Assembly: GCF_026341275.1 (NCBI RefSeq)
Contig: NZ_JAIFZO010000002.1
Coordinates: 62,001-126,000, forward strand
Reading direction: 5' to 3'
Length of the DNA stretch: 64,000 nucleotides
Source: Streptomyces ortus
GTDB lineage: Bacteria; Actinomycetota; Actinomycetes; Streptomycetales; Streptomycetaceae
Part shown: piece after piece, positions 1 through 64,000 of the stretch
How the letters are laid out: each line of letters begins with the position of its first letter
How positions within the stretch are numbered: position 1 is the first letter of the stretch
Notes under the pieces: model-generated
Database searches by the model: none
Seen by the model: only the letters and a program-made list of their open reading frames with translations
What the model was told of the DNA's origin: nothing
Made by a program: the position numbers and the translations under genes

Positions 1-18
1 CCCGGCGGCGGCCGTGTC

Positions 19-1164
19 ATGCGGTTCGGCACCGAACACCCCGGCCAGGGCACCACCTGGGACAGTCTCGACAACGTCACGCTGACGCCCAGAGGTCTGA
101 ATACCACCACCCGGCCTGACGCGGTACGCGCACCCTTGACCGACGCCCCGCGCCCGCAGCAACCGCCCGCTCCCGCCCGGCGCGCCATCACCGACATGGC
201 TCCGCGCCCGAACGGGGCCAGCACCGGGCGTCAGGACGATGCCGTCAAGCTCGCCGTGATGCACCTCGACCGGGCCCTGCGCGAGCAGCCCGAGCTCCTC
301 TACACCCGGGTGGGCGCCCTCAAGCGGCTCCTGGAGAAGGACCACCTCCCGGAAAACGTCGCCCGCCTCCGGCTGGCTCTCAAGCGCGGTCAAGAGGAAC
401 TGGACCAGCGCGCTCAGGAGCGCGAGTCGCTTTTGCAGCAGCTGCAGCAGACGCCCACCTATGCGCTGTTGGCCCAGGTCTCCAAACTGATGAACGACAC
501 GAACGTGTCAGCGGCAGAGCGCGAAGTGCATCGCCTCGCCCGCGAAAAGGTCAATGCCGAACAGGCAGCCCGGCGCCGCCAGCAGCAGGAGCAGAGCGCG
601 GCACTACGCCGGCAGCGGGAGGCGGAGCAACGCGCGTGGCGAGAGCAGCACGCGTGGCGAGAGCAGCGCGTGCTGGCCCACCAGCAGGAGGAAGCGGAGC
701 AGCGTGCGTTGTGGGAGCAGCGTGAGGCGGCCCGTGAGCGGGAGGAAGCTGAGCGCCGTGAACGCGCCGAGCGGGAGAAGGCCCGCCTGCAGGCCGCGGC
801 GCTGCAGGCGGAGAGGGAGCACGCCGAGAAGATTGCCTACCTGGCCCCGTTCGTGTTGGGCGCGCTGAAGAAGGCGGCCCGCGAAGGACGCGTCACCACC
901 TGGCTGGAGATACGTGAGCGGACCGGCCAGCGTGACCTGGTCCGCCTCAGCTACGAGGACCGGCTCAGCGTTCTGCAGGCCGTGGAGAAGAAGACCAAGC
1001 CTGGTGCTCCCCTGTGGTCAGCCATCCTCGCCGCGACGGGCACGCCGGAAGCGCTGAACCTGTACCGCGACCTCGCCGTACATCTTCGGCGCTCTGTGCC
1101 CGACGACGACACCGAACTGCTGGCCCAAACGACCGCAGACTGCGCCCGGCTCCGTCAGCAGTAG
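19..1164 (+). CDS. Charged coiled-coil protein, 5' end outside the window
   Basis: The reading frame is open to the first base of the window, so the ATG at 19 is probably internal and the protein is 5' truncated here. Residues 1-75 are Pro/Arg rich and look unstructured. About residues 75-270 are a long charged helix dense in Glu, Arg, Gln and Ala (runs of REREEAER type), typical of a coiled coil. The last 110 residues look globular, with motifs LAPFVLGALKKA and WLEIRERTG. There is no signal peptide or membrane segment. I do not recognise the family. The C-terminal layout suggests an intracellular accessory protein of Streptomyces plasmids or islands, but this is only an impression. Confidence 0.7.
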   Translation: MRFGTEHPGQGTTWDSLDNVTLTPRGLNTTTRPDAVRAPLTDAPRPQQPPAPARRAITDMAPRPNGASTGRQDDAVKLAVMHLDRALREQPELLYTRVGALKRLLEKDHLPENVARLRLALKRGQEELDQRAQERESLLQQLQQTPTYALLAQVSKLMNDTNVSAAEREVHRLAREKVNAEQAARRRQQQEQSAALRRQREAEQRAWREQHAWREQRVLAHQQEEAEQRALWEQREAAREREEAERRERAEREKARLQAAALQAEREHAEKIAYLAPFVLGALKKAAREGRVTTWLEIRERTGQRDLVRLSYEDRLSVLQAVEKKTKPGAPLWSAILAATGTPEALNLYRDLAVHLRRSVPDDDTELLAQTTADCARLRQQ

Positions 1165-1184
1165 GCGGTCTCGAAGGCGCGGGG

Positions 1185-1322
1185 AAAAGGGAGCAGCCCT
1201 ACGCGCGGCTATGGGCGGCGTGGAGCCAGGGCGGCGATACCGGCGAGCGTGTCCTGGCCGACCAGGTCGCCCGGCGCCTGGAGGACCAGGACCTCGGCTG
1301 CAGCCCGTGGGAGCGGTCGTGA
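1185..1322 (+). pseudogene. Short protein-like tail without a start
   Basis: About 45 codons read as natural protein (QPYARLWAAWSQGGD, then VADQ-like helices ending in SPWERS and a TGA), but no start codon or ribosome site precedes them. They begin just after the stop of the upstream coiled-coil gene in another frame. This is most simply the tail of a decayed gene, or a frameshifted extension of its neighbour. Weak call. Confidence 0.25.
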
Positions 1323-1333
1323 GAGGCGCCTGG

Positions 1334-1606
1334 CTATTTGCCCTTGGCGAGCTGGTCGACGCGTGGGACGGACAGGCCGGTCTTCTCGGAGACCTTGGCG
1401 AGGGTGAGGGTCTGCCGGAGTTCGAGTACGGCCTGCTGCCGGACGGCCTTGGCCTGCGTCATGGGTTCGGCGATGGCCTTGGTGAGGGCGTCCTGGAGAT
1501 CGCGTGCGGCCTTCTCCCGGGCGACGGGATCGGCGATGGCCGTGATGGCGGCGAGCGCCTCAGTGACGGCGGAGGTGCTGATCAGGTCGGTCGGCTTGAT
1601 GGTCAT
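1334..1606 (-). CDS. Small helical protein with a HTH-like C-terminus
   Basis: 90 residues, all helical, Ala/Lys/Glu rich. The C-terminal part (KVSEKTGLSVPRVDQLAKGK) has the spacing of a helix-turn-helix, with SVPRVDQL as the likely recognition helix. It may be a DNA-binding accessory protein; the family is unknown to me. It is transcribed towards the coiled-coil gene, and its 5' side faces 1711-1995, so the AT-richer 100 bp between them probably holds divergent promoters. Confidence 0.6.
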   Translation of the reverse strand: MTIKPTDLISTSAVTEALAAITAIADPVAREKAARDLQDALTKAIAEPMTQAKAVRQQAVLELRQTLTLAKVSEKTGLSVPRVDQLAKGK

Positions 1607-1710
1607 AAGACGACTGTAGAGGCAATCGAAGATCCTTTTCTAGGGGCCCTATAAATTAGAAGTATCGCAAGAAGGAAAGACACCTTGAGAACTCAACAGA
1701 GGAGCCGGGA

Positions 1711-1995
1711 ATGACGAACGAGATCCCCGCCGTGACCGTCGAGATCACCCGCTACGCGGTATCCCTCCACGGAGAGGGCGGAGTGTTCGCATCGATCAAC
1801 GTAGAGCAGCAGCGCGGCAGCGGACGCTGGGCCATCAAGATGGACAACGACATGATGGACGCCGCACACGAATGGTCCTACGTACCACCCGCGTCCGAGC
1901 GTGACGACGAGTGGGTCGCCGCCCACCTGTTCGATCACGACACTGCGCTGGAGATGGCAAAGAAGGAAGTCGAACGGCAGGTACGCGAGGCATGA
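1711..1995 (+). CDS. Hypothetical protein, 94 aa
   Basis: The start is set by GGAG about 8 bases upstream of the ATG. The protein is acidic and soluble, with no signal peptide or membrane segment. The beginning looks like beta strands (VTVEITRYAVSLHGEGG) and the end is a charged helix. I do not recognise the family. The stop codon lies inside the left arm of a perfect 22-bp hairpin, so this is a monocistronic unit with its own terminator. Confidence 0.65.
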   Translation: MTNEIPAVTVEITRYAVSLHGEGGVFASINVEQQRGSGRWAIKMDNDMMDAAHEWSYVPPASERDDEWVAAHLFDHDTALEMAKKEVERQVREA

Positions 1996-2045
1996 CAGTG
2001 AGTGGGGTTCCTCCCGAGGCAAGCGGGAGGAACCCCACTCACTGT
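1995..2045 (+). terminator. Perfect 22-bp hairpin
   Basis: Arms 1995-2016 and 2024-2045 are exact reverse complements with a 7-base loop (AGGCAAG). There is no T-run, as is common in Streptomyces. It starts on the last base of the preceding stop codon and would end transcription of the 94-aa gene. Confidence 0.85.
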
Positions 2046-2136
2046 ATGACACGCACCCTCACAGGCCAGGAGAACCCAGCAGTCCGGAACCGACCGGACG
2101 ACTGCAGACCTGCTCCTCCATCACAAAGGGGGCACT

Positions 2137-2472
2137 ATGGACACCAAGTCGACTTTCGCCGCCTACGGCGTCCACATCCCCGTCCAAGGCTCCGCCTGGC
2201 AGGAAACGGAACGCGTCGAACAAGAACTCGCCGCGCTCACCGACTGCCCCGACGTCAGCTATATGGCCGGCGGCGACGACACGCAGGAGCAGCTGTTCCT
2301 CGTCACCTACCGCCAGTACGTTCCGCCCGGCACGCACGTCAGCGCCGACGCCACGCCCGAGCACCGCTCGGTGTGGGATGCACAGATCGCGAGGGCGGCG
2401 ACCGCGCTCGGCTTCAGCGACCTGGCCGGCGTGCACGACCCCTCCTGGCTGTGGATCACCGAGGTTTCCTGA
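2137..2472 (+). CDS. Hypothetical protein, 111 aa
   Basis: The ATG follows AAAGGGGG at about 6 bases. The protein is soluble and acidic with many aromatic residues (QLFLVTYRQYVPPG; PSWLWITEVS at the end). It has no Cys pairs, signal peptide or membrane segment. Codon use is ordinary high-GC. I do not recognise the family. It follows the hairpin at 1995-2045, so it probably has its own promoter around 2050-2120. Confidence 0.65.
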   Translation: MDTKSTFAAYGVHIPVQGSAWQETERVEQELAALTDCPDVSYMAGGDDTQEQLFLVTYRQYVPPGTHVSADATPEHRSVWDAQIARAATALGFSDLAGVHDPSWLWITEVS

Positions 2473-3207
2473 CCGCGCGTGCGCGGGAGGACCAGCCCGT
2501 CGGGGCTAACACCGGCGACGGGCTGCACCTGGTCGACGGCGAGGATGGCCAGCCGACCACGGCGCAGCGCATGACCCGCCGCGAGTACGCAAACCGCGTC
2601 GCTCCGCTCGGGGCTGACACCTGAGATCAGGCGGTGTCAAAACTTCGGACAGCAATTCCGGTTGTCTGGTCCGTTTCCACCGGCCTCCCTTGTACCTGTG
2701 CTTGCGAGCTGTCCTGGGAGGTCGCCGTGAGGCTTGTTCGCCTTTTTCAGCCCCATGGGCCGCTCAACGACCAGCCGTCGGATGCGCTGCCGTCCGTGGT
2801 TGCTGGTGTGCAGAGGCCCGTCGCCACTGATTGCATGCAGGTGGCAACTTTCGGTCAATGTTGCACGGCCAGAGCGGGGTGCTCGGCCGGGCCGTCACGG
2901 ATGCGCCACGGGGTGCACATCATTCCTTCACTCTCTGTGCACGGTCGTTTCTCGGTCACGTCATGATCGGCATCTTGTATGGCGATCTTGTTGCATGCCT
3001 GAATGGTCCGTCGCGCGGCAGAGCAACCCGTTTAGCCGATGCGCCAGTTGTGTGCGGCAGGGGAGCGCCGTTGTCACGGGGGAGGGGGCTTCGTCATGCC
3101 GCAAACAGGGTCTGTTCGGCACGTCATGGCAGCGAGCAGCGATCCGTTGCCCGGTTCTTCGTCGAGGGCACTCCTTGCCGTCTCCGTTTCCGACGAAGGA
3201 TGTTCTC
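2473..3207. other. Non-coding stretch with possible gene remnants
   Basis: No complete gene is convincing. Plus-strand codons at 2473-2624 read like the tail of a protein (THDGEDG-like, ending PLGADT) but lack a start. Minus-strand codons at 2637-2800 read like a decayed C-terminus ending CCPKF, possibly from a transposase. The last 200 bases must hold the promoter of the large toxin gene. A GAAGGA ribosome site sits at 3194-3199. Confidence 0.4.
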
Positions 3208-6200
3208 GTGCGTCTTAGACGCTCCTCCAGATCGCCTGACGCACCGTCCGGCAGACCGTTCAGACAGCCCCGTGCCCAGGGCGGCCGTTCCCGACTCGGT
3301 GCGCGTACGCGAAGGGTGCGTGCCGCGTCCGGGCCTCTCATTCCGCTGGTCGCCATCGGCGCGGTGCTGGCCGGGCTGCTCGGCCCCCAGCCTCCGGCCG
3401 GCAACACGGTGCCCGGCAGCCTGGTCGGCGACAGCTACGACGGCTTCGACGCCGGTGCCGCCGAGCAGCTGCGTCAGGACCAGTGCCTCATGGGCGATTC
3501 CCTGCGGCTGGGCGGGCCCGCGATGGGCGCCCTCGCGCAGGGCGGCTTGAATCAGACGCCTGAGCAGTTGCGCGTCACGGCTGCCCGCGAGTACTGGAAC
3601 CACACTCCGCTGGCCGCGGCATTCCAGCAGGACAGGGACGCGACCGGCCAGAACAGCGCGGCCTTGAACGCACGACTGACGGCATGGAAGGCGCCGCTGG
3701 CCGGTCTGTCGACGCCCGCGGGCTTCACCGACACCGGGTTCGCCTGGCCTCCCGGTGTGCCCAGCGGCAGCGGGGCGGACTTCTTCGACCAGGTCGGCTA
3801 CTCCAAGTGGCTCGGGGAGCAGTACTGGAAGGACGAGAGTCTCTTCTACCAGGACCCCACCCCGCAGGCCGACGCGGCGACGGTCAAGGCGGTCAAGGAC
3901 CTGGGCACCCCGCTGTACTCGGACGTGGATCCGAACCTGCCGAGCGATCAGTGGCAGCAGGCGTACGCCGAGAGTCAGGCGTTCGAGGAGCTGGTCGACG
4001 GCTACGACCCGATGAGTGCCGACGACGCCCGGCTCTTCCTGGCCGCGGGCGGCTTCATGCGCAGCGCCCCCATGCCGGGCAGCCTTGAATTCCGGCTCGC
4101 CGTGGAGGACTTGAAGACTCGGTTCGCGGCCTGCAGTTGGCGCAACCCCGTCGACCCGAGCAAGGTGCTGGGCCAGGTCGTCGCCACTGCCTCCGCCGAG
4201 TGGCAGCAGGAGATCACCGCGCAGGCCACCGAGCGCGGGAAGATCTTCTCCGACAACCGTCAGGCGACCACGGCGCTGGCCACCGGCGCGAAGGCGCTGG
4301 GCGAGTTGCTCGGTCAGTCCTGGATCGCCGACCGCCTCACCCGCTGGCAGGACTACTGGTCGGCCGGCGGCCCCGGCTGGGTCGGTGACAGCCCGATGGT
4401 CGTCCACATCCACGCCGCGTCCGACAAGTGCCTGGAAGTGGGCGGCAACTCGAAGGCCGACGGCGCGGTCGTCCAGATGTACACGTGCAACAGCGGCGCC
4501 AACCAGAAGTGGCAGATCGCCAACAACGCCCTGGTGAACGTCAGCTCCGGCAAGTGCCTGGACGTGAAGAGCTCCGGCACCGCTGATGGCACCGTCATCC
4601 AGCAGTGGACGTGCAACCAGAGCGGCGCCCAGAAGTGGGAGTACACCACCCGCGGCACCACCCGGCTGTACAACACCGGCACCGGCAAATGCCTGGACAT
4701 GCACACCTACGCCAACAGCCAGGACGCCTGGACCTGGACCTGCAACGGCAGTGACCCGCAGAAGTTCGACATCGTGCCCTCCGGGCACAACGGCACCAGC
4801 GACGTCTTCTACCCCACCCAGGCCCAGTTCACCCAGGCCGCCAAGGGCATCACCGACGCCCGGGCCGCCGCCAAGACCCAGCTGGAGGTGCTGAGCAAGC
4901 AGGCGCAGAGCGCAGGCATCGCCGCCGTCGAGACCGACGAGCACCTCAAGGCCGCCTACGCCATCGCCGACCGCGACGGCGCTCCCCGCGGCCGGGCCCT
5001 GCTGGTGGGACAGCAAAAAGCCCAGGTGACCAAGGCGTCGGCCGCGGCGCTGACCGCCATGATGCAGGCCGGCCAGACCGCCGAGGCCGCCACCCGCGCC
5101 TCGGCCGGCGACAGCGCCACCATCACCGCCCGGGCGGTGACCCAGGCCGCCGCCACCCAGGCCGCGTTCCGCAACGCCGCCGCCAAGGCCTCCAGGGAAC
5201 AGGCCAAGGCCTCGGCCGACGCCGCCGCGGTGCAGGCCAAGAACGCCAAGGACTCCCGCGACGCCGCTAAGACCAAACTCGCCGAGACAAAGGCTGCTGA
5301 AGCGGACGCCAAGGCCGCCGCGGCCACCGCGCACGCCAAACGGCTCGCCGCGGAAACCGAGGAAGCCACCGCGAAGGCCGAGAAGGCGACCGCCGCCCAG
5401 AAGCAGGCGGAAGCCGCCCAGCACAAGACCAACGCCCAGGCACAGGCGTCCAAGGCACAGACGGCCAAGGACAAGGCCGACACCGCCGACACCACCGCCA
5501 CCGAAAAACGGCAGGGAGCCGAAACCGCCCGCGACAAGGCCAGAGACCTGCGGGACGACGCCTGGGAAGCGGAGAGCAAGGCCAACGCCAGCCGGGCCAA
5601 GGCCGATGCAAAGGAGGCCTACGCGCAGGCCAGCGAATCCGAGGACAACGCACACGAAGCCCGGCAGGCGGCCAATGAAGCCGATGCCGCCGCCGACACC
5701 GCGGAAACCGCCGCAGCCAGTGCACGCTCGGAAGCTGACCTGGCCACCCAGGCCGCGGCCGACGCCGACGCGGCGGCGACACGGGCCGAAGCCGCCGCCA
5801 AGCGCGCCCGCTCCGACTCCGACGACGCCCGGGCCGCGAAACTGAAGGCCGACGCAGCCGTGCGCACCGCGACCAGCGCGGCCGCGGACGCCATCAAGGC
5901 CTCCCGGAGTGCAGCCACCGCCGCCCGCACCGCCGACGAACTCGCCGACGACGCCGAAAAGGCCGCCGCCGACGCCAAGACACAGGCCGACGCATCCAAG
6001 AAGGACGCCGCCACCGCACTGGCCGGCGCGACCAAAGCCGCCGGATACGCCTACACCACCGCCCAGGCCGCAGTGGACGCCGGCAACTCCGCAGCCCAGG
6101 TCGCCGCACCGGCCAACGACGCCATCCAGCTCGGCTCCCCGTACATCACCAGCGACTCGGCCGCCGGACTCGCCGTCCTGACCGGCCAGTCCTCCAAGAC

Positions 6201-8181
6201 GATCGCCGAACAGCAACAAGCCGTCGCCGACGCCCACGCGAAGAACGCGTCGGAGGCCGCCGCCCAGGCACAGAGCACGGCCAACGCGGCATCCGGCGAC
6301 TCCAAAGCGGCCTACACGCTGGCCGCAGAGGCCGCCGCCTTCTCCGCGGCAGCCCGCGCCTCAGCTAAGGAAGCCCTCGGATACGCCGCAGAAGCCGCCA
6401 CGTATGCGGCGCAGGCCACCCAGTCCCTCGCGCGCACCATCGAATACGACCAACAGGCCACCGAAGACGCCGCAGCAGCAGACCGGGCGGCGGGCCGGGC
6501 CGAGGGCTACGCCGACGACGCCCGCGACTCCGCGGACGAAGCCGCCCTCGATGCCGAAGCCGCCCGCAAAGCCGCAACCGAGGCAGAGCAGGCGGCCACG
6601 GACGCCCGCAAAGCCGCCGACCATGCCGCCATCGAAGCAGCGGCAGCCGAAGAGGCAGCCAAGGACGCCCAGAAGTACGCCGACTCAGCCCAGCAGGCGG
6701 CCGAGGAGGCCGAACGCAAGAAGAACGCCCAGCAGATCGAGACCGGAACCGTCGTCGACGAGGTCGGCACCTCCATCGGCAACATGTTCTACGTCACCGA
6801 CCACACCGACCCGGTCGGCGATCCGAAGGTCGTGGAGAAGTCTGCCGGCTGCGACGGCTTCATCGACAAACTGTTCTACAAGGGCGACTGCACGATCACC
6901 ACAGAGATCCGGTTCAAAGCCACTCTGGACCTGTACCTGTGCGAGGCCGAAGGCCTGTCCTCCGACGACCTCAACGAGACACGCTACGTGTGCCCCGCCA
7001 GCGCCACGGTGTACCTGGGAACACACCCGACCAAGGAGCTGTCCACCAAGGTCACACACACCATCACGATTGCCGAGTACCAAAGGGGCGTCGACCCGGT
7101 CGACATCCTGTTCGGCAGCTGGATCAAGTGCGTCCAGAAGATCGCCCCCGGCGGCGCGAACGGAAGCCTGAGCGGATGCGGCTGGGCAGCCGTGGACGTC
7201 GCGAGCCTGTTCGCAGGAAAGATTCTCAGGCCCATCGCCGACGCGGTCAAGGCGGTGGATGCCTCCGCCAGGACCGGCATTGCGTTTACCGACGCAATCA
7301 GGGGGCTGCGCGCACTCAGCTTGTCGGACGAGGCCGTCGCGGGAATCACCAGGGTGGCGTTCCAGAAACTGGAGAGCCTCTGCCTGAAGGACAGCTTCCC
7401 CGCTGGCACACGAGTTCTTCTGTCTGATGGCCGGTCCAAACCGATCGACGAAATCAACGTCGGCGACAAGGTACTTGCTACCGACCCGGATGCCAGCAGC
7501 ACTCGCCCGGCATCTGTGACGGCGACGTTTTCCCACCCGGCTGACCAACTCCGTCAGATCAGCGTCGCCGGTGGGGGGAAGATCCTCACCACACCCGGGC
7601 ACCGGATCTATGTTCCGGGCCGCGGCTGGGTAAAGGCATCCGACCTGCGGGCAGGCGATTCACTCCGCTCTGCGACCGGTACGCTGAACGCCGTCACGGG
7701 AATTCTTCCAGTGATCGCACCGCAACGGGTATGGGACCTGAGTGTTGCAGACTTGCACAGTTTTTACGTGCTCGCAGGCAGCACTCCGGTGCTCGTTCAC
7801 AACGTCAACTGCGCCTCTTACATTGACGTCTACCCGAGCGGTCTCGGAATCATCGCCGACATCAATAAGGACGGACTCGTCTCGTTTGTCATAACCGCAG
7901 GTAAAGACACCCCCAAGGGTAGCGAGATGTTCAACGCCGCGCTCGCCCACTTCGGCGACGACGTCAAGGGCGTCAAGGCGTACTGGCAAAACGGCGGAGC
8001 GCTCAGCGACAACCTCAACTCCTTCAATGCGGCTATTAGAGGTGGCGCCTCTCTGGAAGAGGCGTCACTGGCCACATTCACTGGGAAAATGTCTTCGAGG
8101 GCAGGATTCACGCATGTAGAGATAATCGAGCTCAGAGGCCTACCTGGCAGCTACACAGAGGTAGGAGCTGTTTTCCGATGA
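3208..8181 (+). CDS. Secreted polymorphic toxin: ricin-B lectin, coiled-coil stalk, Hint, C-terminal toxin domain
   Basis: 1657 residues from the GTG at 3208, chosen because GAAGGA lies 8 bases upstream and the Arg-rich start followed by PLIPLVAIGAVLAGLL (about 42-58) makes a signal peptide or anchor. Residues 60-390 are an unassigned globular part. Residues 397-523 are a ricin-type lectin with three GKCLxx repeats and QKW/QKF motifs. Residues 540-1178 are an extreme Ala/Lys/Glu/Asp coiled coil. Residues 1180-1390 are a Cys-containing pretoxin part. Residues 1392-1534 are a Hint autoprotease domain (SFPAGT start, VGDKVLATDP, TTPGHRIYVPG, closing LVHN). The last 120 residues are a separate domain I cannot assign, placed where polymorphic toxins carry the toxic tip. 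The inferred role is an exported antibacterial toxin that binds glycans and is released by Hint cleavage. A candidate immunity gene follows. Confidence 0.85.
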   Translation: MRLRRSSRSPDAPSGRPFRQPRAQGGRSRLGARTRRVRAASGPLIPLVAIGAVLAGLLGPQPPAGNTVPGSLVGDSYDGFDAGAAEQLRQDQCLMGDSLRLGGPAMGALAQGGLNQTPEQLRVTAAREYWNHTPLAAAFQQDRDATGQNSAALNARLTAWKAPLAGLSTPAGFTDTGFAWPPGVPSGSGADFFDQVGYSKWLGEQYWKDESLFYQDPTPQADAATVKAVKDLGTPLYSDVDPNLPSDQWQQAYAESQAFEELVDGYDPMSADDARLFLAAGGFMRSAPMPGSLEFRLAVEDLKTRFAACSWRNPVDPSKVLGQVVATASAEWQQEITAQATERGKIFSDNRQATTALATGAKALGELLGQSWIADRLTRWQDYWSAGGPGWVGDSPMVVHIHAASDKCLEVGGNSKADGAVVQMYTCNSGANQKWQIANNALVNVSSGKCLDVKSSGTADGTVIQQWTCNQSGAQKWEYTTRGTTRLYNTGTGKCLDMHTYANSQDAWTWTCNGSDPQKFDIVPSGHNGTSDVFYPTQAQFTQAAKGITDARAAAKTQLEVLSKQAQSAGIAAVETDEHLKAAYAIADRDGAPRGRALLVGQQKAQVTKASAAALTAMMQAGQTAEAATRASAGDSATITARAVTQAAATQAAFRNAAAKASREQAKASADAAAVQAKNAKDSRDAAKTKLAETKAAEADAKAAAATAHAKRLAAETEEATAKAEKATAAQKQAEAAQHKTNAQAQASKAQTAKDKADTADTTATEKRQGAETARDKARDLRDDAWEAESKANASRAKADAKEAYAQASESEDNAHEARQAANEADAAADTAETAAASARSEADLATQAAADADAAATRAEAAAKRARSDSDDARAAKLKADAAVRTATSAAADAIKASRSAATAARTADELADDAEKAAADAKTQADASKKDAATALAGATKAAGYAYTTAQAAVDAGNSAAQVAAPANDAIQLGSPYITSDSAAGLAVLTGQSSKTIAEQQQAVADAHAKNASEAAAQAQSTANAASGDSKAAYTLAAEAAAFSAAARASAKEALGYAAEAATYAAQATQSLARTIEYDQQATEDAAAADRAAGRAEGYADDARDSADEAALDAEAARKAATEAEQAATDARKAADHAAIEAAAAEEAAKDAQKYADSAQQAAEEAERKKNAQQIETGTVVDEVGTSIGNMFYVTDHTDPVGDPKVVEKSAGCDGFIDKLFYKGDCTITTEIRFKATLDLYLCEAEGLSSDDLNETRYVCPASATVYLGTHPTKELSTKVTHTITIAEYQRGVDPVDILFGSWIKCVQKIAPGGANGSLSGCGWAAVDVASLFAGKILRPIADAVKAVDASARTGIAFTDAIRGLRALSLSDEAVAGITRVAFQKLESLCLKDSFPAGTRVLLSDGRSKPIDEINVGDKVLATDPDASSTRPASVTATFSHPADQLRQISVAGGGKILTTPGHRIYVPGRGWVKASDLRAGDSLRSATGTLNAVTGILPVIAPQRVWDLSVADLHSFYVLAGSTPVLVHNVNCASYIDVYPSGLGIIADINKDGLVSFVITAGKDTPKGSEMFNAALAHFGDDVKGVKAYWQNGGALSDNLNSFNAAIRGGASLEEASLATFTGKMSSRAGFTHVEIIELRGLPGSYTEVGAVFR

Positions 8182-8219
8182 ATGAGAATCTCGCCCGCCT
8201 AACGAGATAATAGTATTGA

Positions 8220-8260
8220 CGGGGTGGTCTCTTCTGGAGAAAACAGGAGAGGCCACCCCG
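8220..8260 (+). terminator. 17-bp hairpin between toxin and candidate immunity gene
   Basis: Left arm 8220-8236 pairs with 8244-8260 (core GGGGTGG/CCACCCC, two G-T pairs), loop GAGAAAA. It lies 38 bases after the toxin stop and before the 87-aa gene, so it should limit readthrough and leave the downstream gene to another promoter or to partial readthrough. Confidence 0.75.
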
Positions 8261-8301
8261 CCATGGTTAGTCGATAGTGCCGGAAAAAAGGATTGCATTA
8301 G

Positions 8302-8565
8302 ATGAAAGATCTAGAAGGAATCGCAAGCGAGCTGCAGAGAGCACACCTGGAAGGAAAGGATGCAGTGGAACTGGCGAATCTCTGCCGCGAAAAACTCGGT
8401 TCAGGATTCGGCGTAATCTCGTTCATTGCGACATTTCGTATCGCCTTCGACATTCCACTGCCTGCACTTCAGCGTGCTCAGGCATGGCATGGGTTCGAAT
8501 TCGGAGAGGGAAGAATCTCCGACGATGAGTTTTCCACCATTCTAGCTCCCTGGCTCATGAAGTAA
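8302..8565 (+). CDS. Candidate immunity protein, 87 aa
   Basis: The ATG at 8302 follows an AAGGA site. The protein is small, acidic and soluble: a charged N-terminal helix (LEGIASELQRAHLEG), a hydrophobic middle (GVISFIATFRIAFDIPLP), and a C-terminal half ending in APWLMK. It lies directly downstream of the toxin, on the same strand, where polymorphic toxin loci carry their cognate immunity gene. It uses lower-GC codons (CTA, GGA, ATT) than its neighbours, as expected for a recently swapped toxin/immunity cassette. No family was recognised, so immunity is inferred from size and position only. Confidence 0.6.
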   Translation: MKDLEGIASELQRAHLEGKDAVELANLCREKLGSGFGVISFIATFRIAFDIPLPALQRAQAWHGFEFGEGRISDDEFSTILAPWLMK

Positions 8566-8614
8566 CACAGCCGCAACATTGGCCACTTCCTCACAGTAGC
8601 CAATGTGACACACG

Positions 8615-8980
8615 GTGCGCGACGGACTGCGCCGTCGGTCACGCACGGAGCTGGGGGAGGAGGCGGCGAAGACCTACGCCAAGGAGATCGCCACGCTCGA
8701 CAAGGCGATGCACGCCACCCGTACCCCCGACATCTTTGCCACCCGTACCCGCGGCGGCGGCAGCAAGGGTGGGACGACCGGCGACGTGGACACCGCCGAC
8801 GCCGGCGGGGACGACGAGGTGCCGACCGGGAAGAAGGAGAAGGAGGACCGCAACTACGTCAAGGCGGTGTGCAAGTGCACCCCGCCCGCGGTCATCCGGG
8901 TTTCCCCGAAGACGCTGGAACGTCGCAACATCATGTGCGGCGACTGCATGGAGAACTTCGCGCCGGAGGAGTCCGCCTGA
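8615..8980 (+). pseudogene. Zinc-ribbon tail resembling the C-terminus of SprT-like proteins
   Basis: 121 codons from a GTG only 9 bases after an in-frame TGA, with no clear ribosome site. The C-terminal 45 residues have the pattern CKC...IRVSP...CGDC, a zinc ribbon like the one closing actinobacterial SprT-like metalloprotease domain proteins. The HExxH part is absent. The middle (about residues 45-85) is Gly/Asp/Lys rich. I read it as the 3' remnant of a longer gene whose front was lost when the toxin/immunity cassette was inserted. It could still be expressed as a short zinc protein. Confidence 0.45.
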
Positions 8981-9096
8981 TGATGATCTGTCAGCAGTAC
9001 GACCCGGGGCCCGGCTTCGCGTTCGCCGTCGACCTGAACGAGTCGTCATGGAGTGCTCCGGACTTCTGGTGTCCATGCGCGTCTTGCTCTGCCTGA
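8980..9096 (+). CDS. Small ORF coupled to the zinc-ribbon gene
   Basis: 38 codons starting in an overlap with the preceding stop (TGATG), which suggests translational coupling. The end is Cys-rich (WCPCASC), so it might bind metal. No family is known to me. Short and of uncertain reality. Confidence 0.35.
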   Translation: MMICQQYDPGPGFAFAVDLNESSWSAPDFWCPCASCSA

Positions 9097-9130
9097 TCGG
9101 GGCAGGGAATGGCCCGGTCAGGGCTATCGT

Positions 9131-9149
9131 TACGAGCGTTACGCTCGTA
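9131..9149. promoter_or_regulatory. Palindromic operator TACGAGCG-N3-CGCTCGTA
   Basis: A perfect 8-bp dyad with a 3-base spacer, 17 bases before the start of the small HTH gene at 9166. A near copy overlaps the promoter at 9339-9367. The two sites probably bind the same regulator, most likely the product of 9166. Confidence 0.65.
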
Positions 9150-9165
9150 TGTCAGGGAGGCGGTT

Positions 9166-9342
9166 ATGGGCGAGTTGTGGACGGTGGAGCAGGCGGCGGC
9201 CCACTGGGGCGTGTCCGAGTCGCGGGCGCGGGCAATCCTGGCTAGCCGGCACATCCGGCGCGTCTCGGGCTATCCGGCCGAGGAGATCCGTCAGGTGCGG
9301 TTGCGTCAGGGCGCGCGGACCGACCTCCGCAAGGACTCTTGA
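9166..9342 (+). CDS. Small MerR/excisionase-type HTH protein
   Basis: 58 residues from the ATG at 9166, with a GGGAGG ribosome site upstream. The start LWTVEQAAAHWGVSESRARA is a winged-helix/HTH signature of the MerR-excisionase type, where VSESRARAILA is the recognition helix; the remainder is basic. Such proteins act as repressors or as recombination directionality factors. Palindromes matching each other lie just upstream of this gene and inside the promoter of the next, so I infer autoregulation and control of 9403-9567. No integrase is adjacent. Confidence 0.75.
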   Translation: MGELWTVEQAAAHWGVSESRARAILASRHIRRVSGYPAEEIRQVRLRQGARTDLRKDS

Positions 9343-9367
9343 CTTGCGAGCGCATTGCTCGTAAGTT
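9339..9367 (+). promoter_or_regulatory. Promoter with embedded operator
   Basis: TTGACT at 9339-9344, a 17-base spacer and TAAGTT at 9362-9367 form a good vegetative promoter for the 54-aa gene. The spacer contains TTGCGAGC-N5-GCTCGTAA (9344-9364), which differs by one base from a dyad and shares ACGAGC/GCTCGT with the site at 9131-9149. Binding would block polymerase. Confidence 0.7.
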
Positions 9368-9402
9368 GCGGTTAGTCCCGTAGGCGTGAAGGAGGAAAAG
9401 AA

Positions 9403-9567
9403 ATGGCTGATCAGCAGGCGTACCAGGTGAAGGTCGAGTACAAGCCGACCGGCGAGACGTACAGCCGATTCGCGGTGGCCACCAGCAAGACCGCGGCGGA
9501 GCAGCAGATCGCCAAGAAGCTCCCCAACGAGCCCGGCAGCCAGCACAGCCGCATGGTCAGCGGCTGA
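9403..9567 (+). CDS. Hypothetical small protein, 54 aa
   Basis: The ATG is preceded by GGAGG at 7 bases. The protein is hydrophilic, starting MADQQAYQVKVEYKPTGE, with no signal peptide or membrane segment and no recognised family. It has its own controlled promoter and a perfect terminator, so it is a discrete regulated transcript. Its role is unknown; it may be the main target of the adjacent HTH protein. Confidence 0.75.
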   Translation: MADQQAYQVKVEYKPTGETYSRFAVATSKTAAEQQIAKKLPNEPGSQHSRMVSG

Positions 9568-9581
9568 TCTCGCAAGCCCAT

Positions 9582-9615
9582 AGTGAGGCCCCCACGATTC
9601 CGTGGGGGCCTCACT
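9582..9615 (+). terminator. Perfect 15-bp hairpin
   Basis: Arms 9582-9596 and 9601-9615 (AGTGAGGCCCCCACG and its complement) with a 4-base loop, 14 bases after the stop of the 54-aa gene. Confidence 0.9.
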
Positions 9616-9744
9616 GCGTTCTCTGCGGTTCCTCGCGCGGCCTCCAGCGTTTGGTGGTTGCGCAAGCCCCGGTCATCCCCTTCACGGGGGGCTGGGGCCC
9701 GCGGTGTTGGGCGAACATCCGCAGTGCCGTAGGAGAACAGCGGA

Positions 9745-10416
9745 CTACGACCGGGGTTTGTTGGCCGCCGCGTAGATCTCGACAACGTCGCGTGCCTCCC
9801 AGGCCAGCCGGTAAGCGAGGACGACGACCTGGAGGATTTCAGCCGTGCTCGGCAGGTCCTCGTCGGGGAACTGAGCTCCGACGTGCCGGTAGTGGACTGT
9901 GTTGGCGACAGCGGCGACGCCGGCGGGCAGCAGTCCGTCCTTCTCGGCCCGCTGGTAGGTCTCCACGACGTTCGACGACCAGCTCCCCGGGATGTCGCCG
10001 TAGTAGCAGTGCGCCAGCTGCAAGGCGCCCACACGCAGGACCTCCCAGCTTGACGCGATGGCCTGCTTCGGATCGGTCGGCGCGACCGCGACCGCATCCT
10101 CAAGGCTCGGGCTGGTGGTGATCTCGGGGATGTCGGCACTGGTGCGCACGGAGGTGAGCCACTCGGGCACCGGCTGCGTTGTGTCCGGCCGCCCGCGGGC
10201 CGCCACCCACCGATCACGCAGATCGTCTGCGTCTGCGCCGAGTGCGGCGGCGAGCTGTTCCACCACTGGCCAGGTGGGCAGGCGCCGCCCCGCGAAGGCC
10301 TCGCTGATCGTGCTCTTGCCGTACCCGGTCCGTGCCGCCATGTGCCGCATGGAGGGCGCGCCCGCCGCGGCGTGCAACTGGCGGAGCTGGTGGGCGAAGG
10401 CCTCAACTGCGGTCAC
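9745..10416 (-). CDS. XRE-type HTH regulator, 223 aa
   Basis: The GTG start at 10416 is chosen because GGAGG sits 5 bases upstream. Residues 20-60 form a Cro/CI-like HTH (MRHMAARTGYGKSTISEAFA, then PTWPVVEQLAAALG). The rest is a helical ligand or dimer domain with no recognised family (WEVLRVGALQLAHCYYGD; AEILQVVVLAYRLAWEARDV near the end). It is likely a soluble repressor or activator. Upstream, on the divergent side, is a cluster of TGTCCGG repeats at 10-11 bp spacing, probably its own operator. Confidence 0.8.
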   Translation of the reverse strand: MTAVEAFAHQLRQLHAAAGAPSMRHMAARTGYGKSTISEAFAGRRLPTWPVVEQLAAALGADADDLRDRWVAARGRPDTTQPVPEWLTSVRTSADIPEITTSPSLEDAVAVAPTDPKQAIASSWEVLRVGALQLAHCYYGDIPGSWSSNVVETYQRAEKDGLLPAGVAAVANTVHYRHVGAQFPDEDLPSTAEILQVVVLAYRLAWEARDVVEIYAAANKPRS

Positions 10417-10458
10417 GGCTACCTCCGATGGTGCGGTTGTGCCCGCCCAGCGTAGAGG

Positions 10459-10547
10459 CGTCCGGTACCGCTGTCCGGCCGTGTCCGGCATCCGTCCGGA
10501 CAGTGCCGCAACCGTGCCGAAGTCCTGTCCGGACACCAGCCGGACAC
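10459..10547. promoter_or_regulatory. Cluster of TCCGG repeats upstream of the XRE gene
   Basis: Six TCCGG-containing elements (three at about 10471, 10481 and 10493, then 10525 and an inverted one at 10540; the first at 10459). The first ones are spaced 10-11 bp apart, on one helix face. Located between the divergent genes 9745-10416 and 10651-10959. Confidence 0.6.
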
Positions 10548-10650
10548 GGTTTCGTTGACATTGCCGCGGCGAGCTACACGTCCCGCCGGGGATCGAAGCC
10601 GAGTGGGCCCGTGCCCGCGCGCAGGCCAAGACCAGGAAGAAGGCCGCCTG

Positions 10651-10959
10651 ATGGGCACCCCGACGCAGCAGCCGGGGCCGTCCCCGGTACCGCCGACGCC
10701 CCAGTCGGGCGCGACGCGGGTGAAGGGCGCCACCGTACTCGGCGGAGGCGCCGCGATCGGCGCGCTCACCTTCGTGGGCGCCCCCTGGTGGGTGGTCGCC
10801 ATCGCCGTGGTGCTCGCGATCGTGACGCCCGGCGCGATCCTCTTCGTCCAGGCCGTCGTCCCCCAGGACTCCGAGCACAAGCGCGACCTCTGGCTGGCTC
10901 TCATCCGGTTCCTGGAACGCCGCCGGAAACGCAGGGGGACCCGCCGGAACCGCCAGTGA
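10651..10959 (+). CDS. Small membrane protein, 102 aa
   Basis: The ATG overlaps the stop of an upstream frame (TGATG), whose last 20 or so codons (EAEWARARAQAKTRKK) look like the tail of a lost gene without a start. The protein has a Pro/Gln/Ser-rich N-terminus, two hydrophobic segments (about residues 30-48 and 50-70, GAPWWVVAIAVVLAIVTPGA) and a very basic C-terminus (RRRKRRGTRRNRQ). The function is unknown; the hairpin topology suggests both ends are cytoplasmic. Confidence 0.65.
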   Translation: MGTPTQQPGPSPVPPTPQSGATRVKGATVLGGGAAIGALTFVGAPWWVVAIAVVLAIVTPGAILFVQAVVPQDSEHKRDLWLALIRFLERRRKRRGTRRNRQ

Positions 10960-11142
10960 GCGGCCGCCGGTGTCACCGGACGCCACCGCACCGAGGAAGG
11001 GCCCGACGGTCGCGACGACCCCGGGGCCTTCCAGTGCCGCCCGCTGTCCGTTCTCATCCAACCCAGTCGTCGTGCTCATCCGGAAGGGGTCCGCTGGCCA
11101 GGCAATGCCGGGGTTCTGCAACATACTTGTGGTGCAGTCGCC

Positions 11143-11994
11143 ATGCTGCCTGGTATGACGAGCGATGGGACCCCTGCCAGCGAGCCAACACCCCGCAAGT
11201 GGCGGCTGTACATGACGTCCTTGATATCCACCGCTGTCTTGGCGGCGGGCGTATGGGCGTGGACGAAGGTGCCACCAGCGGATCCTTCTGTGAACCTATG
11301 GGCCTGGTCCGGGCCGAAGCTGACAGCTTCTGACCTCTATGGGGTCCTGGCCATAGGCGGGCCGTTGGTCGCCCTATTCGGCTTCATCGGCGTGCTGTCG
11401 AAGGTTGTTCGTCCTGCGCCGCCGGAGGCTTCCGAGAGCCGTGCGCGTGTGCGTGAGGCGGAGGAGTCGTTCGAGGAGTCGTTGCGGAGTGAGGAGCGGG
11501 GGAAGGAGCCGGGGCGCTCGTTGGCCACGTTGTGGGCGGTGACTCATGCCCGGCTGGACGACTATCACCGAATTGCGCAGGGGCAGGCGACGCGGTCGTT
11601 CCACAACGCGCAGTTGGCGATGGCGCTCGGATTCGCGTTGTTGGTGACGTTTGCGCTGGTGGCGTTGTATGCGAGTTCAACGGCCGGGGCGATTGTCGCG
11701 GGCGGACTCGGTACGGTGTCGGCAGGGTTGGCAGGGTTCGTGAGCCGCACGTTCGTGAGGTCGCAGGAGACAGCGGCGGGGCATCTCCGTGCGTACTTTG
11801 ACCAGCCTTTGGAGTTTTCGCGGTATCTCGCAGCGGAGCGCCTGGTGGCATCGGTTGACCTATCGCCGGAACAGCGGGCGGAAGTCGTCGCGGCGATGGT
11901 GCAGGCGATGATCGCCGGGCCGTCTCCGTCGCCGATGCCTCTAGCGTCAGTAGATAGCTCCGGCCCAGCGTCATTGTCGGGGACAGGCAGGTAG
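11143..11994 (+). CDS. Membrane protein resembling the TRADD-N-associated membrane domain
   Basis: 283 residues; the start is 11143 or the ATG at 11155. Two N-terminal hydrophobic segments (LISTAVLAAGVWAW; GVLAIGGPLVALFGFIGVL) are followed by a charged helix, then RLDDYHRIAQGQATRSFHNAQ leading into two more membrane helices (ALGFALLVTFALVALYA; AIVAGGLGTVSAGLAGFV). The last pattern, a YH..A..QA..SF.NAQ helix before two membrane spans, is what I recall of the membrane domain associated with TRADD-N-like modules in bacterial conflict systems. The C-terminal 80 residues are cytosolic. No effector domain is visible in the protein. The family assignment is a resemblance, not proven. Confidence 0.6.
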   Translation: MLPGMTSDGTPASEPTPRKWRLYMTSLISTAVLAAGVWAWTKVPPADPSVNLWAWSGPKLTASDLYGVLAIGGPLVALFGFIGVLSKVVRPAPPEASESRARVREAEESFEESLRSEERGKEPGRSLATLWAVTHARLDDYHRIAQGQATRSFHNAQLAMALGFALLVTFALVALYASSTAGAIVAGGLGTVSAGLAGFVSRTFVRSQETAAGHLRAYFDQPLEFSRYLAAERLVASVDLSPEQRAEVVAAMVQAMIAGPSPSPMPLASVDSSGPASLSGTGR

Positions 11995-12222
11995 GTGCAG
12001 CTCACGACGATGATCGTGGACTCGACGGACAGAGTGGTCGCCGCAGGTCCTGTCAGCCCTACACGCCACCTGACCGTAGCCACACGAGAACGCGGCCAGG
12101 ATGGCCGTCTCAACGAAGTTAGTCCCTCCCTGTACAGCAGATCGAGGTCGACTGACTTCCTTGAGAATGGTCACCCGCATGCTGGAGCCCGGCGGCGCCC
12201 TCCGAATGGTCTATCTGGCCAG

Positions 12223-12266
12223 ATAACCCGCGGGCCCCGGCAAGGGAGCCGGGGCCCGCGGGTTAT
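12223..12266. terminator. Perfect 19-bp hairpin
   Basis: Arms 12223-12241 and 12248-12266, loop of 6 bases, G+C-rich core GCGGGCCCCGG. It lies between the membrane protein ending at 11994 and the leftward NUDIX gene ending at 12302, and can serve both. Confidence 0.85.
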
Positions 12267-12301
12267 GCGATTGCACCGCCGTGGTGCACCAAGTGCAGCA
12301 C

Positions 12302-12913
12302 CTACGTCAGGGGGGTCAGGTGACCTCCCCCGGCGTCTCCGCCGGTCAGCATGCGGCCGGCGACGCGCAGGATGTCGGCGTGGTCGAACGCCAGGGTGCC
12401 ATCCTCCTCGGCGCTACTCAGTTCCACCCACCGCACGTTCGCCGCGTCGTCGTCGGCCACCGCGACGGTGTCGGCGGGCACCCGGGCGAGGTAAGCGTCC
12501 GTGCTGTACCGCCCGCGCGGGTCGCGGCCGGGAGCGTCGTAGGTGCCGATCAGCGTCAGGTCGGCGGCGTCGACCCGGACCCCGGCCTCTTCGGCCAGCT
12601 CCCTGGCGGCGGCGTGCCGGGAGTCCTCGCCTTCGTCCAGGTGCCCGCCCGGCAGGGCCCAGCAGCCAGTGAACGGCTCCCAGCGGCGCTCGATGAGCAG
12701 CACCCGGCCGTCCGGGTCGACCGCCACCACGTCGGCCGTGTAGTGCCAGGCGTTCGCTCCGTCGGCGGGCGGCTGCTCGACCACGACGTCGACCGCCGCG
12801 GTGGTGACGGCGTACGTCGACTTGCCGGAGGCTCCGGGGCCGACCGCGACCAGCAGCGTGCCGGGGGTCAGGTCGAGGGGTGGGACGACCAGGAAGCCCG
12901 CGGTCGCCGTCAT
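12302..12913 (-). CDS. NUDIX hydrolase fused to a vestigial P-loop
   Basis: 203 residues from the ATG at 12913, which overlaps the stop of the upstream gene (ATGA). Residues 20-35 contain a Walker A-like GPGASGKST, the start of an AAA/kinase P-loop fold, but only about 30 residues of it are present. From residue 55 on it is a NUDIX domain: GGHLDEGEDSRHAAARELAE-EAG fits the Nudix box GX5EX7REUXEEXGU. It should hydrolyse a nucleoside-diphosphate-linked substrate, unspecified. The P-loop fragment implies loss of an AAA/kinase part between the two motifs. It is in an operon with 12910-13350. Confidence 0.8.
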   Translation of the reverse strand: MTATAGFLVVPPLDLTPGTLLVAVGPGASGKSTYAVTTAAVDVVVEQPPADGANAWHYTADVVAVDPDGRVLLIERRWEPFTGCWALPGGHLDEGEDSRHAAARELAEEAGVRVDAADLTLIGTYDAPGRDPRGRYSTDAYLARVPADTVAVADDDAANVRWVELSSAEEDGTLAFDHADILRVAGRMLTGGDAGGGHLTPLT

Positions 12914-13350
12914 CCCTGCTCCCCGGTCAGCCGTTCCACGGCGGCGGCGAGTTCGCCGCGCTCGGCGGCCTCGTTCGCCTCGGTCAGCCGTCGCAGGGCG
13001 TCCACGACGGTGACCTTCGGGTCGACGCGGGCGGCCTCGGTGAGCGGCTGGTTCAGCGCTTCGTAGCCGGTGGTGTAGCCCTCGTGGTAGCGGCAGGGCC
13101 GGTCGAGTTCGCTGCAGGCCGGGCAGTTCTCCCAGTCGGCGGCGTCGTACGGCTCGATCTCCATGGGTACGGCGGTGGCGGGCAGCTCCAGCGCGGCGTG
13201 CGGCCGGGCCACGCCGAGGACGCGCTGGGACCAGTCCTCGGGCAGCGCGCGCACCTGCATGGCGAGCGCGGCCGCCACGGCGGGCTGATGCTCGGCAAGG
13301 CGCTGCCACAGGGTGTCCGCCGTGGTCAGTGCGTCGGGCGGTAACGACAT
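12910..13350 (-). CDS. Hypothetical protein with a Cys/His cluster, 146 aa
   Basis: The start has GGAG at 6 bases. The N-terminal half is helical; residues 75-95 hold CPAC...CRYHEGY, a possible metal site; the end is a charged helix (ALRRLTEANEAAERGELAAA). It overlaps the NUDIX gene by 4 bases, so they are translated together. This small family occurs beside NUDIX/P-loop genes only by my reading here; the function is unknown. Confidence 0.65.
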   Translation of the reverse strand: MSLPPDALTTADTLWQRLAEHQPAVAAALAMQVRALPEDWSQRVLGVARPHAALELPATAVPMEIEPYDAADWENCPACSELDRPCRYHEGYTTGYEALNQPLTEAARVDPKVTVVDALRRLTEANEAAERGELAAAVERLTGEQG

Positions 13351-13381
13351 GTCGTCTCCTTGGGGGTGTAGTGGGCGATCG

Positions 13382-13714
13382 TCAGAGGTGGTCGAGCGGC
13401 TCGGCGGCGAAGCTGTTGTCGGCCAACTGGCCGTCGGTGAGGGTGTAGCGGCGCTGATGGCCGTTGACCCAGGGCGTGATCGTGGTGCCGGTCGGCAGGG
13501 TGGTCTCGTACTGGACCGGCGAGCCGTCGGAGTTTTCGGTGCGCAGGAGCGTGAACTGCCGTACGCGCGGCGGTACGGCGTCGGCCGGGCGGCGGCTCCA
13601 CAGCCAGGTGATTGCCGCGGCCGCGATCAGCAGCACTACCAGCAGTCCCTGGCCCACAGCGGTGCCGAGCAGGTCCAGGCCCTTGTCGAGGGCGAGGGAG
13701 ACGAGGACGGGCAT
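13382..13714 (-). CDS. Small single-pass membrane protein, 110 aa
   Basis: Residues 15-40 form one membrane helix (GQGLLVVLLIAAAAITWLW) followed by SRRP, so the N-terminus is probably outside. The rest is a 70-residue beta-rich soluble part (FTLLRTENSDG, TTLPTGTTITPWVNG). A good ribosome site (GGAG) precedes the ATG. The function is unknown. It is in line with the leftward cluster 12302-15653. Confidence 0.65.
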   Translation of the reverse strand: MPVLVSLALDKGLDLLGTAVGQGLLVVLLIAAAAITWLWSRRPADAVPPRVRQFTLLRTENSDGSPVQYETTLPTGTTITPWVNGHQRRYTLTDGQLADNSFAAEPLDHL

Positions 13715-13818
13715 GACGGTTCACTCCTGCGAGATGACGGATGGGTCCGCCGGGCTGACGGACCGGGCCGACTCTCAGGGATCGGGGGGCTAGCCGCGCA
13801 ACTCCCGTCTGAGCTGCA

Positions 13819-14370
13819 TCAACTGCCCTGCTCGAAATCGCTGCTGCCGGGGTCCAGGGCGCGGGGGACGTCGTCCGCCGTCGCCCAGCCCGGCGGCACG
13901 TCGAGGCCTGACGGCGCCTCACCGGACCAGGGGCGCGCCGAGGACAGGAGCAGGTTCCTCAGCGCTTCACGGAAGACGGGCACGTTCTCCCCGGTCATCT
14001 CGTATCCCTTGGCCTTCTGCCAGGAGGGGTTCTCCGGGTCGTACACCACGGTGATGGGCGCCGAGGTGCCCTCCGGCCACCAGCCCTCGCGCACCCCGCG
14101 CGGGATGGCACGGGACAGGGCGATGGTGGGCCCGTTGAGCTTGCCGATGACGCTGCGCAGGGCGTCGGCGTCGGCGTAGCCGTCGCCGTCGATCACGACG
14201 ATCTCGGCGAAGCGGCGGGCGCCGGCGGGGAGCGAGCGGAGGTAGCGTTCGGCGCGCTCGACCGTCCACTCGGTGTCCGCGGTGACGAGCAGTTCGTGGC
14301 GGTGCTCGGCGAGGAGGGCGAGCAGCTTGCGCTCGAAGGCCTCGGAGGCGCCTTCGATGGTGATCTTCAT
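13819..14370 (-). CDS. Hypothetical soluble protein, 183 aa
   Basis: The start at 14370 has AGGAG upstream. It begins MKITIEGASEAFERKLLALLAEH, a beta strand and helix, and a segment EIVVIDGDGYADADALRSVIGKL looks like an alpha/beta unit. WWPEGTSAPITVVYDPENPSWQ follows. No catalytic motif is recognised. It belongs to the leftward cluster of small accessory genes and has no signal peptide. Confidence 0.65.
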   Translation of the reverse strand: MKITIEGASEAFERKLLALLAEHRHELLVTADTEWTVERAERYLRSLPAGARRFAEIVVIDGDGYADADALRSVIGKLNGPTIALSRAIPRGVREGWWPEGTSAPITVVYDPENPSWQKAKGYEMTGENVPVFREALRNLLLSSARPWSGEAPSGLDVPPGWATADDVPRALDPGSSDFEQGS

Positions 14371-14402
14371 GATGCTCCTGTGGGCGGGTCGGGTGGTGCG
14401 GG

Positions 14403-15653
14403 TCAGGCTGCGGTGGCGTAGCGCTCGGGGCGGGCGCGCAGGGCGGTGAGGCGGCCGCGCTGCTGTCCGATGCCGAGGTGGGCGAGCGGGGTGTCGGCGT
14501 GCGGCCAGACGTCGAGGGCGCGGCGGGTGTACCGGCTCGGGGTGAGCAGCACGACGTCGGCGTCGGTCAGCCCCAGCTCGGCGACCTGGGCGCGCAGTTC
14601 CTCTGCGGTGACGCTGCCGGGGTCCTCCCAGGTGTGGTCGTACGGCTCGATGACCCGGTCCAGGGGCAGGACGCCGTGCAGCGCGCTGAGCACCAGGACG
14701 GTCCCGCCGCGGGCGGTGAGGGCGTCGGCGGTCCGGCGTGCGTGCGTGTGCGTCGTGCCGGTGTACAGCTCACAGGCCAGGGCGGCGTGGTCCAATTTGG
14801 GCCCCGAGCAGGGGATGACGACGACGGGCCCGCCCGGGAGCGGCGCCGCGGCCGGCACGTCGAAGAGGCTCAGCTGCTCACCGCGGGCCTCGTCGACCGG
14901 CCACCGTCCGGCGGCCGGGGTGGGTACGGGGGCGGCCTGGTCCAGCAGCCGGACGGCGTCGGCCGGGTTGTAGGCGTGACGGATGTCGACCCAGCCGTAG
15001 CGGCCGAGACCTCCGGCGATCGCGTCGGCCTGCTCCCAGGGCAGCTGAGCGGGGTCCGGTTCGGGCACGGAGGTGTTTTCCGGGCCGGTCAGTACGGCCA
15101 CGATCGCGCGGAACACGGCGAAGCGCCAGGTACGGGCGTGGCAGCGGCGCCCGTGCGCCGTCAGCGCGCCGAAGAACGCGGCGTGCGCACTGTGCCGGGT
15201 CCAGCTCCCGTACATCCGGGCCGCCCAGGAGGCCAGTTCCTCGGCGTGTTCCAGGACCCTGGGCAGTGCGGCGGTGTAGCGGGCCACCTCCTCGGCGTCG
15301 CCGGTCACCCGCAGCGCCCGCCCGGCCCGGTCGAGGCGGCGGGCCCGCAGACCGAAGTGCGCGGCGACGGCGAGAGCGGCGACGGCGCGCTGGGGTCCCC
15401 GGCCCGCGGCGTACGGGAAGTCGAGACGGACCGCGGCGCGGCCACGGACGCGCAGCTGGAGGCGGTCCGCGTCGACGTGCCGCGCGCAGCGATCGGCATA
15501 GCGGACGGCCCGCTCCGGACCCCACCCGGTGTCCCACAGCGGGCGGCGGGCCCGGGTGCCGTCCGGGCGGCGCATCGAGAAGCCCTCGTTCCGCAGAGCG
15601 GCGTCCCGACGGATTCTGCCCCGGTTCTCCTTGTTCTGCATGAACCCGAGCAT
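14403..15653 (-). CDS. DUF6884-type protein with an N-terminal accessory domain
   Basis: 416 residues from the ATG at 15653 (15641 is equally possible; neither has a strong ribosome site). The N-terminal 250 residues are Arg-rich and helical. Residues 270-416 form the domain I recognise as DUF6884: VVVIPCSGPKLDHAALACELY, then VLVLSALHGVLPLDRVIEPYD, with the conserved PC, Y and SALHG-L..PYD positions. That domain is related to the archaeosine/queuine-transglycosylase-like nucleotide-binding folds, so it may act on nucleotides or nucleic acid; the substrate is unknown. It is the first gene of the leftward cluster. Confidence 0.7.
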   Translation of the reverse strand: MLGFMQNKENRGRIRRDAALRNEGFSMRRPDGTRARRPLWDTGWGPERAVRYADRCARHVDADRLQLRVRGRAAVRLDFPYAAGRGPQRAVAALAVAAHFGLRARRLDRAGRALRVTGDAEEVARYTAALPRVLEHAEELASWAARMYGSWTRHSAHAAFFGALTAHGRRCHARTWRFAVFRAIVAVLTGPENTSVPEPDPAQLPWEQADAIAGGLGRYGWVDIRHAYNPADAVRLLDQAAPVPTPAAGRWPVDEARGEQLSLFDVPAAAPLPGGPVVVIPCSGPKLDHAALACELYTGTTHTHARRTADALTARGGTVLVLSALHGVLPLDRVIEPYDHTWEDPGSVTAEELRAQVAELGLTDADVVLLTPSRYTRRALDVWPHADTPLAHLGIGQQRGRLTALRARPERYATAA

Positions 15654-15870
15654 GCCGGAAGGAAGGGGGCTCCGTCTAGCTCCCGGAGAATCGTGGCGGA
15701 ATCTTGCACCGTACGAGTGATGCGGTGTCCCGCCGTCGGCTCGGACGGCCGACGACGGCGAGGTCGACGGGCATCGGCCCGCGCGGAGGGGAAGCGGTAC
15801 CGCGAGGGCGTCGAGGTTTCGTACCGGCACCCCAGGCAGGCGGATGGCCCCTGGCTCCGCGCCATAACCG

Positions 15871-15933
15871 CTACTTGAGCTTGAGAGGGGCGACGTATTC
15901 CACGGCGATCTGGGACTTACTGACACCGCCCAT
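15871..15933 (-). CDS. Possible 20-aa peptide
   Basis: A minus-strand ORF starting MGGVSKSQIAVEYVAP and ending in LKLK. The composition is reminiscent of a peptide precursor, but it has no good ribosome site and no processing genes nearby. Listed as a weak possibility. Confidence 0.2.
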   Translation of the reverse strand: MGGVSKSQIAVEYVAPLKLK

Positions 15934-15964
15934 GCTTGCGCCACTGAGGCTCGGCGGAAACGCA

Positions 15965-16006
15965 GGGCAGGCCTTCGGGAGAAATAAAAAATCCCCTGCC
16001 CGAAGG
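15965..16006. promoter_or_regulatory. Two mutually exclusive hairpins
   Basis: GGGCAGG (15965-15971) can pair with CCTGCCC (15995-16001), and CCTTCGGG (15972-15979) with CCCGAAGG (15999-16006). The right arms overlap, so only one hairpin can form at a time; an A-rich loop lies between. It may be a terminator for 16039-16278 or an attenuator-like switch. Confidence 0.5.
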
Positions 16007-16038
16007 TCAGAGGATTTTGTGTCGCAGTGATATTTTTC

Positions 16039-16278
16039 CTACTCGTTCGTACTGCTCGGCTTCCGGAGCAATTTGATCAGCCCCGCGCACGCCGCACCCA
16101 GGAGCCCGGTCGCCGCGGCTGCACCTCCCAGCATCGGGCCGTTGAACTGGATCAATTCCCAGACCATGACGGTCCCCGCCCCTCCGGTCCCCAGGCCCAG
16201 TACGCCCGCGACTCCCCATGCCCCGCCCCGCGCTGTACGGCTGTACGGGCAATTCGGGTCCGCACACGAAAACGCCAT
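16039..16278 (-). CDS. Small membrane protein with N-terminal Cys pair
   Basis: 79 residues from the ATG at 16278, with AAGGGG 7 bases upstream. It starts MAFSCADPNCPYSRTARGG (C-x4-C), then two hydrophobic segments (WGVAGVLGLGTGGAGTVMVW and MLGGAAAATGLLGAACAGLI) and a basic tail. A two-helix inner-membrane protein with a possible zinc or disulfide pair; the function is unknown. Confidence 0.65.
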   Translation of the reverse strand: MAFSCADPNCPYSRTARGGAWGVAGVLGLGTGGAGTVMVWELIQFNGPMLGGAAAATGLLGAACAGLIKLLRKPSSTNE

Positions 16279-16652
16279 TGAAAACCCCTTAGATTCCGCC
16301 CCCGAAAGCCCATTTTTGAGCAGGGGAAAGCAGCTTAGAAATTCCGTGTTGAAGAAGAGCCTGCGTGAAACCGTCGCAAGCTTGCCGAGCTTGCTTCCCG
16401 CCCGGCGTGACGGAATGCCGGTACTTAACCACATGCCGATTACCGGAATCACCTCGTGTCGCCACTTGGCGAGAATCCAGTCACTCTCGGTAACACGCCG
16501 CATGATAAGCAGGCATTTATCCGGAAATAGTCTGCACAACTACGGGTGGCCAGGAAGTTGTTTATGAGAAGGAACCAACCAGGGATAAGTTAAGCAAAGT
16601 TGGTTGGCAACTTTCCTCGCTGTGGCCGCGGGGCTGCGGGTCGGCGAGACCG
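16279..16652. other. Non-coding stretch
   Basis: No gene is supported. The base composition is lower in GC than the flanks, and it probably holds the promoter of the 79-aa gene. I see no repeats. Confidence 0.5.
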
Positions 16653-17174
16653 CTACAGCGACAGATCTGCCAGCTCAGACACAGACCGGCGCAGGAACGA
16701 GGTGCAGACGGTACGGGGCGTTGCTGTGCGGCACGGCGGGCCTGTTCGGCGGCGAGCCGTCGGGGTCTTGCGCCGCATCCGTTCGCCGAAGGCCTCGGGC
16801 TCGGTGATGCCGGCGACGGCCGCAGCTTCGGTCCAGGTGCCGCCCTCGCCGTATGCGTACGCGAGCACGACCTGCCGCTCGGCGACATTGAGGTTGTGCA
16901 GCATCGCCTGGATGCGCTGGTCCGTGAAGTCCGTGGCCGTCACCTGGTCCAGCACGTCGACGTCGGCGGCAACCAGGTCGTACAGCGACAGACCGTCGCC
17001 GAGCGCCGCGTCCAGGGACAGCACCCGGCCGTGGCGGGTCCGCCTCCGCCAGAGCGGCACCAGCTGCCGGTGGATCGTGCGGACCTCCGCCTTCAGCGCG
17101 CCTAGTGCGGTCACCGGCAGGTATCCGGTCTCCCACAGGGCCCTGTGCCAGTTCCCGATCAGGGCCGTCCCCAC
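16653..17174 (-). CDS. Sigma-70 region-4-like HTH protein
   Basis: 173 residues. The N-terminal half resembles a degenerate region 2 (WHRALWETGYLPV...DYDLVAADVDVLDQV). Residues 95-135 (AMLHNLNVAERQVVLAYAYG, then WTEAAAVAGITEPEAFGERMRRK) fit sigma region 4: a helix, a tyrosine-rich turn and the HTH. The last 35 residues are Arg/Thr-rich and look out of frame relative to the expected end, so a 3' frameshift is possible. A shorter relative lies at 61485-61736. It is likely a regulator using an ECF-like DNA-binding domain. It overlaps the gene upstream by 16 bases. Confidence 0.55.
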   Translation of the reverse strand: MGTALIGNWHRALWETGYLPVTALGALKAEVRTIHRQLVPLWRRRTRHGRVLSLDAALGDGLSLYDLVAADVDVLDQVTATDFTDQRIQAMLHNLNVAERQVVLAYAYGEGGTWTEAAAVAGITEPEAFGERMRRKTPTARRRTGPPCRTATPRTVCTSFLRRSVSELADLSL

Positions 17175-17386
17175 CGCCTCCCGCCACTCAGGGCCCCCGG
17201 CAGCGTGAGGGCTCGCATGGCGACTCCGTCCAACGTGTCGTCATCGGTGCTGTCCTTCAATGCCCTGACGCTCGTTGCCACAACGCCTACCAGGTCGGGA
17301 CGGCTCCCCGGTTCGCGTGCTTGAAGCGGGGTCGCAGGGTCGTCACACAGGCGCACCCCGTCATCGGCGATCGTGACCTTCAACAT
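17159..17386 (-). CDS. Hypothetical small protein, 75 aa
   Basis: The ATG at 17386 is chosen because the preceding codons look non-coding. It starts MLKVTIADDGVRLCDDPATP, hydrophilic and acidic. It overlaps the start of the sigma-like gene, so both are probably one transcript. The function is unknown; a regulatory partner of the sigma-like protein is possible. Confidence 0.5.
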   Translation of the reverse strand: MLKVTIADDGVRLCDDPATPLQAREPGSRPDLVGVVATSVRALKDSTDDDTLDGVAMRALTLPGALSGGRRWGRP

Positions 17387-17560
17387 CGACGGACGAGTGG
17401 CCAGCGGGAGTCCCTCGGGAGGGGTGCCGTGATACCAGCTGGTGGAGGGGCTAAAGGGAGACAAGGTGGTGTGCTCCTTCGGGTGTTGGTGCCTTCCTCC
17501 CTCGGTCCCGGGGAGCGGGGCCACCGGCAATGAATCTTGCGCACGCCGGGGTGATCTGGG

Positions 17561-18349
17561 TCACGGTGTAGGGGTGGGAGTGTCCTGCGAGGTGAGCAGA
17601 GCGGCGAACTCGCGGTCGTGGGCGGCGCGGTCGCGGGCCTGCGCGGCGGCGGTGTGGTGGGTGTCGGCGGTGTCGGGTTCGAGGCGGGCGAGTTCGGCGT
17701 GGCGTTCGGCGGTTTCCTCGCGCAGCGCGGCGAGGTGGTGCAGGGCTGCGGCGCGGTCGGCGGGTGCGGCGCCGGTGCGGGCCAGGCGGTGCAGTTCGTC
17801 CTGGTGGCGGCCGTCGGTGTCGGCGAGGACGGCGAGGCGGGCGCGGACGGTGACGGCGCGTTCGCGGCGGGCCCGCTCGGCGGCCTCGGCGCCGGGGAAG
17901 CGCACCGCGTCCAGGGCGCGGCTGAAGACGTGCTGCTGGTCGTCGTCGTCGGCGGCGCGGGCGTGCGCGGCGTCCAGGCCGGCGGCGGCGCCCAGGGCGG
18001 TCAGCCCGTGGTGGTCGCGCAGTGCGCGGCGGCCGGTCGCGGCCCAGGCGGTGACGTGAGGGGACCACCGTCCCTGGGCGGACTGGCGGGTGATCCCGGC
18101 GGCCGTGCCGATCTCGCTCCAGGTGGCGCCGTCCTCCTTGTCGGCGACCCCGGCCTGGGCGATCAGGGCGTCCAGGCGCTCGCGCAGGGCGAGGGCGCGG
18201 CGCACCCGGTCGCCGGGCGGGGCGTCGGGGTCGTGGGCGAGCAGGCCGTAGGCGAGGTCGCCGAGGGCGCGGGCGCGCAGCCCGTACGCAACGTGCGCCT
18301 CGTCCCGGGGGGAGAGCGGCTCGGACGGGGCGGCGGCAGTGTCACTCAT
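17561..18349 (-). CDS. HTH/coiled-coil regulator, 262 aa
   Basis: The ATG at 18349 starts MSDTAAAPSEPLSPRDEA. Residues 65-95 contain WSEIGTAAGITRQSAQGRW, a clear helix-turn-helix of the type seen in Streptomyces plasmid regulators (compare WADIGGALGVSRQAAHQR in the divergent gene at 18795). The C-terminal 130 residues are a charged coiled coil (RARRERAVTVRARLAVL, LAALREETAERHAELARL). No membrane segment. The 270 bp upstream contain many CGTCAGG/CCTGACG repeats, a natural binding array for this protein. Confidence 0.75.
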   Translation of the reverse strand: MSDTAAAPSEPLSPRDEAHVAYGLRARALGDLAYGLLAHDPDAPPGDRVRRALALRERLDALIAQAGVADKEDGATWSEIGTAAGITRQSAQGRWSPHVTAWAATGRRALRDHHGLTALGAAAGLDAAHARAADDDDQQHVFSRALDAVRFPGAEAAERARRERAVTVRARLAVLADTDGRHQDELHRLARTGAAPADRAAALHHLAALREETAERHAELARLEPDTADTHHTAAAQARDRAAHDREFAALLTSQDTPTPTP

Positions 18350-18352
18350 GCC

Positions 18353-18620
18353 CGTCAGGCTACAACTGACGCCCCCGCGCCCGTCAGGCCGGACCCGCCC
18401 GGCCGCACCGTCCCGTACATCCTGACGTCGGCACTCCGTCAGGCAGGGCACGCGCATGCGATGCGTCCCGTACTCCCTGACGCCCTTCATGCGTCAGGGT
18501 TTCCCATATCTCGCGCGATGGGACGATCGTGCCTGACGGTGCTGTTCGCACGGCCGGTCCTGACGGCTGTTTCACGTCAGGAAACATCTACTGTGAGCCC
18601 GCGTCAGTCTATTCCTGACG
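18353..18620. promoter_or_regulatory. Array of CGTCAGG/CCTGACG repeats, including three fixed dyads
   Basis: Ten or more copies in about 270 bp. Three pairs have exactly the same geometry, CCTGACG-N9-CGTCAGG: 18421-18443, 18476-18498 and 18559-18581. A fourth near-dyad is at 18365-18388 (N10), and single copies are at 18353, 18532, 18602 (CGTCAGT) and 18614. It lies between the divergent regulators at 18349 and 18795. Confidence 0.8.
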
Positions 18621-18701
18621 GATTCGGCGAAGTGCCGGGCCGGGGCGTCTCGGCTCGGAGAATGTGCCATATCCGAGGCGACAAACCGGGCGGACGATAC
18701 G

Positions 18702-18768
18702 TGTCAAGGAACCTTGACAGGAGCGTGTGCCTGGTGGGAGGGTCGGGGCTTGTCAAGGATCCTTGACG
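18702..18768. promoter_or_regulatory. Two TGTCAAGG palindromes upstream of the 18795 gene
   Basis: TGTCAAGG-AA-CCTTGACA at 18702-18719 is perfect; GTCAAGGATCCTTGAC at 18752-18767 is perfect. Their centres are 49 bp apart. They are probable operators for an HTH dimer, likely the product of 18795-19499. Confidence 0.75.
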
Positions 18769-18794
18769 AAAACCTGCGAGAAGGGGAGTCACTC

Positions 18795-19499
18795 ATGGGC
18801 TGGGTCACCGACGACGGACTGCACGAGGGTCACCTCGTCGCGGTGCTCGCCGACGGCCGCGACGCCACCGCCGCCGACAATCCCCACGGCGACAACACCG
18901 CGTGGTGGTGCTTCGACGGCACCGACGGCCGCCCGCGCGCCACCGGCGTGCGGGCCGGATGCGACTGCTACGCCGAGAGCGTCGACGAGGTGGTGCGGAC
19001 CTGGCGCGGCAGCACGGTGCACCCGGTCTACTTCGGCGACGACGACCGGACCGACGGCACCGACGGCGAGGAGATGAGCGGTCCGTACGCGGAGTGGTGG
19101 ACCGTCCACGTCGCCCCGGCCACGTCGACCGCGGTGCCCGGCGAGATCGCGGATCTGCTCGACACCGTCCGAGTCCGGCTCGCCGGACTCGGCGAACAGC
19201 GGCCGCTGGCCGCGCTCACCGCGGTCGCCCGGCTGGAGGGCATCGCCGCGGCGGCGGCCGTCCGGGCGGCCGGTGCCGTCCAGCATGGCGGCGGCTCGTG
19301 GGCCGACATCGGCGGTGCGCTCGGCGTGAGCAGGCAGGCCGCGCACCAGCGCCTGGCCCGCCGCGTCGCGGCCCTGGACGAGCAGGTCCCCGGCACCCGG
19401 ACCGGTACCACGGTCGCCGACCCGGGCGAGGCCACGTTCGGCGCCGGCGAGACGGCCGTGGACACCTACCGGCTCACCCGCCGGGGGGAAGACCGGTGA
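18795..19499 (+). CDS. HTH protein with an N-terminal acidic domain, 234 aa
   Basis: The ATG at 18795 follows AAGGGGAG. Residues 1-115 are acidic and aromatic (TAWWCFDGTDG, EWWTVHVAP) and look like a small beta domain, function unknown. Residues 150-205 hold GGSWADIGGALGVSRQAAHQR, an HTH very similar to that in 17561-18349. It probably regulates itself through the two palindromes just upstream, and may share the CCTGACG array with its divergent neighbour. Confidence 0.75.
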   Translation: MGWVTDDGLHEGHLVAVLADGRDATAADNPHGDNTAWWCFDGTDGRPRATGVRAGCDCYAESVDEVVRTWRGSTVHPVYFGDDDRTDGTDGEEMSGPYAEWWTVHVAPATSTAVPGEIADLLDTVRVRLAGLGEQRPLAALTAVARLEGIAAAAAVRAAGAVQHGGGSWADIGGALGVSRQAAHQRLARRVAALDEQVPGTRTGTTVADPGEATFGAGETAVDTYRLTRRGEDR

Positions 19500-19603
19500 A
19501 GCACTTCGCCGTGGCACGGGCCGGACAGCCGACGGCCGCCGCATCCGATGTGAGGATGCGGCGGCGCGACGGACGGACGGCGGGGACCGGCGGGGTGCGG
19601 GGC

Positions 19604-19852
19604 TCAGATCAGCCCGAGGTCCCGGAACACCCCGAAGAGGCCGAAGAAGGTTACCGCGGCGCCGCCCGCGCCGAGGAACAGCGCCGGGTAGAAGCCGAGA
19701 CCGAGACCGACCGGCGCGGGCCTCTGGGAGCCGTAGAAGGCGACCGCACCGACCAGCAGGGACGCCAGGACGTCGGTCACGAGCCACGCGACACTGGCCG
19801 AGGCGGTGGAGGTGGGTGGCGCCGGGGCGGCGAAGAACAGGAGCGTGAACAC
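19604..19852 (-). CDS. Small membrane protein, 82 aa
   Basis: Three hydrophobic segments: an N-terminal MFTLLFFAAPAPP, then VAWLVTDVLASLLVGAVAFYG and FYPALFLGAGGAAVTFFGLFG. The ribosome site is weak. It lies between two HTH genes on the opposite strand. The function is unknown. Confidence 0.55.
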   Translation of the reverse strand: MFTLLFFAAPAPPTSTASASVAWLVTDVLASLLVGAVAFYGSQRPAPVGLGLGFYPALFLGAGGAAVTFFGLFGVFRDLGLI

Positions 19853-19959
19853 GTGAACCCCCGAGGGTCATACAGAGCCGCGAACGACTTTTCCAGTAGC
19901 CTGGACAATATCGCAGACAATGCGAGACAACGAGTTTCGCAGCTAGAGAGGGGTGTGTG

Positions 19960-20991
19960 ATGGCCGGACGCCCCATGAAACCCATCCCCGAGGACGCCGA
20001 TCCGGTGCTCCGCGCCTTCGTCACCGACCTGCGCGCGTTCGTCGACACCGCCGTCGCGCCGGGCGAGGCCGTGTCCAGCCTGTCGAGCGTCTCTCCCCCC
20101 AGGATCGGGCGGTCCACGCTGATGCACGCGCTCGGCGGCCAGCGGCTGCCCACCATGCAGACCGTGCAGGCCATCGTCGACATCGTCGTCAGGGTCCGCC
20201 AACTGTCGCATGAGGAGCGGCGCGAGCTGTCCGGGAAATGGACGCTCAAGTGGAAGCGCGCCATGACGCTGCTCGGCCCGGCCGGTTCCGGCGAGTCCGT
20301 GGAGAAGCCCCCGTTCGACTCCGGCACCTCCGCCACCGTTGCACGGTCCGCAATGGGCGTCGACCCGGTCTATTACGAGCGGACCCACGAGCCCAGGACC
20401 GAGAACGACCCGGTTGCCGACGCCGTCGCGTCCCTGGACCAGGCTCTGCTCAACCTGAAGCAGGCCACCCGCGACGTCACACGCGCACGGGCCGTACTGG
20501 CGAGGGCGACCGCGGTCGCGCGCTCCACGACAAAGACACCGCAGGACTCCGCAGCACAGTACGACGACGTCCTAGCCGAGCTGCTGCAGGAGGGCGGGGA
20601 TCTGGAGGGTGCCGAAGCCCCCGGCCAGCAGGGGGCCGTCCACGACGCCGCTCGGGCTCTCCCGATCTTGCTGCGGAAGGACGTTGGAGACCCCGAAGCT
20701 CTCGCCCAGCAGCTCGCGTTGTTGCCCGTGGCACAACAAGAGGAAGTGCTGGCATACCTGGTGCTGGAACACGCCGCCGCAGCCCTGGATCGCACCAGCA
20801 TCCAAGGTCTGCGGGAGTCGGGCACGTTCGAGGACGCCGGTTTCGATTCGCTGACCGCGATTGACCTGCGGAACAGGCTCAACCACGACTTCGGCCTCGA
20901 ACTGCCCGCGACGCTGATTTTTGATCATCCGACCCCGTCCGCGGTTGCCGCATACGTGCGCGAGCTGCTCGCGGTACGGGCGGCTCATTGA
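19960..20991 (+). CDS. HTH-like protein fused to an acyl carrier protein domain
   Basis: 343 residues from the ATG at 19960, with AGAGAGGGG upstream. Residues 45-75 look like a Streptomyces plasmid-type HTH region (RIGRSTLMHALGGQRLPTMQ, TVQAIVDIVV). Residues 150-200 are a helical linker. The last 95 residues are a type I PKS-like acyl carrier domain: GFDSLTAIDLRNRL, with Ser297 as the phosphopantetheine site, followed by LPATLIFDHPTPSAVAAYV. There is no PKS, NRPS, acyltransferase or phosphopantetheinyl transferase gene anywhere in the window. It could tie DNA binding to acyl status, or be a recruited fold. An unusual architecture; the C-terminal identification is firm, the role is not. Confidence 0.8.
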   Translation: MAGRPMKPIPEDADPVLRAFVTDLRAFVDTAVAPGEAVSSLSSVSPPRIGRSTLMHALGGQRLPTMQTVQAIVDIVVRVRQLSHEERRELSGKWTLKWKRAMTLLGPAGSGESVEKPPFDSGTSATVARSAMGVDPVYYERTHEPRTENDPVADAVASLDQALLNLKQATRDVTRARAVLARATAVARSTTKTPQDSAAQYDDVLAELLQEGGDLEGAEAPGQQGAVHDAARALPILLRKDVGDPEALAQQLALLPVAQQEEVLAYLVLEHAAAALDRTSIQGLRESGTFEDAGFDSLTAIDLRNRLNHDFGLELPATLIFDHPTPSAVAAYVRELLAVRAAH

Positions 20992-21056
20992 CACACGACA
21001 CATCGACTTCGGCCACCTCACGCGCACGGTTTCCGACCCGAGAGGATCTCTCCCCC

Positions 21057-22310
21057 ATGCCGTTGTCCGTACCGCTGCTCCTCGTACCGGGAGAGCCGGA
21101 CCGCCACTACACCGTCCACGTCCACCGCCTCCGCTGGGATGCCGACACCGGACCCATGGCGCTGCTCACCGACGACCACCTTGCGCCGCTGAAGGCCAAC
21201 GCCCGTGAGGGCCTGCGGATGGTCTCCGAGTGCATCGCCGCCGAACTGGCCGACGCCGACGTCGCCACCTTCCAGTACCCCGACGGATCAGCCGAGGCCG
21301 TGGCCCGGATGCTGTGCACCGAGGACGTATGCGCCGCCGTCGACGAGCGCTACCGCCGTGACGCCGAGGAGGACGTCGAGGCGGAGGCCGCCCGTGGCGT
21401 GGGCCGCCTCCCAGCTCCAGGACCAGTCTGTGGAACTCCTCAAGCTCCGCAGCGAGTTGGAGAAGACCACTCCGGGCAAGTCGGCCGCGGACATGCTCGC
21501 CGCCGTACTGGCCGTCCAGCAGGAGCGCACCGGCGGCCAGGCCGACCGTGTCGTGCTGCGGCTCGACGAGGCCGCCGACCTGTTCCGGGAGTCCGGGCTG
21601 TTCCCCGGCCGGACCCCGGAGGGCGTGCGGACGGAGATCGAACGCCTGATCCGTACCGGCCGCAAGCCGTACCCGACCGAGACCGCCGGCGAGGCCTTCG
21701 CGGGCGAGACGAGCCGGGGCACCGTCCGGCTCCAGGCCCACCGCCTCTCGGACCTGGACGGTGCCGACAACCTCCCGACGTGGATGGGCCCGGCGCGCGG
21801 GTCCGTGCCGATGGTCACGACCGACGAGGCGCTGGAGTACCTGCAGCGGGAGAACGCCACCGAGCTGACGCCCGAGCATTTGGTGCGCCAGACGCTGGAG
21901 CTGGCCCGCACCGTCGCCGTGGGCGACGCTCCGAAGGCGGACGTGATGCAGCTCGCAGAGCTGGTCCGCGAGGTGGCACGCCGCTGCAACGCGGAACGAG
22001 CCCGCCGTGCCCCGCCGACTGCGAGCAGGACGAGGACCCCGGGCTCGCCCTGCTGCACCGCATCGGCTACCGGCCCCTTGCCGTACGTGTCGGCGAGGTC
22101 CGCGCCGCACGGGCGGGTGCCCGACGGGACTGGTCGTGGCGCACGCTGCCCGACATCCTGCCGGACGACGAGGACGACACCGTGGTCCTGGTCTACCGCG
22201 AGCCCACCCCGGGCCTCGCGCTGCTGGAGCACATCCGCACCGGCGAGGAGAAGGCCGTGCAGAGCGACACCACCCTCTTGCTGCGCTGGCTCACCGCGGA
22301 CGGGAAGTGA
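21057..22310 (+). pseudogene. Hypothetical gene with two compensating frameshifts
   Basis: From the ATG at 21057 the first 110 codons are natural protein (PLLLVPGEPDRHYTVHVHRL...). Near 21390 natural codons continue in the +1 frame (WAASQLQDQSVELLKLRSELE, ADMLAAVLAVQQERTGG, up to about 22005), and then return to the original frame (DEDPGLALLHRIGYRPLAVR) to a stop at 22310. Neither frame hits a stop between. Either one gene has suffered two cancelling frameshifts, or the assembly has two indels, or three coupled genes lack stops; the first two are likelier. The ancestral protein of about 415 residues has helical and Arg-rich parts and no recognised domain. It lies between the ACP-fusion gene and the integrase. 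Confidence 0.6.
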
Positions 22311-22316
22311 CGGACG

Positions 22317-22382
22317 ATGAGTAGGTCCGACGCCACCGCCCGGGGCGGCAAGCTCGCCGACGAGGTGGAGGCCGCCAAGTGA
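22317..22382 (+). CDS. 21-aa ORF coupled to the integrase
   Basis: The ATG at 22317 and stop at 22380-22382 enclose 21 codons (MSRSDATARGGKLADEVEAAK). The stop overlaps the GTG of the integrase (GTGA), so its translation should deliver ribosomes to the integrase start. It is probably a leader or the tail of a lost gene. Confidence 0.45.
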   Translation: MSRSDATARGGKLADEVEAAK

Positions 22383-23515
22383 CGACCGCCCAGGAGTGCG
22401 GAAGCGAGCTGGAGCCGGTGGAGGTGGTCGACGCCGAGCTGGTCGAGGACGATCACGTCCCCGGCGTCGGCGAGGTGGCCGTGCACGACCCGGTGGACGC
22501 CGTCCTCAAGGCCCTGGACGCGGACGCCGAGGAGCACCTGAACGACATCCGGCCGAAGAAGACGAAGGACGGCTACGCGCGGGACTGGCAGATCTGGGGG
22601 GAGTTCCACGACTGGCTCGCCGCGCGGACCGGCGCCCTGCTGCCGCTCAGCAAGGTCACCGTGGGCACCTTCGTGTCGTTCGTGACGTACCTGGACCAGG
22701 TAATCCAGGCGCCACCGAACACGATCGAGCGCCGGATCACCGGCGTCACCTCGGAGGCCCGCAGACGCGGTCACACCGTGCCCAAGGAGGCCACCGAGGC
22801 GGCCCGGCGCGCGTTGAAGCCGCTGCGCCTGGACAAGCGGCGCCAGCAGCGAGGCCGCGGCAAAGCGTCCGCCATCACCCCGGCCGACCTGCGCAAGATG
22901 GCCAACGCGCCGCGCGAGCGCGGCCCGCGGCCGGACGCCCGGCGGCAGCACACCATCGTGGTCCCGGAGCTGACCCGGCTGCGGGACAAGGCGCTCCACT
23001 CCCTCAAGTTCGCGGTCGCGGGCCGCAACGAGGAGATGTCCGTGCTGGACGACCCGGACATCGAGGCCGTGGACGAGGGCCTGATGGTGCACGTGCCCTC
23101 GGTGAAAGGACGCCCGCCCCGCCCCGTGCCCGTCACCTACGGCGAGGACATCGACACCTGCCCGGTGCGCTGCTGGCGTGCGTACCTGCAAGCCAAGCTC
23201 ACGGCCGGCGCCACACCGGGCGGCCCGGCGTTCCTGCCCGTCGACCAGTGGGGCAACCAAGGCACCGTGCGCCTGTCGCCGGACGCGGTCGGCCGCGCGC
23301 TCGCCCGCTGCGCGCAGTACGCGGGCCTGACCGGACGCCGAATCACCGGCCACTCCGCACGGCGCGGCCTGGTCACCACCGGCCGCAAGAAGGGCAAGCG
23401 CGTCGAGAAGCTGCGCCATCAGGGCGGCTGGTCGGCCAACTCGCCCGTGTTCTGGGAGTACGTGGACGAAGGCGAGGCGTTCGAGGACGCCGCGACCGAG
23501 GGGATCGGCCTGTGA
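22379..23515 (+). CDS. Tyrosine recombinase (integrase)
   Basis: 378 residues from GTG 22379. Residues 50-155 form the SAM-like core-binding domain (YARDWQIWGEFHDWLAARTG). Residues 170-370 are the catalytic domain: Arg in FAVAGRNEEMSVL, HSARRGLVTTG as the HxxR box, RHQGGW, then Tyr in FWEYVDEG near the C-terminus. All catalytic elements appear present, so it should be active in site-specific integration, excision or dimer resolution. It could serve the flanking island. No attachment site was identified; there is no tRNA gene nearby. Confidence 0.85.
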   Translation: MTTAQECGSELEPVEVVDAELVEDDHVPGVGEVAVHDPVDAVLKALDADAEEHLNDIRPKKTKDGYARDWQIWGEFHDWLAARTGALLPLSKVTVGTFVSFVTYLDQVIQAPPNTIERRITGVTSEARRRGHTVPKEATEAARRALKPLRLDKRRQQRGRGKASAITPADLRKMANAPRERGPRPDARRQHTIVVPELTRLRDKALHSLKFAVAGRNEEMSVLDDPDIEAVDEGLMVHVPSVKGRPPRPVPVTYGEDIDTCPVRCWRAYLQAKLTAGATPGGPAFLPVDQWGNQGTVRLSPDAVGRALARCAQYAGLTGRRITGHSARRGLVTTGRKKGKRVEKLRHQGGWSANSPVFWEYVDEGEAFEDAATEGIGL

Positions 23516-23661
23516 AGAGGGAACTGGGCGGCACGCTGTACGAGGGGACGCCACCGGTGAAAGCCGTGCCTACCGGCCTGCCTGGAACGTCCCGGAGGCC
23601 TACGCCGTGGGTACGCACGTCAGGGGGTGTCGTCCGCCGCGCGATCCATCCGCTTCAGGAA

Positions 23662-23912
23662 CTACCTCTGCTCGTAGGAAGCAAGGAACCCGGCCGCGGT
23701 ATTTGCCGCCTCCTCCGCCCTGACGGCCTGGGCGAACCTGATCTCCTCGATCGCCCGCCGGGCAGACGGGGATGATCCTGAGTCCGTCTTCCATTCGCCG
23801 GAGGGCAGGCGCGTCCGACTTCTCCAGCTCGCGGACCTTGGCCCGGAGCACCCGGCGGGCGCGGGCGGCGACCGTCTTGGCGAGCAGCAGGCCGTGCTCG
23901 ACCCGGCTGGTG
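23662..23912 (-). pseudogene. Frameshifted fragment
   Basis: Minus-strand codons near 23912-23810 read VEHGLLLAKTVAARARRVLR and then, in another frame, LPSGEWKTDSGSSPSARRAIE and a tail ending SYEQR (stop at 23662). Both parts look natural but they are in different frames and lack a start. They are the residue of a small gene whose front was replaced by the plus-strand ORF 23894-24337. Confidence 0.4.
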
Positions 23913-24337
23913 ACGACGACGCCGGACAGGCGGCGTACCGGCGGCTGCTCGATGCCTCCACCCGCGTGTTCAACTACGCGTTCCAGTTCTCCCACCTGCA
24001 ACGTGAGGCGGGCCGGGCGGCGAACAAGCTGCTGCTGGGCCAGATCCCGCAGGCCTGGGAGGTCAGTGACGAACTCATCGGTGCGCTGCACGGCGTGCGG
24101 CTGTGCGGCACGGTGCCGGTCATCGCCGCGGCGGAGAACCTGGTCACCGCGGTCAGCGACCTGGAGCTGGTCGAGAAGGACAGTGCCCGCTTCCAGCAAC
24201 GGGCTGACGCGGTGGTCGCAGCGCAGGCGGTGTTCCTCGACGCCTGCCGGGAGGACTTGTCGTATGCCACGAAGCGGTGGCAGCTGGTGCGCCGGTACAA
24301 GGAGCGGCACTTTCTGCGTGAGCAGGCCAGCCGCTGA
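23894..24337 (+). CDS. Hypothetical helical protein, 147 aa
   Basis: GTG start at 23894. Almost all helical, with FNYAFQFSHLQREAGRAANK and ENLVTAVSDLELVEKD, and a long C-terminal helix (WQLVRRYKERHFLREQASR). It has no signal peptide or membrane segment. I do not recognise it. The first 20 codons overlap a minus-strand remnant, so the gene's start region may be recombinant and its real start may be missing. Confidence 0.5.
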   Translation: MLDPAGDDDAGQAAYRRLLDASTRVFNYAFQFSHLQREAGRAANKLLLGQIPQAWEVSDELIGALHGVRLCGTVPVIAAAENLVTAVSDLELVEKDSARFQQRADAVVAAQAVFLDACREDLSYATKRWQLVRRYKERHFLREQASR

Positions 24338-24503
24338 CGGTGCCCGGCGGCGGCAGCATCGGGCCGGACGCGGGCACACCGCTGGGCGTTCCAGTGTCTC
24401 GCCGGTCCGCGGACCGGCGTCCGCCGACGGTTGAATTCCTCACGGGCGGGTGATCTTTGCGGCGGGGCCGATACCCGGCCTGCGGCTGTCAGTTGGCCGG
24501 AGC

Positions 24504-24851
24504 ATGAAGCGACTGATCACGACGACGGCTCTCGACCTGTCCCTCGTAGGCTCCACGCTCGTGGCGGCCTCGCCGGCCGCCCCGGTGTCTGCAAAGCCGT
24601 GCTCGACCTGGTGGAAGGTGACGGGCAGGAAGGTGGCAGTCCGGCGCCCCGCCCCGACCGAGGGGCCGGTGGCGACGATGCACACCCGGGTCGACCACTA
24701 TCTCCACCGGGGCGACCGCGTGCGGTCCTGCGTGGTGGCCATCGGGCGGACTGCGTCCGGCCCGGCCTACCGGGCATGCGGCAGGGATGGGCACGTGTGG
24801 CGGGTCGTCCGCGGCGGGCAGGTCCCGCAGACCTGTCTCAAACGAGCTTAA
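24504..24851 (+). CDS. Small secreted protein, possible SH3-like domain
   Basis: 115 residues from the ATG at 24504. Residues 1-31 are a signal peptide (MKRLITTTALDLSLVG..., ending PVSAKP). The mature part has three Cys (CSTWW, SCVVAIG, RACGRDG) and RVDHYLHRGDRVRS, resembling short bacterial SH3-like secreted proteins of Streptomyces. It is likely extracellular or wall-associated; the function is unknown. It ends next to the convergent pentapeptide gene. Confidence 0.65.
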   Translation: MKRLITTTALDLSLVGSTLVAASPAAPVSAKPCSTWWKVTGRKVAVRRPAPTEGPVATMHTRVDHYLHRGDRVRSCVVAIGRTASGPAYRACGRDGHVWRVVRGGQVPQTCLKRA

Positions 24852-24987
24852 TTGCACCAGATGGGGTGGTACCGCTGCCGTAGGGCGTGCGCCTTGGCTG
24901 GCCGCTCAACGTGCCAGAGGTACCAATCGATCCCGCATCTGGGCCCCATAGTCGGACGGCCACCAGGTCCGCTCTGACCAGAGAACC

Positions 24988-25789
24988 TAAATAAGATCCA
25001 CCCAGGACAGGCGGGCCTCCGTGAGATCCGTCCCCACCAGGGCGACCTCTGTGAGATCCGCCTCGACCAGGTTGGCCCCCGCGAGATCCGCCCTGGACAA
25101 GTCGGCCCCCGCGAGTTCCGGCTCAGGGCCTGCGTCTGGGCGGGCTCCAAGCCCGTCTGGTACTGGCCGATCAAACAGCGGAGTTGTTCGCGTTCGTCGA
25201 GCCGTTGCCCCAAGGTCGCGGGCGCAAGTCCCATGCGGTCTGTGAGCACCTTGAGGAACTCGGAGACGTCGAATGACTCGTCGACAGGGATCACCGTGCC
25301 GCGCTTCTCCCTCATGCTCAGTACGACGAGGCAGGGGAAGTGTGCGCCCTGGAGTCCGAAGAACGCCGCTGCGGCAGTGACGGTCCGGGTCCAGCCGCTC
25401 GAGTGCACCTCGGCGGGAGCCGGCCGCTCCGGCATCACGAACGCGTCGGGCCCGAGTCGGTAGGGGAGACCGTTCCAGAACTTCTCTTCGAACAAATGCT
25501 GTGCGGAGGGAACGTCGAGCGCCATCCCCTCCGCCACCACACCCCGGCCGGCGTCCTTGGGGTTGCGCACGCCTCGGGGCAGCGCGTCGGTCGGCACTGG
25601 GCAGAGGAGTGCCAGCGCTGGGCCGGTGATGTCGTGCAGGCTTGTCCAGTCGTCGGTCAACTTACGGTGCTGTGACTCAGCTTCGGACGCGCGTGCGAGC
25701 AGTGCTACGGCACCGAGAAATCCGCAGCTTTCGGACGCCGAGAGCAGGGACCTGAGGAACCTGTCGATCGGTGGGGGGTGTACCAGCAC
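24988..25789 (-). pseudogene. Frameshifted pentapeptide-repeat protein
   Basis: From 25789 about 210 codons encode a soluble domain (FLRSLLSASESCGFLGAVAL; LEPAQTQ near its end). The open frame then runs into Pro/Arg-rich nonsense to a stop at 24848. In the other frame the same DNA reads ELAGADLSRADLAGANLVEA followed by further A(D/N)LxxADL pentapeptides, and stops at 24988-24990. So a single indel near 25150 separates the N-terminal domain from a C-terminal pentapeptide helix. It is probably a broken gene, less likely a programmed frameshift or a sequencing indel. Confidence 0.65.
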
Positions 25790-26352
25790 AGGTTCTCCTG
25801 TCGTCGTCCGAAGCCGAGCGGGGGTTGCCCCTCAACAGGCAGTGTGCAACCGGCGCGCAGCGGGGACAGTTGTATCGCCGGTTCCGCATGTGAAACCCCG
25901 CAGAACTGGGAACTGTGATTCTTCGGCTGCCACCGCGCGCGCCATCTAATGTCGCTTCCTTTCATGCCAGGCGGCGCATGGCCGGCGTCCGCCGAGCCGC
26001 CAGGACGCTTCAACAAGATCGTGCTGCGAGCTCGTATGTGCCAAGCGCCGCCGAGATCGCAGTCGGGGCTGTTGATCGACGTATACCTATCGCTATCGGA
26101 AACACAGCAACTACGGAGACTCTCCTTCCAGTGCACCGGTCCTCGCCGCAACCGAGCGCAATCGACTAGCACAGACGCCACCCACGATGATGTCCGAAGT
26201 GAGCCGTTTCTCGGTTTCCGGGTTCGATCACGGGGCGGTTCCCGGGCGGCCTTCTCATCGGTTCCGCCAACACCTGCGGATGGATTGCGAGCCGCAGGAG
26301 GTCTGTGGTGAAGGCGGGGCAGCTGAAACGCTACGGTCCGGGTTGGCGACGT
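25790..26352. other. Non-coding stretch
   Basis: No convincing gene in either direction. Upstream of the XRE regulator I see only the inverted repeat listed separately at 26353-26376. Confidence 0.5.
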
Positions 26353-26376
26353 GCATAAAGACGGCTTGCTTTATGC
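26353..26376. promoter_or_regulatory. Inverted repeat GCATAAAG-N8-CTTTATGC
   Basis: A perfect 8-bp dyad, 68 bases before the ATG of the XRE regulator. An AT-rich motif in high-GC DNA at promoter position; a likely operator for that regulator. Confidence 0.55.
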
Positions 26377-26443
26377 GCTGTTCAGGTCTGCTTAATGCCA
26401 GGTGGTGATGCGACAATCGGCTGTATTGCAGATTGGGGGACGT

Positions 26444-27352
26444 ATGGCGACGCCGAGCAGCGGAAGCCCCGCGATACAGCGGCTGCGGCTTCGCACGTGG
26501 TTGCGGAAACTGCGAATTGCTGCAAATCTGACGCAACGTCAGGTTGCGGAGCGCATGGAGTGGTCCCCGAGCAAGCTGCTGCGCATAGAAGCCGGCGAGG
26601 TCGGAATCTCCGTCAATGACCTGCGACCTCTGCTGGCTCTCTTCGGGGTGAGAGATGATGACACCGTGGAGGAGCTGCTGAACCTGGCTCGGGGGAGCCG
26701 GAAGATGCCCTTCACCGAGTATCGGGACATCTACGACAAGGACTTCCTCGGCTTTCTCGCGATGGAGTCCTCTGCTTTCGTGACCCGCAGCTTCCAGCCC
26801 CTGGTCATGCCCGGGCTCCTCCAGACGGAGGAGTACGCGATGGCCATCATCCGCGCCTACACCCCGACGCGCTTCTCCGAACCACAGCGGCAGCGCATGC
26901 TCGAGGCGCGGATGCTGCGCCAGGAAGCGCTCGAACGGGACGAGGCGGAGGCGTATTTCATTCTGGACGAGTCGGTGATCCGCCGGCAGGTCGGCGGTCC
27001 GGGGACCATGAAGGGGCAGCTGCGCAGACTTGCCGAGCTGGCTGCCCATCCTCGCCGCAAAATCATGATCTTTCCGTTCAGCAGTGGCGCGCATGCTGCA
27101 TCGCAGGGCCCCTTCACCCTCTTCGAGTTCGAGGAAGAGGAGATGCCGCCGTTCGTGTATCTCGAGAATCTTCGAGGCACGGCCACCGTGAGCACGGAGA
27201 CGGAGAGCTTCGTCGGCTACCTGGAGCTCTTCTGGGGCCTGGAGGAGAGAGCGATCAAGGGCGAGCAGATCCCCCGGATGCTGCTGCAGATAGCTGAACA
27301 CCTTGAGACGCAACCTCACGACTTCCGCATCGATCCGCCCTCCGAGGACTGA
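26444..27352 (+). CDS. XRE regulator with DUF5753-type sensor domain
   Basis: 302 residues from the ATG at 26444 (GGGGGA upstream; a GTG at 26402 would add 14 residues). Residues 15-70 are the HTH (RIAANLTQRQVAERMEWSPSKLLRIEAGE). Residues 85-290 are the DUF5753 domain: FVTRSFQPLVMPGLLQTEEYA, YFILDESVIRRQVGGP, IMIFPFSSGAHAASQGPFTLF. These regulators normally pair with a small DUF397 protein encoded next door; here the only DUF397 gene lies 1 kb away on the other strand (28239-28442). It is a soluble transcription factor in development- or stress-linked control. Confidence 0.9.
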   Translation: MATPSSGSPAIQRLRLRTWLRKLRIAANLTQRQVAERMEWSPSKLLRIEAGEVGISVNDLRPLLALFGVRDDDTVEELLNLARGSRKMPFTEYRDIYDKDFLGFLAMESSAFVTRSFQPLVMPGLLQTEEYAMAIIRAYTPTRFSEPQRQRMLEARMLRQEALERDEAEAYFILDESVIRRQVGGPGTMKGQLRRLAELAAHPRRKIMIFPFSSGAHAASQGPFTLFEFEEEEMPPFVYLENLRGTATVSTETESFVGYLELFWGLEERAIKGEQIPRMLLQIAEHLETQPHDFRIDPPSED

Positions 27353-27936
27353 GCTGTGGCGCTGCCTCTTCACACAGCGCGGTCGGCCCGCCCGGCTTCT
27401 GCTGCGCATGGCAGGAAAGGGCTGAGCACCGTCCCTCGTGGCTGACTGCCAGCGGGGGCGCACAGAAGCACGGTGGGGCGCACGGAGTCACATTGCCGCA
27501 AACATGACTGTGGCTCCGCACAGGCGAAGCCACAGCGGGGCGAGCCCGCTGCAACGGGATGCGCCCCATGCTGATCGCCCGGGCCACCGGACACCAGCGT
27601 ATGGAGAACGGTTGCGCATCCAAGCCGAGTTCGCAATCGTCGCTGGTGAAGCGATGCAGAACTGCCCGGATTCAATCGCTCTTACCCAGGGTGTGCTCAC
27701 CAGGGCGTCCGGATAAACCATCAATCTGCTAGCTAGCGTCTGGCCGGATCGCAAACTGTGTGATGTCGATCCGATGCATTGGAGATCTCAACGACTGCAC
27801 AGAGCATGGACTTTGAAGGTCAGGGGCCAATGAGTGATCACGCGGAGCCGCGGGAATCGCCATCTCGGAAGGGCCGTTCGTCTGCAAGCGAACCGCGCCA
27901 AGCACGTTTCAAGCCCCGGGCCATCTGGAGTACACC
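27353..27936. other. Non-coding stretch
   Basis: No gene is supported. No clear repeats or hairpins were found. Confidence 0.45.
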
Positions 27937-28161
27937 ATGCCAAAGGACGTCAAACGCGCTGCGGCGGAAGAACCGAAGCGAAGCATTCCCGTTCTGCCAC
28001 GCGCTAATGCTGTGGTCGCCGTGATCGTGGCGGTCGCGTCACTGGCTGCAGCCATCTTCATACTGATTCTGGTCCCTGACGACGCCGGCAAGGCGGCGGC
28101 CGGAGCCATCGCCACAGCAGGGCTGGCTCTCGCCGGTCGACTGGGGACACCCGGTCACTGA
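27937..28161 (+). CDS. Small membrane protein, 74 aa
   Basis: The ATG at 27937 is preceded by CTGGAG. A basic N-terminus (MPKDVKRAAAEEPKRS) is followed by two close hydrophobic stretches (ANAVVAVIVAVASLAAAIFIL; AGAIATAGLALAG). It is a two-helix membrane peptide with its own strong terminator downstream. The function is unknown; similar short membrane ORFs occur at 61960-62112 and 60100-60252. Confidence 0.6.
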   Translation: MPKDVKRAAAEEPKRSIPVLPRANAVVAVIVAVASLAAAIFILILVPDDAGKAAAGAIATAGLALAGRLGTPGH

Positions 28162-28164
28162 ACA

Positions 28165-28217
28165 CAATGCGCCGCGCCCTCACCTGTTGGTCAAAAAGGT
28201 GAGGGCGCGGCGCATTG
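28165..28217. terminator. Perfect 21-bp hairpin
   Basis: Arms 28165-28185 and 28197-28217 are exact complements, loop of 11 bases. It serves the rightward 74-aa gene and the leftward DUF397 gene that ends at 28239. Confidence 0.9.
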
Positions 28218-28238
28218 CACAAGCGTTTCAGGCGGAGG

Positions 28239-28442
28239 TCATCCGCTCGTGGGCGTGTTGTCCGAGACGTCGGCCAAGGCAGTGAAGTGGCTCCACGCGG
28301 CGGCACCGAAGGCAAGTCGACCCGCGGCGATGTCTTTGGAGTCACGTACCATGACGCCGAGTGAAGTGCGAGCGACCTCCACGCATTGGTTGCCTGAGGC
28401 GTCGCTGAACGACGACCTCTGCCACGACCACGAGCCGTTCAT
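28239..28442 (-). CDS. DUF397 protein
   Basis: 67 residues from the ATG at 28442, starting MNGSWSWQRSSFSDASGNQC, with VEVARTSLGVMVRDSKD and AWSHFTALADV following. This is the DUF397 pattern (W.RSS.S...CVEVA...VRDSKD). These proteins form antitoxin-like or regulatory pairs with XRE/DUF5753 regulators, for example in BldB/WhiJ-like systems. The likely partner is 26444-27352, unusually distant and on the other strand. Confidence 0.85.
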   Translation of the reverse strand: MNGSWSWQRSSFSDASGNQCVEVARTSLGVMVRDSKDIAAGRLAFGAAAWSHFTALADVSDNTPTSG

Positions 28443-28794
28443 TACGCGCCCATCCCTAGAACCCGCACGAGGCGGGCATACACCTATGTCCACAAGAAGA
28501 GCAATGTCCCCTTTGGGGGGAAGTTTACATGTTCGCCGGGCTGCAATGACACACGACCACAGCAGGCGAAGCGTGTGTAGCTCCGGTGCCTGGAACACTT
28601 CGCGCAGGCGCGCCACTTTAGTGGGAGGCACAGGGTCCTGACGGGGTCCTTGACAAAAAAGGTCGCCGATTGGCGGTGCAGCCTCGGCTGTGACGGCCCA
28701 GCGTTCGTGATCCCGCCACTCGCCCGGTAGACACTGATCCGCTGCTGGTACGTGCACCGCATCCGGCTGGACAGCGTTCGGTGACCCTGGTCGG
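28443..28794. other. Non-coding stretch
   Basis: Between the DUF397 gene and the leftward gene at 28795; the promoter of DUF397 should lie here. No other feature is supported. Confidence 0.45.
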
Positions 28795-29331
28795 CTACCA
28801 CCGATCGAAGAACCAGTCGGGATGACACTTGTGCAGGAGAGGACGGTGCGTGTCCCAGTCGCCGGGTGCCAATGCGCGCACGGCCCGTGGGGTGATCCGG
28901 CCGGTGTCGTCGATGTCGAAGCCCCAGGAGAAGCCGGTCAACGGCACGACATGCCGTTCGGTCTCCTCAAATGGAGTCCGGGCCAGGAAGCTGTGGGCGA
29001 GCCACGCCAGCGGCTTACGCTCAACCCGTGATGGTGCGTCGAACAGCATGGGCTTGACGCCGAAGAAGGCATAAGGGGAAGACGTGTCCTCGAACAGGAA
29101 GAACGGGTCCATCTCGAAGGACCTCCCGTTCGAGGGGCTGTCTGTTGACCGGACCAGCTGGACCCAGCCGAACATTGCACGGTAACCCTGGACCGGATGC
29201 TCGACACTGGCGCTGCAGCAGGGGAACCCACGCGTCCCCGGCAGCTTGCCAACCATTTTTGGATCATCAACGAGGTCAACGGCCACCGTTACGGCTCCCG
29301 CCGCACCATCATGGGCAAAGGGAATGATCAC
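28795..29331 (-). CDS. Conserved actinobacterial hypothetical protein, probably 5' truncated or frameshifted
   Basis: From the GTG at 29331 the protein has 178 residues. From about residue 45 it follows a pattern I recall from Actinobacteria: FGWVQLVRSTD, FEMDPFFLFEDTSSPYAFFG, LFDAPSRVERKPLAWLAHSFLA, FSWGFDI. No catalytic function is known to me. Upstream at about 29410-29460 another frame reads NRLDGLWYDDDFADGKVSAR, which looks natural, suggesting that the original N-terminus is broken off by a frameshift. Confidence 0.6.
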   Translation of the reverse strand: MIIPFAHDGAAGAVTVAVDLVDDPKMVGKLPGTRGFPCCSASVEHPVQGYRAMFGWVQLVRSTDSPSNGRSFEMDPFFLFEDTSSPYAFFGVKPMLFDAPSRVERKPLAWLAHSFLARTPFEETERHVVPLTGFSWGFDIDDTGRITPRAVRALAPGDWDTHRPLLHKCHPDWFFDRW

Positions 29332-29645
29332 ACCCCCACACTCCCGGTGATCCGCAGCAGCGGCAAGAGGCGAATCCAGGCACCGTGCGAGAGGCGCTTC
29401 GCGCCGAGACCTTCCCGTCGGCGAAGTCGTCGTCGTACCACAGCCCGTCCAACCGGTTACGCACCCATATCGCTGTCCCGCCACCCGGTTCTCGCCCGTG
29501 CGATCTGCGCAGTCAGAGACGGGACTTGCTCACCGGAATGGGGACGGTCGGACGACGTGCATCTCGTCGGCTGGATCGGCCTGCAGCACCGCCTATCGTC
29601 GCGACCAGTCGCACCGCAGGAAGGGTGCATTTCAAGGCCGCGCTG
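29332..29645. other. Remnant-bearing stretch
   Basis: No complete gene. It holds minus-strand codons (29410-29460) that look like a displaced N-terminus of 28795-29331. Confidence 0.4.
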
Positions 29646-30668
29646 TCAGCGCCACCCGAGTTCGGGAGCGACATGGGTCAGAATGCTTTCGATGACATGT
29701 GCGTTGTACTCGACGCCCAGCTGGTTGGGCACGGTGAGCAGCAGAGTGTCGGCGGCGGCGACGGCCTCGTCCTCGACGAGTTGTTTGACGAGGACATCGG
29801 GTTCGGCGGCGTAGGAACGGCCGAAGATGCTGCGTGTCTGGGCGTCGATGTAGCCGATCTGGTCCTTGGAATTGCCCTCCCGGCCGAAGTAGGCGCGGTC
29901 CCGGTCGTCGGTGAGCGCAAAGATGCTGCGACTGACCGAGACCCTCGGCTCACGGGTGTGGCCCGCGGCCCGCCACGCCTCGCGGTATGCCTCGATCTGC
30001 TTGCGCTGCTGGACGTGAAGGGGCTCGCCGCTCTCGTCGTCCTTGAGGGTGGAGCTCTGCAGGTTCATCCCGAGTCCGGCTGCCCAGACTGCGGTGGCGT
30101 TCGAGCCGGATCCCCACCAGATACGCTCCCGCAGTCCTTCGGAGTGCGGCTCGATGCGCAGCAGTCCCGGCGGGTTGGCGAACATCGGTCTGGGGTTGGG
30201 CTGTGCGAAGCCCTCGCCGGTGAGGACCTCGAGCAGCCGCTCGGTGTGCTCGCGTGCCATGTCGGCGTCGGTCCCGTCCTGAGGGGGCGTGTGGCCGAAG
30301 TGCCGCCAGCCGTCGATGACCTGCTCCGGGGATCCCCGGCTGAGGCCGAGCTGGAGTCGGCCGCCGGAGATGAGGTCGGCCGCGCCTGCGTCCTCGGCCA
30401 TGTAGAGCGGGTTCTCGTAGCGCATGTCGATCACACCGGTGCCGATCTCGATCCGGCTGGTGCGCGCTCCGATGGCCGCGAGCAGTGGGAACGGTGAGGC
30501 GTGCTGCCGGGCGAAGTGGTGCACCCGGAAGTAGGCGCCGTCGGCGCCCAGTTCCTCCGCGGCGACGGCGAGGTCGATCGCTTGGAGCAGGGAGTCCGCC
30601 GCTGAGCGCGTCTGAGAGTGCGGCGATGGCGTCCAGTGTCCGAAGGAAAGGAACCCGATCTTTTTCAT
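29646..30668 (-). CDS. LLM-class flavin-dependent oxidoreductase
   Basis: 340 residues, starting MKKIGFLSFGHWTP. It has the luciferase-like TIM-barrel features: AEELGADGAYFRVHHFARQ, IGTGVIDMRYENPLYMAEDA, ISGGRLQLGLSRGSPEQV, then RIWWGSGSN and a conserved C-terminal half. It should be a flavin (FMN or F420)-dependent monooxygenase or dehydrogenase in the cytosol. The substrate cannot be read. It appears complete, with no operon partners, and lies alone between remnants and a toxin-antitoxin-like pair. Confidence 0.9.
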   Translation of the reverse strand: MKKIGFLSFGHWTPSPHSQTRSAADSLLQAIDLAVAAEELGADGAYFRVHHFARQHASPFPLLAAIGARTSRIEIGTGVIDMRYENPLYMAEDAGAADLISGGRLQLGLSRGSPEQVIDGWRHFGHTPPQDGTDADMAREHTERLLEVLTGEGFAQPNPRPMFANPPGLLRIEPHSEGLRERIWWGSGSNATAVWAAGLGMNLQSSTLKDDESGEPLHVQQRKQIEAYREAWRAAGHTREPRVSVSRSIFALTDDRDRAYFGREGNSKDQIGYIDAQTRSIFGRSYAAEPDVLVKQLVEDEAVAAADTLLLTVPNQLGVEYNAHVIESILTHVAPELGWR

Positions 30669-30831
30669 GCCACATTCAACAATCGGCGATCGGTTTCATT
30701 CCTCAGAACCCAGTTGGAGGCGCCTGCACGTAAGGGCGTGGCCACGGGTTGCTGTCGATCTAGCTGGGGGCGGATCCCAGGGTCGTGAGGCCGGATTTTC
30801 GCTGACGCCGGCGAAAGGTACCGGTTGACGC

Positions 30832-31215
30832 TCAGGCGGGCGGTCTCAGGGAGCGCAGCCGGTCGGCGATGTCGTACACGGTCAGGCGCAGTGCGCGGAT
30901 GTCGGCGATCAGGTCGCGCCAGGGCTCGTAGGCGGCCGTGTCCACCGTTTCCCCGGATGCTTTGAGATAGGCGACGGCCACGCCGTAGGCGAAGAACTCG
31001 TTGCGGGCCGGCAGGGGGCGCAGCAGCACGAGCTGTTCCATGAGTGCGGCTGCCCGCCAGTACGCGTCCGGGGAACCTTCCGTCAGTTGGGGGGTGTTGA
31101 CCCGGTGTCGGGCCACAGCGGCCACGAGCGCGGAGTAGTCCAGGACGGCGAGCTCCTTGCCGAGCAGTTCTTCCTGTCGGTCCAGGAGCCAGCGGATGTC
31201 GATGTACAGGTCCAC
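30832..31215 (-). CDS. Fic/Doc-like toxin with a degenerate active site
   Basis: 127 residues: MDLYIDIRWLLDRQEELLGK, then LVAAVARHRVNTPQL and YWRAAALMEQLVLLRPLPARNEFFAYGVAVAYL. The layout matches death-on-curing (Doc/Fic) proteins, where the active site is HxFx(D/N)GNKR. Here the equivalent stretch is RPLPARNEF: the catalytic His is Arg and the terminal Arg is Phe. It may therefore not transfer nucleotide or phosphate groups, or act by another mechanism. It lies 3 bases downstream of a ribbon-helix-helix antitoxin-like gene, so this is a toxin-antitoxin-like pair. Confidence 0.75.
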   Translation of the reverse strand: MDLYIDIRWLLDRQEELLGKELAVLDYSALVAAVARHRVNTPQLTEGSPDAYWRAAALMEQLVLLRPLPARNEFFAYGVAVAYLKASGETVDTAAYEPWRDLIADIRALRLTVYDIADRLRSLRPPA

Positions 31216-31218
31216 GGG

Positions 31219-31467
31219 TCAGGCCGCCCGGTGCGTGGTACGCGAGGCCTGCGGCAGACCGCCGAAGTCACGGTCGAACGCCTCGGCCAGGCCCGGCTGG
31301 GAGATGGCTTCACGGAACGCGTCCGTCGCGACCCCCAGCTTGAGCTGGTTCTCCTGTTCAACGGCCAGATCCGCGAGCAGGGCGCGCACACTCGTCTTGC
31401 GGGCGGCGGCGATCGCGGCGAACCGGTCCCGGGTCTCTGTGTCGATCTTCACGGTGGTATCAGCCAT
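31219..31467 (-). CDS. Ribbon-helix-helix antitoxin-like protein
   Basis: 82 residues; starts MADTTVKIDTETRDRFAAIA, a classic RHH beginning (one strand, two helices), with ARKTSVRALLADLAVEQE as the second helix. The C-terminal tail is charged and probably binds the toxin. It directly precedes the Fic-like gene in one operon and should repress the shared promoter upstream of 31467. Confidence 0.85.
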   Translation of the reverse strand: MADTTVKIDTETRDRFAAIAAARKTSVRALLADLAVEQENQLKLGVATDAFREAISQPGLAEAFDRDFGGLPQASRTTHRAA

Positions 31468-31679
31468 GCTGCAAGTATACGCATGTGACTACCTTTACGA
31501 ATACCTGTGGGGATGGCCATGACCAGCGGCGTTCTGGCACCGGCACCATGCGTCCCTTGACGCCTGACGGTCGAACTCCCTCAGCCAGCCCCCGGCGTCC
31601 TCTCTCGCCTGCCGGAGGTCGCTGAGCTTTACGTCGAATAGCACTTGTAACGCCCGCGCGCCTCGAACTCGTTGCTCTG

Positions 31680-31724
31680 GTGAGTGCGGTGAGTGCGGTG
31701 AGTGCGGTGAGTGCGGTGAGTGCG
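31680..31724 (+). repeat. Five tandem copies of GTGAGTGCG
   Basis: A 9-bp unit repeated five times, plus a partial sixth. Each unit encodes three residues, so the plus-strand frame reads VSA repeats; the repeat is at the start of a region with no clear gene. Confidence 0.9.
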
Positions 31725-31968
31725 GTGAGCCGTTGGACGCTGAGACGCGCGAAAGCCGTAGTGGGTCCGGTAGTCTGCTGGACCGCGCGTGAGTGCGGGG
31801 GCCAGGCCGTGGACACTGTTGCTGTCGACAGGCTGCGTCTGATCGACGGCGAGGACGGCCCGCTTTGCGGGGAACAGCCGAAGAAGTCCCGGTCGTCGAT
31901 CAGCGAGAACTGTGAAGGCCCCGCGGTGGGGTGGCTGATGGGCCTGGCCCTGCCCCAGCGTCAGCGGT

Positions 31969-32416
31969 GTGGCGACGTGTGGTGCGACGACCGGGTGCTG
32001 CTCGACTCCGGGGCAGGATTGCACGCGCTGCATGGAGAAGCAGGAAGAGCGCCGCGCGGCCACCGAGAAGCAGCTGCACCAGGGCGTGAGCGAAGGCGTA
32101 CGAGTGGGAGCAGGTCCGGGCCCGCCAGGCCGCCGCAGCTCAGGCCCGAGTCGAAGCCGCAGCCGCGCAGCCGGCTGACGATGTAGTGACCGCGCCAGCG
32201 GCTGCGGTCGTGCTGCCCTCACCGCGCACGGCCGCCGGCGTTCCTGCTTCGGAGCAGGAGGTCGCCGACCTCGGCAACGACCGGGGGCTGGTCCTCGAGG
32301 GCCTGACCCGCGCGCAGGTCCTGGACTGGCGCACCCGCAGCGCCCAGGACGATCAGTGCGCTCAGGCGTTGCCCCACGCTTCGAGGAACTGCTGGCGGTC
32401 GTCGTCTGTCTCGTAG
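31969..32416 (+). pseudogene. Frameshifted Cys-rich/coiled-coil gene
   Basis: From the GTG at 31969 natural codons include CSTPGQDCTRCMEKQEERRA, then near 32095 they continue in another frame (REWEQVRARQAAAAQARVEA, VPASEQEVADLGNDRG). The layout, a Cys cluster followed by a long helix, resembles a short Streptomyces family, but at least one frameshift breaks it. The 3' end lies inside the convergent gene 32362-33111. Confidence 0.4.
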
Positions 32417-33111
32417 GTCAGGCGACTGGCGAGCAGGACATGCCAGGCGGTGGTCTCTGCATCGCGCAGCCACAACCGCCCGATGTACCGAGGGCTGGCT
32501 TGGGTGAACGTGCCACGCGCCAGTGCGCTCCCGATCACGTCGGCTACAGCCTCGCGTTGCTGGTCGGAGAGTTCTCCCAGGAAGCTGAGTACGCGGTCGG
32601 TGATGCCCGCTTCGTTGCCTTCGATCAGGCGGTCGAAGAATGGACCACCCGCGTTGGCGGGGTCGATGTAGAGAGCGGCATCCCCTCCCGCCTGTCCCAG
32701 GGCATGCCAGAAATCGCGGCCCTCGGGCGTACCTGGCAGGGGAAGTGCGGCGAAGAGGTTAGCCAGATGGCCGTTGGCCGCCTGGTTGTAGGAGACGTCG
32801 CAGGCTGCCGCAGAGGCGATCTCCGCAACCTGTCCGGTGTTCAGTCCTGCGCCCTCCGGCCAGTCGAGCGGTGCGTTGAGGCGCCGGACAAGGTGCCGCG
32901 CCAGTTCATCGTCCTTGTCCGCGAAGCGCCTGACGATCACGTTTTCCCCGCTTCCGTGCCAGATGTCTGGCGTACGAGACGGCTCTGTCCGTTCAGCAGT
33001 CTGCCCAACTGGCCCGTATAACCAACGGAGTACGCGGACAACGTCTGGGAAACGCCCGCGCCGAAGCAGCCTGACTTCAGGAGGACCTCCGAACCGCACG
33101 GTTGGCCCCAC
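32362..33111 (-). CDS. Hypothetical protein, 249 aa
   Basis: GTG start at 33111. The first 45 residues are Arg-rich; the remainder is helical (LARHLVRRLNAPLDWPEGAG; FFDRLIEGNEAGITDRVLSF; QQREAVADVIGSALARG). No signal peptide or catalytic motif is recognised, and the family is unknown to me. Confidence 0.65.
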   Translation of the reverse strand: MGPTVRFGGPPEVRLLRRGRFPDVVRVLRWLYGPVGQTAERTEPSRTPDIWHGSGENVIVRRFADKDDELARHLVRRLNAPLDWPEGAGLNTGQVAEIASAAACDVSYNQAANGHLANLFAALPLPGTPEGRDFWHALGQAGGDAALYIDPANAGGPFFDRLIEGNEAGITDRVLSFLGELSDQQREAVADVIGSALARGTFTQASPRYIGRLWLRDAETTAWHVLLASRLTYETDDDRQQFLEAWGNA

Positions 33112-33629
33112 CTGTAGACAGGCAGCGCGAGCTGCTACTAAGGAGTGCCTTCGCTCTGGCCGACTTGGTGCGTGTCGGGCACCGTCACCCAGCCGCGCCG
33201 TGCCGCCTCGCGCTGGGGCCCGGTCCGGCGGGCGCCGCAGTTCGGGTCACCTGGCCAGCACCATTCCAACGACGCAGTAGGCGAGGTGTGGCGCACGCAG
33301 CAGGACGCGAGGTACACCACGCGCGCTTCGCACGATCCTCACCGCCCAGGGGCTATGGAATGAGCGGCGATGCGAAGAACGGCCCCGGCTGCCTTCGGGC
33401 CCCACCGCCCGTTCTGACTGGAGTCCGTACCGGACCAAGGTCGCTCATGACCTGCGGGTGTCAGTGAACGTCGGTCTCTGCGGCAATACGGTCAGCCATG
33501 CGTTGGCGCACGTAGGGAGCCATGTGGGCCACACTGCGCACCCGATGCTCGTCCTCAAGCTTCAGCAGCCCCGTGAGAGGGGTTCAAATACGAGTTCCGA
33601 GACACAGTTGTATGCGGCCTGCATCGTGC
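33112..33629. other. Non-coding stretch
   Basis: 518 bases without a supportable gene. It lies behind the 3' end of the nuclease/immunity module. Confidence 0.5.
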
Positions 33630-34265
33630 TCAGTTCCCGGTTGGAGACTGGGGTGGGACGGGGCCCTCACCCGCGTAGGTGTGGCCGCGCGGGGCCGACG
33701 GTGCGTCGTCTTCAGAGAGGGTCAGACTGAGCCAGGGGCCGGCGACGGCGTCGTCGTCCAGGCTGATGCCGAGGTGGTCAAGTACGAGAGCCACCACTGG
33801 TGCCATTCCGGCGCTTTCGCCCTCGTGTGCGGCGAGTGCCGTCTCGACACGGTCCCGCCAGGGGCCGGTGGGCCCGGTGCCTGGCATGCCCGGCTCGAAG
33901 TTCTCGACGCATTCGCCGTCGCGCCAGTGCTGGAAGACGTCAAGGCCTTCGGTGGTCAGCACGCTGTACGTCTCGGTGCCCCGGGACAGGGCTGCGAGCG
34001 GTTCGGCCCAGGAGCCGATGACGCCGTCCTCCTCGATGCAGAAGGTCCAGTCGCCGAGGCTGCCGGACCGCAGCAGTGAGACCGCTCCGTCGGCAAGTTG
34101 GCCGGTGGGCAGTTCCGACGCCTGGTCCGCGTCGAGGAGACGGGAGCGGGACGGGTCGGCCCCGTACCGGGTGAACACCTCCTCGGCGGTCAGGTCCCGG
34201 GTAAAGGTGACGCACATCCAGGCTGTCGCCCAGTCGAGCGAGGGTGCGTCATCGTTTGCTGGCAT
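33630..34265 (-). CDS. DUF6461-like protein, candidate immunity for the NucA/NucB DNase
   Basis: 211 residues from the ATG at 34265 (GGAGG at 6 bases). It starts MPANDDAPSLDWATAWMCVTF, then LTAEEVFTRYGADP, a DUF6461-like pattern, and is strongly acidic overall (rich in Asp/Glu). The acidic nature and size fit an inhibitor of a basic secreted DNase. It follows the nuclease gene on the same strand after a hairpin, the position of an immunity gene. It has no signal peptide, so it would protect from inside the cell. The immunity role is inferred from context. Confidence 0.6.
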   Translation of the reverse strand: MPANDDAPSLDWATAWMCVTFTRDLTAEEVFTRYGADPSRSRLLDADQASELPTGQLADGAVSLLRSGSLGDWTFCIEEDGVIGSWAEPLAALSRGTETYSVLTTEGLDVFQHWRDGECVENFEPGMPGTGPTGPWRDRVETALAAHEGESAGMAPVVALVLDHLGISLDDDAVAGPWLSLTLSEDDAPSAPRGHTYAGEGPVPPQSPTGN

Positions 34266-34299
34266 GTTCCGCCTCCGTGATTCGTGCCGCTGCGTGCCG

Positions 34300-34340
34300 C
34301 TGGTCTCCGCACCGCCCGTCACGGGCGGTGCGGAGACCAG
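34300..34340 (-). terminator. 19-bp hairpin between nuclease and candidate immunity gene
   Basis: Arms 34300-34318 and 34322-34340 are exact complements around TCA. It lies 14 bases past the nuclease stop and before the 211-aa gene, mirroring the toxin-hairpin-immunity order at 8181-8302. Confidence 0.8.
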
Positions 34341-34354
34341 ATCATGATGCCTGT

Positions 34355-35746
34355 TCAGGCCGTGAACTCGATACGGAAGGGGTCGTTGTTCACCAGGCGC
34401 TGGTACTTGCGGAGTGAGCCGAGGACACCGCCCGCCGAGCTGTTGGCCCGCTGGCTGATGTGCAGCCGCAGGCAGGTTTCGGTGCCTGTGGTCGGACGGT
34501 CCGGCCAGGTTGCCGGGGCGGACCAGACGTTGTTCACGACCTGCGGGGTCAGTTCGGCGCACAGGCTTCCGTCCTGGCCGCCCTCCTTGGTGCTGGCCAT
34601 CGGGAACTCGTCGCAGCTGTCCGCGCCGCTCGTGTTCGGGTGGATGTTGGTGAAGGGCGTGCAGGTCGCGGCGCGGTTGGTGTTCGCCTGGTCCTGGTCG
34701 ACGGCGTGCAGGATGTTGGTGCCCCGCCGCTGCATGATCTCTTCGTAGATGGGGACGACGATCCCGTACTTCTCGTGGGAGCGGGAGTAGCTCAGTACCG
34801 GAAGGTCGTCGGTGGGGATGACGCAGCCGCGTAGCCGGGGCTGTTCCTTGTCGCAGCGGATCTCGCCGTCTGCGGGGCTGGACCAGGAGGCGTTCTCGTC
34901 GATCGGGGTGGCGCCGGGCATCGTCACGTACATCGCGTAGCTGGTGCGGAAGGAGGAGCGGGTCGTGTCGGTGGCGAAGGAGTCGCCGCTGTACTTGGTG
35001 GAACCCGAGACCTGCTGTTGCGGCACCAGGGTGGTGGCGAACCAGGGCTGCTGGGTGACGGTCTTGCAGCCGGCTCCGCAGCTGACCTTCATGCGCACCG
35101 TGAGGCTCTTCACGTCACCGGAGACGTTGATCAGTTTGGCGGTGATCGTTTCTTTGAGGTCGAGGGTCTTGTAGGAGGTGGCGAGGGTGGAGTTCACCTC
35201 GATGTCGCCGGTGCCGATGGGGACGCTTTGCGCGTTGTAGAGCGTGTACTTGACGATGACGCCACGCAGGCACATGCCGCCGGTGCGGCTCCAGGTCCAC
35301 TGGCCCTCGTTGGCGACTGCGCAGGAGGGCTCGGGCGGCTCCGGATCATCGGCGTCCGGCTCGAACTCCGAGGTGGTGCCGTCACCGGACGGGTCGTCGG
35401 CGGCAGCGGCGGTGATGCCGGCGGCGGGCGGGGAGGGTGCGGCAGGCTGACGGCTCGTGGCGCCGCTCTTCTCAGCGGATACGGGCTGTACACGTGTGCA
35501 CGCTTTGACCGCGCCGCCCGCGTCCGTGCGGTTCTCGGTGGGGATCGTGGTACAGGTTGTGTCTGCGGTAAAGGCGGCGCTCTGTGTGAGTGTTTCGGCG
35601 GAGGTTGTCGCCGCGGTGGTGGCCGCCGGTGTGGCGATGGTGGTGGCGGCCGGTGTGGCCTGGCTGATGCCGGCTCCGGTGGTGCCGGTCGCGGTGACGG
35701 CGAGGAGGGCTGCCATCAGCAGCGCCGGTCTGGATGGTTTTCTCAC
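34355..35746 (-). CDS. Secreted NucA/NucB-type DNase downstream of umbC
   Basis: 463 residues. Residues 1-30 are a Sec signal (RPALLMAALLAVTATG). Residues 30-140 are Ala/Thr/Pro-rich and low complexity. Residues 140-270 look beta-rich with several Cys (CAVANEGQWTWSRTGGMC; KVSCGAGCK). The C-terminal 170 residues hold the NucA/NucB motif CDEFPMASTKEGGQDGS near residue 385, then RLVNDPFRIEF at the end. NucA/NucB enzymes are extracellular, metal-dependent DNases. The gene starts 57 bases after umbC on the same strand, so it belongs with the umbrella-toxin operon; a candidate immunity gene follows. It is likely a secreted effector or a scavenging nuclease. Confidence 0.8.
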   Translation of the reverse strand: MRKPSRPALLMAALLAVTATGTTGAGISQATPAATTIATPAATTAATTSAETLTQSAAFTADTTCTTIPTENRTDAGGAVKACTRVQPVSAEKSGATSRQPAAPSPPAAGITAAAADDPSGDGTTSEFEPDADDPEPPEPSCAVANEGQWTWSRTGGMCLRGVIVKYTLYNAQSVPIGTGDIEVNSTLATSYKTLDLKETITAKLINVSGDVKSLTVRMKVSCGAGCKTVTQQPWFATTLVPQQQVSGSTKYSGDSFATDTTRSSFRTSYAMYVTMPGATPIDENASWSSPADGEIRCDKEQPRLRGCVIPTDDLPVLSYSRSHEKYGIVVPIYEEIMQRRGTNILHAVDQDQANTNRAATCTPFTNIHPNTSGADSCDEFPMASTKEGGQDGSLCAELTPQVVNNVWSAPATWPDRPTTGTETCLRLHISQRANSSAGGVLGSLRKYQRLVNNDPFRIEFTA

Positions 35747-35803
35747 AGTGTGTCTCCTGCTTCGAGCTTCACGTTGTTCATGGGGATGGGGGTGGGGGGC
35801 GTA

Positions 35804-38800
35804 TCAGGCGACCAGGTCGACGAGGCTCTTAGTGATGCTGGAGACCTTGTCCTCGGCGACGTCCGTGATCTTGTCTACGACGGGCTTGATGAGCTTGCCG
35901 CCAGCGGCTTTGTCGGCTGCGCCCAGCCACTTGGACTGGCCGAAGGTGACCAGGCTCAGGCCGGTGCCGGCGGCGGAGGTGAAGAACTCGCCGCTGGTGA
36001 AGCCGTGTTCGATGCCGGTGAAGAGGGAGCCGAGGGCGCCCGCGCCGGTGGCGAGGGTGGCGAAGAAGCCGGCTGCGGCGAGGGCCGGCGGGAAGACGAA
36101 GGCGGCGAGGGTGCAGCCGGCTGCGAGGAAAGCGGCGCCGATGCTGACCGCGTTGGCCGCGTCGGCGTAGAACTGGGCGTCGTTCCACCATTCGTCGGAG
36201 TTGGCGGGGTCCTTGGTGCCGTTGGGGTTGACCTGGTCGTTCTTGCCGTTGCCGGCCGGGTCGAGTTTGGCGTCACGGTCGGCCTTGGCCTTGGCTGCGG
36301 CCTCCCTGGCTTTGGCGATCACCTCGGCGGCGTGCTTCTCGGCGGTGATCCGCTGGGCCTCGGAGTAGGCGGCGGCGGCCGCTGTGGCGTCCGCCTGCGC
36401 GGCAAGTTTGGCGGCACGGGCTGCGGCAGCCGACGTCTGGGCCGCGGCGGAGGACTTGAGAGCGGCGCGCGCCGAGTCCATCGCCTTGTTGGCGGAGTAG
36501 TTCGCTGAGCGGGCCGCGCCGCGGGCGGTCGCGGCGGCCGACTTCGCGGTGTTGGCGGAGGCCTGGGCATCGGCGGCCGACTTGTCGGCGGCGTCCGCGT
36601 TCCGGCGCGCCTCGTCGGCGAAGTTTTCGGCCTTGGCGGCGGAGGCGATCGCCTTGTCCGCCCATTCCTGGGCCTTGGCGGCGTCGTTACGGGCGTCGTA
36701 GGAGGCCTTGGTCGCCAGCGCGGCGTCCTCCTGCGCCTTCTCGGCGATCTTCGCTGCTGCCGCGATGGCGCCGCGGATCGCGGCGACGTGGGTGGCGGTG
36801 TCGTGGTCGAACTGGGCCGTACGGAACTGGACCAGGGTGATGAAGTTGCGGAGCATCCACGCCGGGCCCTCGAGGGCGACCTCCGCGTACGCCTTGGTGA
36901 AGGCGCCGCCGGTGGTGAGGAGCTCGTTGGCGCGGACCCGGTCGTCCTCGTAGACCGCCAGCGGGTAGTCGTGGTCGAAGAAGTAGTTGAGCGATTCGGT
37001 GGTGTTGATGTCGAGCGCCTTGTTGCCGGCGGCCTTGACGGCCTTGCCCGCGCCCTCATCGGCGATGATCTTGTTGATTGCCACCCGCAGTTCCTCGTCC
37101 GAGGCTCTCTTCATCCCGCTGGTGAGGAAGTCGCCGACGGCCGCGATGTCAGAGCTCTCCAGGGCGAGCGCGGCGGCCTCGGCGACCTTCGGTGCGGCGA
37201 TGGTCGCCACGTGGAGTGCGGTCTCACGGTCGTCCTGGCTCTGGGCGACGCTCCGGTCGATGTCGATCCAGGCGTAGACGTCGTCGTCGGAGCCGGCGAG
37301 CGCGTGCTGGGCGGCCTGCCGGGTCCAGGCGCCCCTGGCATCAAGCAGGGCGATAGCGGCCTTGCGCCCCAGGGGCGCAGCGAGACCCAGATCACCGGAG
37401 TACAGGGCCTGCTCGGCCTGGGCGATCCGGTCCTTGGTCTCCTGCGTGGTGCGGTCCGCAAGGAGCCGCTTGTCGCGGACGTCGGCCAGTTCGGTCGTCT
37501 CGATGGAGGCGAGTAGCTGTGCCTCCTCGATCGCCTGCTGCTTGTCCTGCTCCAGGGTCTGGGCCTCGGCGGCGCGCGCGTTCTTCTCCACCTCGATGGC
37601 GTCGGACACGGCCTGGGTGGCAACGTTCGCGGCTTTCACGGCCTGATCGGAGTGTGCGGTCGACTTGTTGGCGTAGTCGATGGCCTGGCCTGCGTACTTC
37701 ACGGCCTCCTCGGCGGCGGCTGCCGCCTTGTCGGCGTGGTCGGCTGCGGAGTTGGCGGCGTCGCGCGCGGTGCGTGCCGCCGCCGCGGCGGCGGACGCCA
37801 GGGACTGGGCGGCGGAGGCTGCGTTGGTAGCGCGGTTGGCGGCGCTGGTGGCGATGGCGGCCTGGCGCTTCGCCTCGTCGGCCTCGGCCTTGGCGGCACC
37901 CGCCGAGGCGGCGGCCTGTGCGGCGGCGGTGGCGGCGGCGGCCGAGTTGCGTGCGGCGGAGGCGGCCGCCTTGCCGGCGGTCGCCGCCTGGTCGCCGGCG
38001 ATGGCCGCCTTGTCGGCGGCCTTGGCAGCGGTACGGGCCTTGTCGGCGGCGTTCTTCGCGGCGACCGCAGCGTCCTTGGCGATCTGTGTCTTGTTCGCGT
38101 CCTTGGAGGCGGCTATCGCTGCGCTGTAGGCGTAGGCTGCGGCGCTGCCTGCCTTCGAGGCGGCCTGTGCGGCGCCGGCGGCTGCCCAGGAGGCGCGGCG
38201 GGATGCCTTCACCGCGGCGTTGGAGGCGTTGATGGCGTTGCGTGCGGCGTCTGCCGCGCCCTTTGCCGCGCTCGACGCTTTGCGGGCCGCGGCCGCTGAC
38301 TTCTGCACATCGCTCTGGGCGGCGGATGCCTCGGCGGCGGCTTTCTGGGCGGCCTCCTTGGCTTTTCCGGCGGCGGTTTCGGCGCGTGCGGAGGCCTCCA
38401 CGGCCAGGTTGGTCTCGCGTTCGGCGCGCTTGCCCTCGCGCTCGACGACGGCCACCAGTTCCTCGATGGTCGCCGACTCCTGGTCGCGGGCACGCGCGAT
38501 GTGCTGACCGGTCTCGATGAACCACTCCACATCGGTCGCGGTGCCGCTGAGCGCACGGTTCGCGTACTTCCGCACCTCCGCGCCGGCGGTCAGCAGCATG
38601 GCGCTGATCTGGACCTGGGTGTCCTCCAGGCGTGCGTCGTACTGCTTGTCGGTGAGGAAGGCGGTGAGTGTCGGCGCGGTGCCGGTGTCGAGGGCGGTGT
38701 TGGCGTCGCGCACCACCGCCTTGTCGCCGGTGGCCGAGACGACGGTGGTGGCGACCTGGAGGTCTTCGATGATGGCGGGTTTGAAGCCGTCTTTCAGGAA

Positions 38801-39184
38801 CGCGGCGATCGCGGTGTCGCCGTTCTCGAGGGCGGCGACGGCCTCCCGGCGCAGGCCCTTGCCCGCACGGTCCAAGCTGCGAACGATCGCGACCCGGTTG
38901 TCTTCCACGGTCTGCTTGGGCAGCGTCTCAACGAGGAACGTCTGGATGTCGGCATCTGTCCCGTAGAGGGCCTGGGCGGCGGCGGCTTTGACGCCCTTGC
39001 CTCCGGTCAGCCACGCCCTGACAACCTTGGCGCGCTCGGTGTCCGGCAGCGGCACCGGTTCGGGCACGGCGCTTTCGGTGGCAGCGGCGGTGGCCGGTAT
39101 CAGGGCCGAGGGTGTGGCCGCTACGGCGGCAGCGGCCGCGAGAGAGCCGAGTACGCGGCGTCTGCTCCAGAACGTTGTCTGCAT
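35804..39184 (-). CDS. umbC: UmbC: ALF-repeat ring and coiled-coil stalk protein of an umbrella toxin
   Basis: 1126 residues from the ATG at 39184 (AAGGAA upstream). It starts with a twin-arginine signal (SRRRVLGSLAAAAAV). Residues 50-235 are four ALF-type repeats (AWLTGGKGVKAAAAQALYG and relatives). Residues 235-590 are a very long Ala-rich coiled coil. Residues 608-800 hold four more ALF repeats. Residues 800-965 are a second coiled coil. Residues 978-1126 are a linker and a hydrophobic Gly/Ala-rich domain (SIGAAFLAAGCTLAAFVFPP) ending VDLVA. This two-fold ALF-and-coil layout is the known UmbC plan: eight ALF repeats build a ring and the coils a stalk with the toxin tip. The tip has no nuclease motif and looks membrane-active or pretoxin-like. 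It is divergent from umbB-umbA. Confidence 0.9.
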   Translation of the reverse strand: MQTTFWSRRRVLGSLAAAAAVAATPSALIPATAAATESAVPEPVPLPDTERAKVVRAWLTGGKGVKAAAAQALYGTDADIQTFLVETLPKQTVEDNRVAIVRSLDRAGKGLRREAVAALENGDTAIAAFLKDGFKPAIIEDLQVATTVVSATGDKAVVRDANTALDTGTAPTLTAFLTDKQYDARLEDTQVQISAMLLTAGAEVRKYANRALSGTATDVEWFIETGQHIARARDQESATIEELVAVVEREGKRAERETNLAVEASARAETAAGKAKEAAQKAAAEASAAQSDVQKSAAAARKASSAAKGAADAARNAINASNAAVKASRRASWAAAGAAQAASKAGSAAAYAYSAAIAASKDANKTQIAKDAAVAAKNAADKARTAAKAADKAAIAGDQAATAGKAAASAARNSAAAATAAAQAAASAGAAKAEADEAKRQAAIATSAANRATNAASAAQSLASAAAAAARTARDAANSAADHADKAAAAAEEAVKYAGQAIDYANKSTAHSDQAVKAANVATQAVSDAIEVEKNARAAEAQTLEQDKQQAIEEAQLLASIETTELADVRDKRLLADRTTQETKDRIAQAEQALYSGDLGLAAPLGRKAAIALLDARGAWTRQAAQHALAGSDDDVYAWIDIDRSVAQSQDDRETALHVATIAAPKVAEAAALALESSDIAAVGDFLTSGMKRASDEELRVAINKIIADEGAGKAVKAAGNKALDINTTESLNYFFDHDYPLAVYEDDRVRANELLTTGGAFTKAYAEVALEGPAWMLRNFITLVQFRTAQFDHDTATHVAAIRGAIAAAAKIAEKAQEDAALATKASYDARNDAAKAQEWADKAIASAAKAENFADEARRNADAADKSAADAQASANTAKSAAATARGAARSANYSANKAMDSARAALKSSAAAQTSAAAARAAKLAAQADATAAAAAYSEAQRITAEKHAAEVIAKAREAAAKAKADRDAKLDPAGNGKNDQVNPNGTKDPANSDEWWNDAQFYADAANAVSIGAAFLAAGCTLAAFVFPPALAAAGFFATLATGAGALGSLFTGIEHGFTSGEFFTSAAGTGLSLVTFGQSKWLGAADKAAGGKLIKPVVDKITDVAEDKVSSITKSLVDLVA

Positions 39185-39620
39185 GGGAAATTCCTTATCG
39201 AGGCAGCGGAGTGAGGCCCGCCGCAATCGCGCCGACAGGGCAAGCCACGGAAATACGTGCGGGGGCATCACTGAATTGCAGTGACCCTATCAACTCGCAG
39301 CCTTAAAACCAGCGTTGTGGGCCGGGCAGGGCAACTCGGCCACAATGCATGCCTTTACATGACCCTCACAATCATCCATACAACCTTTTCGCGAGATGGC
39401 GAAGGTCACACCAAGCATGTATTCAATGCCCCGTTTGGGCAGGTAAAAGCGGTAGACCAAGGGTCTACTTCGTGTTGCCATGACGGAACCCACGGTGATG
39501 ACGCGTCGTCAAGCCTGTCCCCAGGGTGGCCGGGCGGGGCGCTTCAGGACGACGATAAGAGCCTTTGAACACTCAATCCTGTCCTGTATGCCTGTGATTT
39601 TATTCGAGCTGAGGAATGCA
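39185..39620. promoter_or_regulatory. Divergent promoter region of the Umb locus with a dyad
   Basis: 436 bases separate umbC (leftward) from umbB (rightward), lower in GC than the genes. GTAGACC-AAG-GGTCTAC at 39452-39468 is a perfect dyad and a plausible operator. No gene is supported here; short frames inside are unlikely. Confidence 0.65.
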
Positions 39621-40169
39621 ATGAGGAAGCGCAGCACAATGACACCGCGACAGCGAAGAATTGGACTTGCGGCAAGAATTTTCGGCACTGTGGCAACCGG
39701 CGCTCTCACAATCCTCGCGATGACCACCGGCCTCCTCGGCTCGCCCGCCCATGAGACATCGGCATCACCCGGGCTTGTCGCGGACGGCACTCCCGGCTAC
39801 GCCGTCGAGGACTACAACTACCCGCAGGCCGACAAAATCCTGGCGGAGAAGAACCTCGTCCTCAAGCGCGGCGACGGACACATCACCCTCGCTGACTGCG
39901 CGGCCGGCACGGGGCAGCTGGAGCTCCTGGCACGCAACAACACCAGCAAGATCTGCTTCAAGGTCGTCGGCAACGAGGGCTGGCTGACCCTGGAGATCCC
40001 TTCCGTCTACTCGGTGAAAGGCAACGACTACTCCACCACCGTCGACATGACCGTCGGCGCCGAGGAGAAGACCTACGAGATCGACAAGAACACCTGGACA
40101 CCTGTGGGTGAGGCCGCGGACACAGAAGGCCGGGAGCACATGCTCGTGGAGATCCGGACGACGAAGTAG
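39621..40169 (+). CDS. umbB: UmbB: adaptor protein of the umbrella toxin
   Basis: 182 residues from the ATG at 39621 (GAGGAA upstream). Residues 1-45 are a basic N-terminus with a hydrophobic signal or anchor (IFGTVATGALTILAMTTGLL). The mature part is a small beta-rich domain (ELLARNNTSKICFKVVGNEG, YSTTVDMTVGAEEKTYEID) of about 130 residues with two Cys. The size, secretion and position between umbC and umbA match UmbB, which links lectin spokes to the UmbC ring. It is cotranscribed with umbA. Confidence 0.8.
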   Translation: MRKRSTMTPRQRRIGLAARIFGTVATGALTILAMTTGLLGSPAHETSASPGLVADGTPGYAVEDYNYPQADKILAEKNLVLKRGDGHITLADCAAGTGQLELLARNNTSKICFKVVGNEGWLTLEIPSVYSVKGNDYSTTVDMTVGAEEKTYEIDKNTWTPVGEAADTEGREHMLVEIRTTK

Positions 40170-40260
40170 CCGCGTGCGGGTGCAGATTCCCGCAACTGCC
40201 CTGTTCAGCACCGCATGCCTATCGTCCAAGTCCGCGTCCAGCAAGGAACCTCGCACACCC

Positions 40261-42471
40261 ATGAGACTCACCAGACGATCCCGCAGCGTCGCGCTCGCCG
40301 CGTCCATGGCCGCCGCACCGCTCATGCTGAGCGCTGTTCCGGCCGCCGCCGTAACCGGCCCGGCTTCCGCCGCCGCCGACACCACCCACGCCTACACCGC
40401 ACAGCTGACCATCGGCAGTCACGACCAGGGCTGCTCCGGCGTTCTGGTCGACACCGAATGGCTACTCACCGCCGCCAGCTGTTTCGCCGCGGACCCGGCG
40501 ACCAGCCTTGCCGTCGACGCCGGCGCGCCCAAGAAGCCGGTCACCGCCACCATCGGCCGCACCAATCTGAGCAGCAGCTCCGGCGCCGTACGCCAGGTAG
40601 TCGAGCTGGTGCCGCGCACCGACCGCGATGTGGTCCTGGCCCGCCTGAACCAGCCAGTCACCAACGTCGCGCCGGCCACCCTGGCCAGCACCGCACCCAC
40701 CGCCGGCGAGGAACTGAAGTTCGCGGGCTACGGCCGTACCGCTGATGAGTGGGCGCCGCTGAGCCTGCACACCGGCACCTACACCGTCAACTCGGCCGCC
40801 GCTACCACGGCGGCCGTCACCGGCAAGGACGCCGCCGCATGCCTGGGCGACTCCGGCGGCCCCGTCCTTCGCGGTACCGGCTCCACGGCTCAGCTGATCG
40901 CCCTCAACAGCCAGTCATTCCAGGGCGGTTGTCTCGGCACCGACGCCACTCAGACCAGTACCGCAGGTATCACCGCCCGTGTCGACGACCTGAAGTCCTG
41001 GATCGACACTAAGGTCCGCGCCACAGCGATCACCGACTTCAACGGTGACGGCGTCGAAGACATCGCCATCGCCGATCCGAAGGCGAGCGTCGGCGGGGAT
41101 GCCGGCGCCGGCCTGGTACGGGTCGTGTACGGCGGCAAGGGCACCGCTCAGATCGACCAGGACCTGGACTGGGTGTCCGGCGGAGCCGAGGCGAACGACG
41201 GCTTCGGCGAGGCGCTGGCCACCGTCGATTACAACCAGGACGGATACACCGACCTGGTGGTCGCCAGCCCGGGAGAGGCACTGGCCGACGTCCCGAACGC
41301 GGGCATGGTCCACGTACTCTTCGGCGGCCCCAGCGGACTGGGAACCGGAGCGGTCAAGAGCAAGAACCTGGAGCAGGGCGCGGGCACCGGCGCGATCCTC
41401 GCCTCGACCTCCGAGGCCGGTGACCGCATGGGCCAGGCCCTCACGGCCGGCACCACAGCCGCAGGCCGCCCGTGGATCCTCATCGGTGTACCGGGCGAGT
41501 CCGTCGGCACCGAGGCCGGGGCCGGCATGGTCTTCTACGTCTACGGCGACACCAGCCGCACCCTCCACCAGGACCTTCCCACCTCAGTGCCGGGGGTGGC
41601 CGAGGCCGGCGACAAGTTCGGTGCCGCCGTCGCGGGCGACGGAAACTTCTTCGCCATCGGCGCGCCCGGCGAAGCCATTGGCACCGCGACCGAATCCGGC
41701 ACGGTGGCCCTGTTCAGCCACACCCTGGACGCGGACGGCCGGCCCACCTCCATCGGCGGTCTAGACCAGGACAACAGCGCAGTCACCGGTGCCGCCGAGG
41801 CGGGCGACGAGTTCGGGGCCGCCCTGGCCATGACCGCCTACCGCTCCTCCACCACGACCGGTAGCAACACCTCCATGCTGGCGATCGGTTCACCGGGCGA
41901 GACCACCACCGCTGGCGGTGCCGACGCAGGGGAAGCAGGCCGCGCCATCCTGGTACGGGTCAACGCCGACAGCACCTGGAGCTACCTGCGTGAACTCCGC
42001 CAGGGCGAAGCGGACGACACAGTCGTGGGCACCTCGGAGACCGGTGACCGGATGGGAGAGAGCCTGACAGCGATCAACACTGCGCCGCGCGAAGTAGCCA
42101 CCGCTACCACCCTGCTCCTCGCCGTCGGAACCCCTGGTGAGGCCATCGGTACGGAGGCCGCGGCCGGGGCGATCCACAGCTTCTCGATGCTGGGCGCGGC
42201 GGGCGACAGCGACCTGTGGCTCGAAGCCGGAGACGGCGACGGCATTCCCGGCACTCCCAAAGCCGGCCAGCGCGTGGGCCAGAGCATCCACTTCACCGGC
42301 ACTCGCCTGTACGCCGGCATGCCTTACGGGCCCAGCGCCTACGGCGCCCTGCATGCCCTGCCGATCGGCAATGTCATTCCCGGCGGCACCGACGGAACGG
42401 TGACCACCTACCAACCCGGAGCCGGCGGCCTACCCACGACGGGAACCGCGTTCGGCTACGCCGCGCGCTGA
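40261..42471 (+). CDS. umbA: UmbA: trypsin-fold/beta-propeller lectin protein
   Basis: 736 residues from the ATG at 40261. Residues 1-38 are a signal peptide. Residues 40-245 have a trypsin fold: Asp123 and GDSGG (Ser198) are present, but the catalytic His position reads LLTAASC with Ser73, so it should be a pseudoprotease. Residues 255-730 are FG-GAP/VCBS-like propeller repeats (DFNGDGVEDIAIADP; IGVPGESVG; IGAPGEAIG; VGTPGEAIG), the lectin that targets cell surface glycans. It completes the Umb set with umbB and umbC. A hairpin at 42486-42517 may terminate the operon. Confidence 0.85.
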   Translation: MRLTRRSRSVALAASMAAAPLMLSAVPAAAVTGPASAAADTTHAYTAQLTIGSHDQGCSGVLVDTEWLLTAASCFAADPATSLAVDAGAPKKPVTATIGRTNLSSSSGAVRQVVELVPRTDRDVVLARLNQPVTNVAPATLASTAPTAGEELKFAGYGRTADEWAPLSLHTGTYTVNSAAATTAAVTGKDAAACLGDSGGPVLRGTGSTAQLIALNSQSFQGGCLGTDATQTSTAGITARVDDLKSWIDTKVRATAITDFNGDGVEDIAIADPKASVGGDAGAGLVRVVYGGKGTAQIDQDLDWVSGGAEANDGFGEALATVDYNQDGYTDLVVASPGEALADVPNAGMVHVLFGGPSGLGTGAVKSKNLEQGAGTGAILASTSEAGDRMGQALTAGTTAAGRPWILIGVPGESVGTEAGAGMVFYVYGDTSRTLHQDLPTSVPGVAEAGDKFGAAVAGDGNFFAIGAPGEAIGTATESGTVALFSHTLDADGRPTSIGGLDQDNSAVTGAAEAGDEFGAALAMTAYRSSTTTGSNTSMLAIGSPGETTTAGGADAGEAGRAILVRVNADSTWSYLRELRQGEADDTVVGTSETGDRMGESLTAINTAPREVATATTLLLAVGTPGEAIGTEAAAGAIHSFSMLGAAGDSDLWLEAGDGDGIPGTPKAGQRVGQSIHFTGTRLYAGMPYGPSAYGALHALPIGNVIPGGTDGTVTTYQPGAGGLPTTGTAFGYAAR

Positions 42472-42485
42472 AGCCAACACAGCCA

Positions 42486-42517
42486 TCGGCCACCAGCTAC
42501 TCACTCCTGGTGGCCGA
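42486..42517 (+). terminator. 11-bp hairpin after umbA
   Basis: TCGGCCACCAG (42486-42496) pairs with CTGGTGGCCGA (42507-42517), loop of 10 bases, 14 bases after the umbA stop. Confidence 0.65.
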
Positions 42518-42873
42518 CTGGTCGGCCGGGACCGGCCAAGGCTCCCGAAAAGCCACAGGTGGAATGAGGAAGAGGTCGTCCATGTCGACGACGCGTCCGG
42601 CAGCCATCGGGTGCACTGATCGATCTTGCCCGCGACATCGACGCCCGGCCACGCCGACGGGTACGACGCGGCCGGCCGGATCCGCTCCTGGCATATCTGA
42701 CCGCCGACCATGGGCGGCGGGGGAGCACGGCGCATCCGAGGTGCTCTACCCGGACTGCGATGCACCCCGCGAGAGCCCGGCACCACCCCGCTTTCCGCGC
42801 AGGTTCGTTTCTCCGGTACGACTGTTCTCCTCACACGGGTGACCTGCAGGGCAGTTACCGCACAGAGTGGTCG
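42518..42873. other. Non-coding stretch
   Basis: No gene is supported; minus-strand codons around 42550-42650 resemble a remnant at best. It should hold the promoter of the HNH nuclease gene. Confidence 0.45.
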
Positions 42874-43560
42874 GTGGGTCGCTATCAACAGCATTTGATC
42901 AAGTCTGCTCTGCGGGGCCTCGCGGCCGCCGCCCTCATCGTCCTGCCGTACGCGGCCGCCCCGCCGGCCCACGCCGCGCAGAGCGTTCCGCTCGCCGCGG
43001 CCGTCGAGCGCCTGACTGTAGGCACCGAGTCGCGGGAGGGATATCAGCGCACGTCCTTCAAGCACTGGAACGCCGGCCGGAATCCTTCCGACGGCTGCAG
43101 TACCCGCAGCGAGGTGCTGATCTCCGAGGCCGTCGACGCCCCTGAGATCGGCCCCGCCTGCCGGCTGACGGGCGGCCGCTGGTGGTCCTATTACGACGCG
43201 ACCTGGGTGACCTCCGCGTCCGGCCTGGACATCGACCACATGGTGCCCCTGGCGGAAGCCTGGGACTCGGGTGCCTCCGCCTGGACGGCGCAGCGCCGCG
43301 AGGCCTACGCGAACGACCAGGGCGCGGAGACGTCCCTGGTGGCCGTCACTGGCAGATCCAACCGCAGCAAGAGCGACAAGGACCCGGCCGACTGGATGCC
43401 GCCCGCCCCCGACGCCGCGGTGCGTTGCACGTACGCCGCACAGTGGGTGGGTACGAAGCTGCGCTGGAATCTCACCGTCGACGACGGTGAACTCGCGGCC
43501 CTGCGGGACGTCGCCGGCGGCTGTCCGCTGGAGTCCGTGGCGTACGAGCCCGCCGGGTAG
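42874..43560 (+). CDS. Secreted HNH nuclease (DUF1524/GmrSD C-terminal type)
   Basis: 228 residues from the GTG at 42874 (a TTG 21 bases later is an alternative). A signal peptide (KSALRGLAAAALIVLPYAAA, then PAHAAQ) is followed by a mature domain with the HNH layout: LDIDHMVPLAEAWDSGA, SLVAVTGRSNRSKSDKDPAD, then WMPPAP and CRLTG/CTYA Cys pairs. This family gives extracellular DNases in Streptomyces. It lies just beyond umbA, so it could support the antagonism region, but it is common elsewhere too. Confidence 0.85.
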   Translation: MGRYQQHLIKSALRGLAAAALIVLPYAAAPPAHAAQSVPLAAAVERLTVGTESREGYQRTSFKHWNAGRNPSDGCSTRSEVLISEAVDAPEIGPACRLTGGRWWSYYDATWVTSASGLDIDHMVPLAEAWDSGASAWTAQRREAYANDQGAETSLVAVTGRSNRSKSDKDPADWMPPAPDAAVRCTYAAQWVGTKLRWNLTVDDGELAALRDVAGGCPLESVAYEPAG

Positions 43561-44154
43561 CGTCCGGCGCGCAGAGTGCGAAGTGCCGGCTGAGGCGAGG
43601 GCTGGCCGGGGCCGTGGGCGGTGGCGTACGGACCACAGCCGTTTCGCCGCGGAAGGTTCGGCGGGGCTTCGGCCGGAGAACCGGCTGGGACGGACAGTGC
43701 CCGGTCCCCGGGTTCTCCAGCTCCCCTGAGTAGAAGGCCGGGCAGAAGCGGGCTCTCCTGTCCGACGTGGCCTGCCCGTTCGGTGCGGCAGCTCATCCAG
43801 ACGAGTGATGCGACCACTTTTGCGGCGGGGGTGGGCCAGTGGTGGCGGGCGTTGTTCGACAAACGCCCGACGCTGATCGGCCCTTGTGTGACATATGCCA
43901 CTGCGTGGGCGGCATTCGTCTTCTGAGGGCCCGCGTGCGGGACATAACGCCTGTTCATGGAGGTACATGGAACACCTGAACCACGACGACACTCACGTTC
44001 CGTCGACCTCCCATGATCGCTGAGTCATTTTTCTGAGGGGTGCGTGAGTGTGGGGTCCCGGAAATCGACAGGGTGGTGGTGAGGGTCCAACACGGGCCTG
44101 GTGCGGGCGAGTTGTCCGCATTCGATCATCACCGGCCTCAAGGGCGAGGACCCG
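43561..44154. other. Non-coding stretch with a possible small ORF
   Basis: No firm gene. A GTG at 43783 opens 47 codons to 43926 whose later part (QWWRALFDKRPTLIGPCVTY) looks natural but has no clear ribosome site. The end of the region must hold the promoter of the sigma-like gene. Confidence 0.35.
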
Positions 44155-44781
44155 GTGATCACAGCACCGGAGGCCCGAGTGAGCGATGGCGACGTCGACA
44201 CAGACGTATCGCCCCAGGACGGCGGACACGGCGAGATCGTGCACGAACCGCCGGACCTGCCCCTGGACTACGAGGCCTTCTACCTGGGGCACCAGGAGTT
44301 CTTCCACGGCTTCGCGGAGATCCACCTCGGCAGCCGCCGGGTGGCCGAGCAGGTGGTCCACGAAGTGCTCCTGGAGATCCTCGGCGGCTGGAACCAGCTG
44401 CTGCAGGAAGGCGACCTTGAACAGCAGACCCTGGCCGTGCTGCACCGGCGCGTCTTCGACCGGCTGCGGCGCGACGGCCGGCCTCCGGCCTTCGTCATCA
44501 ACGGGCCGATAGCCAAGAACCTGCACGCCGTCAGGAACCAGCTGGAGCTCACCGGCAGCACCGGCGGACTGTACGAGGCGATCCTCGAACTGCCCTCCCG
44601 GCAGTTCACCGTCGTCGTCCTGCGCCACCTGCTCGGCTACAAGACCAGCCAGATCGCCCGCTACATGGGCCTGGACGTGCGCACCGTCGACTACCACGGC
44701 CGCAAGGGCAAGGAACGCCTCCGTGTGCAGCTGAAGCTGCCCGCCGCGCCCAGCAAGCGCAAGACCAAGAAGGGGTCGTGA
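44155..44781 (+). CDS. ECF sigma factor-like protein
   Basis: 208 residues from the GTG at 44155 (GAGGA 5 bases upstream). After an acidic N-terminus, DYEAFYLGHQEFFHGFAEIH and VVHEVLLEILGGWNQLLQ resemble sigma region 2; region 4 is clear at residues 145-195: LPSRQFTVVVLRHLLGYKTSQ, then MGLDVRTVDYHGRKGKERL. The tail is Lys-rich. It should direct RNA polymerase to a small regulon. The next gene overlaps by 4 bases (GTGA) and may be its regulator. Confidence 0.75.
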   Translation: MITAPEARVSDGDVDTDVSPQDGGHGEIVHEPPDLPLDYEAFYLGHQEFFHGFAEIHLGSRRVAEQVVHEVLLEILGGWNQLLQEGDLEQQTLAVLHRRVFDRLRRDGRPPAFVINGPIAKNLHAVRNQLELTGSTGGLYEAILELPSRQFTVVVLRHLLGYKTSQIARYMGLDVRTVDYHGRKGKERLRVQLKLPAAPSKRKTKKGS

Positions 44782-45446
44782 CCGTGAGCACCACCATCGA
44801 CGAACTCCTGGCCGACGCCCGTCTGCCCACCTCCCCACCAGACGGATTCGACGTCGGCGCCGCGCTGCGCCGCCTCGCCGCCGACGCGGCGCTGGCCGCC
44901 CCGGCCCCGGACATCGCCCGGGCGGCGCAGGCCGGCCAGCGCCTGTCCGTCATCTGCCGCTGGGTGTTGAACACACCCGATGCCGCTGATCACGTCGACC
45001 GTCTCGCCCAGGATCCCAGGCACACACCCGATGACCACCTGGACGTCGACGGCGCCCTGGTCTTCGCCTGCCTGCTGTATCTGACCGATCACCCGGAAAG
45101 CGCCCAGTTCTGGTGGCAGCTGGCCGCCGGAGCTGGCAACCGGGCAGCCGCGTACTGCCTCCACCTGCACCACCTCGCGCTGGGCGAGCGCCGGGAAGCC
45201 CGGCACTGGCTCCACGAAGTCACCCACACCGTCCTCGACACCGAGGCCCCCGACGAACACTTCCTGGCCTGCCTGGAAGTGGTGGCGCACTACGTCCGCA
45301 AGAACGGCTCCGCAGCCAGCGGCCCGACCGGCGGCCTGGAGATGGAAGTCGACCGCCTGGCCACGCTCGGCACGGGCTCCTGCATCATCGTCAGCCGCCC
45401 CGACCGGCGCCTGGCCGACCGGCTGCACGACTTCACCAACCGCTGA
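44778..45446 (+). CDS. Helical protein translated with the sigma-like factor
   Basis: 222 residues, GTG start overlapping the preceding stop. It starts MTVSTTIDELLADARLPTSP. Mostly helical, with repeated short helices (ALVFACLLYLTDHPESAQFW; GAGNRAAAYCLHLHHLALGE; LACLEVVAHYVRKNG) resembling TPR or Sel1-like repeats. No membrane segment. Translational coupling suggests that it works with the sigma-like protein, possibly as a regulator; this is an inference. Confidence 0.7.
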   Translation: MTVSTTIDELLADARLPTSPPDGFDVGAALRRLAADAALAAPAPDIARAAQAGQRLSVICRWVLNTPDAADHVDRLAQDPRHTPDDHLDVDGALVFACLLYLTDHPESAQFWWQLAAGAGNRAAAYCLHLHHLALGERREARHWLHEVTHTVLDTEAPDEHFLACLEVVAHYVRKNGSAASGPTGGLEMEVDRLATLGTGSCIIVSRPDRRLADRLHDFTNR

Positions 45447-45553
45447 CCAGCCCAGGCACAAAGCAAAGGAGCCCCGCTCCGACCCCACGGTTCCTAGGCC
45501 ACGGTCGAAAAGGGCTCCTCGCAACGATGCACCCGATGAAAGGAACACCTGCT

Positions 45554-45733
45554 ATGCACGATAGCCCCGAGAGCCGCCCCGCACGCAAGGACCCGACGAT
45601 CCTTCACCGCTTCGTGCGATGGGCCCGCCCGCGGCGGCGGGCCGCCGTCGGCCTCCTGCTGCGCGGCGCCTGCTACGGCCTGGGCTCCGGCGCAGCCGGC
45701 CTCGCCACGTTCTGGGTGCAGAGCCGCCTGTAA
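45554..45733 (+). CDS. Small membrane protein, 59 aa
   Basis: The ATG at 45554 follows AAAGGA. A basic segment (RFVRWARPRRRAAV) precedes one hydrophobic helix (GLLLRGACYGLGSGAAGLAT). The function is unknown. Confidence 0.5.
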   Translation: MHDSPESRPARKDPTILHRFVRWARPRRRAAVGLLLRGACYGLGSGAAGLATFWVQSRL

Positions 45734-45835
45734 AGCGACGGCCGGCTTCCTCATAGGTCCTCGTTGAGGGCATGGGCCGGGCCGCCTCCTGGTGGGAAGC
45801 TGAGGACAGCGCCCGCGTTGGCGCATGGGGGATTC

Positions 45836-46216
45836 ATGTTGATCCGGCGAGTAGTGACCAGGTGCGGGGTTACCGTCGCGGCGACCGCGCTGTGCTGGGG
45901 TGCTGTCGCGTGCGGAGGCACTGCAGCTCCCCCTGGGGACACCGGCCCTGGTCCTGAAAGCGGCGGGAACAGCGGGTCTTCTGCCTTCACTGGTTCGGCA
46001 GCAACCAGCGGCAGTTCTGGCGGAGGTGACGATGTGCCTCTCCCTTCTCCTCCGCTAACTGACACTTTCTCAACAGACCAGCCGCCGATTCCGAGCGACG
46101 ACCCGACTCAGTCTTCGCCGTCGTGCAGCGACCTGCCCAATCCGACCTTCTCAATGTCATGTCCAGCGCCCTCAATGGACGGCTCCGGACCACTGCCTGA
46201 ACCGGATGGATCCTGA
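45836..46216 (+). CDS. Probable lipoprotein, 126 aa
   Basis: ATG at 45836, GGGGGA upstream. A basic start and hydrophobic segment end in WGAVACGG, a lipobox-like site. The mature part is Gly/Ser/Pro-rich and low complexity. It should be tethered to the outer face of the membrane. Followed by a multi-span membrane protein. Confidence 0.6.
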   Translation: MLIRRVVTRCGVTVAATALCWGAVACGGTAAPPGDTGPGPESGGNSGSSAFTGSAATSGSSGGGDDVPLPSPPLTDTFSTDQPPIPSDDPTQSSPSCSDLPNPTFSMSCPAPSMDGSGPLPEPDGS

Positions 46217-46227
46217 GGCCGCAGCCG

Positions 46228-47232
46228 ATGGTCTCCGCAGGAACACCGGCTCCCGCGGGCGGCTCTCCGGAACCGTCGTCCCGCAGTCGACGCCGTGCGG
46301 TGCGACATAGGACGGCCGCGCGTGCTGCGGCACCCCGCAGAGTGCGTCATGGGGCCCGCAGACTCTCCGGGTCAAGCCCCCGGGCGCCGGTGGCCGTGTG
46401 GGGCGGCAGTCCAGTTGAGCTGGCCAACTCGGCTTTTGGCGCCGGCTCGTTCATCGTGGCACTGATGCTCTTCGCCGGCTTCGTCCACAGCAGTGTCTAC
46501 TACGGATATTTCCACCTGGAGAGCTCCGCCATCGGCTTCGACTCCGTCGAGCTGGCACTGCGCAGCCTGCGACTCGTCACATTTCCCGTCCTCATCACCC
46601 TGGCCCTGGCGGTCGTCCTGCCCCGCCTTCCCGAACTGCTTCCCATGCTCGGTGTCCCCGCCCACCTCATTCATCACATCCTTCGCGCCGGACGGGCGGT
46701 AGCACGGGCGTATCTCGCCTTCGTCGCCGCCGGCATCGTTCTGATGTTGCTGTGGCGCTACATCCATCCCTTCGTCTGGACCGCTCCCCTGCTCGTGGCG
46801 TGCGGGCTGGTCCTTGGGCAGACCAGCGCCGCAGCGCCCGCACCGACCAGACGCGGTCGTCCGTGGACACGTGTGCTGCCGGTGGCCGGAGCGGCGCTGT
46901 TCCTGATGTGGGTGGTGGCCCTGGCAGCCGGTCAGCTCGGCCGTCAGGACGCGGAGCGAGACGCTGAACGGATCGAGCAGCGCGTCGCCGTCCTCATCCA
47001 CAGCACCGAGCAGCTGAGCATCACCGGACCTGCCGGACTGAAAGCGGAAGACCTGGGCGAAGGCTTTCACTACCGGTACCGCTACAGCGGCCTGCGACTG
47101 CTGGTCGAGCGCGATCACCGCTACTACCTGCTGCCGCTGGGCTGGAACCACAACACGGATCCCACCTACGTCATCGACGACGACGAAAGCATCCGGGTCG
47201 AACTGCGCCCCGGGACCCAGCCACGCCAATGA
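46228..47232 (+). CDS. Multi-span membrane protein, 334 aa
   Basis: The first 55 residues are Arg/Ala/Pro-rich (the start may be further in, at the GTG near 46393). Five or so membrane segments follow (FGAGSFIVALMLFAGFVHSS, LVTFPVLITLALAVVLP, YLAFVAAGIVLMLLWRYI, TAPLLVACGLVLG, LPVAGAALFLMWVVALAAG). A C-terminal soluble part of 100 residues looks beta-rich (RYRYSGLRLLVERDHRYYLL). The function is unknown. It ends 150 bp before the iteron region. Confidence 0.65.
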   Translation: MVSAGTPAPAGGSPEPSSRSRRRAVRHRTAARAAAPRRVRHGARRLSGSSPRAPVAVWGGSPVELANSAFGAGSFIVALMLFAGFVHSSVYYGYFHLESSAIGFDSVELALRSLRLVTFPVLITLALAVVLPRLPELLPMLGVPAHLIHHILRAGRAVARAYLAFVAAGIVLMLLWRYIHPFVWTAPLLVACGLVLGQTSAAAPAPTRRGRPWTRVLPVAGAALFLMWVVALAAGQLGRQDAERDAERIEQRVAVLIHSTEQLSITGPAGLKAEDLGEGFHYRYRYSGLRLLVERDHRYYLLPLGWNHNTDPTYVIDDDESIRVELRPGTQPRQ

Positions 47233-47385
47233 CCAAGTCCCGTTACCAGAAGCACCCACGCTTCACAAAAGGGATCAACGCCACAGCGGGCTGTACGGTC
47301 GTCCGCGCGCTCCGGACAGCTGAAGCGATTCTTGCTGGAACTCGCCTTGGCCAGAACCTGCTTGCGGCCTAGTTGTTTGGTGATC

Positions 47386-47825
47386 AGTCGCTCCAGTCGC
47401 TGGGGTCGCTGCTGGAACACACGGTCGCAGCGACTGGAAGCGCAGCGACTCAGCCGCCGTTCGGTCGCTGCGCCCAGACATTTGGAATACGCAGGTCACA
47501 GCGAGGGTGGCGTGTAGTTAGCGACTGAAGCGACCGAAGGCCGGAGTATATGAAGTCGAACCTATGTGCGCGTGTGCGTTACATATAGGGAGCTTCAGTC
47601 GCTTCAGTCGCTGCTTTGGGTGGTGTGCATGCTTTGACCTGCAGATTTGCGTGAAACCAGCGAGAGCGACTGAACGAGTCTCGGTCGCTGCCGCATCAGC
47701 TGGGTCGCTCCCGGTACCTCTCGACCGCGTCATCGACACAGGAGCAGGGTTCTTTCGCACGTGTTCCACAACTTCACGCACCACGTTCGCTACGCTGTGT
47801 CCGTCGTTGAGTCGCTTCGGTCGCT
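47386..47825. repeat. Iteron array with (A/G)GTCGCT units: putative replication origin
   Basis: About 16 copies of AGTCGCT or GGTCGCT in both orientations. Tandem groups step by exactly 9 bp: 47386/47395/47404, 47597/47606 and 47810/47819, and inverted 47520/47529. Others are at 47429, 47444, 47463, 47665, 47683 and 47703. The segment is otherwise gene-free and lies immediately upstream of the primase-polymerase gene, as expected for a plasmid origin bound by its initiator. Confidence 0.85.
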
Positions 47826-47839
47826 GATTGGGGGTGTGA

Positions 47840-48952
47840 ATGCCTGCTGAGCTGCACTTTTCTAGCAACGACGCACGGCAGCCCGCCCTAGAGTCTTCGG
47901 TCGCTGTCTCCCTGGCGACCGCCAGCTGGTGTGCGCGCCGCGGCTGGCCCGTGCACCCCCTCGCTGCAGGCCGCAAGACGCCGGCCGCAAACTGCAGCCA
48001 GTGCCGCGCAACTCCACACTCGCCCGGCGAGTGCCCGTGCCTGCCCGCAGGACGCTGGTGCCATGGCTTCCACGCCGCCACGTTGGACCAGCGCCGCATC
48101 AGCAACTGGTGGGGAGCCCATCCGGAATTCGGCGTCGGCATCGCCTGCGGACCCGCAGGCCTGATCGTCATCGACATCGACGCCCATGCCACCCAGCCAC
48201 CGACCCGGGACCGGATCCTGCCCGGCATTCCCATCGGCGACCACATCGACCTCACCGGCCTCGCCAACGGCTTCCACACCGTCGGCATCCTCGCCGCCCT
48301 TAGAAGCCAGCGAAATCCCGCAGATGACGACACGACCCTGCGCGTACGCACCCCTTCGGGCGGCCTGCACGTCTGGTACCGGGCCACGGACAACCGCCGC
48401 TGGCGCTGCTCCTCCGGCTCCAGCCAGGGCGCAGCCCTGGCCTGGCAAGTCGATGTCCGTGCCCACGGCGGTTACATCATCGCCCCTGGCACCATCACCA
48501 GGCACGGCACGTACACCCCCCTCGACGATGTCCGCGAACCTGCCTCGTTGCCTGTCTGGCTGGCACAGGAACTCGAACGCACCGGCCACCTGCCGGCTCC
48601 CAGCGTTCCCGCGCCCCGTCCGGTCCCGCCCCGCGCTCAGCAGGCCGTTCTGGCCGCGGGCGGCGGCCGCGACCGAACCGAGCGCATGCTTGCAACAATC
48701 CTCGCCCCCGTCGAAGCCTGCGGTCAGGTCACCGAAGGCGCCGGATTCTCCGACACCCTCAACCGTGCCGCCTACACCCTCGGAGGCTTGGTGGCCGCAG
48801 GCCGCCTCACCGAGGAAGAAGCCGAACGGGCACTCACCCAAGCTGCGGCCGCTGCCCGTCCCGGCCAGGAACGCCGCGCCGCCCAGATCATCCGCAGCGG
48901 CCTGGCCGCCGGCCGCCAGCACCCCCTCCATACGCGAAGGGGCCCCCGATGA
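47840..48952 (+). CDS. Bifunctional primase-polymerase (PrimPol) replication protein
   Basis: 370 residues from the ATG at 47840. Residues 25-215 form the archaeo-eukaryotic primase-type domain: WCARRGWPVHPLAAGRKTPA, GIACGPAGLIVIDIDAHA (acidic pair of the active site), RTPSGGLHVWYR, GGYIIAPGT. The C-terminal part is helical, including a motif RAAYTLGGLVAAGRLTEEEA of plasmid primases. It should synthesise primers at the origin. It overlaps the helicase gene by 4 bases, and the iteron array lies just upstream. Confidence 0.9.
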   Translation: MPAELHFSSNDARQPALESSVAVSLATASWCARRGWPVHPLAAGRKTPAANCSQCRATPHSPGECPCLPAGRWCHGFHAATLDQRRISNWWGAHPEFGVGIACGPAGLIVIDIDAHATQPPTRDRILPGIPIGDHIDLTGLANGFHTVGILAALRSQRNPADDDTTLRVRTPSGGLHVWYRATDNRRWRCSSGSSQGAALAWQVDVRAHGGYIIAPGTITRHGTYTPLDDVREPASLPVWLAQELERTGHLPAPSVPAPRPVPPRAQQAVLAAGGGRDRTERMLATILAPVEACGQVTEGAGFSDTLNRAAYTLGGLVAAGRLTEEEAERALTQAAAAARPGQERRAAQIIRSGLAAGRQHPLHTRRGPR

Positions 48953-50493
48953 CCTCCTCATCCGGCAACGAGACCGAAGCCCTCTTCGAGTTCGACCCCG
49001 AACTCGTCGCTGCCCAGATCCGCAGCCAGACCCGCCCCGCCCCAACGACCACCGTCGCGCTGCCCGCTCAAAGCGACACCTCCCGCACAGCCGCCGGCGA
49101 AGCAACCGCCGCCGGGCTCCTGCCGGACACCCTCACCGACCGCGGCAACGCCAAACTCTTCGTCAAGCTCTACGCCAACGACTACCGCCACGTCCCCGGC
49201 ATGGGCTGGTACCGATGGGACACCACCCGCTGGCAGGTCGACGAGGACGACACCGTCCTGTGGGCAGCCGGCGACCTCGCCGAAGCCATCGCCACCCACG
49301 ACCCGCGCGGCATGTTCACCACCCACGCCCTGCACAAACACCGCCGCCGCGCACTGTCCACCACCGGCATGAACGCCATGCTCACCCAGGCCAAATCCGC
49401 CCCCGGCATGGTCCTCAACGCCGCCCGCCTGGACGCCGACCCCTACGCCCTGTGCACCCCGGACGGCATCGTCGACCTGCGTACCGGCCTGGTCAAAACC
49501 CCCGACCCCAACAAGGACTTCCACTCCCGTTCCACCGCCGTCGGACCGCAGCCGACTCCCACCCCCCGCTGGGAACGCTTCCTGACCGACACCTTCGGCG
49601 CCGACACCGAAGACCGGCACATGATCGCCTACCTGCAGCTGCTCCTCGGCTACTCCGTCACCGGCGACGTCGGCGGCCAAGTCCTGCCCTTCCTCTTCGG
49701 CTCCGGCAAGAACGGCAAGTCCGTCCTCCTGGACGTCCTCATGAAGCTCCTGGGCGACTACGCCGACGCGGCCCCTCCCGGATTCCTCATGGCACGCCCC
49801 TACGAAGGCCACCCCACCGACCTCGCCGAACTCCACGGCCGACGCGTCATCGTCTGCTCCGAGGTCAAGCCGGGCGACAAGTTCGACGAGGGCCGCGTCA
49901 AGCTACTCACCGGCGGCGACCGCATCAAGGCCCGCCGCATGCGGCAGGACTTCTTCGGCTTCAACCCCACCCACAAACTCTGGCTGCTGGGCAACCACCG
50001 GCCCGAAGTCGGCACCGGCGGCTTCGCCTTCTGGCGCCGCATGCGGCTGATCCCCTTCGAGCGGGTCGTCCCCGACCACCGCAAGATCGACAACCTCGCC
50101 GACATCCTCGTCACCGAGGAAGGCCCCGGCATCCTCGCCTGGCTCGTCGACGGCGCCCGCCGCTACCTCGCAGGCGACCGCGACCTCACCGGCCCCGCAC
50201 GCGTCCGCATCGCCACCAGCACCTACGCGGAAACCGAAGACCACACCGGCCGCTTCTACGAAGAGTGCTGCACCCACGGCCCCGACCTGCGCGCCGAACA
50301 GACCGCGCTCTACGCCGCCTACCGGTCCTGGTGCCAGAATGAAGGAGCACCTGCCATGTCCTCGCGCGCATTCGCTGCCCGCACCCGGGAACTCGTCGGA
50401 CTGCCCTCACCCAAAGCGATGATCCTGTCCAACCAGCGCAAGCACTACCCCGGCATCGGACTGCTCACCGACCAGGAAAGGGACCGCACATGA
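48949..50493 (+). CDS. P4-type helicase/primase C-terminal (D5-like, SF3) protein
   Basis: 514 residues; the start overlaps the preceding stop (ATGA). Residues 80-240 are the D5 N-terminal domain (WDTTRWQVDEDD; TPDGIVDLRTGL). Residues 245-430 are an SF3 helicase: LPFLFGSGKNGKSVLLDVLM (Walker A), VIVCSEVKPGDKFDEGRVK (Walker B region), LWLLGNHRPEV. The C-terminal part is a winged helix-like domain. It unwinds DNA at the origin together with PrimPol, both encoded in one operon. Confidence 0.9.
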   Translation: MTSSSGNETEALFEFDPELVAAQIRSQTRPAPTTTVALPAQSDTSRTAAGEATAAGLLPDTLTDRGNAKLFVKLYANDYRHVPGMGWYRWDTTRWQVDEDDTVLWAAGDLAEAIATHDPRGMFTTHALHKHRRRALSTTGMNAMLTQAKSAPGMVLNAARLDADPYALCTPDGIVDLRTGLVKTPDPNKDFHSRSTAVGPQPTPTPRWERFLTDTFGADTEDRHMIAYLQLLLGYSVTGDVGGQVLPFLFGSGKNGKSVLLDVLMKLLGDYADAAPPGFLMARPYEGHPTDLAELHGRRVIVCSEVKPGDKFDEGRVKLLTGGDRIKARRMRQDFFGFNPTHKLWLLGNHRPEVGTGGFAFWRRMRLIPFERVVPDHRKIDNLADILVTEEGPGILAWLVDGARRYLAGDRDLTGPARVRIATSTYAETEDHTGRFYEECCTHGPDLRAEQTALYAAYRSWCQNEGAPAMSSRAFAARTRELVGLPSPKAMILSNQRKHYPGIGLLTDQERDRT

Positions 50494-50891
50494 GCTCCCT
50501 GATCACTGAGGACGAGATCAGCCACGAAGCCGACATCGTGTGGCTGGAGGACAACACCGACCTCGACTACGTACGCCAAAGCCTGGACCGGCTCCCCACC
50601 CGCAAAGGCAAACCCGCCTACCACCGCGGCGGCCGCATGGTCGGCTACGCCATCCTCGGCCCCACCGCCAAACCCTCCCGCGCCTCCGGCACCTTCCGCC
50701 GCCGCGTCTTCTGGCTCATGCCCCACGACCGCGACACCGAGCCCGCTGGCCTGTACGCCAAGAGCGCGCCGGCCGAAGCCGTCGACCCCCGCACCCTCGA
50801 AGCACGGGTCAAGGGCTACAAGACCGAACGCTCCGAAGGCGGCCCGCCGTCGACCGCCATGCAGGAACTCGGCATAACACTTCCGCTGTGA
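50490..50891 (+). CDS. DUF6009-like protein in the replication operon
   Basis: 133 residues, ATG overlapping the helicase stop (ATGA). Starts MSSLITEDEISHEADIVWLE, with YHRGGRMVGYAILGPTAKPS and FRRRVFWLMPHDRD. This pattern matches DUF6009, often the third gene after plasmid PrimPol and helicase in Streptomyces. The function is unknown; the operon position points to replication or its control. Confidence 0.75.
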   Translation: MSSLITEDEISHEADIVWLEDNTDLDYVRQSLDRLPTRKGKPAYHRGGRMVGYAILGPTAKPSRASGTFRRRVFWLMPHDRDTEPAGLYAKSAPAEAVDPRTLEARVKGYKTERSEGGPPSTAMQELGITLPL

Positions 50892-51443
50892 GGATCTACA
50901 CGTCCTTCTACCGGCCATCACGGAAGCCCATGAGATCAGATATAAGGTACGCATACCCTGCCGGATGACTGAAAGCGTTGACATCAAGCATCGCCGCGGA
51001 GAACACAGTCTGGATGCCAGGGACGCCGACTCGGTCACACAACCGTGCCTTGAGCAGGCCCATCATGTGCGGCCCTTTCCTGGCAGTTGCAACGAGTATG
51101 GGTGCGTCAACTGCTCCCTGCGGGAGTCAGCACACTCAACCGCAGACAGTCCTACGAGGTTCGGGTCCAGCGTGTGCACGCTTCACGCAGGGCGCAAAGA
51201 AGCCGGCCAGCCACACCACGGGTAGCTGCAGCCCTGCGGGCCCTGGCGAAATAGTCTGAGCTGCTCAGCTGACCATTGACCCAACTCTTGGCGGTCTCTG
51301 CGTCTTTGTGGATCACGGCGGCTGTCTGCTTACTGTGAATCATGCTGGCCCCCAGGTAGGTCGGAATGTTGCGCGTATCCGTTCTACACAAAGAAGATGT
51401 ATCCGCGTGGCGATAGCAGTAAACCGCTCGCTTCTGACGTGCG
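50892..51443. other. Non-coding stretch
   Basis: No supportable gene follows the replication operon. I see no strong hairpin. The convergent GAF gene ends at 51444. Confidence 0.5.
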
Positions 51444-52250
51444 TCATGACGGGGCTCCTTCAGGATCATCAACCGATGATTTGTTCTGTCCGGGAACGAC
51501 AGGTCGACCATCTGTGGACGGCTTCCTGATCTCGCTCACAACGCCGATCAAATGGACAACGGTTTTGAACCTTTTATCGTCCCGGAAGGATCCTGGGATG
51601 TACTTTGGCTTCTTCGCTTGAACGACAAGGAGTCCGCGCTGGGTAGTTCCGACCTTCACCGGAATGAAGACCGCGCTGCGGCAATCATCTGCCATGTAAA
51701 TGCGGTCGCGATCGGGGTCCTTTCGGATGTCGGGTACGCTCCGGCCTGAGCTGGACAGCGCCATTTCGACGAGAAAACTTCCCTTCTCTCCGCCCCGGGA
51801 AAACTTCTCTTCGAAGTGCCTTTGAGTTGCTTTTTCGTTGGTGAACGAAAGTTGTAGTTCACTGTTGTCGGGTGACAGCCAGTACAGTCCACTAGCAACA
51901 TCAGCATGTGCGAGCTCACCTGCGGTTTCGACAAGCTTTTTCAAGATGGTGCTGTGCTTCTCGTCGTAGATCTCCGGATCGACAAGAATTTTTCCCATGA
52001 GGGAGGATAGAGGTTCTAGAGCAGCCTCAAGGACCTCCGAACGTTCGGCCTCCACTTTCGTCTGGCTCGTGTGAAGTGTGAAGAATGAAGCAGCGAAAGC
52101 ACAAAAGACACATGTGGCGATGTAGTAGGGCCCAAAAGTTTTCTCGGCAAAGGCCGGAATGGTTGGGAGGCCGACAGAGATGGCGCTCAAGACGGCTACG
52201 CCCCAAGGCTTGATCTTTCTACGGCCAATTAGTCCGCTTACTGTGAACAC
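51444..52250 (-). CDS. Membrane protein with a GAF domain
   Basis: 268 residues from the ATG at 52250. Two N-terminal membrane helices (GVAVLSAISVGLPTIPAF; YYIATCVFCAFAASFFTLHT) are followed by a charged helix and, from about residue 95, a GAF-like fold: LVETAGELAHADVASGLYWL, FEEKFSRGGEKGSFLVEMAL, DDCRSAVFIPVKVGTTQRGL, then LLVVQAKKP and RFKTVVHLIGVVSEI. A sensor of small ligands or redox state is likely. No output domain is visible, so it may signal to a partner. Confidence 0.75.
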   Translation of the reverse strand: MFTVSGLIGRRKIKPWGVAVLSAISVGLPTIPAFAEKTFGPYYIATCVFCAFAASFFTLHTSQTKVEAERSEVLEAALEPLSSLMGKILVDPEIYDEKHSTILKKLVETAGELAHADVASGLYWLSPDNSELQLSFTNEKATQRHFEEKFSRGGEKGSFLVEMALSSSGRSVPDIRKDPDRDRIYMADDCRSAVFIPVKVGTTQRGLLVVQAKKPKYIPGSFRDDKRFKTVVHLIGVVSEIRKPSTDGRPVVPGQNKSSVDDPEGAPS

Positions 52251-52981
52251 GAGGCATCCTTACGTCGTCCAACTGATGGTGTGTCAACAGTGACGGGATT
52301 AAGTATGCGGTGGTTGCCATACGGAAGAGCCTTTGCCCTGATGGGTGATTCGGAAGCAAGAGGTAGTGCGAAGGGGGCGCGCGTCGAAGTGGTGCACGCT
52401 CCTTGTGGTATGCAGAAAATAATGATCACCGGAGGCTTCCCAGAGATACGCAGCGTTGCAGAGATCGTTCTCGGGTGAAGCATGGCAAGATCATCGAATG
52501 GGGCGTATGCAAAGCATCCCTCGCTGCAGTCGATCGGCTTGGTCAACGCTTTCCTGCTGAAAGCACCGGTGCTCCCACTGCAAAAACCACCACGACTGGT
52601 GCCGCGCCAGCCTGCACTCTGGCCATGCAAGAGGTGCTGGAGCGCGTGCGTCGCGGCGGCCGGTTCCAGTTCGGTAGCCGCCGTCGAGCACACCGCGGCA
52701 CTGGCCGATGGCCTTGCGCTGGAGGAGGCGGGCGCCCGGCAGAGCGCCGACCGCTTGCCCAGCCACGCTGAAGCGCTTCCGTCACCTTGCACCGGAGCAA
52801 TGGAGCCCTCCTTGCCGAACGGCGCCAGCCAGCCTGCGCGAAGCACTCCCCCTGGCCAGAAGGCGCTGACCAGGAACCGCCCCGGTCAGGGGGCATCTCC
52901 GCTGGACAAGTCGATGCTCCTGCACGCATTTTTGATGCATAATGCGAATAAAAAATGAGCCATGTATGGTAAACTTTCAAC
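52251..52981. other. Non-coding stretch
   Basis: The long frames here (for example 52482-52958) look non-coding. Towards the end the GC falls and an AT-rich promoter-like block (TATGGT near 52965) precedes the HTH gene at 52982. Confidence 0.45.
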
Positions 52982-53290
52982 GTGAGTATGAGCCTTGAAG
53001 AGCGGATGCGGTCGGCGGTTGCTGCGCTCCTGCATGCGGTCGGTGAGTCGCAGTCCGAGCTCGCTGCGGCGCTGGGGGTGAGTCAGGCGCAGGTGAGTCG
53101 CCGTCAGTCCGGTACCGCCGCCTGGAGCCTGGCTGACTGCGAGGCGGTGGCCGCACATTACGGCATCACCGCGTACGACCTCCTGGATGGCCCCACTCGC
53201 GCCGTTGAGGCACTCCCCGCGGAACGCCGCCGTGTGCCCGGCCGTCCCGCTGCCGGCGTCCGCCCCGCGGCCGTGGACGGGACGCTCTGA
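52982..53290 (+). CDS. XRE-type HTH protein, possibly leaderless
   Basis: 102 residues; the GTG at 52982 lacks a ribosome site, and TATGGT lies 12 bases upstream, so the mRNA may begin at the start codon. Residues 20-65 are a Cro/CI HTH: SQSELAAALGVSQAQVSRRQ, WSLADCEAVAAHYGI. The tail is basic. It overlaps the Tap-like gene by 1 base and may regulate it. Confidence 0.75.
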   Translation: MSMSLEERMRSAVAALLHAVGESQSELAAALGVSQAQVSRRQSGTAAWSLADCEAVAAHYGITAYDLLDGPTRAVEALPAERRRVPGRPAAGVRPAAVDGTL

Positions 53291-54849
53291 TGGCGGACTT
53301 CGACGCGATCGACGCCCTGCTCGCCGCGGCCGGGCAGGAGACCCCGCTGCCACCCGCCGCAGAACGGCGCGCCCTGCGCGACGGGTTGCACGTCTCACGC
53401 GCCCAGCTCGCACAGGCCTTGGGCGTGAGCGCATCCACGGTCGGCGGCTGGGAAGCCGGGCGGGACCCAGGCGGTGAGGTACGGGAGAAGTACGCGTACT
53501 TCCTTCAGGGTGCCCGCACCAAACTCAATACCGCCACCGCGGCTACGGCGGCCGCGGCCGACGGCCATCTCGCAGACGACAAGCCGGCGGAAGCAGAGTC
53601 GGCCGATGCCGAGCAGAGCGACGACGCGACCGACGTCGTCGTCCTGGCCGTCGCGCAGCCGTGCGTGCTGTGCGGGCAGCCGGCCCGCCATCAAGTCGAA
53701 GGCTTCCCCCAGCACCTGGACCCTGCCGAGTGCACCCCGGCCGCACCCGCCCCCGTACCCCCGCAGGCAGAGAAGCCCGCGCCCCGCACGACATCGCAGC
53801 AGCCATCGGCCGCCGGGAAGCCGGGCCGTACGGCGCCCGGTGTGAAGGTCGTCCCCGTCGGCCGGCGCCTGCAGACCGCCGATGCCCCCGACCGGATCGG
53901 TGCGGCCGTGGCGGCCGCACTCGGTGAGCACGCCGGTGATGTCGAGGCGGCGACTGCTGCGTTGGTGAAGCGGGCGATCCCGGATGCGATGGCGCTGCTG
54001 GACGACACCCGCAAGGGCGGGCGTTACGACGTGGTCGCGCATCCGTGGCTGCCCGACATCCTGCGCAAGCAGAGTGCGCGTGGCGCAGACCAGGTGTGGG
54101 AGGCCCGCCCGAAGTGGAGCCGGCCGGAGCTCCCCGCAGGCGTACACGAGATCACGGCGCTGGACATCAACGGCGCCTACCTGTCCGCCCTCAAGACGCA
54201 TCTGCCGCTCGGACAGCTCGAACACTCCACCGGTGATCACCACGACCGGCGCCGCGCGGGCCTGCACCTGATCACTCCACCGGTCTGGGAGCACGAGGCG
54301 GTGCTGCCGAACCCGATCGGCAACCGCGACGAACCCGGCCCGCTGTGGGTGACCGAACCGACCCTGCGCCTGCTGCTGCGCGTGTCCGGCCCGAAGTACG
54401 GGCTGTGCGACCCGCCGCAGATTCACGAGTCGTGGACGTCCGGCGGGACCGAGAGCCTGCTGGAGAAGTTCCGCATCGCGCTCAAGGACGCCCGCGACCG
54501 GGCCCTCACCGACGACGACCAGGTCACCCTGGAGTACGTGAAGGCGATGTACAGCAAGTTCGTCTCGACCCTGGGGGAGTCGAACTACAACCGCGAGCTC
54601 TACCGCACCGACTGGATGCACATCATCCGCGCCCAGGCCTTCGCGAACCTGTGGTGGAAAGCCCACCGCGCCTACGACGAAGGCCTCATGGTCGTCCGCG
54701 CCATGGGCACCGACGAACTCCACGTCACCGGCGACTGGCGCGCCGTCTTCCCTGAAGGCCGCGCCGTCACCGAAGTTAAGGTCAAGGACACCTACACCGT
54801 CGGCACCGACCCCAGCACCGCCAACAAGCCCCCTAAGAGCACCTCCTAG
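53290..54849 (+). CDS. Tap-like protein: HTH plus polymerase-like palm
   Basis: 519 residues. Residues 30-65 are an HTH (LHVSRAQLAQALGVSASTVG, GWEAGRDPGGEVREKYAYFL). Residues 110-190 include CVLC and low-complexity Pro/Ala. The C-terminal 300 residues have the order of polymerase B palm motifs: ALDINGAYLSALKTHLP (motif A-like), VKAMYSKFVSTLGESNYN (motif B-like), AMGTDELHV (motif C-like). Streptomyces telomere-associated proteins (Tap) have the same order (HTH, then DIN..FL and VKGGIGKL-type palm motifs), but are near 740 residues. This is a short relative. With the gene after it, it suggests a telomere replication function. A strong hairpin follows. Confidence 0.7.
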   Translation: MADFDAIDALLAAAGQETPLPPAAERRALRDGLHVSRAQLAQALGVSASTVGGWEAGRDPGGEVREKYAYFLQGARTKLNTATAATAAAADGHLADDKPAEAESADAEQSDDATDVVVLAVAQPCVLCGQPARHQVEGFPQHLDPAECTPAAPAPVPPQAEKPAPRTTSQQPSAAGKPGRTAPGVKVVPVGRRLQTADAPDRIGAAVAAALGEHAGDVEAATAALVKRAIPDAMALLDDTRKGGRYDVVAHPWLPDILRKQSARGADQVWEARPKWSRPELPAGVHEITALDINGAYLSALKTHLPLGQLEHSTGDHHDRRRAGLHLITPPVWEHEAVLPNPIGNRDEPGPLWVTEPTLRLLLRVSGPKYGLCDPPQIHESWTSGGTESLLEKFRIALKDARDRALTDDDQVTLEYVKAMYSKFVSTLGESNYNRELYRTDWMHIIRAQAFANLWWKAHRAYDEGLMVVRAMGTDELHVTGDWRAVFPEGRAVTEVKVKDTYTVGTDPSTANKPPKSTS

Positions 54850-54903
54850 CGCCGTTCTCCCGTCCCGGCGCCAAGTTCCCCGCCGGGACGGGAGAACGGC
54901 GCT
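54848..54903 (+). terminator. Perfect 23-bp hairpin after the Tap-like gene
   Basis: Arms 54848-54870 and 54881-54903 are exact complements, loop of 10 bases, starting inside the stop codon. It separates the Tap-like gene from the Tpg-like gene, so the latter needs its own promoter or readthrough. Confidence 0.9.
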
Positions 54904-54951
54904 CACTGCCCCGTACAGTGATCCACCAACCCGAGGGATTCGGAAGAGACC

Positions 54952-55524
54952 ATGCCTGAGCGGAACATCGAGTTCGGCAAGTACGGCGCCCACGGCGTCA
55001 AAGGCCACGAAGCCGTCGCCCGCCAGCTGGACGCGCTCGCCGGCTACATCGCCACCCCGATCACCGCACGGCGAGGCCTGCTCGCCCGCCTGCACTACCT
55101 CACCCGCAGCACCCACGCCCGAGCAGCTGCACGAGCAGCTGGACTGACCGTCACCGACCGCACCCTGCGCGCCTGGACGGCCGGCACCCGCACACCCTCC
55201 CGTCGCAACCTCGCCGCGATCGAGCAGGCCTACCGCACCGTGCGCCGCGAGAACGTCGCCCGCTACCTGACCGCCCGCCTGAACCGTGAAGGCCGCGGCA
55301 CCCGCGTGGAAATCCACCCGCTCAACCAGTCCCGCGTCGACCGGCCCCGCCAGCGGGCGGTGGGGTTCCGCAGCATGAACGTCCGCCGCTGGGACCGCAT
55401 CGTCGCCGCGTGGGCCGCCGACGACGACCAGGAGCTGGACGACGCGTGGGTCGACCAGGTCGTCGACCTCGGATCGCAGTGGGGCCAGTACGAGTACGTC
55501 ACCAACGTCGGCTTCGCCGCCTGA
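54952..55524 (+). CDS. Tpg-like HTH protein (putative terminal protein family), intact copy
   Basis: 190 residues from the ATG at 54952 (GGAAGAG upstream). Residues 35-85 hold a HTH: HYLTRSTHARAAARAAGLTV, DRTLRAWTAGTRTPSRRNLA. Residues 90-125 are basic (RRENVARYLTARLNREGRGT), then WDRIVAAWAADDDQELDDAW and a conserved end GSQWGQYEYVTNVGFAA. Terminal proteins (Tpg, about 185 residues) are encoded next to tap in Streptomyces; size, order and HTH fit, but the sequence is not close to the Tpg I know, so the assignment is tentative. Two decayed copies lie downstream (57552 and 59337). Confidence 0.6.
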   Translation: MPERNIEFGKYGAHGVKGHEAVARQLDALAGYIATPITARRGLLARLHYLTRSTHARAAARAAGLTVTDRTLRAWTAGTRTPSRRNLAAIEQAYRTVRRENVARYLTARLNREGRGTRVEIHPLNQSRVDRPRQRAVGFRSMNVRRWDRIVAAWAADDDQELDDAWVDQVVDLGSQWGQYEYVTNVGFAA

Positions 55525-55560
55525 CGCAACTTCCGGCGGGTGCTGCGCTGGCGCCATACG

Positions 55561-55794
55561 ATGATCGCCGTGACCACCCGCCGCACGCTCGGCGCCGGCC
55601 CCGAGGCTCCTGTCCAGGGCATCCGCGCCACCCAGGCCGACCTTCTTGACACGCTCCCCGGTGTCCGCATCGCAGATCTCGGCGAACTGCGGGCCCGCGG
55701 AGTCGTTGGACACCTCCCCTCTGCACCACCGAGAACGCGGCGCACCTTGGGGTCAGGTCGTGCGGCCCCCGCCTCGCCCGACACCGCCAGCTGA
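55561..55794 (+). CDS. Possible small protein, 77 aa
   Basis: ATG at 55561 without a clear ribosome site; starts MIAVTTRRTLGAGPEAPVQG, followed by LLDTLPGVRIADLGELRARG. The second half is Arg/Pro-rich and less natural. Follows the Tpg-like gene. Uncertain. The remaining bases to 55969 look non-coding. Confidence 0.3.
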   Translation: MIAVTTRRTLGAGPEAPVQGIRATQADLLDTLPGVRIADLGELRARGVVGHLPSAPPRTRRTLGSGRAAPASPDTAS

Positions 55795-55969
55795 GAGGCA
55801 CACGGGGGACGCTCTCAGCAGTCTGCATGGCGATGCAGGCGCTGACGGGTAATCGGGCTTGGCCTCGTTTCAAGGCTTGTTCCGCCCGTCTCCGGGATGT
55901 CGGGATGTCGGCCCGGAGACGGGCTTTAGCTGACCGTCGGACCAATTGTTCCGAAGCCAACGAAGAACG

Positions 55970-57472
55970 TCAGTCTTCCGGTGACGGCATTGCGGTGGTG
56001 TGCCATACCGGGATTTGGAGGGACTTCTCTTGTCTGCCGTTCAGGTTGGTGCACGTTGCGGTCCACCGGACGGTCGTGCTGTCCCCCACGATGCCTCGCC
56101 CGAACAGAGTGATCGCAGGCAGAGGCACCGAAGCGTGCGCACGCAAGTCCACCGGCGGGAATTGGATGGAAAGGCCCTCTGCGGAACGAACGATCTCGGG
56201 CCGCTCAATCACAGGCTGGCGGCTCGCGTGGGACGTACCTAACAGAGCGGCCATACTCGGGGGCACCCTTAGCGAAGAATCCCACGACATCGGATTCTTC
56301 TTGCCGTAGGCGGGCGGAGGCTCGGGCCAGGGCATCACAAAATGATTCGACACGGTGCTATTACGCGCGGCGTTCATGATGGGAACCTGACCCGGACTCA
56401 AAGTCACGGTGATCTGCACTTGATGAAGCATCAGGTCCGTTTGGTTGTCGATACGGAGCAGCAAGGGCGTTTCGCGTGCCGCCGTAACGCACAGGGCAGA
56501 CGGAAGCTGCTGTCGGCACTTCTCGATGTAAGCGTCAACTTCTGCCCGATACGTATCTGGCGACCGTATATCCCTGGACAGCACTGACTGCATAGCCATG
56601 GCGCTGATGGCCTTCAAGCTTTCCCCAGCATCATCGAGCGCCTGCTGCTCATCATCCGTTAGCGCATCGCCCGCCCGTCTCCGGTGCCCCAACTCCTCCA
56701 GGTCCTTCATCGACATACCACGCTGCCCGCTCAACTTGGCTTGGGACCGACCATCACTGGATTTGATCCTGAGAACCCCGTCCGGGGACAGCGCGCGTCG
56801 TGGTCGCGGCAGTGACGACAACAGCTCATCCCGCTTCGCATCCAGGATCTCTTCGAGTTGCAGCTCATCGATGTGAAGGTCGGAGAAGGCACCATCGGCA
56901 ACAGCCAGTTCGATATCCATCTGGTGCTCGCGGCGGATCAGCCTTGTGGAAAGTGCCTCGATGTCGACAGTGCGGGCGCGAAGCGTCTGACTCGGCAACC
57001 GAACGAAGATCGTTCCGTTCTGGAAATTCTTATATTCCCTCTGTAGGGCATGTATGGGGTCCCCCCATTGTGGAGGGGCTACATTAAAGAAAAGGACTTG
57101 CTGAGTACCTGATCCAGCGTCAAAGGGGACGTAGGTCGCGTCGAAGCGCACTGACTCACCCACGTATTTATTAATCCAGGGAAAGAGGTTCGCACCGTCA
57201 TACTGAGGAGTCCCGCAGAGGTTGCCTGGTTCCACGCCCACCAAGAGATAGGCGTGGCCTTCGGCCCATCTACTGGCGACATCCGGCATGCGGTTGGCGA
57301 ATCCGAGGATCGCCTTGGCCACCGTGAACTGCCCAGGCGCCTCACTCATGTCCAGCGTCGACTTCCACTCCAACCACTGGGTCTCGTCAGCAGCTGACGC
57401 GCCCAGTACCGCCTTGATGAGCCGTTGCCGCTCTGGCAAGCCCACCACAGCCCGCGAGTCGAAATCGAGCAT
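55970..57472 (-). CDS. Schlafen AlbA_2-type protein, candidate defence gene
   Basis: 500 residues, starting MLDFDSRAVVGLPERQRLIK. Residues 25-160 look like the Schlafen AlbA_2 nucleic-acid-binding domain: ADETQWLEWKSTLDMSEAPG (E..WLEWKSTL), then VAKAILGFANRM and AEGHAYLLVGVEPG. The middle is helical and charged (residues 200-310). The C-terminal 170 residues are beta-rich with no recognised function. AlbA_2 proteins occur in regulators and in phage-defence genes. It lies between two copies of the Tpg-like gene beside an ApeA/HEPN gene, so defence is plausible. Confidence 0.75.
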   Translation of the reverse strand: MLDFDSRAVVGLPERQRLIKAVLGASAADETQWLEWKSTLDMSEAPGQFTVAKAILGFANRMPDVASRWAEGHAYLLVGVEPGNLCGTPQYDGANLFPWINKYVGESVRFDATYVPFDAGSGTQQVLFFNVAPPQWGDPIHALQREYKNFQNGTIFVRLPSQTLRARTVDIEALSTRLIRREHQMDIELAVADGAFSDLHIDELQLEEILDAKRDELLSSLPRPRRALSPDGVLRIKSSDGRSQAKLSGQRGMSMKDLEELGHRRRAGDALTDDEQQALDDAGESLKAISAMAMQSVLSRDIRSPDTYRAEVDAYIEKCRQQLPSALCVTAARETPLLLRIDNQTDLMLHQVQITVTLSPGQVPIMNAARNSTVSNHFVMPWPEPPPAYGKKNPMSWDSSLRVPPSMAALLGTSHASRQPVIERPEIVRSAEGLSIQFPPVDLRAHASVPLPAITLFGRGIVGDSTTVRWTATCTNLNGRQEKSLQIPVWHTTAMPSPED

Positions 57473-57551
57473 GGCTTTCTCCGTTCATCGGATCTGAAGC
57501 CAGCATGCCCGACTCACGAGCCACGCTCATCCCCCTTTTCCAACCCGGTCC

Positions 57552-57696
57552 ATCATCGAGCCACCTGGGACCGCATGGGTGGCGCGTGAGCGGTCAGCGA
57601 TGACCAGGAGCTGGACGACGTGGGTGGACCATCGTCGCCTAGGGCTCGCAGCAGGGTCAGTACGAGTACGTCACCAGCATTGGCTTTGCCGGCTAG
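57552..57696 (+). pseudogene. Decayed Tpg-like copy with a Trp-to-stop change
   Basis: In frame, the bases read TWDRMGGA, then a TGA where the intact gene has the TGG of AW, then AVSDDQELDDVGG; a frameshift follows, and another frame reads QQGQYEYVTSIGFAG and a stop. It matches the last 50 codons of 54952-55524. The front is missing. Confidence 0.8.
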
Positions 57697-57732
57697 GGAG
57701 CACAATCGGACTGGGTACCGCATCATCAGGCA

Positions 57733-59274
57733 ATGGAGTACTTCGAAGCCCACGGCGCCTGGTTCCTTCCGGGCGGCTTGCGCGTCACAGGGACCCTGAC
57801 CTTCTCTGCGGATGGTCTTGTGCTGAAGGTCCTGGGACCGCTCCTTCAGGCCCGTCCAACCGAGGAAGTACCTGAAGGTTCGAGTCGACGTCACCCTTGC
57901 AGGCCACTCAGGGGCCGAACGACATCTGGCGGCAGAGGCGGCAGAAGGCATGAAGGAGGCCGTGGCAGAACCGCGAAGTTGAAACGTCTCAAGAATCTAC
58001 TGGGTCGAGGCCGACGATCCAACGAGACAAAGCATCTTTCCACGGATGAGTGGGGCGTGCTCCCGCTCATCTACGGAGTTGATGAAGATCAGCGTGACAT
58101 CACGCTCGTGGGATCTTTCGGCATGACCACACAGTTTCCGGATCTCTCAGAGCAGACGTTCAACGTCACGCTTGCTCTCGTGGGGAAACACATCTCGAAT
58201 GCAGAATTTAGTGGCATCCGAGCCCAATTCGATCATCTGGCAGAATGGGCTGCTGCTCCCGAAATCGCGAGTGTACGGAAGAATCCAAGACAAATCCAGG
58301 TGAACGGGGACGCCACTGAGATCATGAAGACATCCTGGAAGGATTCCGTACTCACACTCGAAAGCGGCATAGTGGGAAATTCGAGCGGCGATAAAGTCCA
58401 CGTCGACCGGTACTGCACCTTCGCGGCAGAGTCCTCCCCTCGTGAGTGGTCGGAGCTTCTAGATATTTACCTGAGACCCTTTCACGACCTGCTAATTCTC
58501 TCTCTTGGGCGGTACGTCCACATGAATGAGGTGGAGTTCCGTACGGCAGGAAGTGACGACTGGTTTACCGCCTATTTCAATATGGTATCTCCTCAACGAG
58601 GCCAGCTAAAATCCAGTAGCCTTCAATCTTATTCGTCGCCGACCCTTCTAACCGCAGAGTCAACTTCGATTCCCCTAGCAGATCTGGTGCCAGCGTGGTA
58701 CTCCCTGCATGAGCGGCTCAGGACGGTGGTCACGCTTATTCACGCCCCCCTCTATGCACCCTTCACCTACTCCGAGCACCGCTATGCATCGATCTTTCAG
58801 GGTATCGAGGCCTACCATAAGCTTGAGGGTGAACAGTTCGATAGCAGGGATCTCACAAGGCCAGAGCATCGGCTACGCGTGAAACAGGTAGTGGCAGTGC
58901 TGAAGGCGGGGAACCTGCCGGCAGAACACGTTAGATGGGCGAAGGCTGTTATTGAGGGCAGGAACGACAAGCCTCTGAAAACTAAGGTTGAAGAGGTCGT
59001 GCTGTCCACGGGGTACCTAGGACAGTGCATCCTTGCTGCTGCCCCATCATTCTGCAGCGCTGCCTATGATGCTCGGACCGGAGTTTCCCATGGTGGCGCA
59101 GACAAAGGTGTCACGGCAACCAGCCGTCACTGGTTTGGTGAAATCCTATTGTTGAGTATGCGCGTCCGTCTGCTTCAACACCTTGGCGTAGAACAAGTCG
59201 GTGAACGCGCGCTAAAGCGGCCTCGCTTCGAGTTTGCTCTCGAACAAGCCGCCCTCGAAAGCAGCCAAGCCTAA
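57733..59274 (+). CDS. ApeA-like HEPN protein, candidate abortive-infection RNase
   Basis: 513 residues from the ATG at 57733. The start MEYFEAHGAWFLPGGLRVTG fits the ApeA N-terminal domain; residues 35-105 are out of character (Arg/Gly/Lys-rich, see findings); from residue 108 the domain resumes (WGVLPLIYGVDEDQRDITLV). The C-terminal 150 residues are helical and contain the HEPN motif R-x4-H: Arg448 and His453 in ARTGVSHGG. ApeA proteins are HEPN-containing anti-phage defence factors that degrade RNA on infection. The catalytic motif is intact, but the odd N-terminal stretch may disable sensing. Confidence 0.75.
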   Translation: MEYFEAHGAWFLPGGLRVTGTLTFSADGLVLKVLGPLLQARPTEEVPEGSSRRHPCRPLRGRTTSGGRGGRRHEGGRGRTAKLKRLKNLLGRGRRSNETKHLSTDEWGVLPLIYGVDEDQRDITLVGSFGMTTQFPDLSEQTFNVTLALVGKHISNAEFSGIRAQFDHLAEWAAAPEIASVRKNPRQIQVNGDATEIMKTSWKDSVLTLESGIVGNSSGDKVHVDRYCTFAAESSPREWSELLDIYLRPFHDLLILSLGRYVHMNEVEFRTAGSDDWFTAYFNMVSPQRGQLKSSSLQSYSSPTLLTAESTSIPLADLVPAWYSLHERLRTVVTLIHAPLYAPFTYSEHRYASIFQGIEAYHKLEGEQFDSRDLTRPEHRLRVKQVVAVLKAGNLPAEHVRWAKAVIEGRNDKPLKTKVEEVVLSTGYLGQCILAAAPSFCSAAYDARTGVSHGGADKGVTATSRHWFGEILLLSMRVRLLQHLGVEQVGERALKRPRFEFALEQAALESSQA

Positions 59275-59336
59275 CCGACACCATACGCTGTCGCAGCATC
59301 AGGCTTCGTCAGCAAGGCCATCCGGAGCGTAGCGCG

Positions 59337-59849
59337 GCCGTCGCCCGGCAACTGGACGCGCTCGCCGGCTACATCGCCACACCCGTCACCACCCGCCGCG
59401 GCCTCCAAGCCCGCCTGCACTACCTCACCCGCAGCACCCACGCCCTCGATGCCGCCCGCGCCGCCGGCCTGAACGTCACCGGCCGCACCCTGCGCGCCTG
59501 GCAAGCCGGCACCCGCACCCCGTCCCGCAAGAACCTCGCCGCGATCGAGCAGGCGTACCGGACCGTGCGGCGCGAGAACGTCGCCCGCTACCTGACCGCC
59601 CGCCTCAACCGCGACGGCCGCGGCACTCGGGTGGAAATTCATCCGCTCAACCAGTCTCAAGTTGACCGGCCCCGCCAGTGGGCGGTGGAACTCCGGCATC
59701 TCAATGTCCGCAACTGGGACCGCATCGTCGGCGCATGGGCCGCCGGTAACGACCGTGAGTTGGACGAAGCATGGGTCGACCAGGTCATCGACCTCGGCTC
59801 CCAGTGGGGGCAGTACGAGTACTGCACCAACATCGGATTCGCCGCCTAA
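59337..59849 (+). pseudogene. 5'-truncated Tpg-like copy
   Basis: From GCCGTCGCC at 59337 the frame reads VARQLDALAGYIATPVTTRR to the end (LGSQWGQYEYCTNIGFAA), over 80% identical by eye to the intact gene at 54952, but lacking its first 20 or so codons. There is no ATG or GTG before the internal GTG at 59565 and no ribosome site. The break point is sharp, directly after the stop of the ApeA-like gene. Probably non-functional; translation from the internal GTG could give a fragment of 94 residues. Confidence 0.8.
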
Positions 59850-59962
59850 TCATTGAATAATCACATAAGCGGGTCGTATCCAGTGTTGTGTATGGCGACA
59901 CCATAGGGGTGAAACTGGGTACGATCGAATCGTGGATGACGCACACGACTTGTTGTGACAAA

Positions 59963-60059
59963 GGGGCCCTCTTCCTGGTTCCGACCCCAGGTCGAGGGCC
60001 CCTCATCCGCGTTCCAGCAGTGAGCCCGGCCGTCCAAAATGCGGCCGGGCTCACTGCTG
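59963..60059 (+). terminator. Two consecutive hairpins
   Basis: GGGGCCCTC (59963-59971) pairs with GAGGGCCCC (59994-60002). CAGCAGTGAGCCCGGCCG (60015-60032) pairs exactly with 60042-60059, loop of 9. Both are placed for termination of the rightward units ending near 59849. Confidence 0.8.
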
Positions 60060-60099
60060 CCCGATCCGAGACACAGCCGCGACTCTCAGTACTTCTCGG

Positions 60100-60252
60100 T
60101 CAGGAGAAGTGCTGGACCACGAGGTTGGCGACGGCCGCCAGAACCGGTGACCAGTCGATCAGAAACTGCCGAACAAGGCCACGCCGCTTCGGGCGTCCCT
60201 CCTCGGCATCCTTCCGCTCGTCATCGTTGCCTGAGGTCGTCTGACCATCCAT
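60100..60252 (-). CDS. Small protein with a C-terminal hydrophobic helix, 50 aa
   Basis: The ATG at 60252 follows GGAG at about 7 bases. Starts MDGQTTSGNDDERKDAEEGR, strongly charged, and ends in IDWSPVLAAVANLVVQHFS, a short hydrophobic helix. Possibly membrane-associated. The function is unknown. Confidence 0.5.
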   Translation of the reverse strand: MDGQTTSGNDDERKDAEEGRPKRRGLVRQFLIDWSPVLAAVANLVVQHFS

Positions 60253-60765
60253 GCGCATCTCCATCCCGTCCGAGGGAACCCAGCACGCTGCTGGACTCTT
60301 CACCGACTGCGTCGCATAGAAAGAATTGGCGAATCGGCGAAGCGTGAGACGGACGAAACGGAGAAGCAAGGTCCAGCATAACCGGCGTGCCTGACACGAT
60401 GACCCGCATCAAGAACTGATCTCTGACCTGCGGTTTTAATTCGATGAACCGCACTGCCGGATTCCACAAAAGACCGAAAGTATGTTTATCTGTAGGGCAT
60501 TCTTTCACCCACGGGAAGAGCCTCGAAAAGGTTCTTCGTGGACACTCAGATTTGGTGGCGCCCATCACGCAAGCACGGCGATCCCCCGCAGAACGCAAGT
60601 TCCTACATGAGCGGTCCGGCACGCTCAACAGCAAGGTGCCAACAGCAGGGCACCAGAGGCTGCCGACGTGGACTTTCTTGCTCGAAGGGGACTGGACAGA
60701 CGACAGCGACAGCTGGCCTGGGCCACACTGAGAGCACCGCTCGGTATGCGAAGGAGGTGGAGCTG
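60253..60765. other. Non-coding stretch
   Basis: No supportable gene. The end carries AAGGAGGTGG (60751-60760), the ribosome site of the Uma2 gene. Confidence 0.5.
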
Positions 60766-61329
60766 ATGAGCGTTGCCACGGACCACACCGGCCCCTGGAC
60801 GGTCGAAGACGTCCTGGGCCTGCCGGAGGACCGTACGACCCGTTACGAACTGCTCGGAGAATCCCTGGTGATGTCACCCGCGCCCGGCATCCGCCACCAG
60901 CGGGCATCCTTCCGGCTCCACGTCATCCTCGACGCCGCGGCCCGCGCGGCCGGCGCACCGGTAGAAGTCCTGGAGGCCATCAACGTCAGCCTCCCCTCCG
61001 GCCTGGTCGTACCCGACCTGGTCGTCACCGACGCCGGCGCCACAGCCCAGGACACCGTCAGCGTGGATGCCGACGCCGTCCAGCTCGTCATCGAACTCGT
61101 CTCACCGGGCAACAAGACCATGGACCGCAAGCTCAAGCCCCTCCTGTACGCCGAAGCCGCCATCCCGCACTTCTGGCGCCTTGAGTTCGACCCCGCGCCC
61201 CGCCTGATCGTCAGCGAACTGCGGGCAGGGCGCTACGTCGAAACGACCACTGCCCTCGCAGGGACCACCACCCTGATCAACGCCCCGTTCACCGTAGACA
61301 TCGACCCCGCTGGCCTTGCTCGCCAGTAG
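60766..61329 (+). CDS. Uma2-family (DUF820) putative endonuclease
   Basis: 187 residues from the ATG at 60766, set by a perfect AAGGAGG site. The Uma2 PD-(D/E)XK pattern is clear: RTTRYELLGESLVMSPAPGI, VVPDLVVTDAG, then LVIELVSPGNKTMDRKLKPL with Asp, Glu and Lys in place, and YAEAAIPHFWRLEF. Uma2 genes are abundant in Streptomyces; activity is assumed to be a nuclease but their role is unknown. Cytosolic. Confidence 0.9.
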   Translation: MSVATDHTGPWTVEDVLGLPEDRTTRYELLGESLVMSPAPGIRHQRASFRLHVILDAAARAAGAPVEVLEAINVSLPSGLVVPDLVVTDAGATAQDTVSVDADAVQLVIELVSPGNKTMDRKLKPLLYAEAAIPHFWRLEFDPAPRLIVSELRAGRYVETTTALAGTTTLINAPFTVDIDPAGLARQ

Positions 61330-61359
61330 CCCCGGGGTGCCAGGGTGCTGCCGCCAGGC

Positions 61360-61488
61360 CTACGAGTCGTCGTCGGTCCGGGGGGCCCGGCTGCGCAGGG
61401 CGCGCATGCTCCAGCGGCAGGCGGTGAGAGTGGCAGCGGCGGCCAGGCCACCAAGGAAGTCGGGCAGTGCGGCAAGGAGAACGCTCAC
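61360..61488 (-). CDS. Small membrane protein coupled to the sigma-like gene, 42 aa
   Basis: The GTG at 61488 overlaps the preceding stop (GTGA). One hydrophobic helix (SVLLAALPDFLGGLAAAAT) precedes a basic tail with a TDDDS end. Probably a membrane-tethered partner of the sigma-like protein, for instance as an anti-sigma-like or localisation peptide; that is a guess. Confidence 0.6.
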   Translation of the reverse strand: MSVLLAALPDFLGGLAAAATLTACRWSMRALRSRAPRTDDDS

Positions 61489-61736
61489 CGGTTGCCCCGT
61501 CCACCGACGCCGGCCACCGCGGAGGACCGGCAGACGTGCTGGGAGCCGAGCCGCTTGAGCTTTCGCCTGACCCGCTCGCCGTACGCGGCGGGTAATCCGG
61601 TCGCCAGCGCCGCCTGTTCCCAGGAGTCACCGGTGCGAGCCCACAAGAGAGTTACGGCTTGTTCCTCCGGAGCCAGGCTGCACAGGACTGTGACGATTCG
61701 GCTGTAGGCGTCTTGAGCATCGGGGTGCGTCGACAT
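61485..61736 (-). CDS. Sigma region-4-like HTH protein, 83 aa
   Basis: From the ATG at 61736, starts MSTHPDAQDAYSRIVTVLCS. Residues 20-70 fit a sigma-70 region 4 (LAPEEQAVTLLWARTGDSWE, then QAALATGLPAAYGERVRRKL). It lacks region 2, so it may be a regulator or antagonist rather than a complete sigma factor. Related to 16653-17174. Translationally coupled to the next small membrane gene. Confidence 0.7.
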   Translation of the reverse strand: MSTHPDAQDAYSRIVTVLCSLAPEEQAVTLLWARTGDSWEQAALATGLPAAYGERVRRKLKRLGSQHVCRSSAVAGVGGRGNR

Positions 61737-61873
61737 GGCCGTCCTTCGGCATCGGCGTAAGGGTCCACATGTAAGGGGGCGTGGGACGGCCAGAACCGAC
61801 AATAAATCTCGCTCGGGCGTGTGTGACGTCCGTCACTCGCATATGGAGTGGTGAGCTGTCGATGGCGCTTCAG

Positions 61874-61917
61874 CTGCAAGAAGGGCCCTGAGAGAAACCC
61901 CAGGGCCCTTCTTGCAG
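61874..61917. terminator. Perfect 17-bp hairpin
   Basis: CTGCAAGAAGGGCCCTG (61874-61890) pairs with 61901-61917, loop of 10. It lies downstream of the leftward gene ending at 61960. Confidence 0.85.
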
Positions 61918-61959
61918 TGCGCGGGTATCTGCTCGCCCCCGCCTGGCGCACTGCACCTG

Positions 61960-62112
61960 CTACATCGCCAGCGAGACCAGCGCACCGAGCACGGCCAGCT
62001 CGAACACACCGAGCCCCAGCACCTTCGCCTGCCGGCCGATGACATCACCCAGCGCGGCACGGCCGATCAGCGCCGCGCCCAACACAACCGCTGCCGTCTG
62101 CTTCCTGTTCAT
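61960..62112 (-). CDS. Small membrane protein, 50 aa
   Basis: The ATG at 62112 follows AAGGGAG. Hydrophobic throughout (TAAVVLGAALIGRAALG; GVFELAVLGALVSLAM), two short helices. Has a terminator just after it. The function is unknown. Confidence 0.65.
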   Translation of the reverse strand: MNRKQTAAVVLGAALIGRAALGDVIGRQAKVLGLGVFELAVLGALVSLAM

Positions 62113-62494
62113 GGATCACTCCCTTCCTCTCAACTACGGGCCATCTGGTAACTGGGCAGTGTCGCAGCCGCCACTGACAACGAGAGGGGAAGCGCCAACC
62201 GAGCACGGCGCACTATCGCCCTGATCAGCGGATTTCCCTCCTTCAGCCGGACGGCCCGACGGCGCAGACCTGGTCGATACCCTCGACAGCCCCTGATGAG
62301 CGACTCGCTGTGGCCGGTACGCCTGTCACCGGAAGTTGCAGATGTGTTGGACGCGCTGCCGGCTACTGGGCGAGGTCCTGCGGGTCGCGGACGTCCAGCT
62401 GCCACCCAGTCTGCCGCCCCCACCGCTTCGCCTCCGCGACCTGGCCCGCAATTGGACCTTCCTCGCATAAAGCAGAGCACGAGAGCACGCAACC
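62113..62494. other. Non-coding stretch with a possible minus-strand remnant
   Basis: Minus-strand codons ending at 62363 (AKRWGRQTGWQLDVRDPQDL) look like the tail of a lost gene. No intact gene is supported. Confidence 0.4.
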
Positions 62495-63520
62495 GTGCAG
62501 AATCCTCACTGCTGCACAAACACAGGTAAGGAGCCGATCATCAGTACCCTCACCCAGGACACCGTGCAACGTCTGGCCTTCGTTCGGCTCCTCTTCGGAC
62601 AGGCTATGGACCAGTCCCGCCAGCCCGAGCCTCTCTCTGCCAGCTGCGTTCTCACCTTCCATGACGCAGTCGAGCTATTCCTCATCATCGCCAGCGAGCA
62701 CTTGAAAGTGAGTCTTCCTGAGCGAGGCAAGCTCACCCAGCGGTTCTTCGACGGACTTCACCCCGACAAGCTAGGACCGGATGGCATAGAACTTGTCGGC
62801 AGGAAAGGCGTTGATCGGCTCAGTACACTGAGGAACACGCTCAAACACGATGCAGCCCTGCCAGGAACCCGGCAGATCGAGCAGAGCAGAACCGATGCTC
62901 AGCTTTTCTTCGACGAGAACACACCCAAGGTGTTCGGTCTCTCCTTCGATGCAATCGACATGGTCGAACTCGTTCCCCAGCAAAATATACGGGACCGGAT
63001 GCGGACTGCTGAGACCGCCTGGGCCGCAGGAGACCTAGTGAAAGGCATGGGAGAGCTCCGCATCGCATTCGACGAACTATTCTTCGACCACATGGTGGGA
63101 AGCCACTACCGAACATCTCCTCTGACATTCGGCGAGCAGATTCGTGAAGACCACACCCTCAGACAGAAAATCGCTAAAGCTCTCACCCTGGACTCGACCG
63201 GGAAATACGCTCCCGTGCCGCCGCGCCTCGCAGAGAGCGTCGGTAAGCATGTAGAAATGCTCACAGACGTCGTGTCGAGACTTCAGCGTGCCCTTCAGAT
63301 CTCGTCCATCGGTATCGACTATCACCGTCTGCACCGTTTTGAAATGCTCTCTCCGAAGGTATCCCTCGAAATGGACGGCAGACGCGAGGCCTACTGGCAC
63401 GGGCCATACACTCCAAACCGGAGTGACTACGATTACTGCCGACAATTTGTCATCACCGCTGCTCTACGAGTCGCAGAGACGACAGGACTTCTGCACCCAC
63501 CGGAGTGGTGGCACCAGTAG
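62495..63520 (+). CDS. Putative HEPN-type protein, 341 aa
   Basis: GTG at 62495 as start, although GGTAAGGAG at 62526-62533 points to a start near ATC 62540 (see findings). An R-x4-H motif of HEPN RNases occurs at Arg113-His118 (LRNTLKHDA), within a helical region (LTFHDAVELFLIIASEHLKV). The C-terminal half is also helical (AETAWAAGDLVKGMGELRIA). It is one of two HEPN-motif proteins in this part of the window and may be a defence or toxin protein; the family was not recognised, and the single motif is weak evidence. Confidence 0.6.
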   Translation: MQNPHCCTNTGKEPIISTLTQDTVQRLAFVRLLFGQAMDQSRQPEPLSASCVLTFHDAVELFLIIASEHLKVSLPERGKLTQRFFDGLHPDKLGPDGIELVGRKGVDRLSTLRNTLKHDAALPGTRQIEQSRTDAQLFFDENTPKVFGLSFDAIDMVELVPQQNIRDRMRTAETAWAAGDLVKGMGELRIAFDELFFDHMVGSHYRTSPLTFGEQIREDHTLRQKIAKALTLDSTGKYAPVPPRLAESVGKHVEMLTDVVSRLQRALQISSIGIDYHRLHRFEMLSPKVSLEMDGRREAYWHGPYTPNRSDYDYCRQFVITAALRVAETTGLLHPPEWWHQ

Positions 63521-63591
63521 ACGCGCCACAGCACACAAGCCCTGCAGCGTCCGCAAAGTTGAACACGACGGAATCCGGCCTCGCTCGTTAA

Positions 63592-63843
63592 CCGGGGACG
63601 GCAACGACATACGACACAGCTCCGCGCCCTGCCCCGCAAGCACAGGGCGCCATCCCGACCACCGTCCGCTTCGACCCGACCGAGGCCCGGGAGATCGACT
63701 ACTGGCTCCTGGACCTGCGGGACCAGACCGGCATCCGCTGGGACAAAGCCGAAGTCATCCGCGAATTGCTGCGCATGGCCCGCACACCCGACAGCATTCT
63801 GTGTGACGCACTGACGGCGCGGGCCCGAAGGGCCGGAGGCTGA
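63592..63843 (+). pseudogene. Start-less ribbon-helix-helix-like gene
   Basis: After a stop codon at 63589-63591 the frame reads VRFDPTEAREIDYWLLDLRD, then GIRWDKAEVIRELLRMARTP and a stop at 63843. This is an RHH-like protein resembling small regulators common in Streptomyces beside partition genes. There is no ATG or GTG before the domain, so the front is lost or frameshifted. Confidence 0.5.
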
Positions 63844-64000
63844 GCTACCAGCCCTATGCAGGGTGCACTGACGTTCTCGGAACGCGCTCCTAGCGTCTCC
63901 AGCCGGATGACGCGCCTTCACACTCGTGGGTCATGACGGCCGGCGGGTTCGGCGGGGCGCTCGGCAGAAAGTCACGTAAGGCCCGGTCGTGTGAGCGCGG

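What the first reader, a model, noticed from the sequence alone, without database searches (positions are those of the whole stretch)
3208..8181. Single-chain lectin-stalk-toxin resembling an umbrella particle in one protein
One secreted protein contains a ricin-B lectin, about 640 residues of Ala-rich coiled coil, a Hint domain and a C-terminal domain. Umb particles split the same functions (lectin, stalk, toxin) over several proteins. The coexistence of both in one window suggests a second, previously unnamed delivery architecture, in which Hint cleavage releases the tip.
Basis: partly seen in the sequence, partly recalled or inferred. Interest (0 to 1): 0.85.

Follow-up and report, generated by a model that had tools for sequence, protein, structure and literature searches.

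The report
Single-chain lectin-stalk toxin related to umbrellas
This Streptomyces gene encodes one long secreted protein with a sugar-binding head, a rigid stalk of about 30 nm and an exchangeable toxin at the far end; it belongs to an apparently undescribed family that looks like a one-piece relative of the multi-protein "umbrella" toxins that Streptomyces use against each other.

Summary
Window 3208-8181(+) encodes a 1657-aa protein: N-terminal hydrophobic segment, conserved 320-aa domain, ricin-B lectin, 646-aa Ala-rich coil, Cys-rich connector, complete Hint/bacterial intein-like domain ending LVHN(1532), and a 125-aa tip. Streptomyces sp. BV286 is ~95% identical to residue ~1361, then carries an unrelated deaminase-like tip without Hint. 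Each of the seven genes with our tip is followed by a homologous small ORF (here 8302-8565), the likely immunity gene. Coil residues 585-1140 are exactly 556 in all 67 proteins compared. AlphaFold gives a three-helix stalk of ~29 nm whose best structural match is UmbC1 of the Umb1 particle (Z 25.3); the third helix matches the UmbC toxin-proximal coil by profile beyond shuffled controls, and the N-domain starts with a weak ALF-like segment. No UmbA/UmbB/ALF genes lie beside any of 123 family loci. So this is a one-chain lectin-stalk polymorphic toxin, probably a distant relative of UmbC rather than an unrelated invention. Not described in the papers held.

The parts
3208..8181 (+). single-chain lectin-stalk polymorphic toxin, 1657 aa
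   Evidence: start supported by homologues
3328..3396 (+). N-terminal hydrophobic segment after an Arg-rich region (residues ~41-63): signal peptide or signal anchor
   Evidence: same arrangement at the same place in homologues; no conserved twin-Arg motif; inference
3430..4392 (+). family-defining N-domain (residues 75-395), mostly helical, begins with an ALF-like segment (~90-126)
   Evidence: alignment A1; no Pfam family over its cut-off, no PDB sequence relative; weak ALF matches
4402..4767 (+). ricin-B beta-trefoil lectin (residues 399-520)
   Evidence: Pfam; structure matches to CBM13 and ricin-B chains
4828..6765 (+). Ala-rich stalk (residues 541-1186): long helices 596-790, 794-963, 984-1178; stretch 585-1140 fixed at 556 aa
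6775..7392 (+). connector with conserved Cys (residues 1190-1395), variable between homologues
   Evidence: mostly low-confidence model
7393..7803 (+). PT-HINT / bacterial intein-like domain (residues 1396-1532), predicted self-cleavage after Asn1532
   Evidence: Pfam; model pLDDT mostly 89-97, match 2lwy TMt 0.93; TPGH, D..H and VHN motifs
7804..8178 (+). toxin tip (residues 1533-1657), family without a Pfam model
   Evidence: alignment A3; same domain at the end of an RHS-HINT protein (L189) and inside a giant multidomain protein (L188)
8219..8262 (+). strong hairpin (17-bp stem) between toxin gene and downstream ORF, terminator-like without a T-run
   Evidence: fold of 8196-8275: -40.5 kcal/mol, z -6.6
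8302..8565 (+). candidate immunity gene, 87 aa
   Evidence: a homologous ORF follows all 7 genes with this tip type, plus one orphan copy elsewhere; no Pfam or PHROGs family

Best explanation
It is a secreted polymorphic toxin of Streptomyces that carries on one chain what umbrella particles spread over UmbA, UmbB and UmbC. The N-domain and lectin form a head that binds a surface sugar on a target actinobacterium; a rigid three-helix Ala-coil of fixed length (~29 nm) holds the toxin at the opposite end; the Cys-rich connector assists presentation or entry; where a Hint domain is present, Asn1532 cyclisation frees the C-terminal tip, which acts in or at the target; the 87-aa protein encoded downstream protects the producer. 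Shown by computation: domain order, fixed stalk length, stalk similarity to UmbC1, complete Hint motifs, tip swapping, tip-specific downstream gene. Inferred: secretion, sugar target, cleavage, entry, toxicity and immunity.
For: Tip swapping: Streptomyces sp. BV286 ~95% identical to residue ~1361 then unrelated; known toxin families in the tips of 100 homologues; at least 29 tip-type changes on a 67-protein N-domain tree. Tip-specific downstream gene, 7 of 7 for this tip. Tip domain shared with an RHS-HINT toxin. Stalk: 556 aa with zero indels in 67 proteins although pairwise identity falls to 61% (mean 74%), whereas N-domain, lectin and connector all vary in length; model pLDDT 87.6 with helices of 195, 170 and 195 aa; UmbC1 is the best structural match, Z 25.3, 2.8 A over 315 residues; published Umb1 stalk ~300 A (PMC11062931). 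Profile match of the third helix with UmbC coil 2: probability 92.5, score 47.3 against mean 20.0, sd 3.6, maximum 29.8 in 40 heptad-preserving column shuffles. Hint fold, and VHN in 61 of 61 Hint members.
Against: No activity, secretion or cleavage was measured. The first Hint residue is Ser, not Cys, and the residue after VHN here is Val whereas it is Cys in 51 of 61, so cleavage may be slow or C-terminal only. Model pTM is 0.58, so the helix packing is only moderately certain. Long helices inflate structural scores; the first two helices do not match UmbC coil 1 by profile (probability 1.2). The tip family has no function known to Pfam or the PDB.
Confidence: 0.8

Rival explanations
1. The stalk resemblance to UmbC is convergence: any Ala-rich three-helix coil would match, and this is an independent lectin-bearing polymorphic toxin of the general sort noted in 2012.
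For: Raw HMM scores of the first part of the stalk against UmbC are no better than against reversed or heptad-shuffled UmbC; helices 1-2 have no profile match to UmbC coil 1; the ALF-like match in the N-domain is below Pfam's cut-off.
Against: Third helix against UmbC coil 2 exceeds all 40 heptad-preserving shuffles by far and is collinear; UmbC1 is the top structural match; the ALF-like segment recurs at one place in several members.
Confidence: 0.3
2. A cell-wall-anchored contact toxin: the N-terminal hydrophobic segment stays in the producer membrane, the stalk crosses the wall, and the lectin binds the producer's own wall rather than the target.
For: No clear signal-peptidase site after the hydrophobic stretch; the lectin lies near the N-terminus; anchoring by N-terminal domains (SH3, laminin-G) in such toxins was proposed in PMC3482391.
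Against: UmbC-type toxins with a similar stalk are released particles (PMC11062931); lectin sequences vary more than N-domain and stalk (mean pairwise identity 0.54 against 0.65 and 0.74), as expected for target recognition.
Confidence: 0.25
3. A structural or adhesion protein of the hyphal surface, not a toxin.
For: A long rod plus lectin is typical of adhesins (general knowledge).
Against: Known toxin domains in the tips of homologues and tip-specific small downstream genes; clean backbone-tip breakpoint.
Confidence: 0.03

Closest known systems
Umbrella toxin particles, UmbC subunit (PMC11062931, PMC13274773; PDB 8w20)
   Same: Streptomyces; Ala-rich coiled-coil stalk of ~30 nm, head at one end and variable HINT/toxin tip at the other; lectin for target binding; immunity gene
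   Different: No eight-ALF ring, no UmbA/UmbB partners beside the gene, lectin fused in cis, no conserved Tat motif; the head is a 320-aa N-domain with at most one ALF-like segment
Lectin-bearing polymorphic toxins in general (RicinB noted in PMC3482391)
   Same: lectin, stalk, HINT, exchangeable tip and immunity gene
   Different: That paper places RicinB at N-termini, among RHS repeats or near the tip; the N-domain plus fixed-length coil found here is not described in the text held
RHS-HINT polymorphic toxins (e.g. locus L189)
   Same: HINT ending VLVHN followed by the same tip family
   Different: RHS repeats instead of lectin and coil
Bacterial intein-like domain of Clostridium thermocellum (2lwy)
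   Same: fold of residues 1396-1532, TMt 0.93, 35% identity
   Different: first residue Ser in the window protein; here the domain sits between a stalk connector and a toxin tip

Membership tests
polymorphic toxin system | conserved backbone with exchanged C-terminal toxin domains | tested here: met
polymorphic toxin system | tip-specific gene directly downstream | tested here: met
   association 7 of 7 for this tip; protective activity not testable here
polymorphic toxin system | toxicity of the tip | not testable with these tools
   needs expression; tip shared with an RHS-HINT protein
Umb particle (UmbC) | eight ALF repeats forming a ring | tested here: not met
   no ALF match in P0001; genome-wide ALF matches lie only in the UmbC gene; a sub-threshold ALF-like segment in relatives
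Umb particle (UmbC) | UmbA and UmbB partners encoded nearby | tested here: not met
   0 of 123 family loci (mean 13.7 kb) against 13 and 15 of 20 UmbC loci; distant partners not excluded
Umb particle (UmbC) | coiled-coil stalk of ~300 A with the tip at the distal end | tested here: met
   model and match to 8w20_A; tip position inferred from chain order
Umb particle (UmbC) | Tat signal | tested here: inconclusive
   Arg-rich region and hydrophobic stretch but no conserved twin-Arg motif; no signal predictor available
Hint / bacterial intein-like domain | fold and motifs (TxxH, D..H, C-terminal His-Asn) | tested here: met
Hint / bacterial intein-like domain | self-cleavage | not testable with these tools
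   needs expression
ricin-B lectin | beta-trefoil fold | tested here: met
   sugar binding not testable

The most novel reading that the evidence does not exclude
This is a monomeric umbrella toxin: UmbC-type stalk toxins and this line share an ancestor, and this line has no ALF ring and no UmbA/UmbB but carries its lectin (ricin-B, laminin-G or none) in the same chain, with tandem two-stalk forms; a fixed-length ~29 nm stalk would then be a core part of the delivery mechanism in both.
Probability: 0.55. Interest if true: 0.85.

Novelty: new variant of a known kind. Interest (0 to 1): 0.74.

Why it matters
How umbrella toxins deliver their tips, and what the stalk is for, are stated open questions (PMC11062931). 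A one-gene relative with the same stalk length but no ring or partner proteins is a minimal natural test system: it says which parts (lectin, stalk, connector, tip) suffice. The zero-indel stalk across 67 proteins argues that its exact length is functional. It also adds a toxin class to about a quarter of sampled Streptomyces genomes, including 25 (of 80) in which no ALF protein was found.

Tried and rejected
Structural/adhesion protein: rejected by tip diversity and downstream genes. Plain HMM search of N-domain and stalk against UmbC: default scoring gave no hits except three for the third helix; without composition correction the first stalk part scored no better than reversed or shuffled controls, so only the shuffle-controlled profile comparison is used. 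PDB sequence search with the tip gave only chance-like repeats (BurrH); with the N-domain nothing. Tip not found in the plasmid collection. The structure job for connector-Hint-tip had three rows misaligned in the tip, so its tip model is not used for a fold claim.

Full report
Observation. The start agrees with homologues. Pfam finds ricin-B (399-520) and PT-HINT (1411-1532). Between them lie an Ala-rich heptad coil of 646 residues and a Cys-rich connector. In front of the lectin is a conserved 320-aa domain that no Pfam family covers over its cut-off. The Hint ends LVHN(1532), followed by 125 residues.

Is it a toxin family? The N-domain was sought in 296 Streptomyces genomes and found in 80; in 396 genomes drawn from the phylum all 5 hits are in the same genus. 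Full genes were read from 60 genome loci and 80 named loci. Their C-termini differ while the backbone is kept. The nearest relative, Streptomyces sp. BV286 (L119), is about 95% identical up to residue ~1361, then has an unrelated deaminase-like tip without Hint. In 100 C-termini Pfam finds PT-HINT in 58, RNAse_A_bac in 38, XOO_2897-deam in 15, Ntox27 and Tox-REase-5 in 4 each, LHH and Ntox43 in 2 each, colicin D in 1. On an N-domain tree of 67 proteins, tip type changes at least 29 times and Hint presence at least 19 times (no shuffled-label control was run).

Immunity. Grouping tips by sequence gives 15 types; the type found here has seven members, and each is followed by a homologous small ORF: in the window 8302-8565, 87 aa. 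A further copy lies behind a different toxin (L146), as orphan immunity genes do. Between toxin gene and ORF sits a 17-bp hairpin.

The tip. It has no Pfam, PHROGs or convincing PDB relative. The same domain ends an RHS protein after a Hint with VLVHN (L189) and lies in a giant multidomain protein (L188), so it is a mobile toxin domain of unknown activity.

The stalk. From residue 585 to 1140 all 67 aligned proteins have exactly 556 residues without one gap column, although pairwise identity falls to 61%; N-domain, lectin and connector vary in length. 142 of the 556 columns are Ala in at least 95% of proteins. AlphaFold (59 sequences, mean pLDDT 87.6, pTM 0.58) gives helices at 596-790, 794-963 and 984-1178. 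A 195-residue helix is ~29 nm; the published Umb1 stalk is ~300 A. Among 916 solved chains re-aligned, UmbC1 (8w20_A) ranks first: Z 25.3, 2.8 A over 315 residues, 26% identity. Foldseek too places it high among the lectin matches (E 1.8e-7).

Homology or convergence? Profile comparison of the third helix with UmbC coil 2 gives probability 92.5 and score 47.3, against mean 20.0, sd 3.6, maximum 29.8 in 40 heptad-preserving column shuffles. Helices 1-2 do not match UmbC coil 1. N-domain columns 16-52 match ALF repeats weakly (scores 24.8 and 26.0 against shuffle maxima 21.5 and 20.6), and PF03752 matches distant members near the same place with E 0.0004-0.018, below its cut-off. I judge common descent likelier than not.

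Not an Umb particle by definition. There is no ALF ring, and none of 123 family loci carries UmbA-trypsin, UmbB or ALF sequence nearby, whereas UmbC loci do. 55 of 80 family genomes also have ALF proteins (odds ratio 2.3, p 0.003), 25 do not (relatedness of genomes not corrected).

Head variation. Distant members show other forms: laminin-G in front plus PT-HINT (L202), no recognisable lectin (~1300 aa: L194, L196, L197, L200) and tandem N-domain-stalk forms of ~2500 aa, two of them with Ntox27 tips (L106, L198, L199).

Hint. The domain is modelled with pLDDT mostly 89-97 and matches the C. thermocellum bacterial intein-like domain (TMt 0.93). VHN is present in 61 of 61 Hint proteins found by that motif, next residue Cys in 51; here it is Val, and the first Hint residue is Ser. 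C-terminal release by Asn cyclisation is plausible; it is inferred.

Mechanism. Lectin head, fixed stalk, tip at the far end, optional Hint release and a tip-matched immunity gene together make a one-chain version of the umbrella plan the best-supported reading. Secretion, sugar target, entry, toxicity and immunity remain inferences.

Literature. Papers on umbrella toxins and the 2012 survey of polymorphic toxins do not describe this family in the text held; subscription papers and supplements were not searched.

Noticed in passing
window 34355-35746(-) and 35804-39271(-): The UmbC of this window has 8 ALF repeats and two coils but no recognisable toxin domain; the next gene encodes a separate, probably secreted protein with a NucA/NucB DNase domain, followed by a DUF6461 gene. 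The toxin may be on its own gene.
   Followed up: partly
L106:4159-11475, L198:4641-12284, L199:6611-14158: About 2500-aa proteins with two N-domains and two Ala-rich stalks in tandem; L198 and L199 end in Ntox27.
   Followed up: partly
L202:2605-7770: Family member with a laminin-G (ConA-like) lectin in front of the N-domain instead of ricin-B, plus PT-HINT.
   Followed up: partly
window 8219-8262: Very stable 17-bp hairpin between the toxin gene and the putative immunity ORF, without a T-run; suggests separate or attenuated expression.
   Followed up: partly
L188: The tip domain lies inside a reading frame reported as 20955 aa open, a giant multidomain protein of a related actinobacterium.
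   Followed up: no

Follow-up and report, generated by a model that had tools for sequence, protein, structure and literature searches.

A 64,000-nucleotide stretch of the Streptomyces ortus genome, hereafter called the window, contains a gene in which an acyl carrier protein (ACP) related to those of type I polyketide synthases (PKSs) is fused to a DNA-binding-type N-terminus. The open reading frame (19960-20991, + strand) starts with ATG, although an alternative GTG start is possible at 19957, and runs through 343 codons with zero internal stops and a normal codon-position composition. Its product carries, in order, an XRE-type helix-turn-helix (HTH) domain (aa 15-105), a coiled coil (aa 151-189) and a type I PKS carrier domain. 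The union of a carrier domain with a DNA-binding-type N-terminus is confirmed as a real observation. The gene and its surroundings comprise the following features.

19604..19852, - strand: divergent gene for a small membrane protein of 82 aa (similar proteins in the same place in L008, L010, L011 and L111; more distantly similar in L084 and L110)
19853..19956, no strand: intergenic region with a weak candidate operator, TTTTCCAGTAGCCTGGACAA, at 19889-19908
19960..20991, + strand: HTH-coil-ACP fusion gene (open frame, 343 aa; Pfam and NCBIfam matches)
19960..20283, + strand: XRE-type HTH domain, aa 1-108 (alignments A1 and A2; structure model; VIA-align)
20410..20526, + strand: coiled coil, aa 151-189, common to the HTH family (alignment; long helix over 151-189 in the model; DNA homology to L021 at 20413-20508, 79%)
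20632..20988, + strand: ketoreductase (KR) tail, KR-ACP linker and complete ACP, aa 225-343 (phmmer, Pfam, Foldseek)
20848..20850, + strand: codon of Ser297, the serine of GFDSL to which phosphopantetheine attaches (sequence; Pfam alignment range)
20509..21034, + strand: segment without homology to either plasmid backbone, which holds the ACP (blastn edges at 20508 with L021 and 21035 with L081; drop in GC3)
21057..22310, + strand: broken gene from the second type of plasmid operon (MPLSVPLLLVPG...) (aligned at the DNA level with the intact L081, L082 and L083)
22317..22382, + strand: deletion scar, the start of one operon gene fused to the end of another (blastn coordinates, sequence)
22379..23515, + strand: intact tyrosine recombinase (integrase), aligned without stops with the recombinases of L008-L010, L081, L084 and L110

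Elsewhere the window encodes a protein of 1815 aa that combines ricin-B lectin repeats with a pretoxin HINT domain at its C-terminus and looks secreted and of the polymorphic-toxin type (2734-8181, +). It has adjoining genes for a protein in which eight ALF repeats were matched and for a DNase protein of the NucA/NucB type (34355-39271, -). It also holds adjacent Prim-Pol primase and D5-type helicase genes (47840-50493, +), which are replication genes of an integrated plasmid or phage-like element, and an ApeA-like HEPN protein (ApeA_NTD1 and HEPN_Apea; 57733-59274, +), a known type of anti-phage defence gene.

The identity of the C-terminal domain was established with several comparisons. The Pfam PP-binding model (PF00550) matched aa 272-333 with an E-value of 2.4e-13 and 50.6 bits against a curated cut-off of 20.8, and the last ~94 positions of the NCBIfam type I PKS model NF045894 matched aa 244-337 (domain-level E 4.4e-25). 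In phmmer searches, solved modular PKS ACPs matched aa 248-335 with E-values down to 4e-17, while PKS module chains matched over aa 225-336. The phmmer and model match ranges together indicate that the PKS-derived part consists of a ketoreductase tail, the KR-ACP linker and a complete ACP with Ser297. The AlphaFold2 prediction contains the ACP helices, and the best PKS ACP matches of this structure in Foldseek gave TM values to target of 0.74-0.84. The attachment serine sits in a GxDSL context (GFDSL) within the predicted ACP helical fold. A preliminary description of the locus had quoted an intact phosphopantetheine site, GFDSLTAIDLRNRL, and the LIFDHPTP motif of type I PKS carrier domains; both occur exactly as quoted. 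The domain thus shares its GFDSL serine, LIFDHPTP motif, predicted fold and preceding linker and KR tail with the ACPs of modular PKSs such as mycolactone MLSA/MLSB (6h0j, 6h0q, 5hv8) and DEBS (2ju1). In contrast to these, it stands outside any PKS and is attached to an HTH protein; the PKS content of the 343 residues is limited to the KR tail and the ACP, with KS, AT and any other PKS domain absent. The description of the domain as lying away from any PKS also held, in that a Pfam scan covering twenty of the window's other proteins returned zero PKS proteins. The PKS genes of S. ortus lie ~7-8 Mb from the fusion gene.

Evaluation of conserved positions was used to judge the condition of the domain. 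Of 49 positions conserved to at least 70% among PKS ACPs, the fusion ACP keeps 41 (PKS ACP mean 43.2), and changes at conserved positions are mostly conservative. Of the 18 positions conserved to at least 95% it retains 16, a lower count than in nearly all PKS ACPs. Its surface and DSL helix are preserved. By these sequence measures the ACP is intact or slightly relaxed. The conservation count describes a single sequence and does not tell apart selection that acted before the fusion and selection that acted afterwards; most of the divergence may predate the fusion, and the count is therefore no sign of continuing selection. Modification of the domain by host Sfp-type transferases is plausible because three phosphopantetheinyl transferases are encoded in the S. 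ortus genome, and the ACP may accordingly receive a phosphopantetheine arm.

The N-terminal part has no Pfam HTH match of its own, but its relatives do. HTH_31 matches two of them just below the curated cut-off (6.9e-6 in L015 and 1.2e-4 in L020), and HTH_3 also matches near its cut-off among the relatives. When the N-terminal 108 residues were modelled alone, a five-helix HTH was predicted with a mean pLDDT of 86.5. VIA-align placed this model closest to the restriction-modification controller C.EcoT38IS (Z 7.7 over 83 residues, 3.3 A), and the other top rows were restriction-modification controller proteins and XRE-type repressors. Because a Z of 7.7 is middling for a small helical domain, the HTH assignment rests also on the HTH_31 and HTH_3 matches of the relatives. 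Foldseek alone ranked bromodomains first for this domain; VIA-align put XRE proteins on top. All structure predictions used genome-derived alignment rows only, and an alignment combining family and PKS rows (A3) was discarded since it misaligned the coil with the ACP. In its HTH fold and presumed autoregulation through palindromic operators, the window protein resembles restriction-modification controllers and XRE repressors (C.EcoT38IS, 2ef8; C.Esp1396I, 3clc). These C-proteins consist of one HTH domain and belong to restriction systems, whereas the window protein adds a coil and a tail, and the partner gene of its family is a recombinase.

Tblastn and profile searches revealed relatives of the N-terminal part, annotated as hypothetical proteins or HTH regulators, and ten distinct ones were read (L008, L009, L010, L011, L013, L014, L015, L020, L084 and L110). 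Homologous HTH and coil regions are present in the window protein and all ten (alignments A1 and A2). A tblastn match to L008 (E 2e-20) is independent of the profile; the family profile scores the window protein at 220 bits with the window sequence itself included in the profile. The relatives make up a small Streptomyces family without a name, mostly plasmid-borne, of which the HTH and coil part of the window protein is a member. This agrees with the earlier suggestion that the N-terminus resembles an HTH of plasmid regulators. Members of the family diverge in the linker and the C-terminal tail. The tail of L010 is winged-helix-like, with a best Pfam E of 3.4e-6 that falls short of the curated cut-off, those of L008 and L011 give much weaker winged-helix matches, and the remaining relatives have a short coil as tail or none. 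Among the relatives found, an ACP tail occurs in the window member only.

The family also has a recurrent gene neighborhood. In seven of the ten relatives (L008, L009, L010, L014, L015, L084 and L110) a tyrosine recombinase gene abuts or overlaps the HTH stop codon, and most relatives inspected have a divergent small membrane gene upstream. The window retains this divergent gene (19604-19852, similar to L008, L010 and L011) and a recombinase of the same family, which gives a weak match to Pfam Phage_integrase (E 0.015) and a match to a PHROG integrase (E 8e-4). In contrast to the seven relatives, its recombinase does not abut the HTH gene but lies 1.4 kb downstream, behind a broken gene. The window HTH further differs from every relative aligned by a two-residue insertion before the recognition helix. 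On a wider scale, 18714-23515 corresponds to a variable cargo locus common to many Streptomyces plasmids. It is flanked by a conserved gene at 18714 and the recombinase at 22379, and what stands between these flanks is an HTH gene in one type and an operon of several genes (MPLSV..., MSSSD...) without assigned function in the other; the window is a hybrid of both types.

The divergent intergenic regions of the relatives contain GTCTC/GAGAC half-sites, arrays of which span 1357-1473 in L014, 1357-1473 in L013, 4866-4982 in L020, 3868-3982 in L110 and 4097-4215 in L084. Perfect palindromes with 8-bp arms are found in L110, L014, L013 and L020 (p 0.007-0.025 each against shuffles), and in L013 the two arms have changed in concert (TTTTCTC/GAGAAAA). 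These arrays are likely operators of an undescribed regulator family. Recombinase adjacency, the divergent gene and the palindromes together suggest that the HTH proteins function as autoregulatory DNA-binding partners of the integrase. In the window, 7 of 8 pairs of the palindrome match (p about 0.145), and this weak operator match, the HTH insertion and the lost recombinase overlap make a regulator role of the window copy uncertain.

DNA homology to plasmid loci was traced by blastn on both sides of the ACP. Homology to HTH-recombinase loci stops at 20508 (L021), whereas plasmid operons of a second type (L081, L082 and L083) are homologous from 21035 onwards. The bridging segment of ~525 bp encodes residues 184-343, the entire ACP included, and joins a backbone of the HTH-int type to one of the MPLSV-operon type. 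Composition changes across the protein as well. GC3 drops from 0.91 over residues 1-190 to 0.76 over residues 191-343 (Fisher p 1.6e-4, with the split picked after a scan), and the value for the ACP part (0.75-0.76) is below that of all 38 PKS ACP segments compared (minimum 0.78), a further difference from type I modular PKS ACPs.

A close donor of the ACP was not found in the S. ortus genome or in the family, class and relatives samples. The PKS ACPs of S. ortus itself share 40-44% protein identity with the fusion ACP, the longest DNA match to its own PKS genes is 50 bp at 82%, and the nearest PKS ACPs elsewhere reach up to 55% identity in protein and 75-78% in DNA over about 100-150 bp. These low identities indicate that the donor modular PKS is neither in the home genome nor among the genomes sampled. 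The same values bear on whether an assembly or sequencing artefact joined two unrelated pieces. The genome offers no near-identical copy that could cause a chimeric join, and the segment lies inside an 8.6 Mb contig. Two frameshifts in the neighboring gene could be base-calling errors, in keeping with such an artefact, which we nonetheless regard as extremely improbable.

Sequence downstream of the fusion gene shows signs of decay. Alignment with three intact plasmid relatives places two frameshifts in the gene at 21057-22310, +1 near 21395 and -1 near 21996, and the operon DNA missing at the adjoining scar amounts to about 1.8 kb (against L082) to 2.5 kb (against L081). The fusion gene might be a dead relic without any functional part, one of several broken genes in a decaying integrated plasmid, and a recent join or a high GC content would be all that keeps its frame open. 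The doubly frameshifted next gene and the partly deleted operon speak for this, as do the HTH insertion, the weak operator and the lost coupling to the recombinase. However, all 343 codons are free of stops and frameshifts and have normal codon-position composition, the integrase is intact, and the HTH and ACP folds are predicted with confidence. We consider a dead relic unlikely, and it is the main rival to an explanation in which the ACP is a passenger.

That explanation, to which we assign a probability of about 0.62, is that the locus is a one-off chimeric gene in a plasmid-derived region, encoding an HTH and coil autoregulator with a passenger ACP. It is based on the HTH and coil shared with the family, the abutting recombinases, the palindromes, the variable tails, the KR tail, the homology edges, the GC3 shift, the neighboring decay, the lack of recurrence in the searches and the three phosphopantetheinyl transferases of the genome. 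Against it stand the intact frame and the degree of ACP conservation (41/49), which a pure accident need not keep up if it is old. The first ~190 residues represent an HTH and coiled-coil protein that is a normal companion of a plasmid tyrosine recombinase. Family anatomy suggests that this protein probably dimerises through its coil, that the dimer probably binds the intergenic region before its own operon, and that it probably represses its own gene, the recombinase and the divergent membrane gene. The homology edges and the composition show that the ordinary C-terminal tail was replaced with the KR-tail/ACP end of some modular PKS and that the HTH gene was joined to the other plasmid backbone, presumably by illegitimate recombination. 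The ACP is most likely a passenger without a regulatory role. Relative to the Streptomyces plasmid HTH and coil family, the window protein matches in HTH, coil, divergent membrane gene and downstream recombinase family, and differs in having an ACP where relatives have a winged helix, a coil or nothing, in the 1.4 kb and broken gene before the recombinase and in the two-residue HTH insertion.

The preliminary description had asked whether the architecture recurs in other Streptomyces islands. To look for recurrence, the full protein, its N-terminal part or alignment, and the ACP were used as queries. No second HTH-ACP fusion was found in plasmids, phages or IMG/VR viral contigs, in a scan of genome contigs from 84,980 species, or in 392 Streptomyces and 394 Streptomycetaceae genomes. 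The genome samples hold one genome per species, the plasmid and contig collections may omit records of the S. ortus genome or very near ones, and the pattern scans reach only sequences in which the motifs are retained. One search of the family sample scored five candidates per genome, so that HTH matches could hide behind PKS matches; a family sample of the same size was also searched with the HTH profile. The fusion locus was absent from 60 of 60 relatives, whose matches to it were mostly PKS ACPs. A literature search of incomplete coverage returned nothing relevant on fusions of carrier and HTH domains. The fusion had initially been regarded as an accident should it prove unique to this genome and derived from a degraded PKS fragment. 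It is unique in everything searched and does stem from a PKS fragment, but the ACP is not degraded.

An intact carrier domain raises the question of whether it acts on the protein that bears it. Phosphopantetheinylation of Ser297, or an acyl chain attached there, might alter DNA binding by the HTH dimer, and the integrase operon would then respond to the CoA, polyketide or fatty-acid state of the cell. The intact domain with its serine and the transferases of the genome are compatible with such gating, and there is precedent for regulators that respond to acyl-ACP in trans (FabT, PMC9083066). However, the relatives lack an ACP, no cognate loading or acyl-transfer enzyme was found nearby among the window proteins scanned, and the domain lies at a recombination junction beside decaying genes. 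The regulation originally envisaged consequently finds no support, and we judge it very improbable. FabT of Enterococcus and Streptococcus, which uses a separate acyl-ACP in trans as ligand, may be viewed as the nearest functional parallel, given that both cases unite a DNA-binding regulator with a carrier protein (PMC9083066). FabT is a different regulator, whereas the carrier of the fusion is covalently part of the protein and any effect on DNA binding there is hypothetical.

Alternatively, the ACP could serve as an interaction tail that docks a host phosphopantetheinyl transferase or a PKS/FAS enzyme without gating DNA binding, and thereby tethers or sequesters either the HTH protein or the enzyme. 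The preserved ACP surface and DSL helix would suit this role, and the family's tails vary and could be exchanged to suit different partners. Neither a partner nor recurrence was found, and the objections to a gated regulator apply here also; an interaction tail appears quite improbable.

We know of no previously described transcription regulator with a built-in carrier domain, and a functional ACP in this protein would be the first. If the carrier did gate DNA binding, a mobile-element regulator would link plasmid integration and excision to host polyketide or fatty-acid metabolism. On the likelier reading, that of a chimeric gene with a passenger ACP, the locus illustrates how a domain can escape from a PKS assembly line and become the tail of an unrelated plasmid protein. 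The locus also exposes an unnamed HTH and coiled-coil family that is paired with Streptomyces plasmid recombinases and offers candidate operators that are directly testable.

What the first reader, a model, noticed from the sequence alone, without database searches (positions are those of the whole stretch)
34355..42471. Complete umbrella toxin (Umb) locus with a separate nuclease
UmbA, UmbB and UmbC are all present with their signature domains: eight ALF repeats and two coiled coils in UmbC, a small secreted UmbB, and a trypsin fold plus propeller in UmbA. Known UmbC proteins end in a toxin domain. This one ends in a short hydrophobic Gly/Ala-rich domain with no nuclease motif, while the next gene on the same strand encodes a secreted NucA/NucB-type DNase. 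Either the tip is a membrane-acting toxin, or the nuclease acts in trans as a detached effector. The second would be a new variation: a particle with an exchangeable payload.
Basis: partly seen in the sequence, partly recalled or inferred. Interest (0 to 1): 0.9.

Follow-up and report, generated by a model that had tools for sequence, protein, structure and literature searches.

The report
Umbrella toxin with detached nuclease payload
A bacterial locus for an antibacterial umbrella-shaped particle whose central protein ends in a membrane-type tip while the DNA-cutting toxin and its antidote are separate neighbouring genes, an arrangement that recurs in relatives with swapped nucleases and so looks like a particle with an exchangeable payload.

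Summary
In detail: umbA, umbB and umbC (8 ALF repeats, about 130-aa hydrophobic tip), then a secreted NucA/NucB-type nuclease 57 bp behind umbC, then DUF6461. The nuclease is not a chance neighbour. In 246 genomes of the same genus, the 22 UmbCs closest to this one all have such a gene nearby (one split over two contigs); 0 of 81 other UmbCs examined do. The nuclease has two types. N keeps its active site and is followed by DUF6461 (9 of 9 umb-linked). S has an apparently dead NucA/NucB domain plus an Endonuclea_NS_2 domain and is followed by another immunity-like gene (18 of 18). Type changes repeatedly on the UmbC tree, and the S-type tree conflicts with it. Both immunity genes also occur as toxin-less orphans. 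The tip is homologous to tips of UmbCs often followed by a small membrane immunity-like gene (13 of 20); in the nuclease clade that gene is missing (0 of 23). Best reading: a membrane tip became a delivery module and the enzyme is supplied in trans. Physical loading onto the particle is inferred, not shown. Stand-alone nuclease-DUF6461 pairs in genomes without a UmbC hit keep an independent-toxin rival alive.

The parts
35804..39184 (-). [quoted passage not shown]
   Evidence: PF03752, 8 stretches; PDB 8w20 chain A E 5.8e-101; the 8 ALF matches of the genome all lie in this gene
35804..36199 (-). UmbC tip: hydrophobic, predicted four-helix module ending the protein; found in the 23 nuclease-linked UmbC ORFs examined
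   Evidence: low-confidence model with four long helices, pLDDT 49
34355..35746 (-). detached effector: signal peptide (by eye), variable linker, beta-sandwich region, NucA/NucB-type nuclease domain
   Evidence: PF14040 33.4 bits; homologues in related umb loci
34847..35335 (-). beta-sandwich region (effector residues 138-300), shared by both payload types
   Evidence: model pLDDT about 50-80 in this stretch; family alignment with invariant Cys
34355..34678 (-). nuclease domain (residues 357-463) keeping the Asp-Glu (CDEFP) and Asn (N..AGG) equivalents of NucB D93/E94/N117
   Evidence: residues of B. licheniformis NucB from PMC5758888 (passages)
33630..34265 (-). DUF6461 gene, probable immunity protein of the nuclease
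   Evidence: PF20062 46 bits; found behind the N-type effectors; orphan copies without toxin, one 93% identical
39621..40169 (+). umbB adaptor
   Evidence: PDB 8w20 chain B
40261..42471 (+). umbA: trypsin-like domain plus FG-GAP repeats (beta-propeller lectin by inference)
   Evidence: Pfam; PDB 8w20 chain C and 9oee

Best explanation
A variant umbrella toxin with the toxic enzyme in a separate polypeptide. UmbA-UmbB-UmbC form the usual particle (lectin spokes, ring, stalk). UmbC ends in a four-helix membrane module related to tips that in other UmbCs behave like membrane toxins with their own membrane immunity gene. In this clade that immunity gene is absent, and the tip most likely serves as docking and/or translocation module. 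The payload is a secreted nuclease encoded behind umbC: a beta-sandwich plus NucA/NucB domain (N-type, as here), or in relatives the same scaffold with an apparently dead NucA/NucB domain and a C-terminal Endonuclea_NS_2 domain (S-type). It joins the particle outside the cell and is carried into the target, where it cuts DNA. DUF6461 (N) or another 345-aa family (S) protects the producer. Shown: gene linkage, payload/immunity coupling, active-site retention or loss at sequence level, payload movement between UmbC backbones, missing membrane immunity gene, orphan immunity genes. Inferred: binding to the particle, passage through or with the tip, killing by DNA cleavage, protection by the immunity proteins.
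For: Linkage: 28 strong effector genes in 22 of 246 genomes, 25 of them at or beside umb genes; 22 of the 22 closest UmbCs vs 0 of 81 others examined; a further locus, L190, from a class-wide sample. Coupling: N with DUF6461 9 of 9, S with immS 18 of 18, neither in the other 80 umb stretches at blastp E 1e-3; the only cross match is a 30-residue immS fragment in the N-type locus L075. Two loci (L011, L072) carry both cassettes in tandem. In S-types the catalytic Asp is Ala or Gly in 18 of 18 while the domain is kept and NS_2 added (5 of 5 scanned by Pfam; 18 of 18 by blastp), as expected of a retained carrier scaffold. UmbC tree: one change of nuclease presence suffices (7 of the 81 others included), payload type needs 7 changes; the S-type tree rejects the UmbC groupings (p-AU 2e-4 and 7e-39). 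Membrane-immunity-like ORF: 0 of 23 vs 13 of 20; none of that family in the window's genome at E 1e-3. Orphan immunity genes.
Against: No binding data; complexes could not be modelled. N-type nucleases with DUF6461 also stand alone in G149 and G235, which have no UmbC match, and weaker relatives of the nuclease occur without umb genes (L098-L108, L189), so the beta-sandwich is not an Umb-only module. In five loci (L085, L087, L088, L092, L093) the effector lies on the umbA/umbB side rather than directly behind umbC. The nuclease-bearing UmbCs form one group on the tree (support 88, not starred), so 22 of 22 are not 22 independent events. The tip is only modestly more conserved here than in other tip UmbCs at equal ring identity. 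7 of 20 tip UmbCs without nuclease also lack a membrane ORF by my rule, so its absence alone is weak evidence.
Confidence: 0.58

Rival explanations
1. Two independent weapons in one locus: the tip is still a membrane toxin, and the nuclease is a separately secreted toxin that is only co-inherited and co-regulated with the particle.
For: Stand-alone nuclease-DUF6461 pairs in genomes without a UmbC match; the tip is clearly homologous to tips with a membrane-immunity-like gene (tip HMM E 1.7e-44 in L111).
Against: No membrane-immunity-like ORF behind umbC in 23 of 23 nuclease-linked UmbCs. In nuclease-clade genomes the strong matches of that family sit beside a second UmbC (G068, G077, G153, G216). 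S-type effectors were found only at umb loci, L081 with a broken UmbC included (18 of 18 plus L190).
Confidence: 0.24
2. Cooperation without binding: the UmbC tip perforates the target envelope and freely secreted nuclease enters through the damage.
For: Hydrophobic, predicted four-helix tip; the nuclease has its own signal peptide (by eye).
Against: Would need tip immunity in the producer, which was not found; free nuclease would be diluted and untargeted (inference).
Confidence: 0.13
3. Unrelated neighbour: an extracellular DNase for scavenging or biofilm DNA.
For: NucB of Bacillus disperses biofilm DNA (PMC5758888, passages); relatives without umb genes exist.
Against: 22 of 22 vs 0 of 81 linkage; coupled immunity-like genes with orphan copies; a different nuclease domain added on the same scaffold at the same kind of locus.
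Confidence: 0.05

Closest known systems
Umbrella (Umb) toxin particles of Streptomyces (UmbA-UmbB-UmbC; PMC11062931, PMC13274773)
   Same: All three particle proteins with their domains and neighbourhood; matches to the Umb1 cryo-EM chains.
   Different: In the published particles the toxin domain is the C-terminus of UmbC, with the immunity gene, where identified, behind umbC. Here UmbC ends in a tip without a recognised enzymatic domain, and a secreted nuclease followed by its own immunity-like gene comes next.
UmbC proteins with '4TM tox' (four transmembrane helices; S. coelicolor UmbC2; name from PMC11062931 and PMC13274773)
   Same: The tip is a hydrophobic, predicted four-helix C-terminal module homologous to a frequent tip group in UmbCs.
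   Different: That this tip group is the published 4TM tox is my inference, since the profiles are in supplements I could not read; the nuclease clade lacks the small membrane-immunity-like gene.
NucA/NucB beta-beta-alpha metal nucleases (PF14040; B. licheniformis NucB)
   Same: Over the Pfam cut-off; Asp-Glu and Asn of the active site kept.
   Different: 463 aa with a beta-sandwich region in front; followed by DUF6461. The S-type relatives have lost the catalytic Asp.
Endonuclea_NS_2 (PF13930) nucleases
   Same: C-terminal domain of S-type effectors of related loci.
   Different: Carried behind an apparently dead NucA/NucB scaffold on a protein separate from UmbC; absent from the window itself.

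Membership tests
Umbrella toxin locus | UmbC with Tat signal, eight ALF repeats, coiled coils | tested here: met
   8 ALF stretches, RRRVLG start read by eye, PDB 8w20 chain A match
Umbrella toxin locus | UmbB adaptor close to umbC | tested here: met
   8w20 chain B match, E 5.5e-18
Umbrella toxin locus | UmbA: trypsin-like domain plus lectin | tested here: met
   Trypsin and FG-GAP; 8w20 chain C, 9oee. The His of the usual TAAHC motif reads TAASC (my reading; motif recalled). Lectin activity not tested
Umbrella toxin locus | polymorphic toxin domain at the C-terminus of UmbC | tested here: inconclusive
   Tip without Pfam match, homologous to tips often followed by a membrane-immunity-like gene; no enzymatic domain found
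Umbrella toxin locus | immunity gene directly behind umbC | tested here: not met
   The nuclease gene follows umbC at 57 bp; DUF6461 follows the nuclease. The papers report this feature for some UmbCs, not all
Umbrella toxin locus | assembled secreted particle | not testable with these tools
   needs purification and microscopy
UmbC '4TM tox' family | match to the published profile | not testable with these tools
NucA/NucB nuclease (PF14040) | profile score over the curated cut-off | tested here: met
   33.4 vs 23.8 bits, profile positions 26-65 only
NucA/NucB nuclease (PF14040) | active-site Asp, Glu, Asn | tested here: met
   CDEFP and N..AGG; residues
NucA/NucB nuclease (PF14040) | active-site His (BlNucB H53) | tested here: inconclusive
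   no unambiguous equivalent in alignment A8
DUF6461 (PF20062) as immunity protein | constant beside its toxin, and orphan copies in genomes without the toxin | tested here: met
   9 of 9 umb-linked N-type loci; five close orphans. Protection itself not tested

The most novel reading that the evidence does not exclude
In one clade of umbrella toxins the UmbC tip was turned from a self-contained membrane toxin into a loading and translocation module. The killing enzyme is a separate, swappable protein made of a carrier scaffold (beta-sandwich plus NucA/NucB fold, catalytically dead where a second nuclease was added). Strains with tandem cassettes could arm one particle with two different nucleases, adding a payload tier to the known lectin and UmbC tiers.
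Probability: 0.45. Interest if true: 0.9.

Novelty: new variant of a known kind. Interest (0 to 1): 0.74.

Why it matters
How umbrella toxins are translocated into the target is listed as an open question in the Nature paper (Fig. 5d legend). A natural clade in which stalk tip and enzyme are separate genes lets the two jobs be tested apart: remove or inactivate the enzyme and ask what the tip alone does, and the reverse. If true, it adds a third level of combinatorial variation (lectin, UmbC, payload), and it could explain some UmbCs without an annotated toxin: the Cell paper found 8131 UmbCs, 7099 with annotated toxin domains (passage). It also offers two candidate immunity families, DUF6461 and one without a Pfam match over threshold.

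Tried and rejected
Unrelated-neighbour reading: rejected by linkage and immunity coupling.

Tip as an ordinary hypervariable toxin: not supported, since it is present in the 23 nuclease-linked UmbCs examined. The excess conservation over other tip UmbCs at equal ring identity is modest (tip identity 0.66 vs 0.59 at ring identity 0.65-0.75), so I do not lean on it.

NS_2 or NucA/NucB domain fused directly to a UmbC (cis ancestor): no blastp match at E 1e-3 in the 104 UmbC ORFs.

Beta-sandwich as an Umb-specific docking domain: weakened, because stand-alone relatives share it. The fold look-up gave adaptin-ear-like, arrestin, pore-toxin and other sandwiches at Z 7-9 on a low-confidence model; I draw no function from it. 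The nuclease part was not modelled usefully (pLDDT under 50). No fold search was run with the tip model.

PDB sequence search with the nuclease and with a profile of 18 nuclease domains: no match at E 1.

Literature: searches on umbrella toxin (10 papers), UmbC with nuclease, ALF repeat with NucA, and DUF6461 (0 papers) listed no paper that describes a detached payload. The text held of the two Umb papers has no word beginning with 'nuclease'; their supplements were not readable. Papers seen: PMC11062931 abstract, sections 4, 7, 10, 35, 42 and passages; PMC13274773 abstract, section 13 and passages; PMC5758888 and PMC3482391 passages; PMC13392607 abstract and opening; all others as listings only.

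Rows dropped and limits of the counts: L076 (UmbC start abutting a partial effector), L081 (UmbC with a large internal loss) and L087 (UmbC runs off the contig) are not among the 23 nuclease-linked UmbC ORFs; L076 is not among the 9 N-types; L081 and L087 are among the 18 S-types. L190 is in neither count and its immunity gene was not looked for. 7 of the 81 UmbCs without nuclease went into the tree. The UmbC list was cut, and 80 stretches beyond the first 22 rows were fetched; 6 of the 81 UmbCs have under 3 kb held downstream. The groups put to the AU test come from the UmbC tree, but I had already seen an S-type tree, so those p-values are too favourable. The membrane-ORF test is a crude hydropathy rule: 13 of 20 tip UmbCs without nuclease (L127's ORF lies 885 nt away), 9 of 19 short-tail UmbCs without a tip match, 0 of 42 with long tails.
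Full report
What is there. On the minus strand, umbC (35804-39184) is followed after 57 bp by a secreted 463-aa nuclease (34355-35746) and then by a DUF6461 gene (33630-34265). On the plus strand, facing away, lie umbB (39621-40169) and umbA (40261-42471). UmbC has eight ALF stretches, UmbA a trypsin domain and FG-GAP repeats, the nuclease a PF14040 match over cut-off. UmbA, UmbB and UmbC each match a chain of the S. coelicolor Umb1 particle, PDB 8w20. The genome (8 contigs, 9.29 Mb) has one PF14040 match, and its eight ALF matches all lie in this umbC. Its genus is not named by the tools; Streptomyces is my inference from the named relatives.

Linkage. A profile of the effector's N-terminal and middle region (A2) was searched in 246 genomes of the genus: 33 have a match at E 1e-3, and 28 strong genes (E below 1e-39) lie in 22 genomes, the window's included. 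Stretches around the strong hits showed umb genes at 25 of the 28 genes; the three exceptions (one in G149, two in G235) are nuclease-DUF6461 pairs without umb genes in the stretch. A profile of ALF repeats 5-8 (A4) in the same number of genomes of the genus found UmbC in 77. The 22 best rows all have the effector nearby; in one (G014) UmbC and effector sit on two contigs that look like one split locus. I fetched 80 further UmbC stretches (81 UmbC ORFs): none shows the effector. Fisher's test on 22/22 vs 0/81 gives 7e-23, but the 22 are one related group, so this measures tightness, not independent origins. A class-wide sample (394 genomes, 7 with a match at 1e-8) added one same-genus locus with tip UmbC plus S-type effector (L190) and one nuclease without umb genes nearby in another family (L189). 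Two named strains, S. cellulosae JCM 4462 and S. albogriseolus JCM 4616, carry the locus.

Two payloads, two immunities. In L011 two effectors stand in tandem behind umbC. The second resembles the window's nuclease; the first shares the whole scaffold but adds an Endonuclea_NS_2 domain. Over the loci the effectors fall into N-type (NucA/NucB with CDEFP and N..AGG kept; 9 umb-linked plus 3 stand-alone) and S-type (18). In all 18 S-types the residue equivalent to NucB Asp93 is Ala or Gly, the following Glu is kept in 5 of 18, the N..AGG motif is gone, and an NS_2-like domain follows (Pfam match over cut-off in the 5 scanned). The catalytic residues of NucB are from PMC5758888 (passages). That the S-type NucA/NucB domain is inactive is inferred from this. 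Each of 9 umb-linked N-type loci has a DUF6461 gene, and each of 18 S-type loci has a gene of another family of about 345 aa (immS; no Pfam match over threshold). Neither was found in the other 80 umb stretches, and only the two tandem loci have both in full. One N-type locus, L075, has a 30-residue immS-like fragment behind its DUF6461 gene, perhaps a relic of a second cassette. In L072 the DUF6461 match is split over two frames.

Immunity character. Close DUF6461 copies without effector occur in G109 (93% identical to the window's), G218, G131, G066 and G226; close immS copies without effector occur in G226, G038, G177, G136 and G083. None of these nine genomes is among the 33 with an effector match. 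The G218 stretch (L195) holds both immunity genes side by side and a 55-aa remnant of an N-type nuclease. The immS profile also matches a large wider family (146 of 246 genomes at 1e-15), so only the close copies count.

The tip. An HMM of nuclease-clade tips also matches 20 UmbCs without nuclease, best E 1.7e-44. Of these 20, 13 have a small ORF with two or more membrane spans behind umbC, as do 9 of 19 short-tail UmbCs without a tip match, against 0 of 23 in the nuclease clade and 0 of 42 with long tails (Fisher 2e-6 for 0/23 vs 13/20, related sequences not corrected for). Several of these small proteins form a family (A9). It has a match in 35 of 246 genomes at 1e-3 and none in the window's genome; in nuclease-clade genomes its strong matches (G068, G077, G153, G216) sit behind a second, different UmbC, and there are weak matches in G115 and G201. 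I infer that the tip group is the published '4TM tox', but could not test it. AlphaFold gives four long helices at low confidence (pLDDT 49).

Exchange. On a quick UmbC tree of 30 rows the 23 nuclease-bearing UmbCs lie on one side of a branch (support 88, not starred), while payload type needs 7 changes; starred branches force at least 5 for the S label and 5 for the N label. Ancestral tandem cassettes with losses could explain part of this. The S-type tree, however, contradicts the UmbC groups: L085/L088/L092/L093 together p-AU 2e-4, L082/L083/L089 together p-AU 7e-39 (I had seen an earlier S-type tree before naming the groups). S-type cassettes have therefore very probably moved between UmbC backbones; for N-types I made no such test.

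Mechanism. The simplest account of these facts is a particle whose stalk tip no longer kills by itself and whose enzyme is supplied in trans. A NucA/NucB domain kept without its catalytic Asp under an added second nuclease suggests that the scaffold has a job other than catalysis, most simply docking. This step, and passage into the target, are inference. The main reason for doubt is that N-type nucleases with DUF6461 also occur in genomes without a UmbC match.

Noticed in passing
L195 (G218:C1:1178000-1197500), about 7771-9683: Orphan immunity island: immS and DUF6461 side by side with a 55-aa remnant of an N-type nuclease and no UmbC match in the stretch.
   Followed up: partly
L081 (G006:C13), 10444-11079: UmbC with a large internal loss beside an S-type effector and immS gene; the same genome has a fuller locus elsewhere (L082).
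   Followed up: no
L076 (G242:C711), 3158-4989: UmbC start abutting a partial N-type effector on a small contig; deletion or assembly artefact.
   Followed up: no
L072, 12379-13133: DUF6461 match split over two frames behind an N-type nuclease; frameshift or sequencing error.
   Followed up: no
L075, 11543-11785: 30-residue fragment similar to the start of the S-type immunity protein in an N-type locus; possible relic of a lost cassette.
   Followed up: no
L139, L144-L147, L151, L152, L154: Another recurrent UmbC tail (357-365 aa after the repeats, ending in VTLGP); several have a small gene directly behind umbC. Toxin activity not identified.
   Followed up: no
G020, G111, G016, G164: Members of the small membrane-immunity-like family in genomes not listed with a UmbC match: possible orphan immunity to membrane-tip umbrella toxins.
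   Followed up: no
L120, 2-5482: Unusually long open frame holding a UmbC (1826 codons before the stop, start not determined).
   Followed up: no
window 42895-43560 (+): Small secreted-looking protein gene behind umbA (crude gene call); not examined.
   Followed up: no
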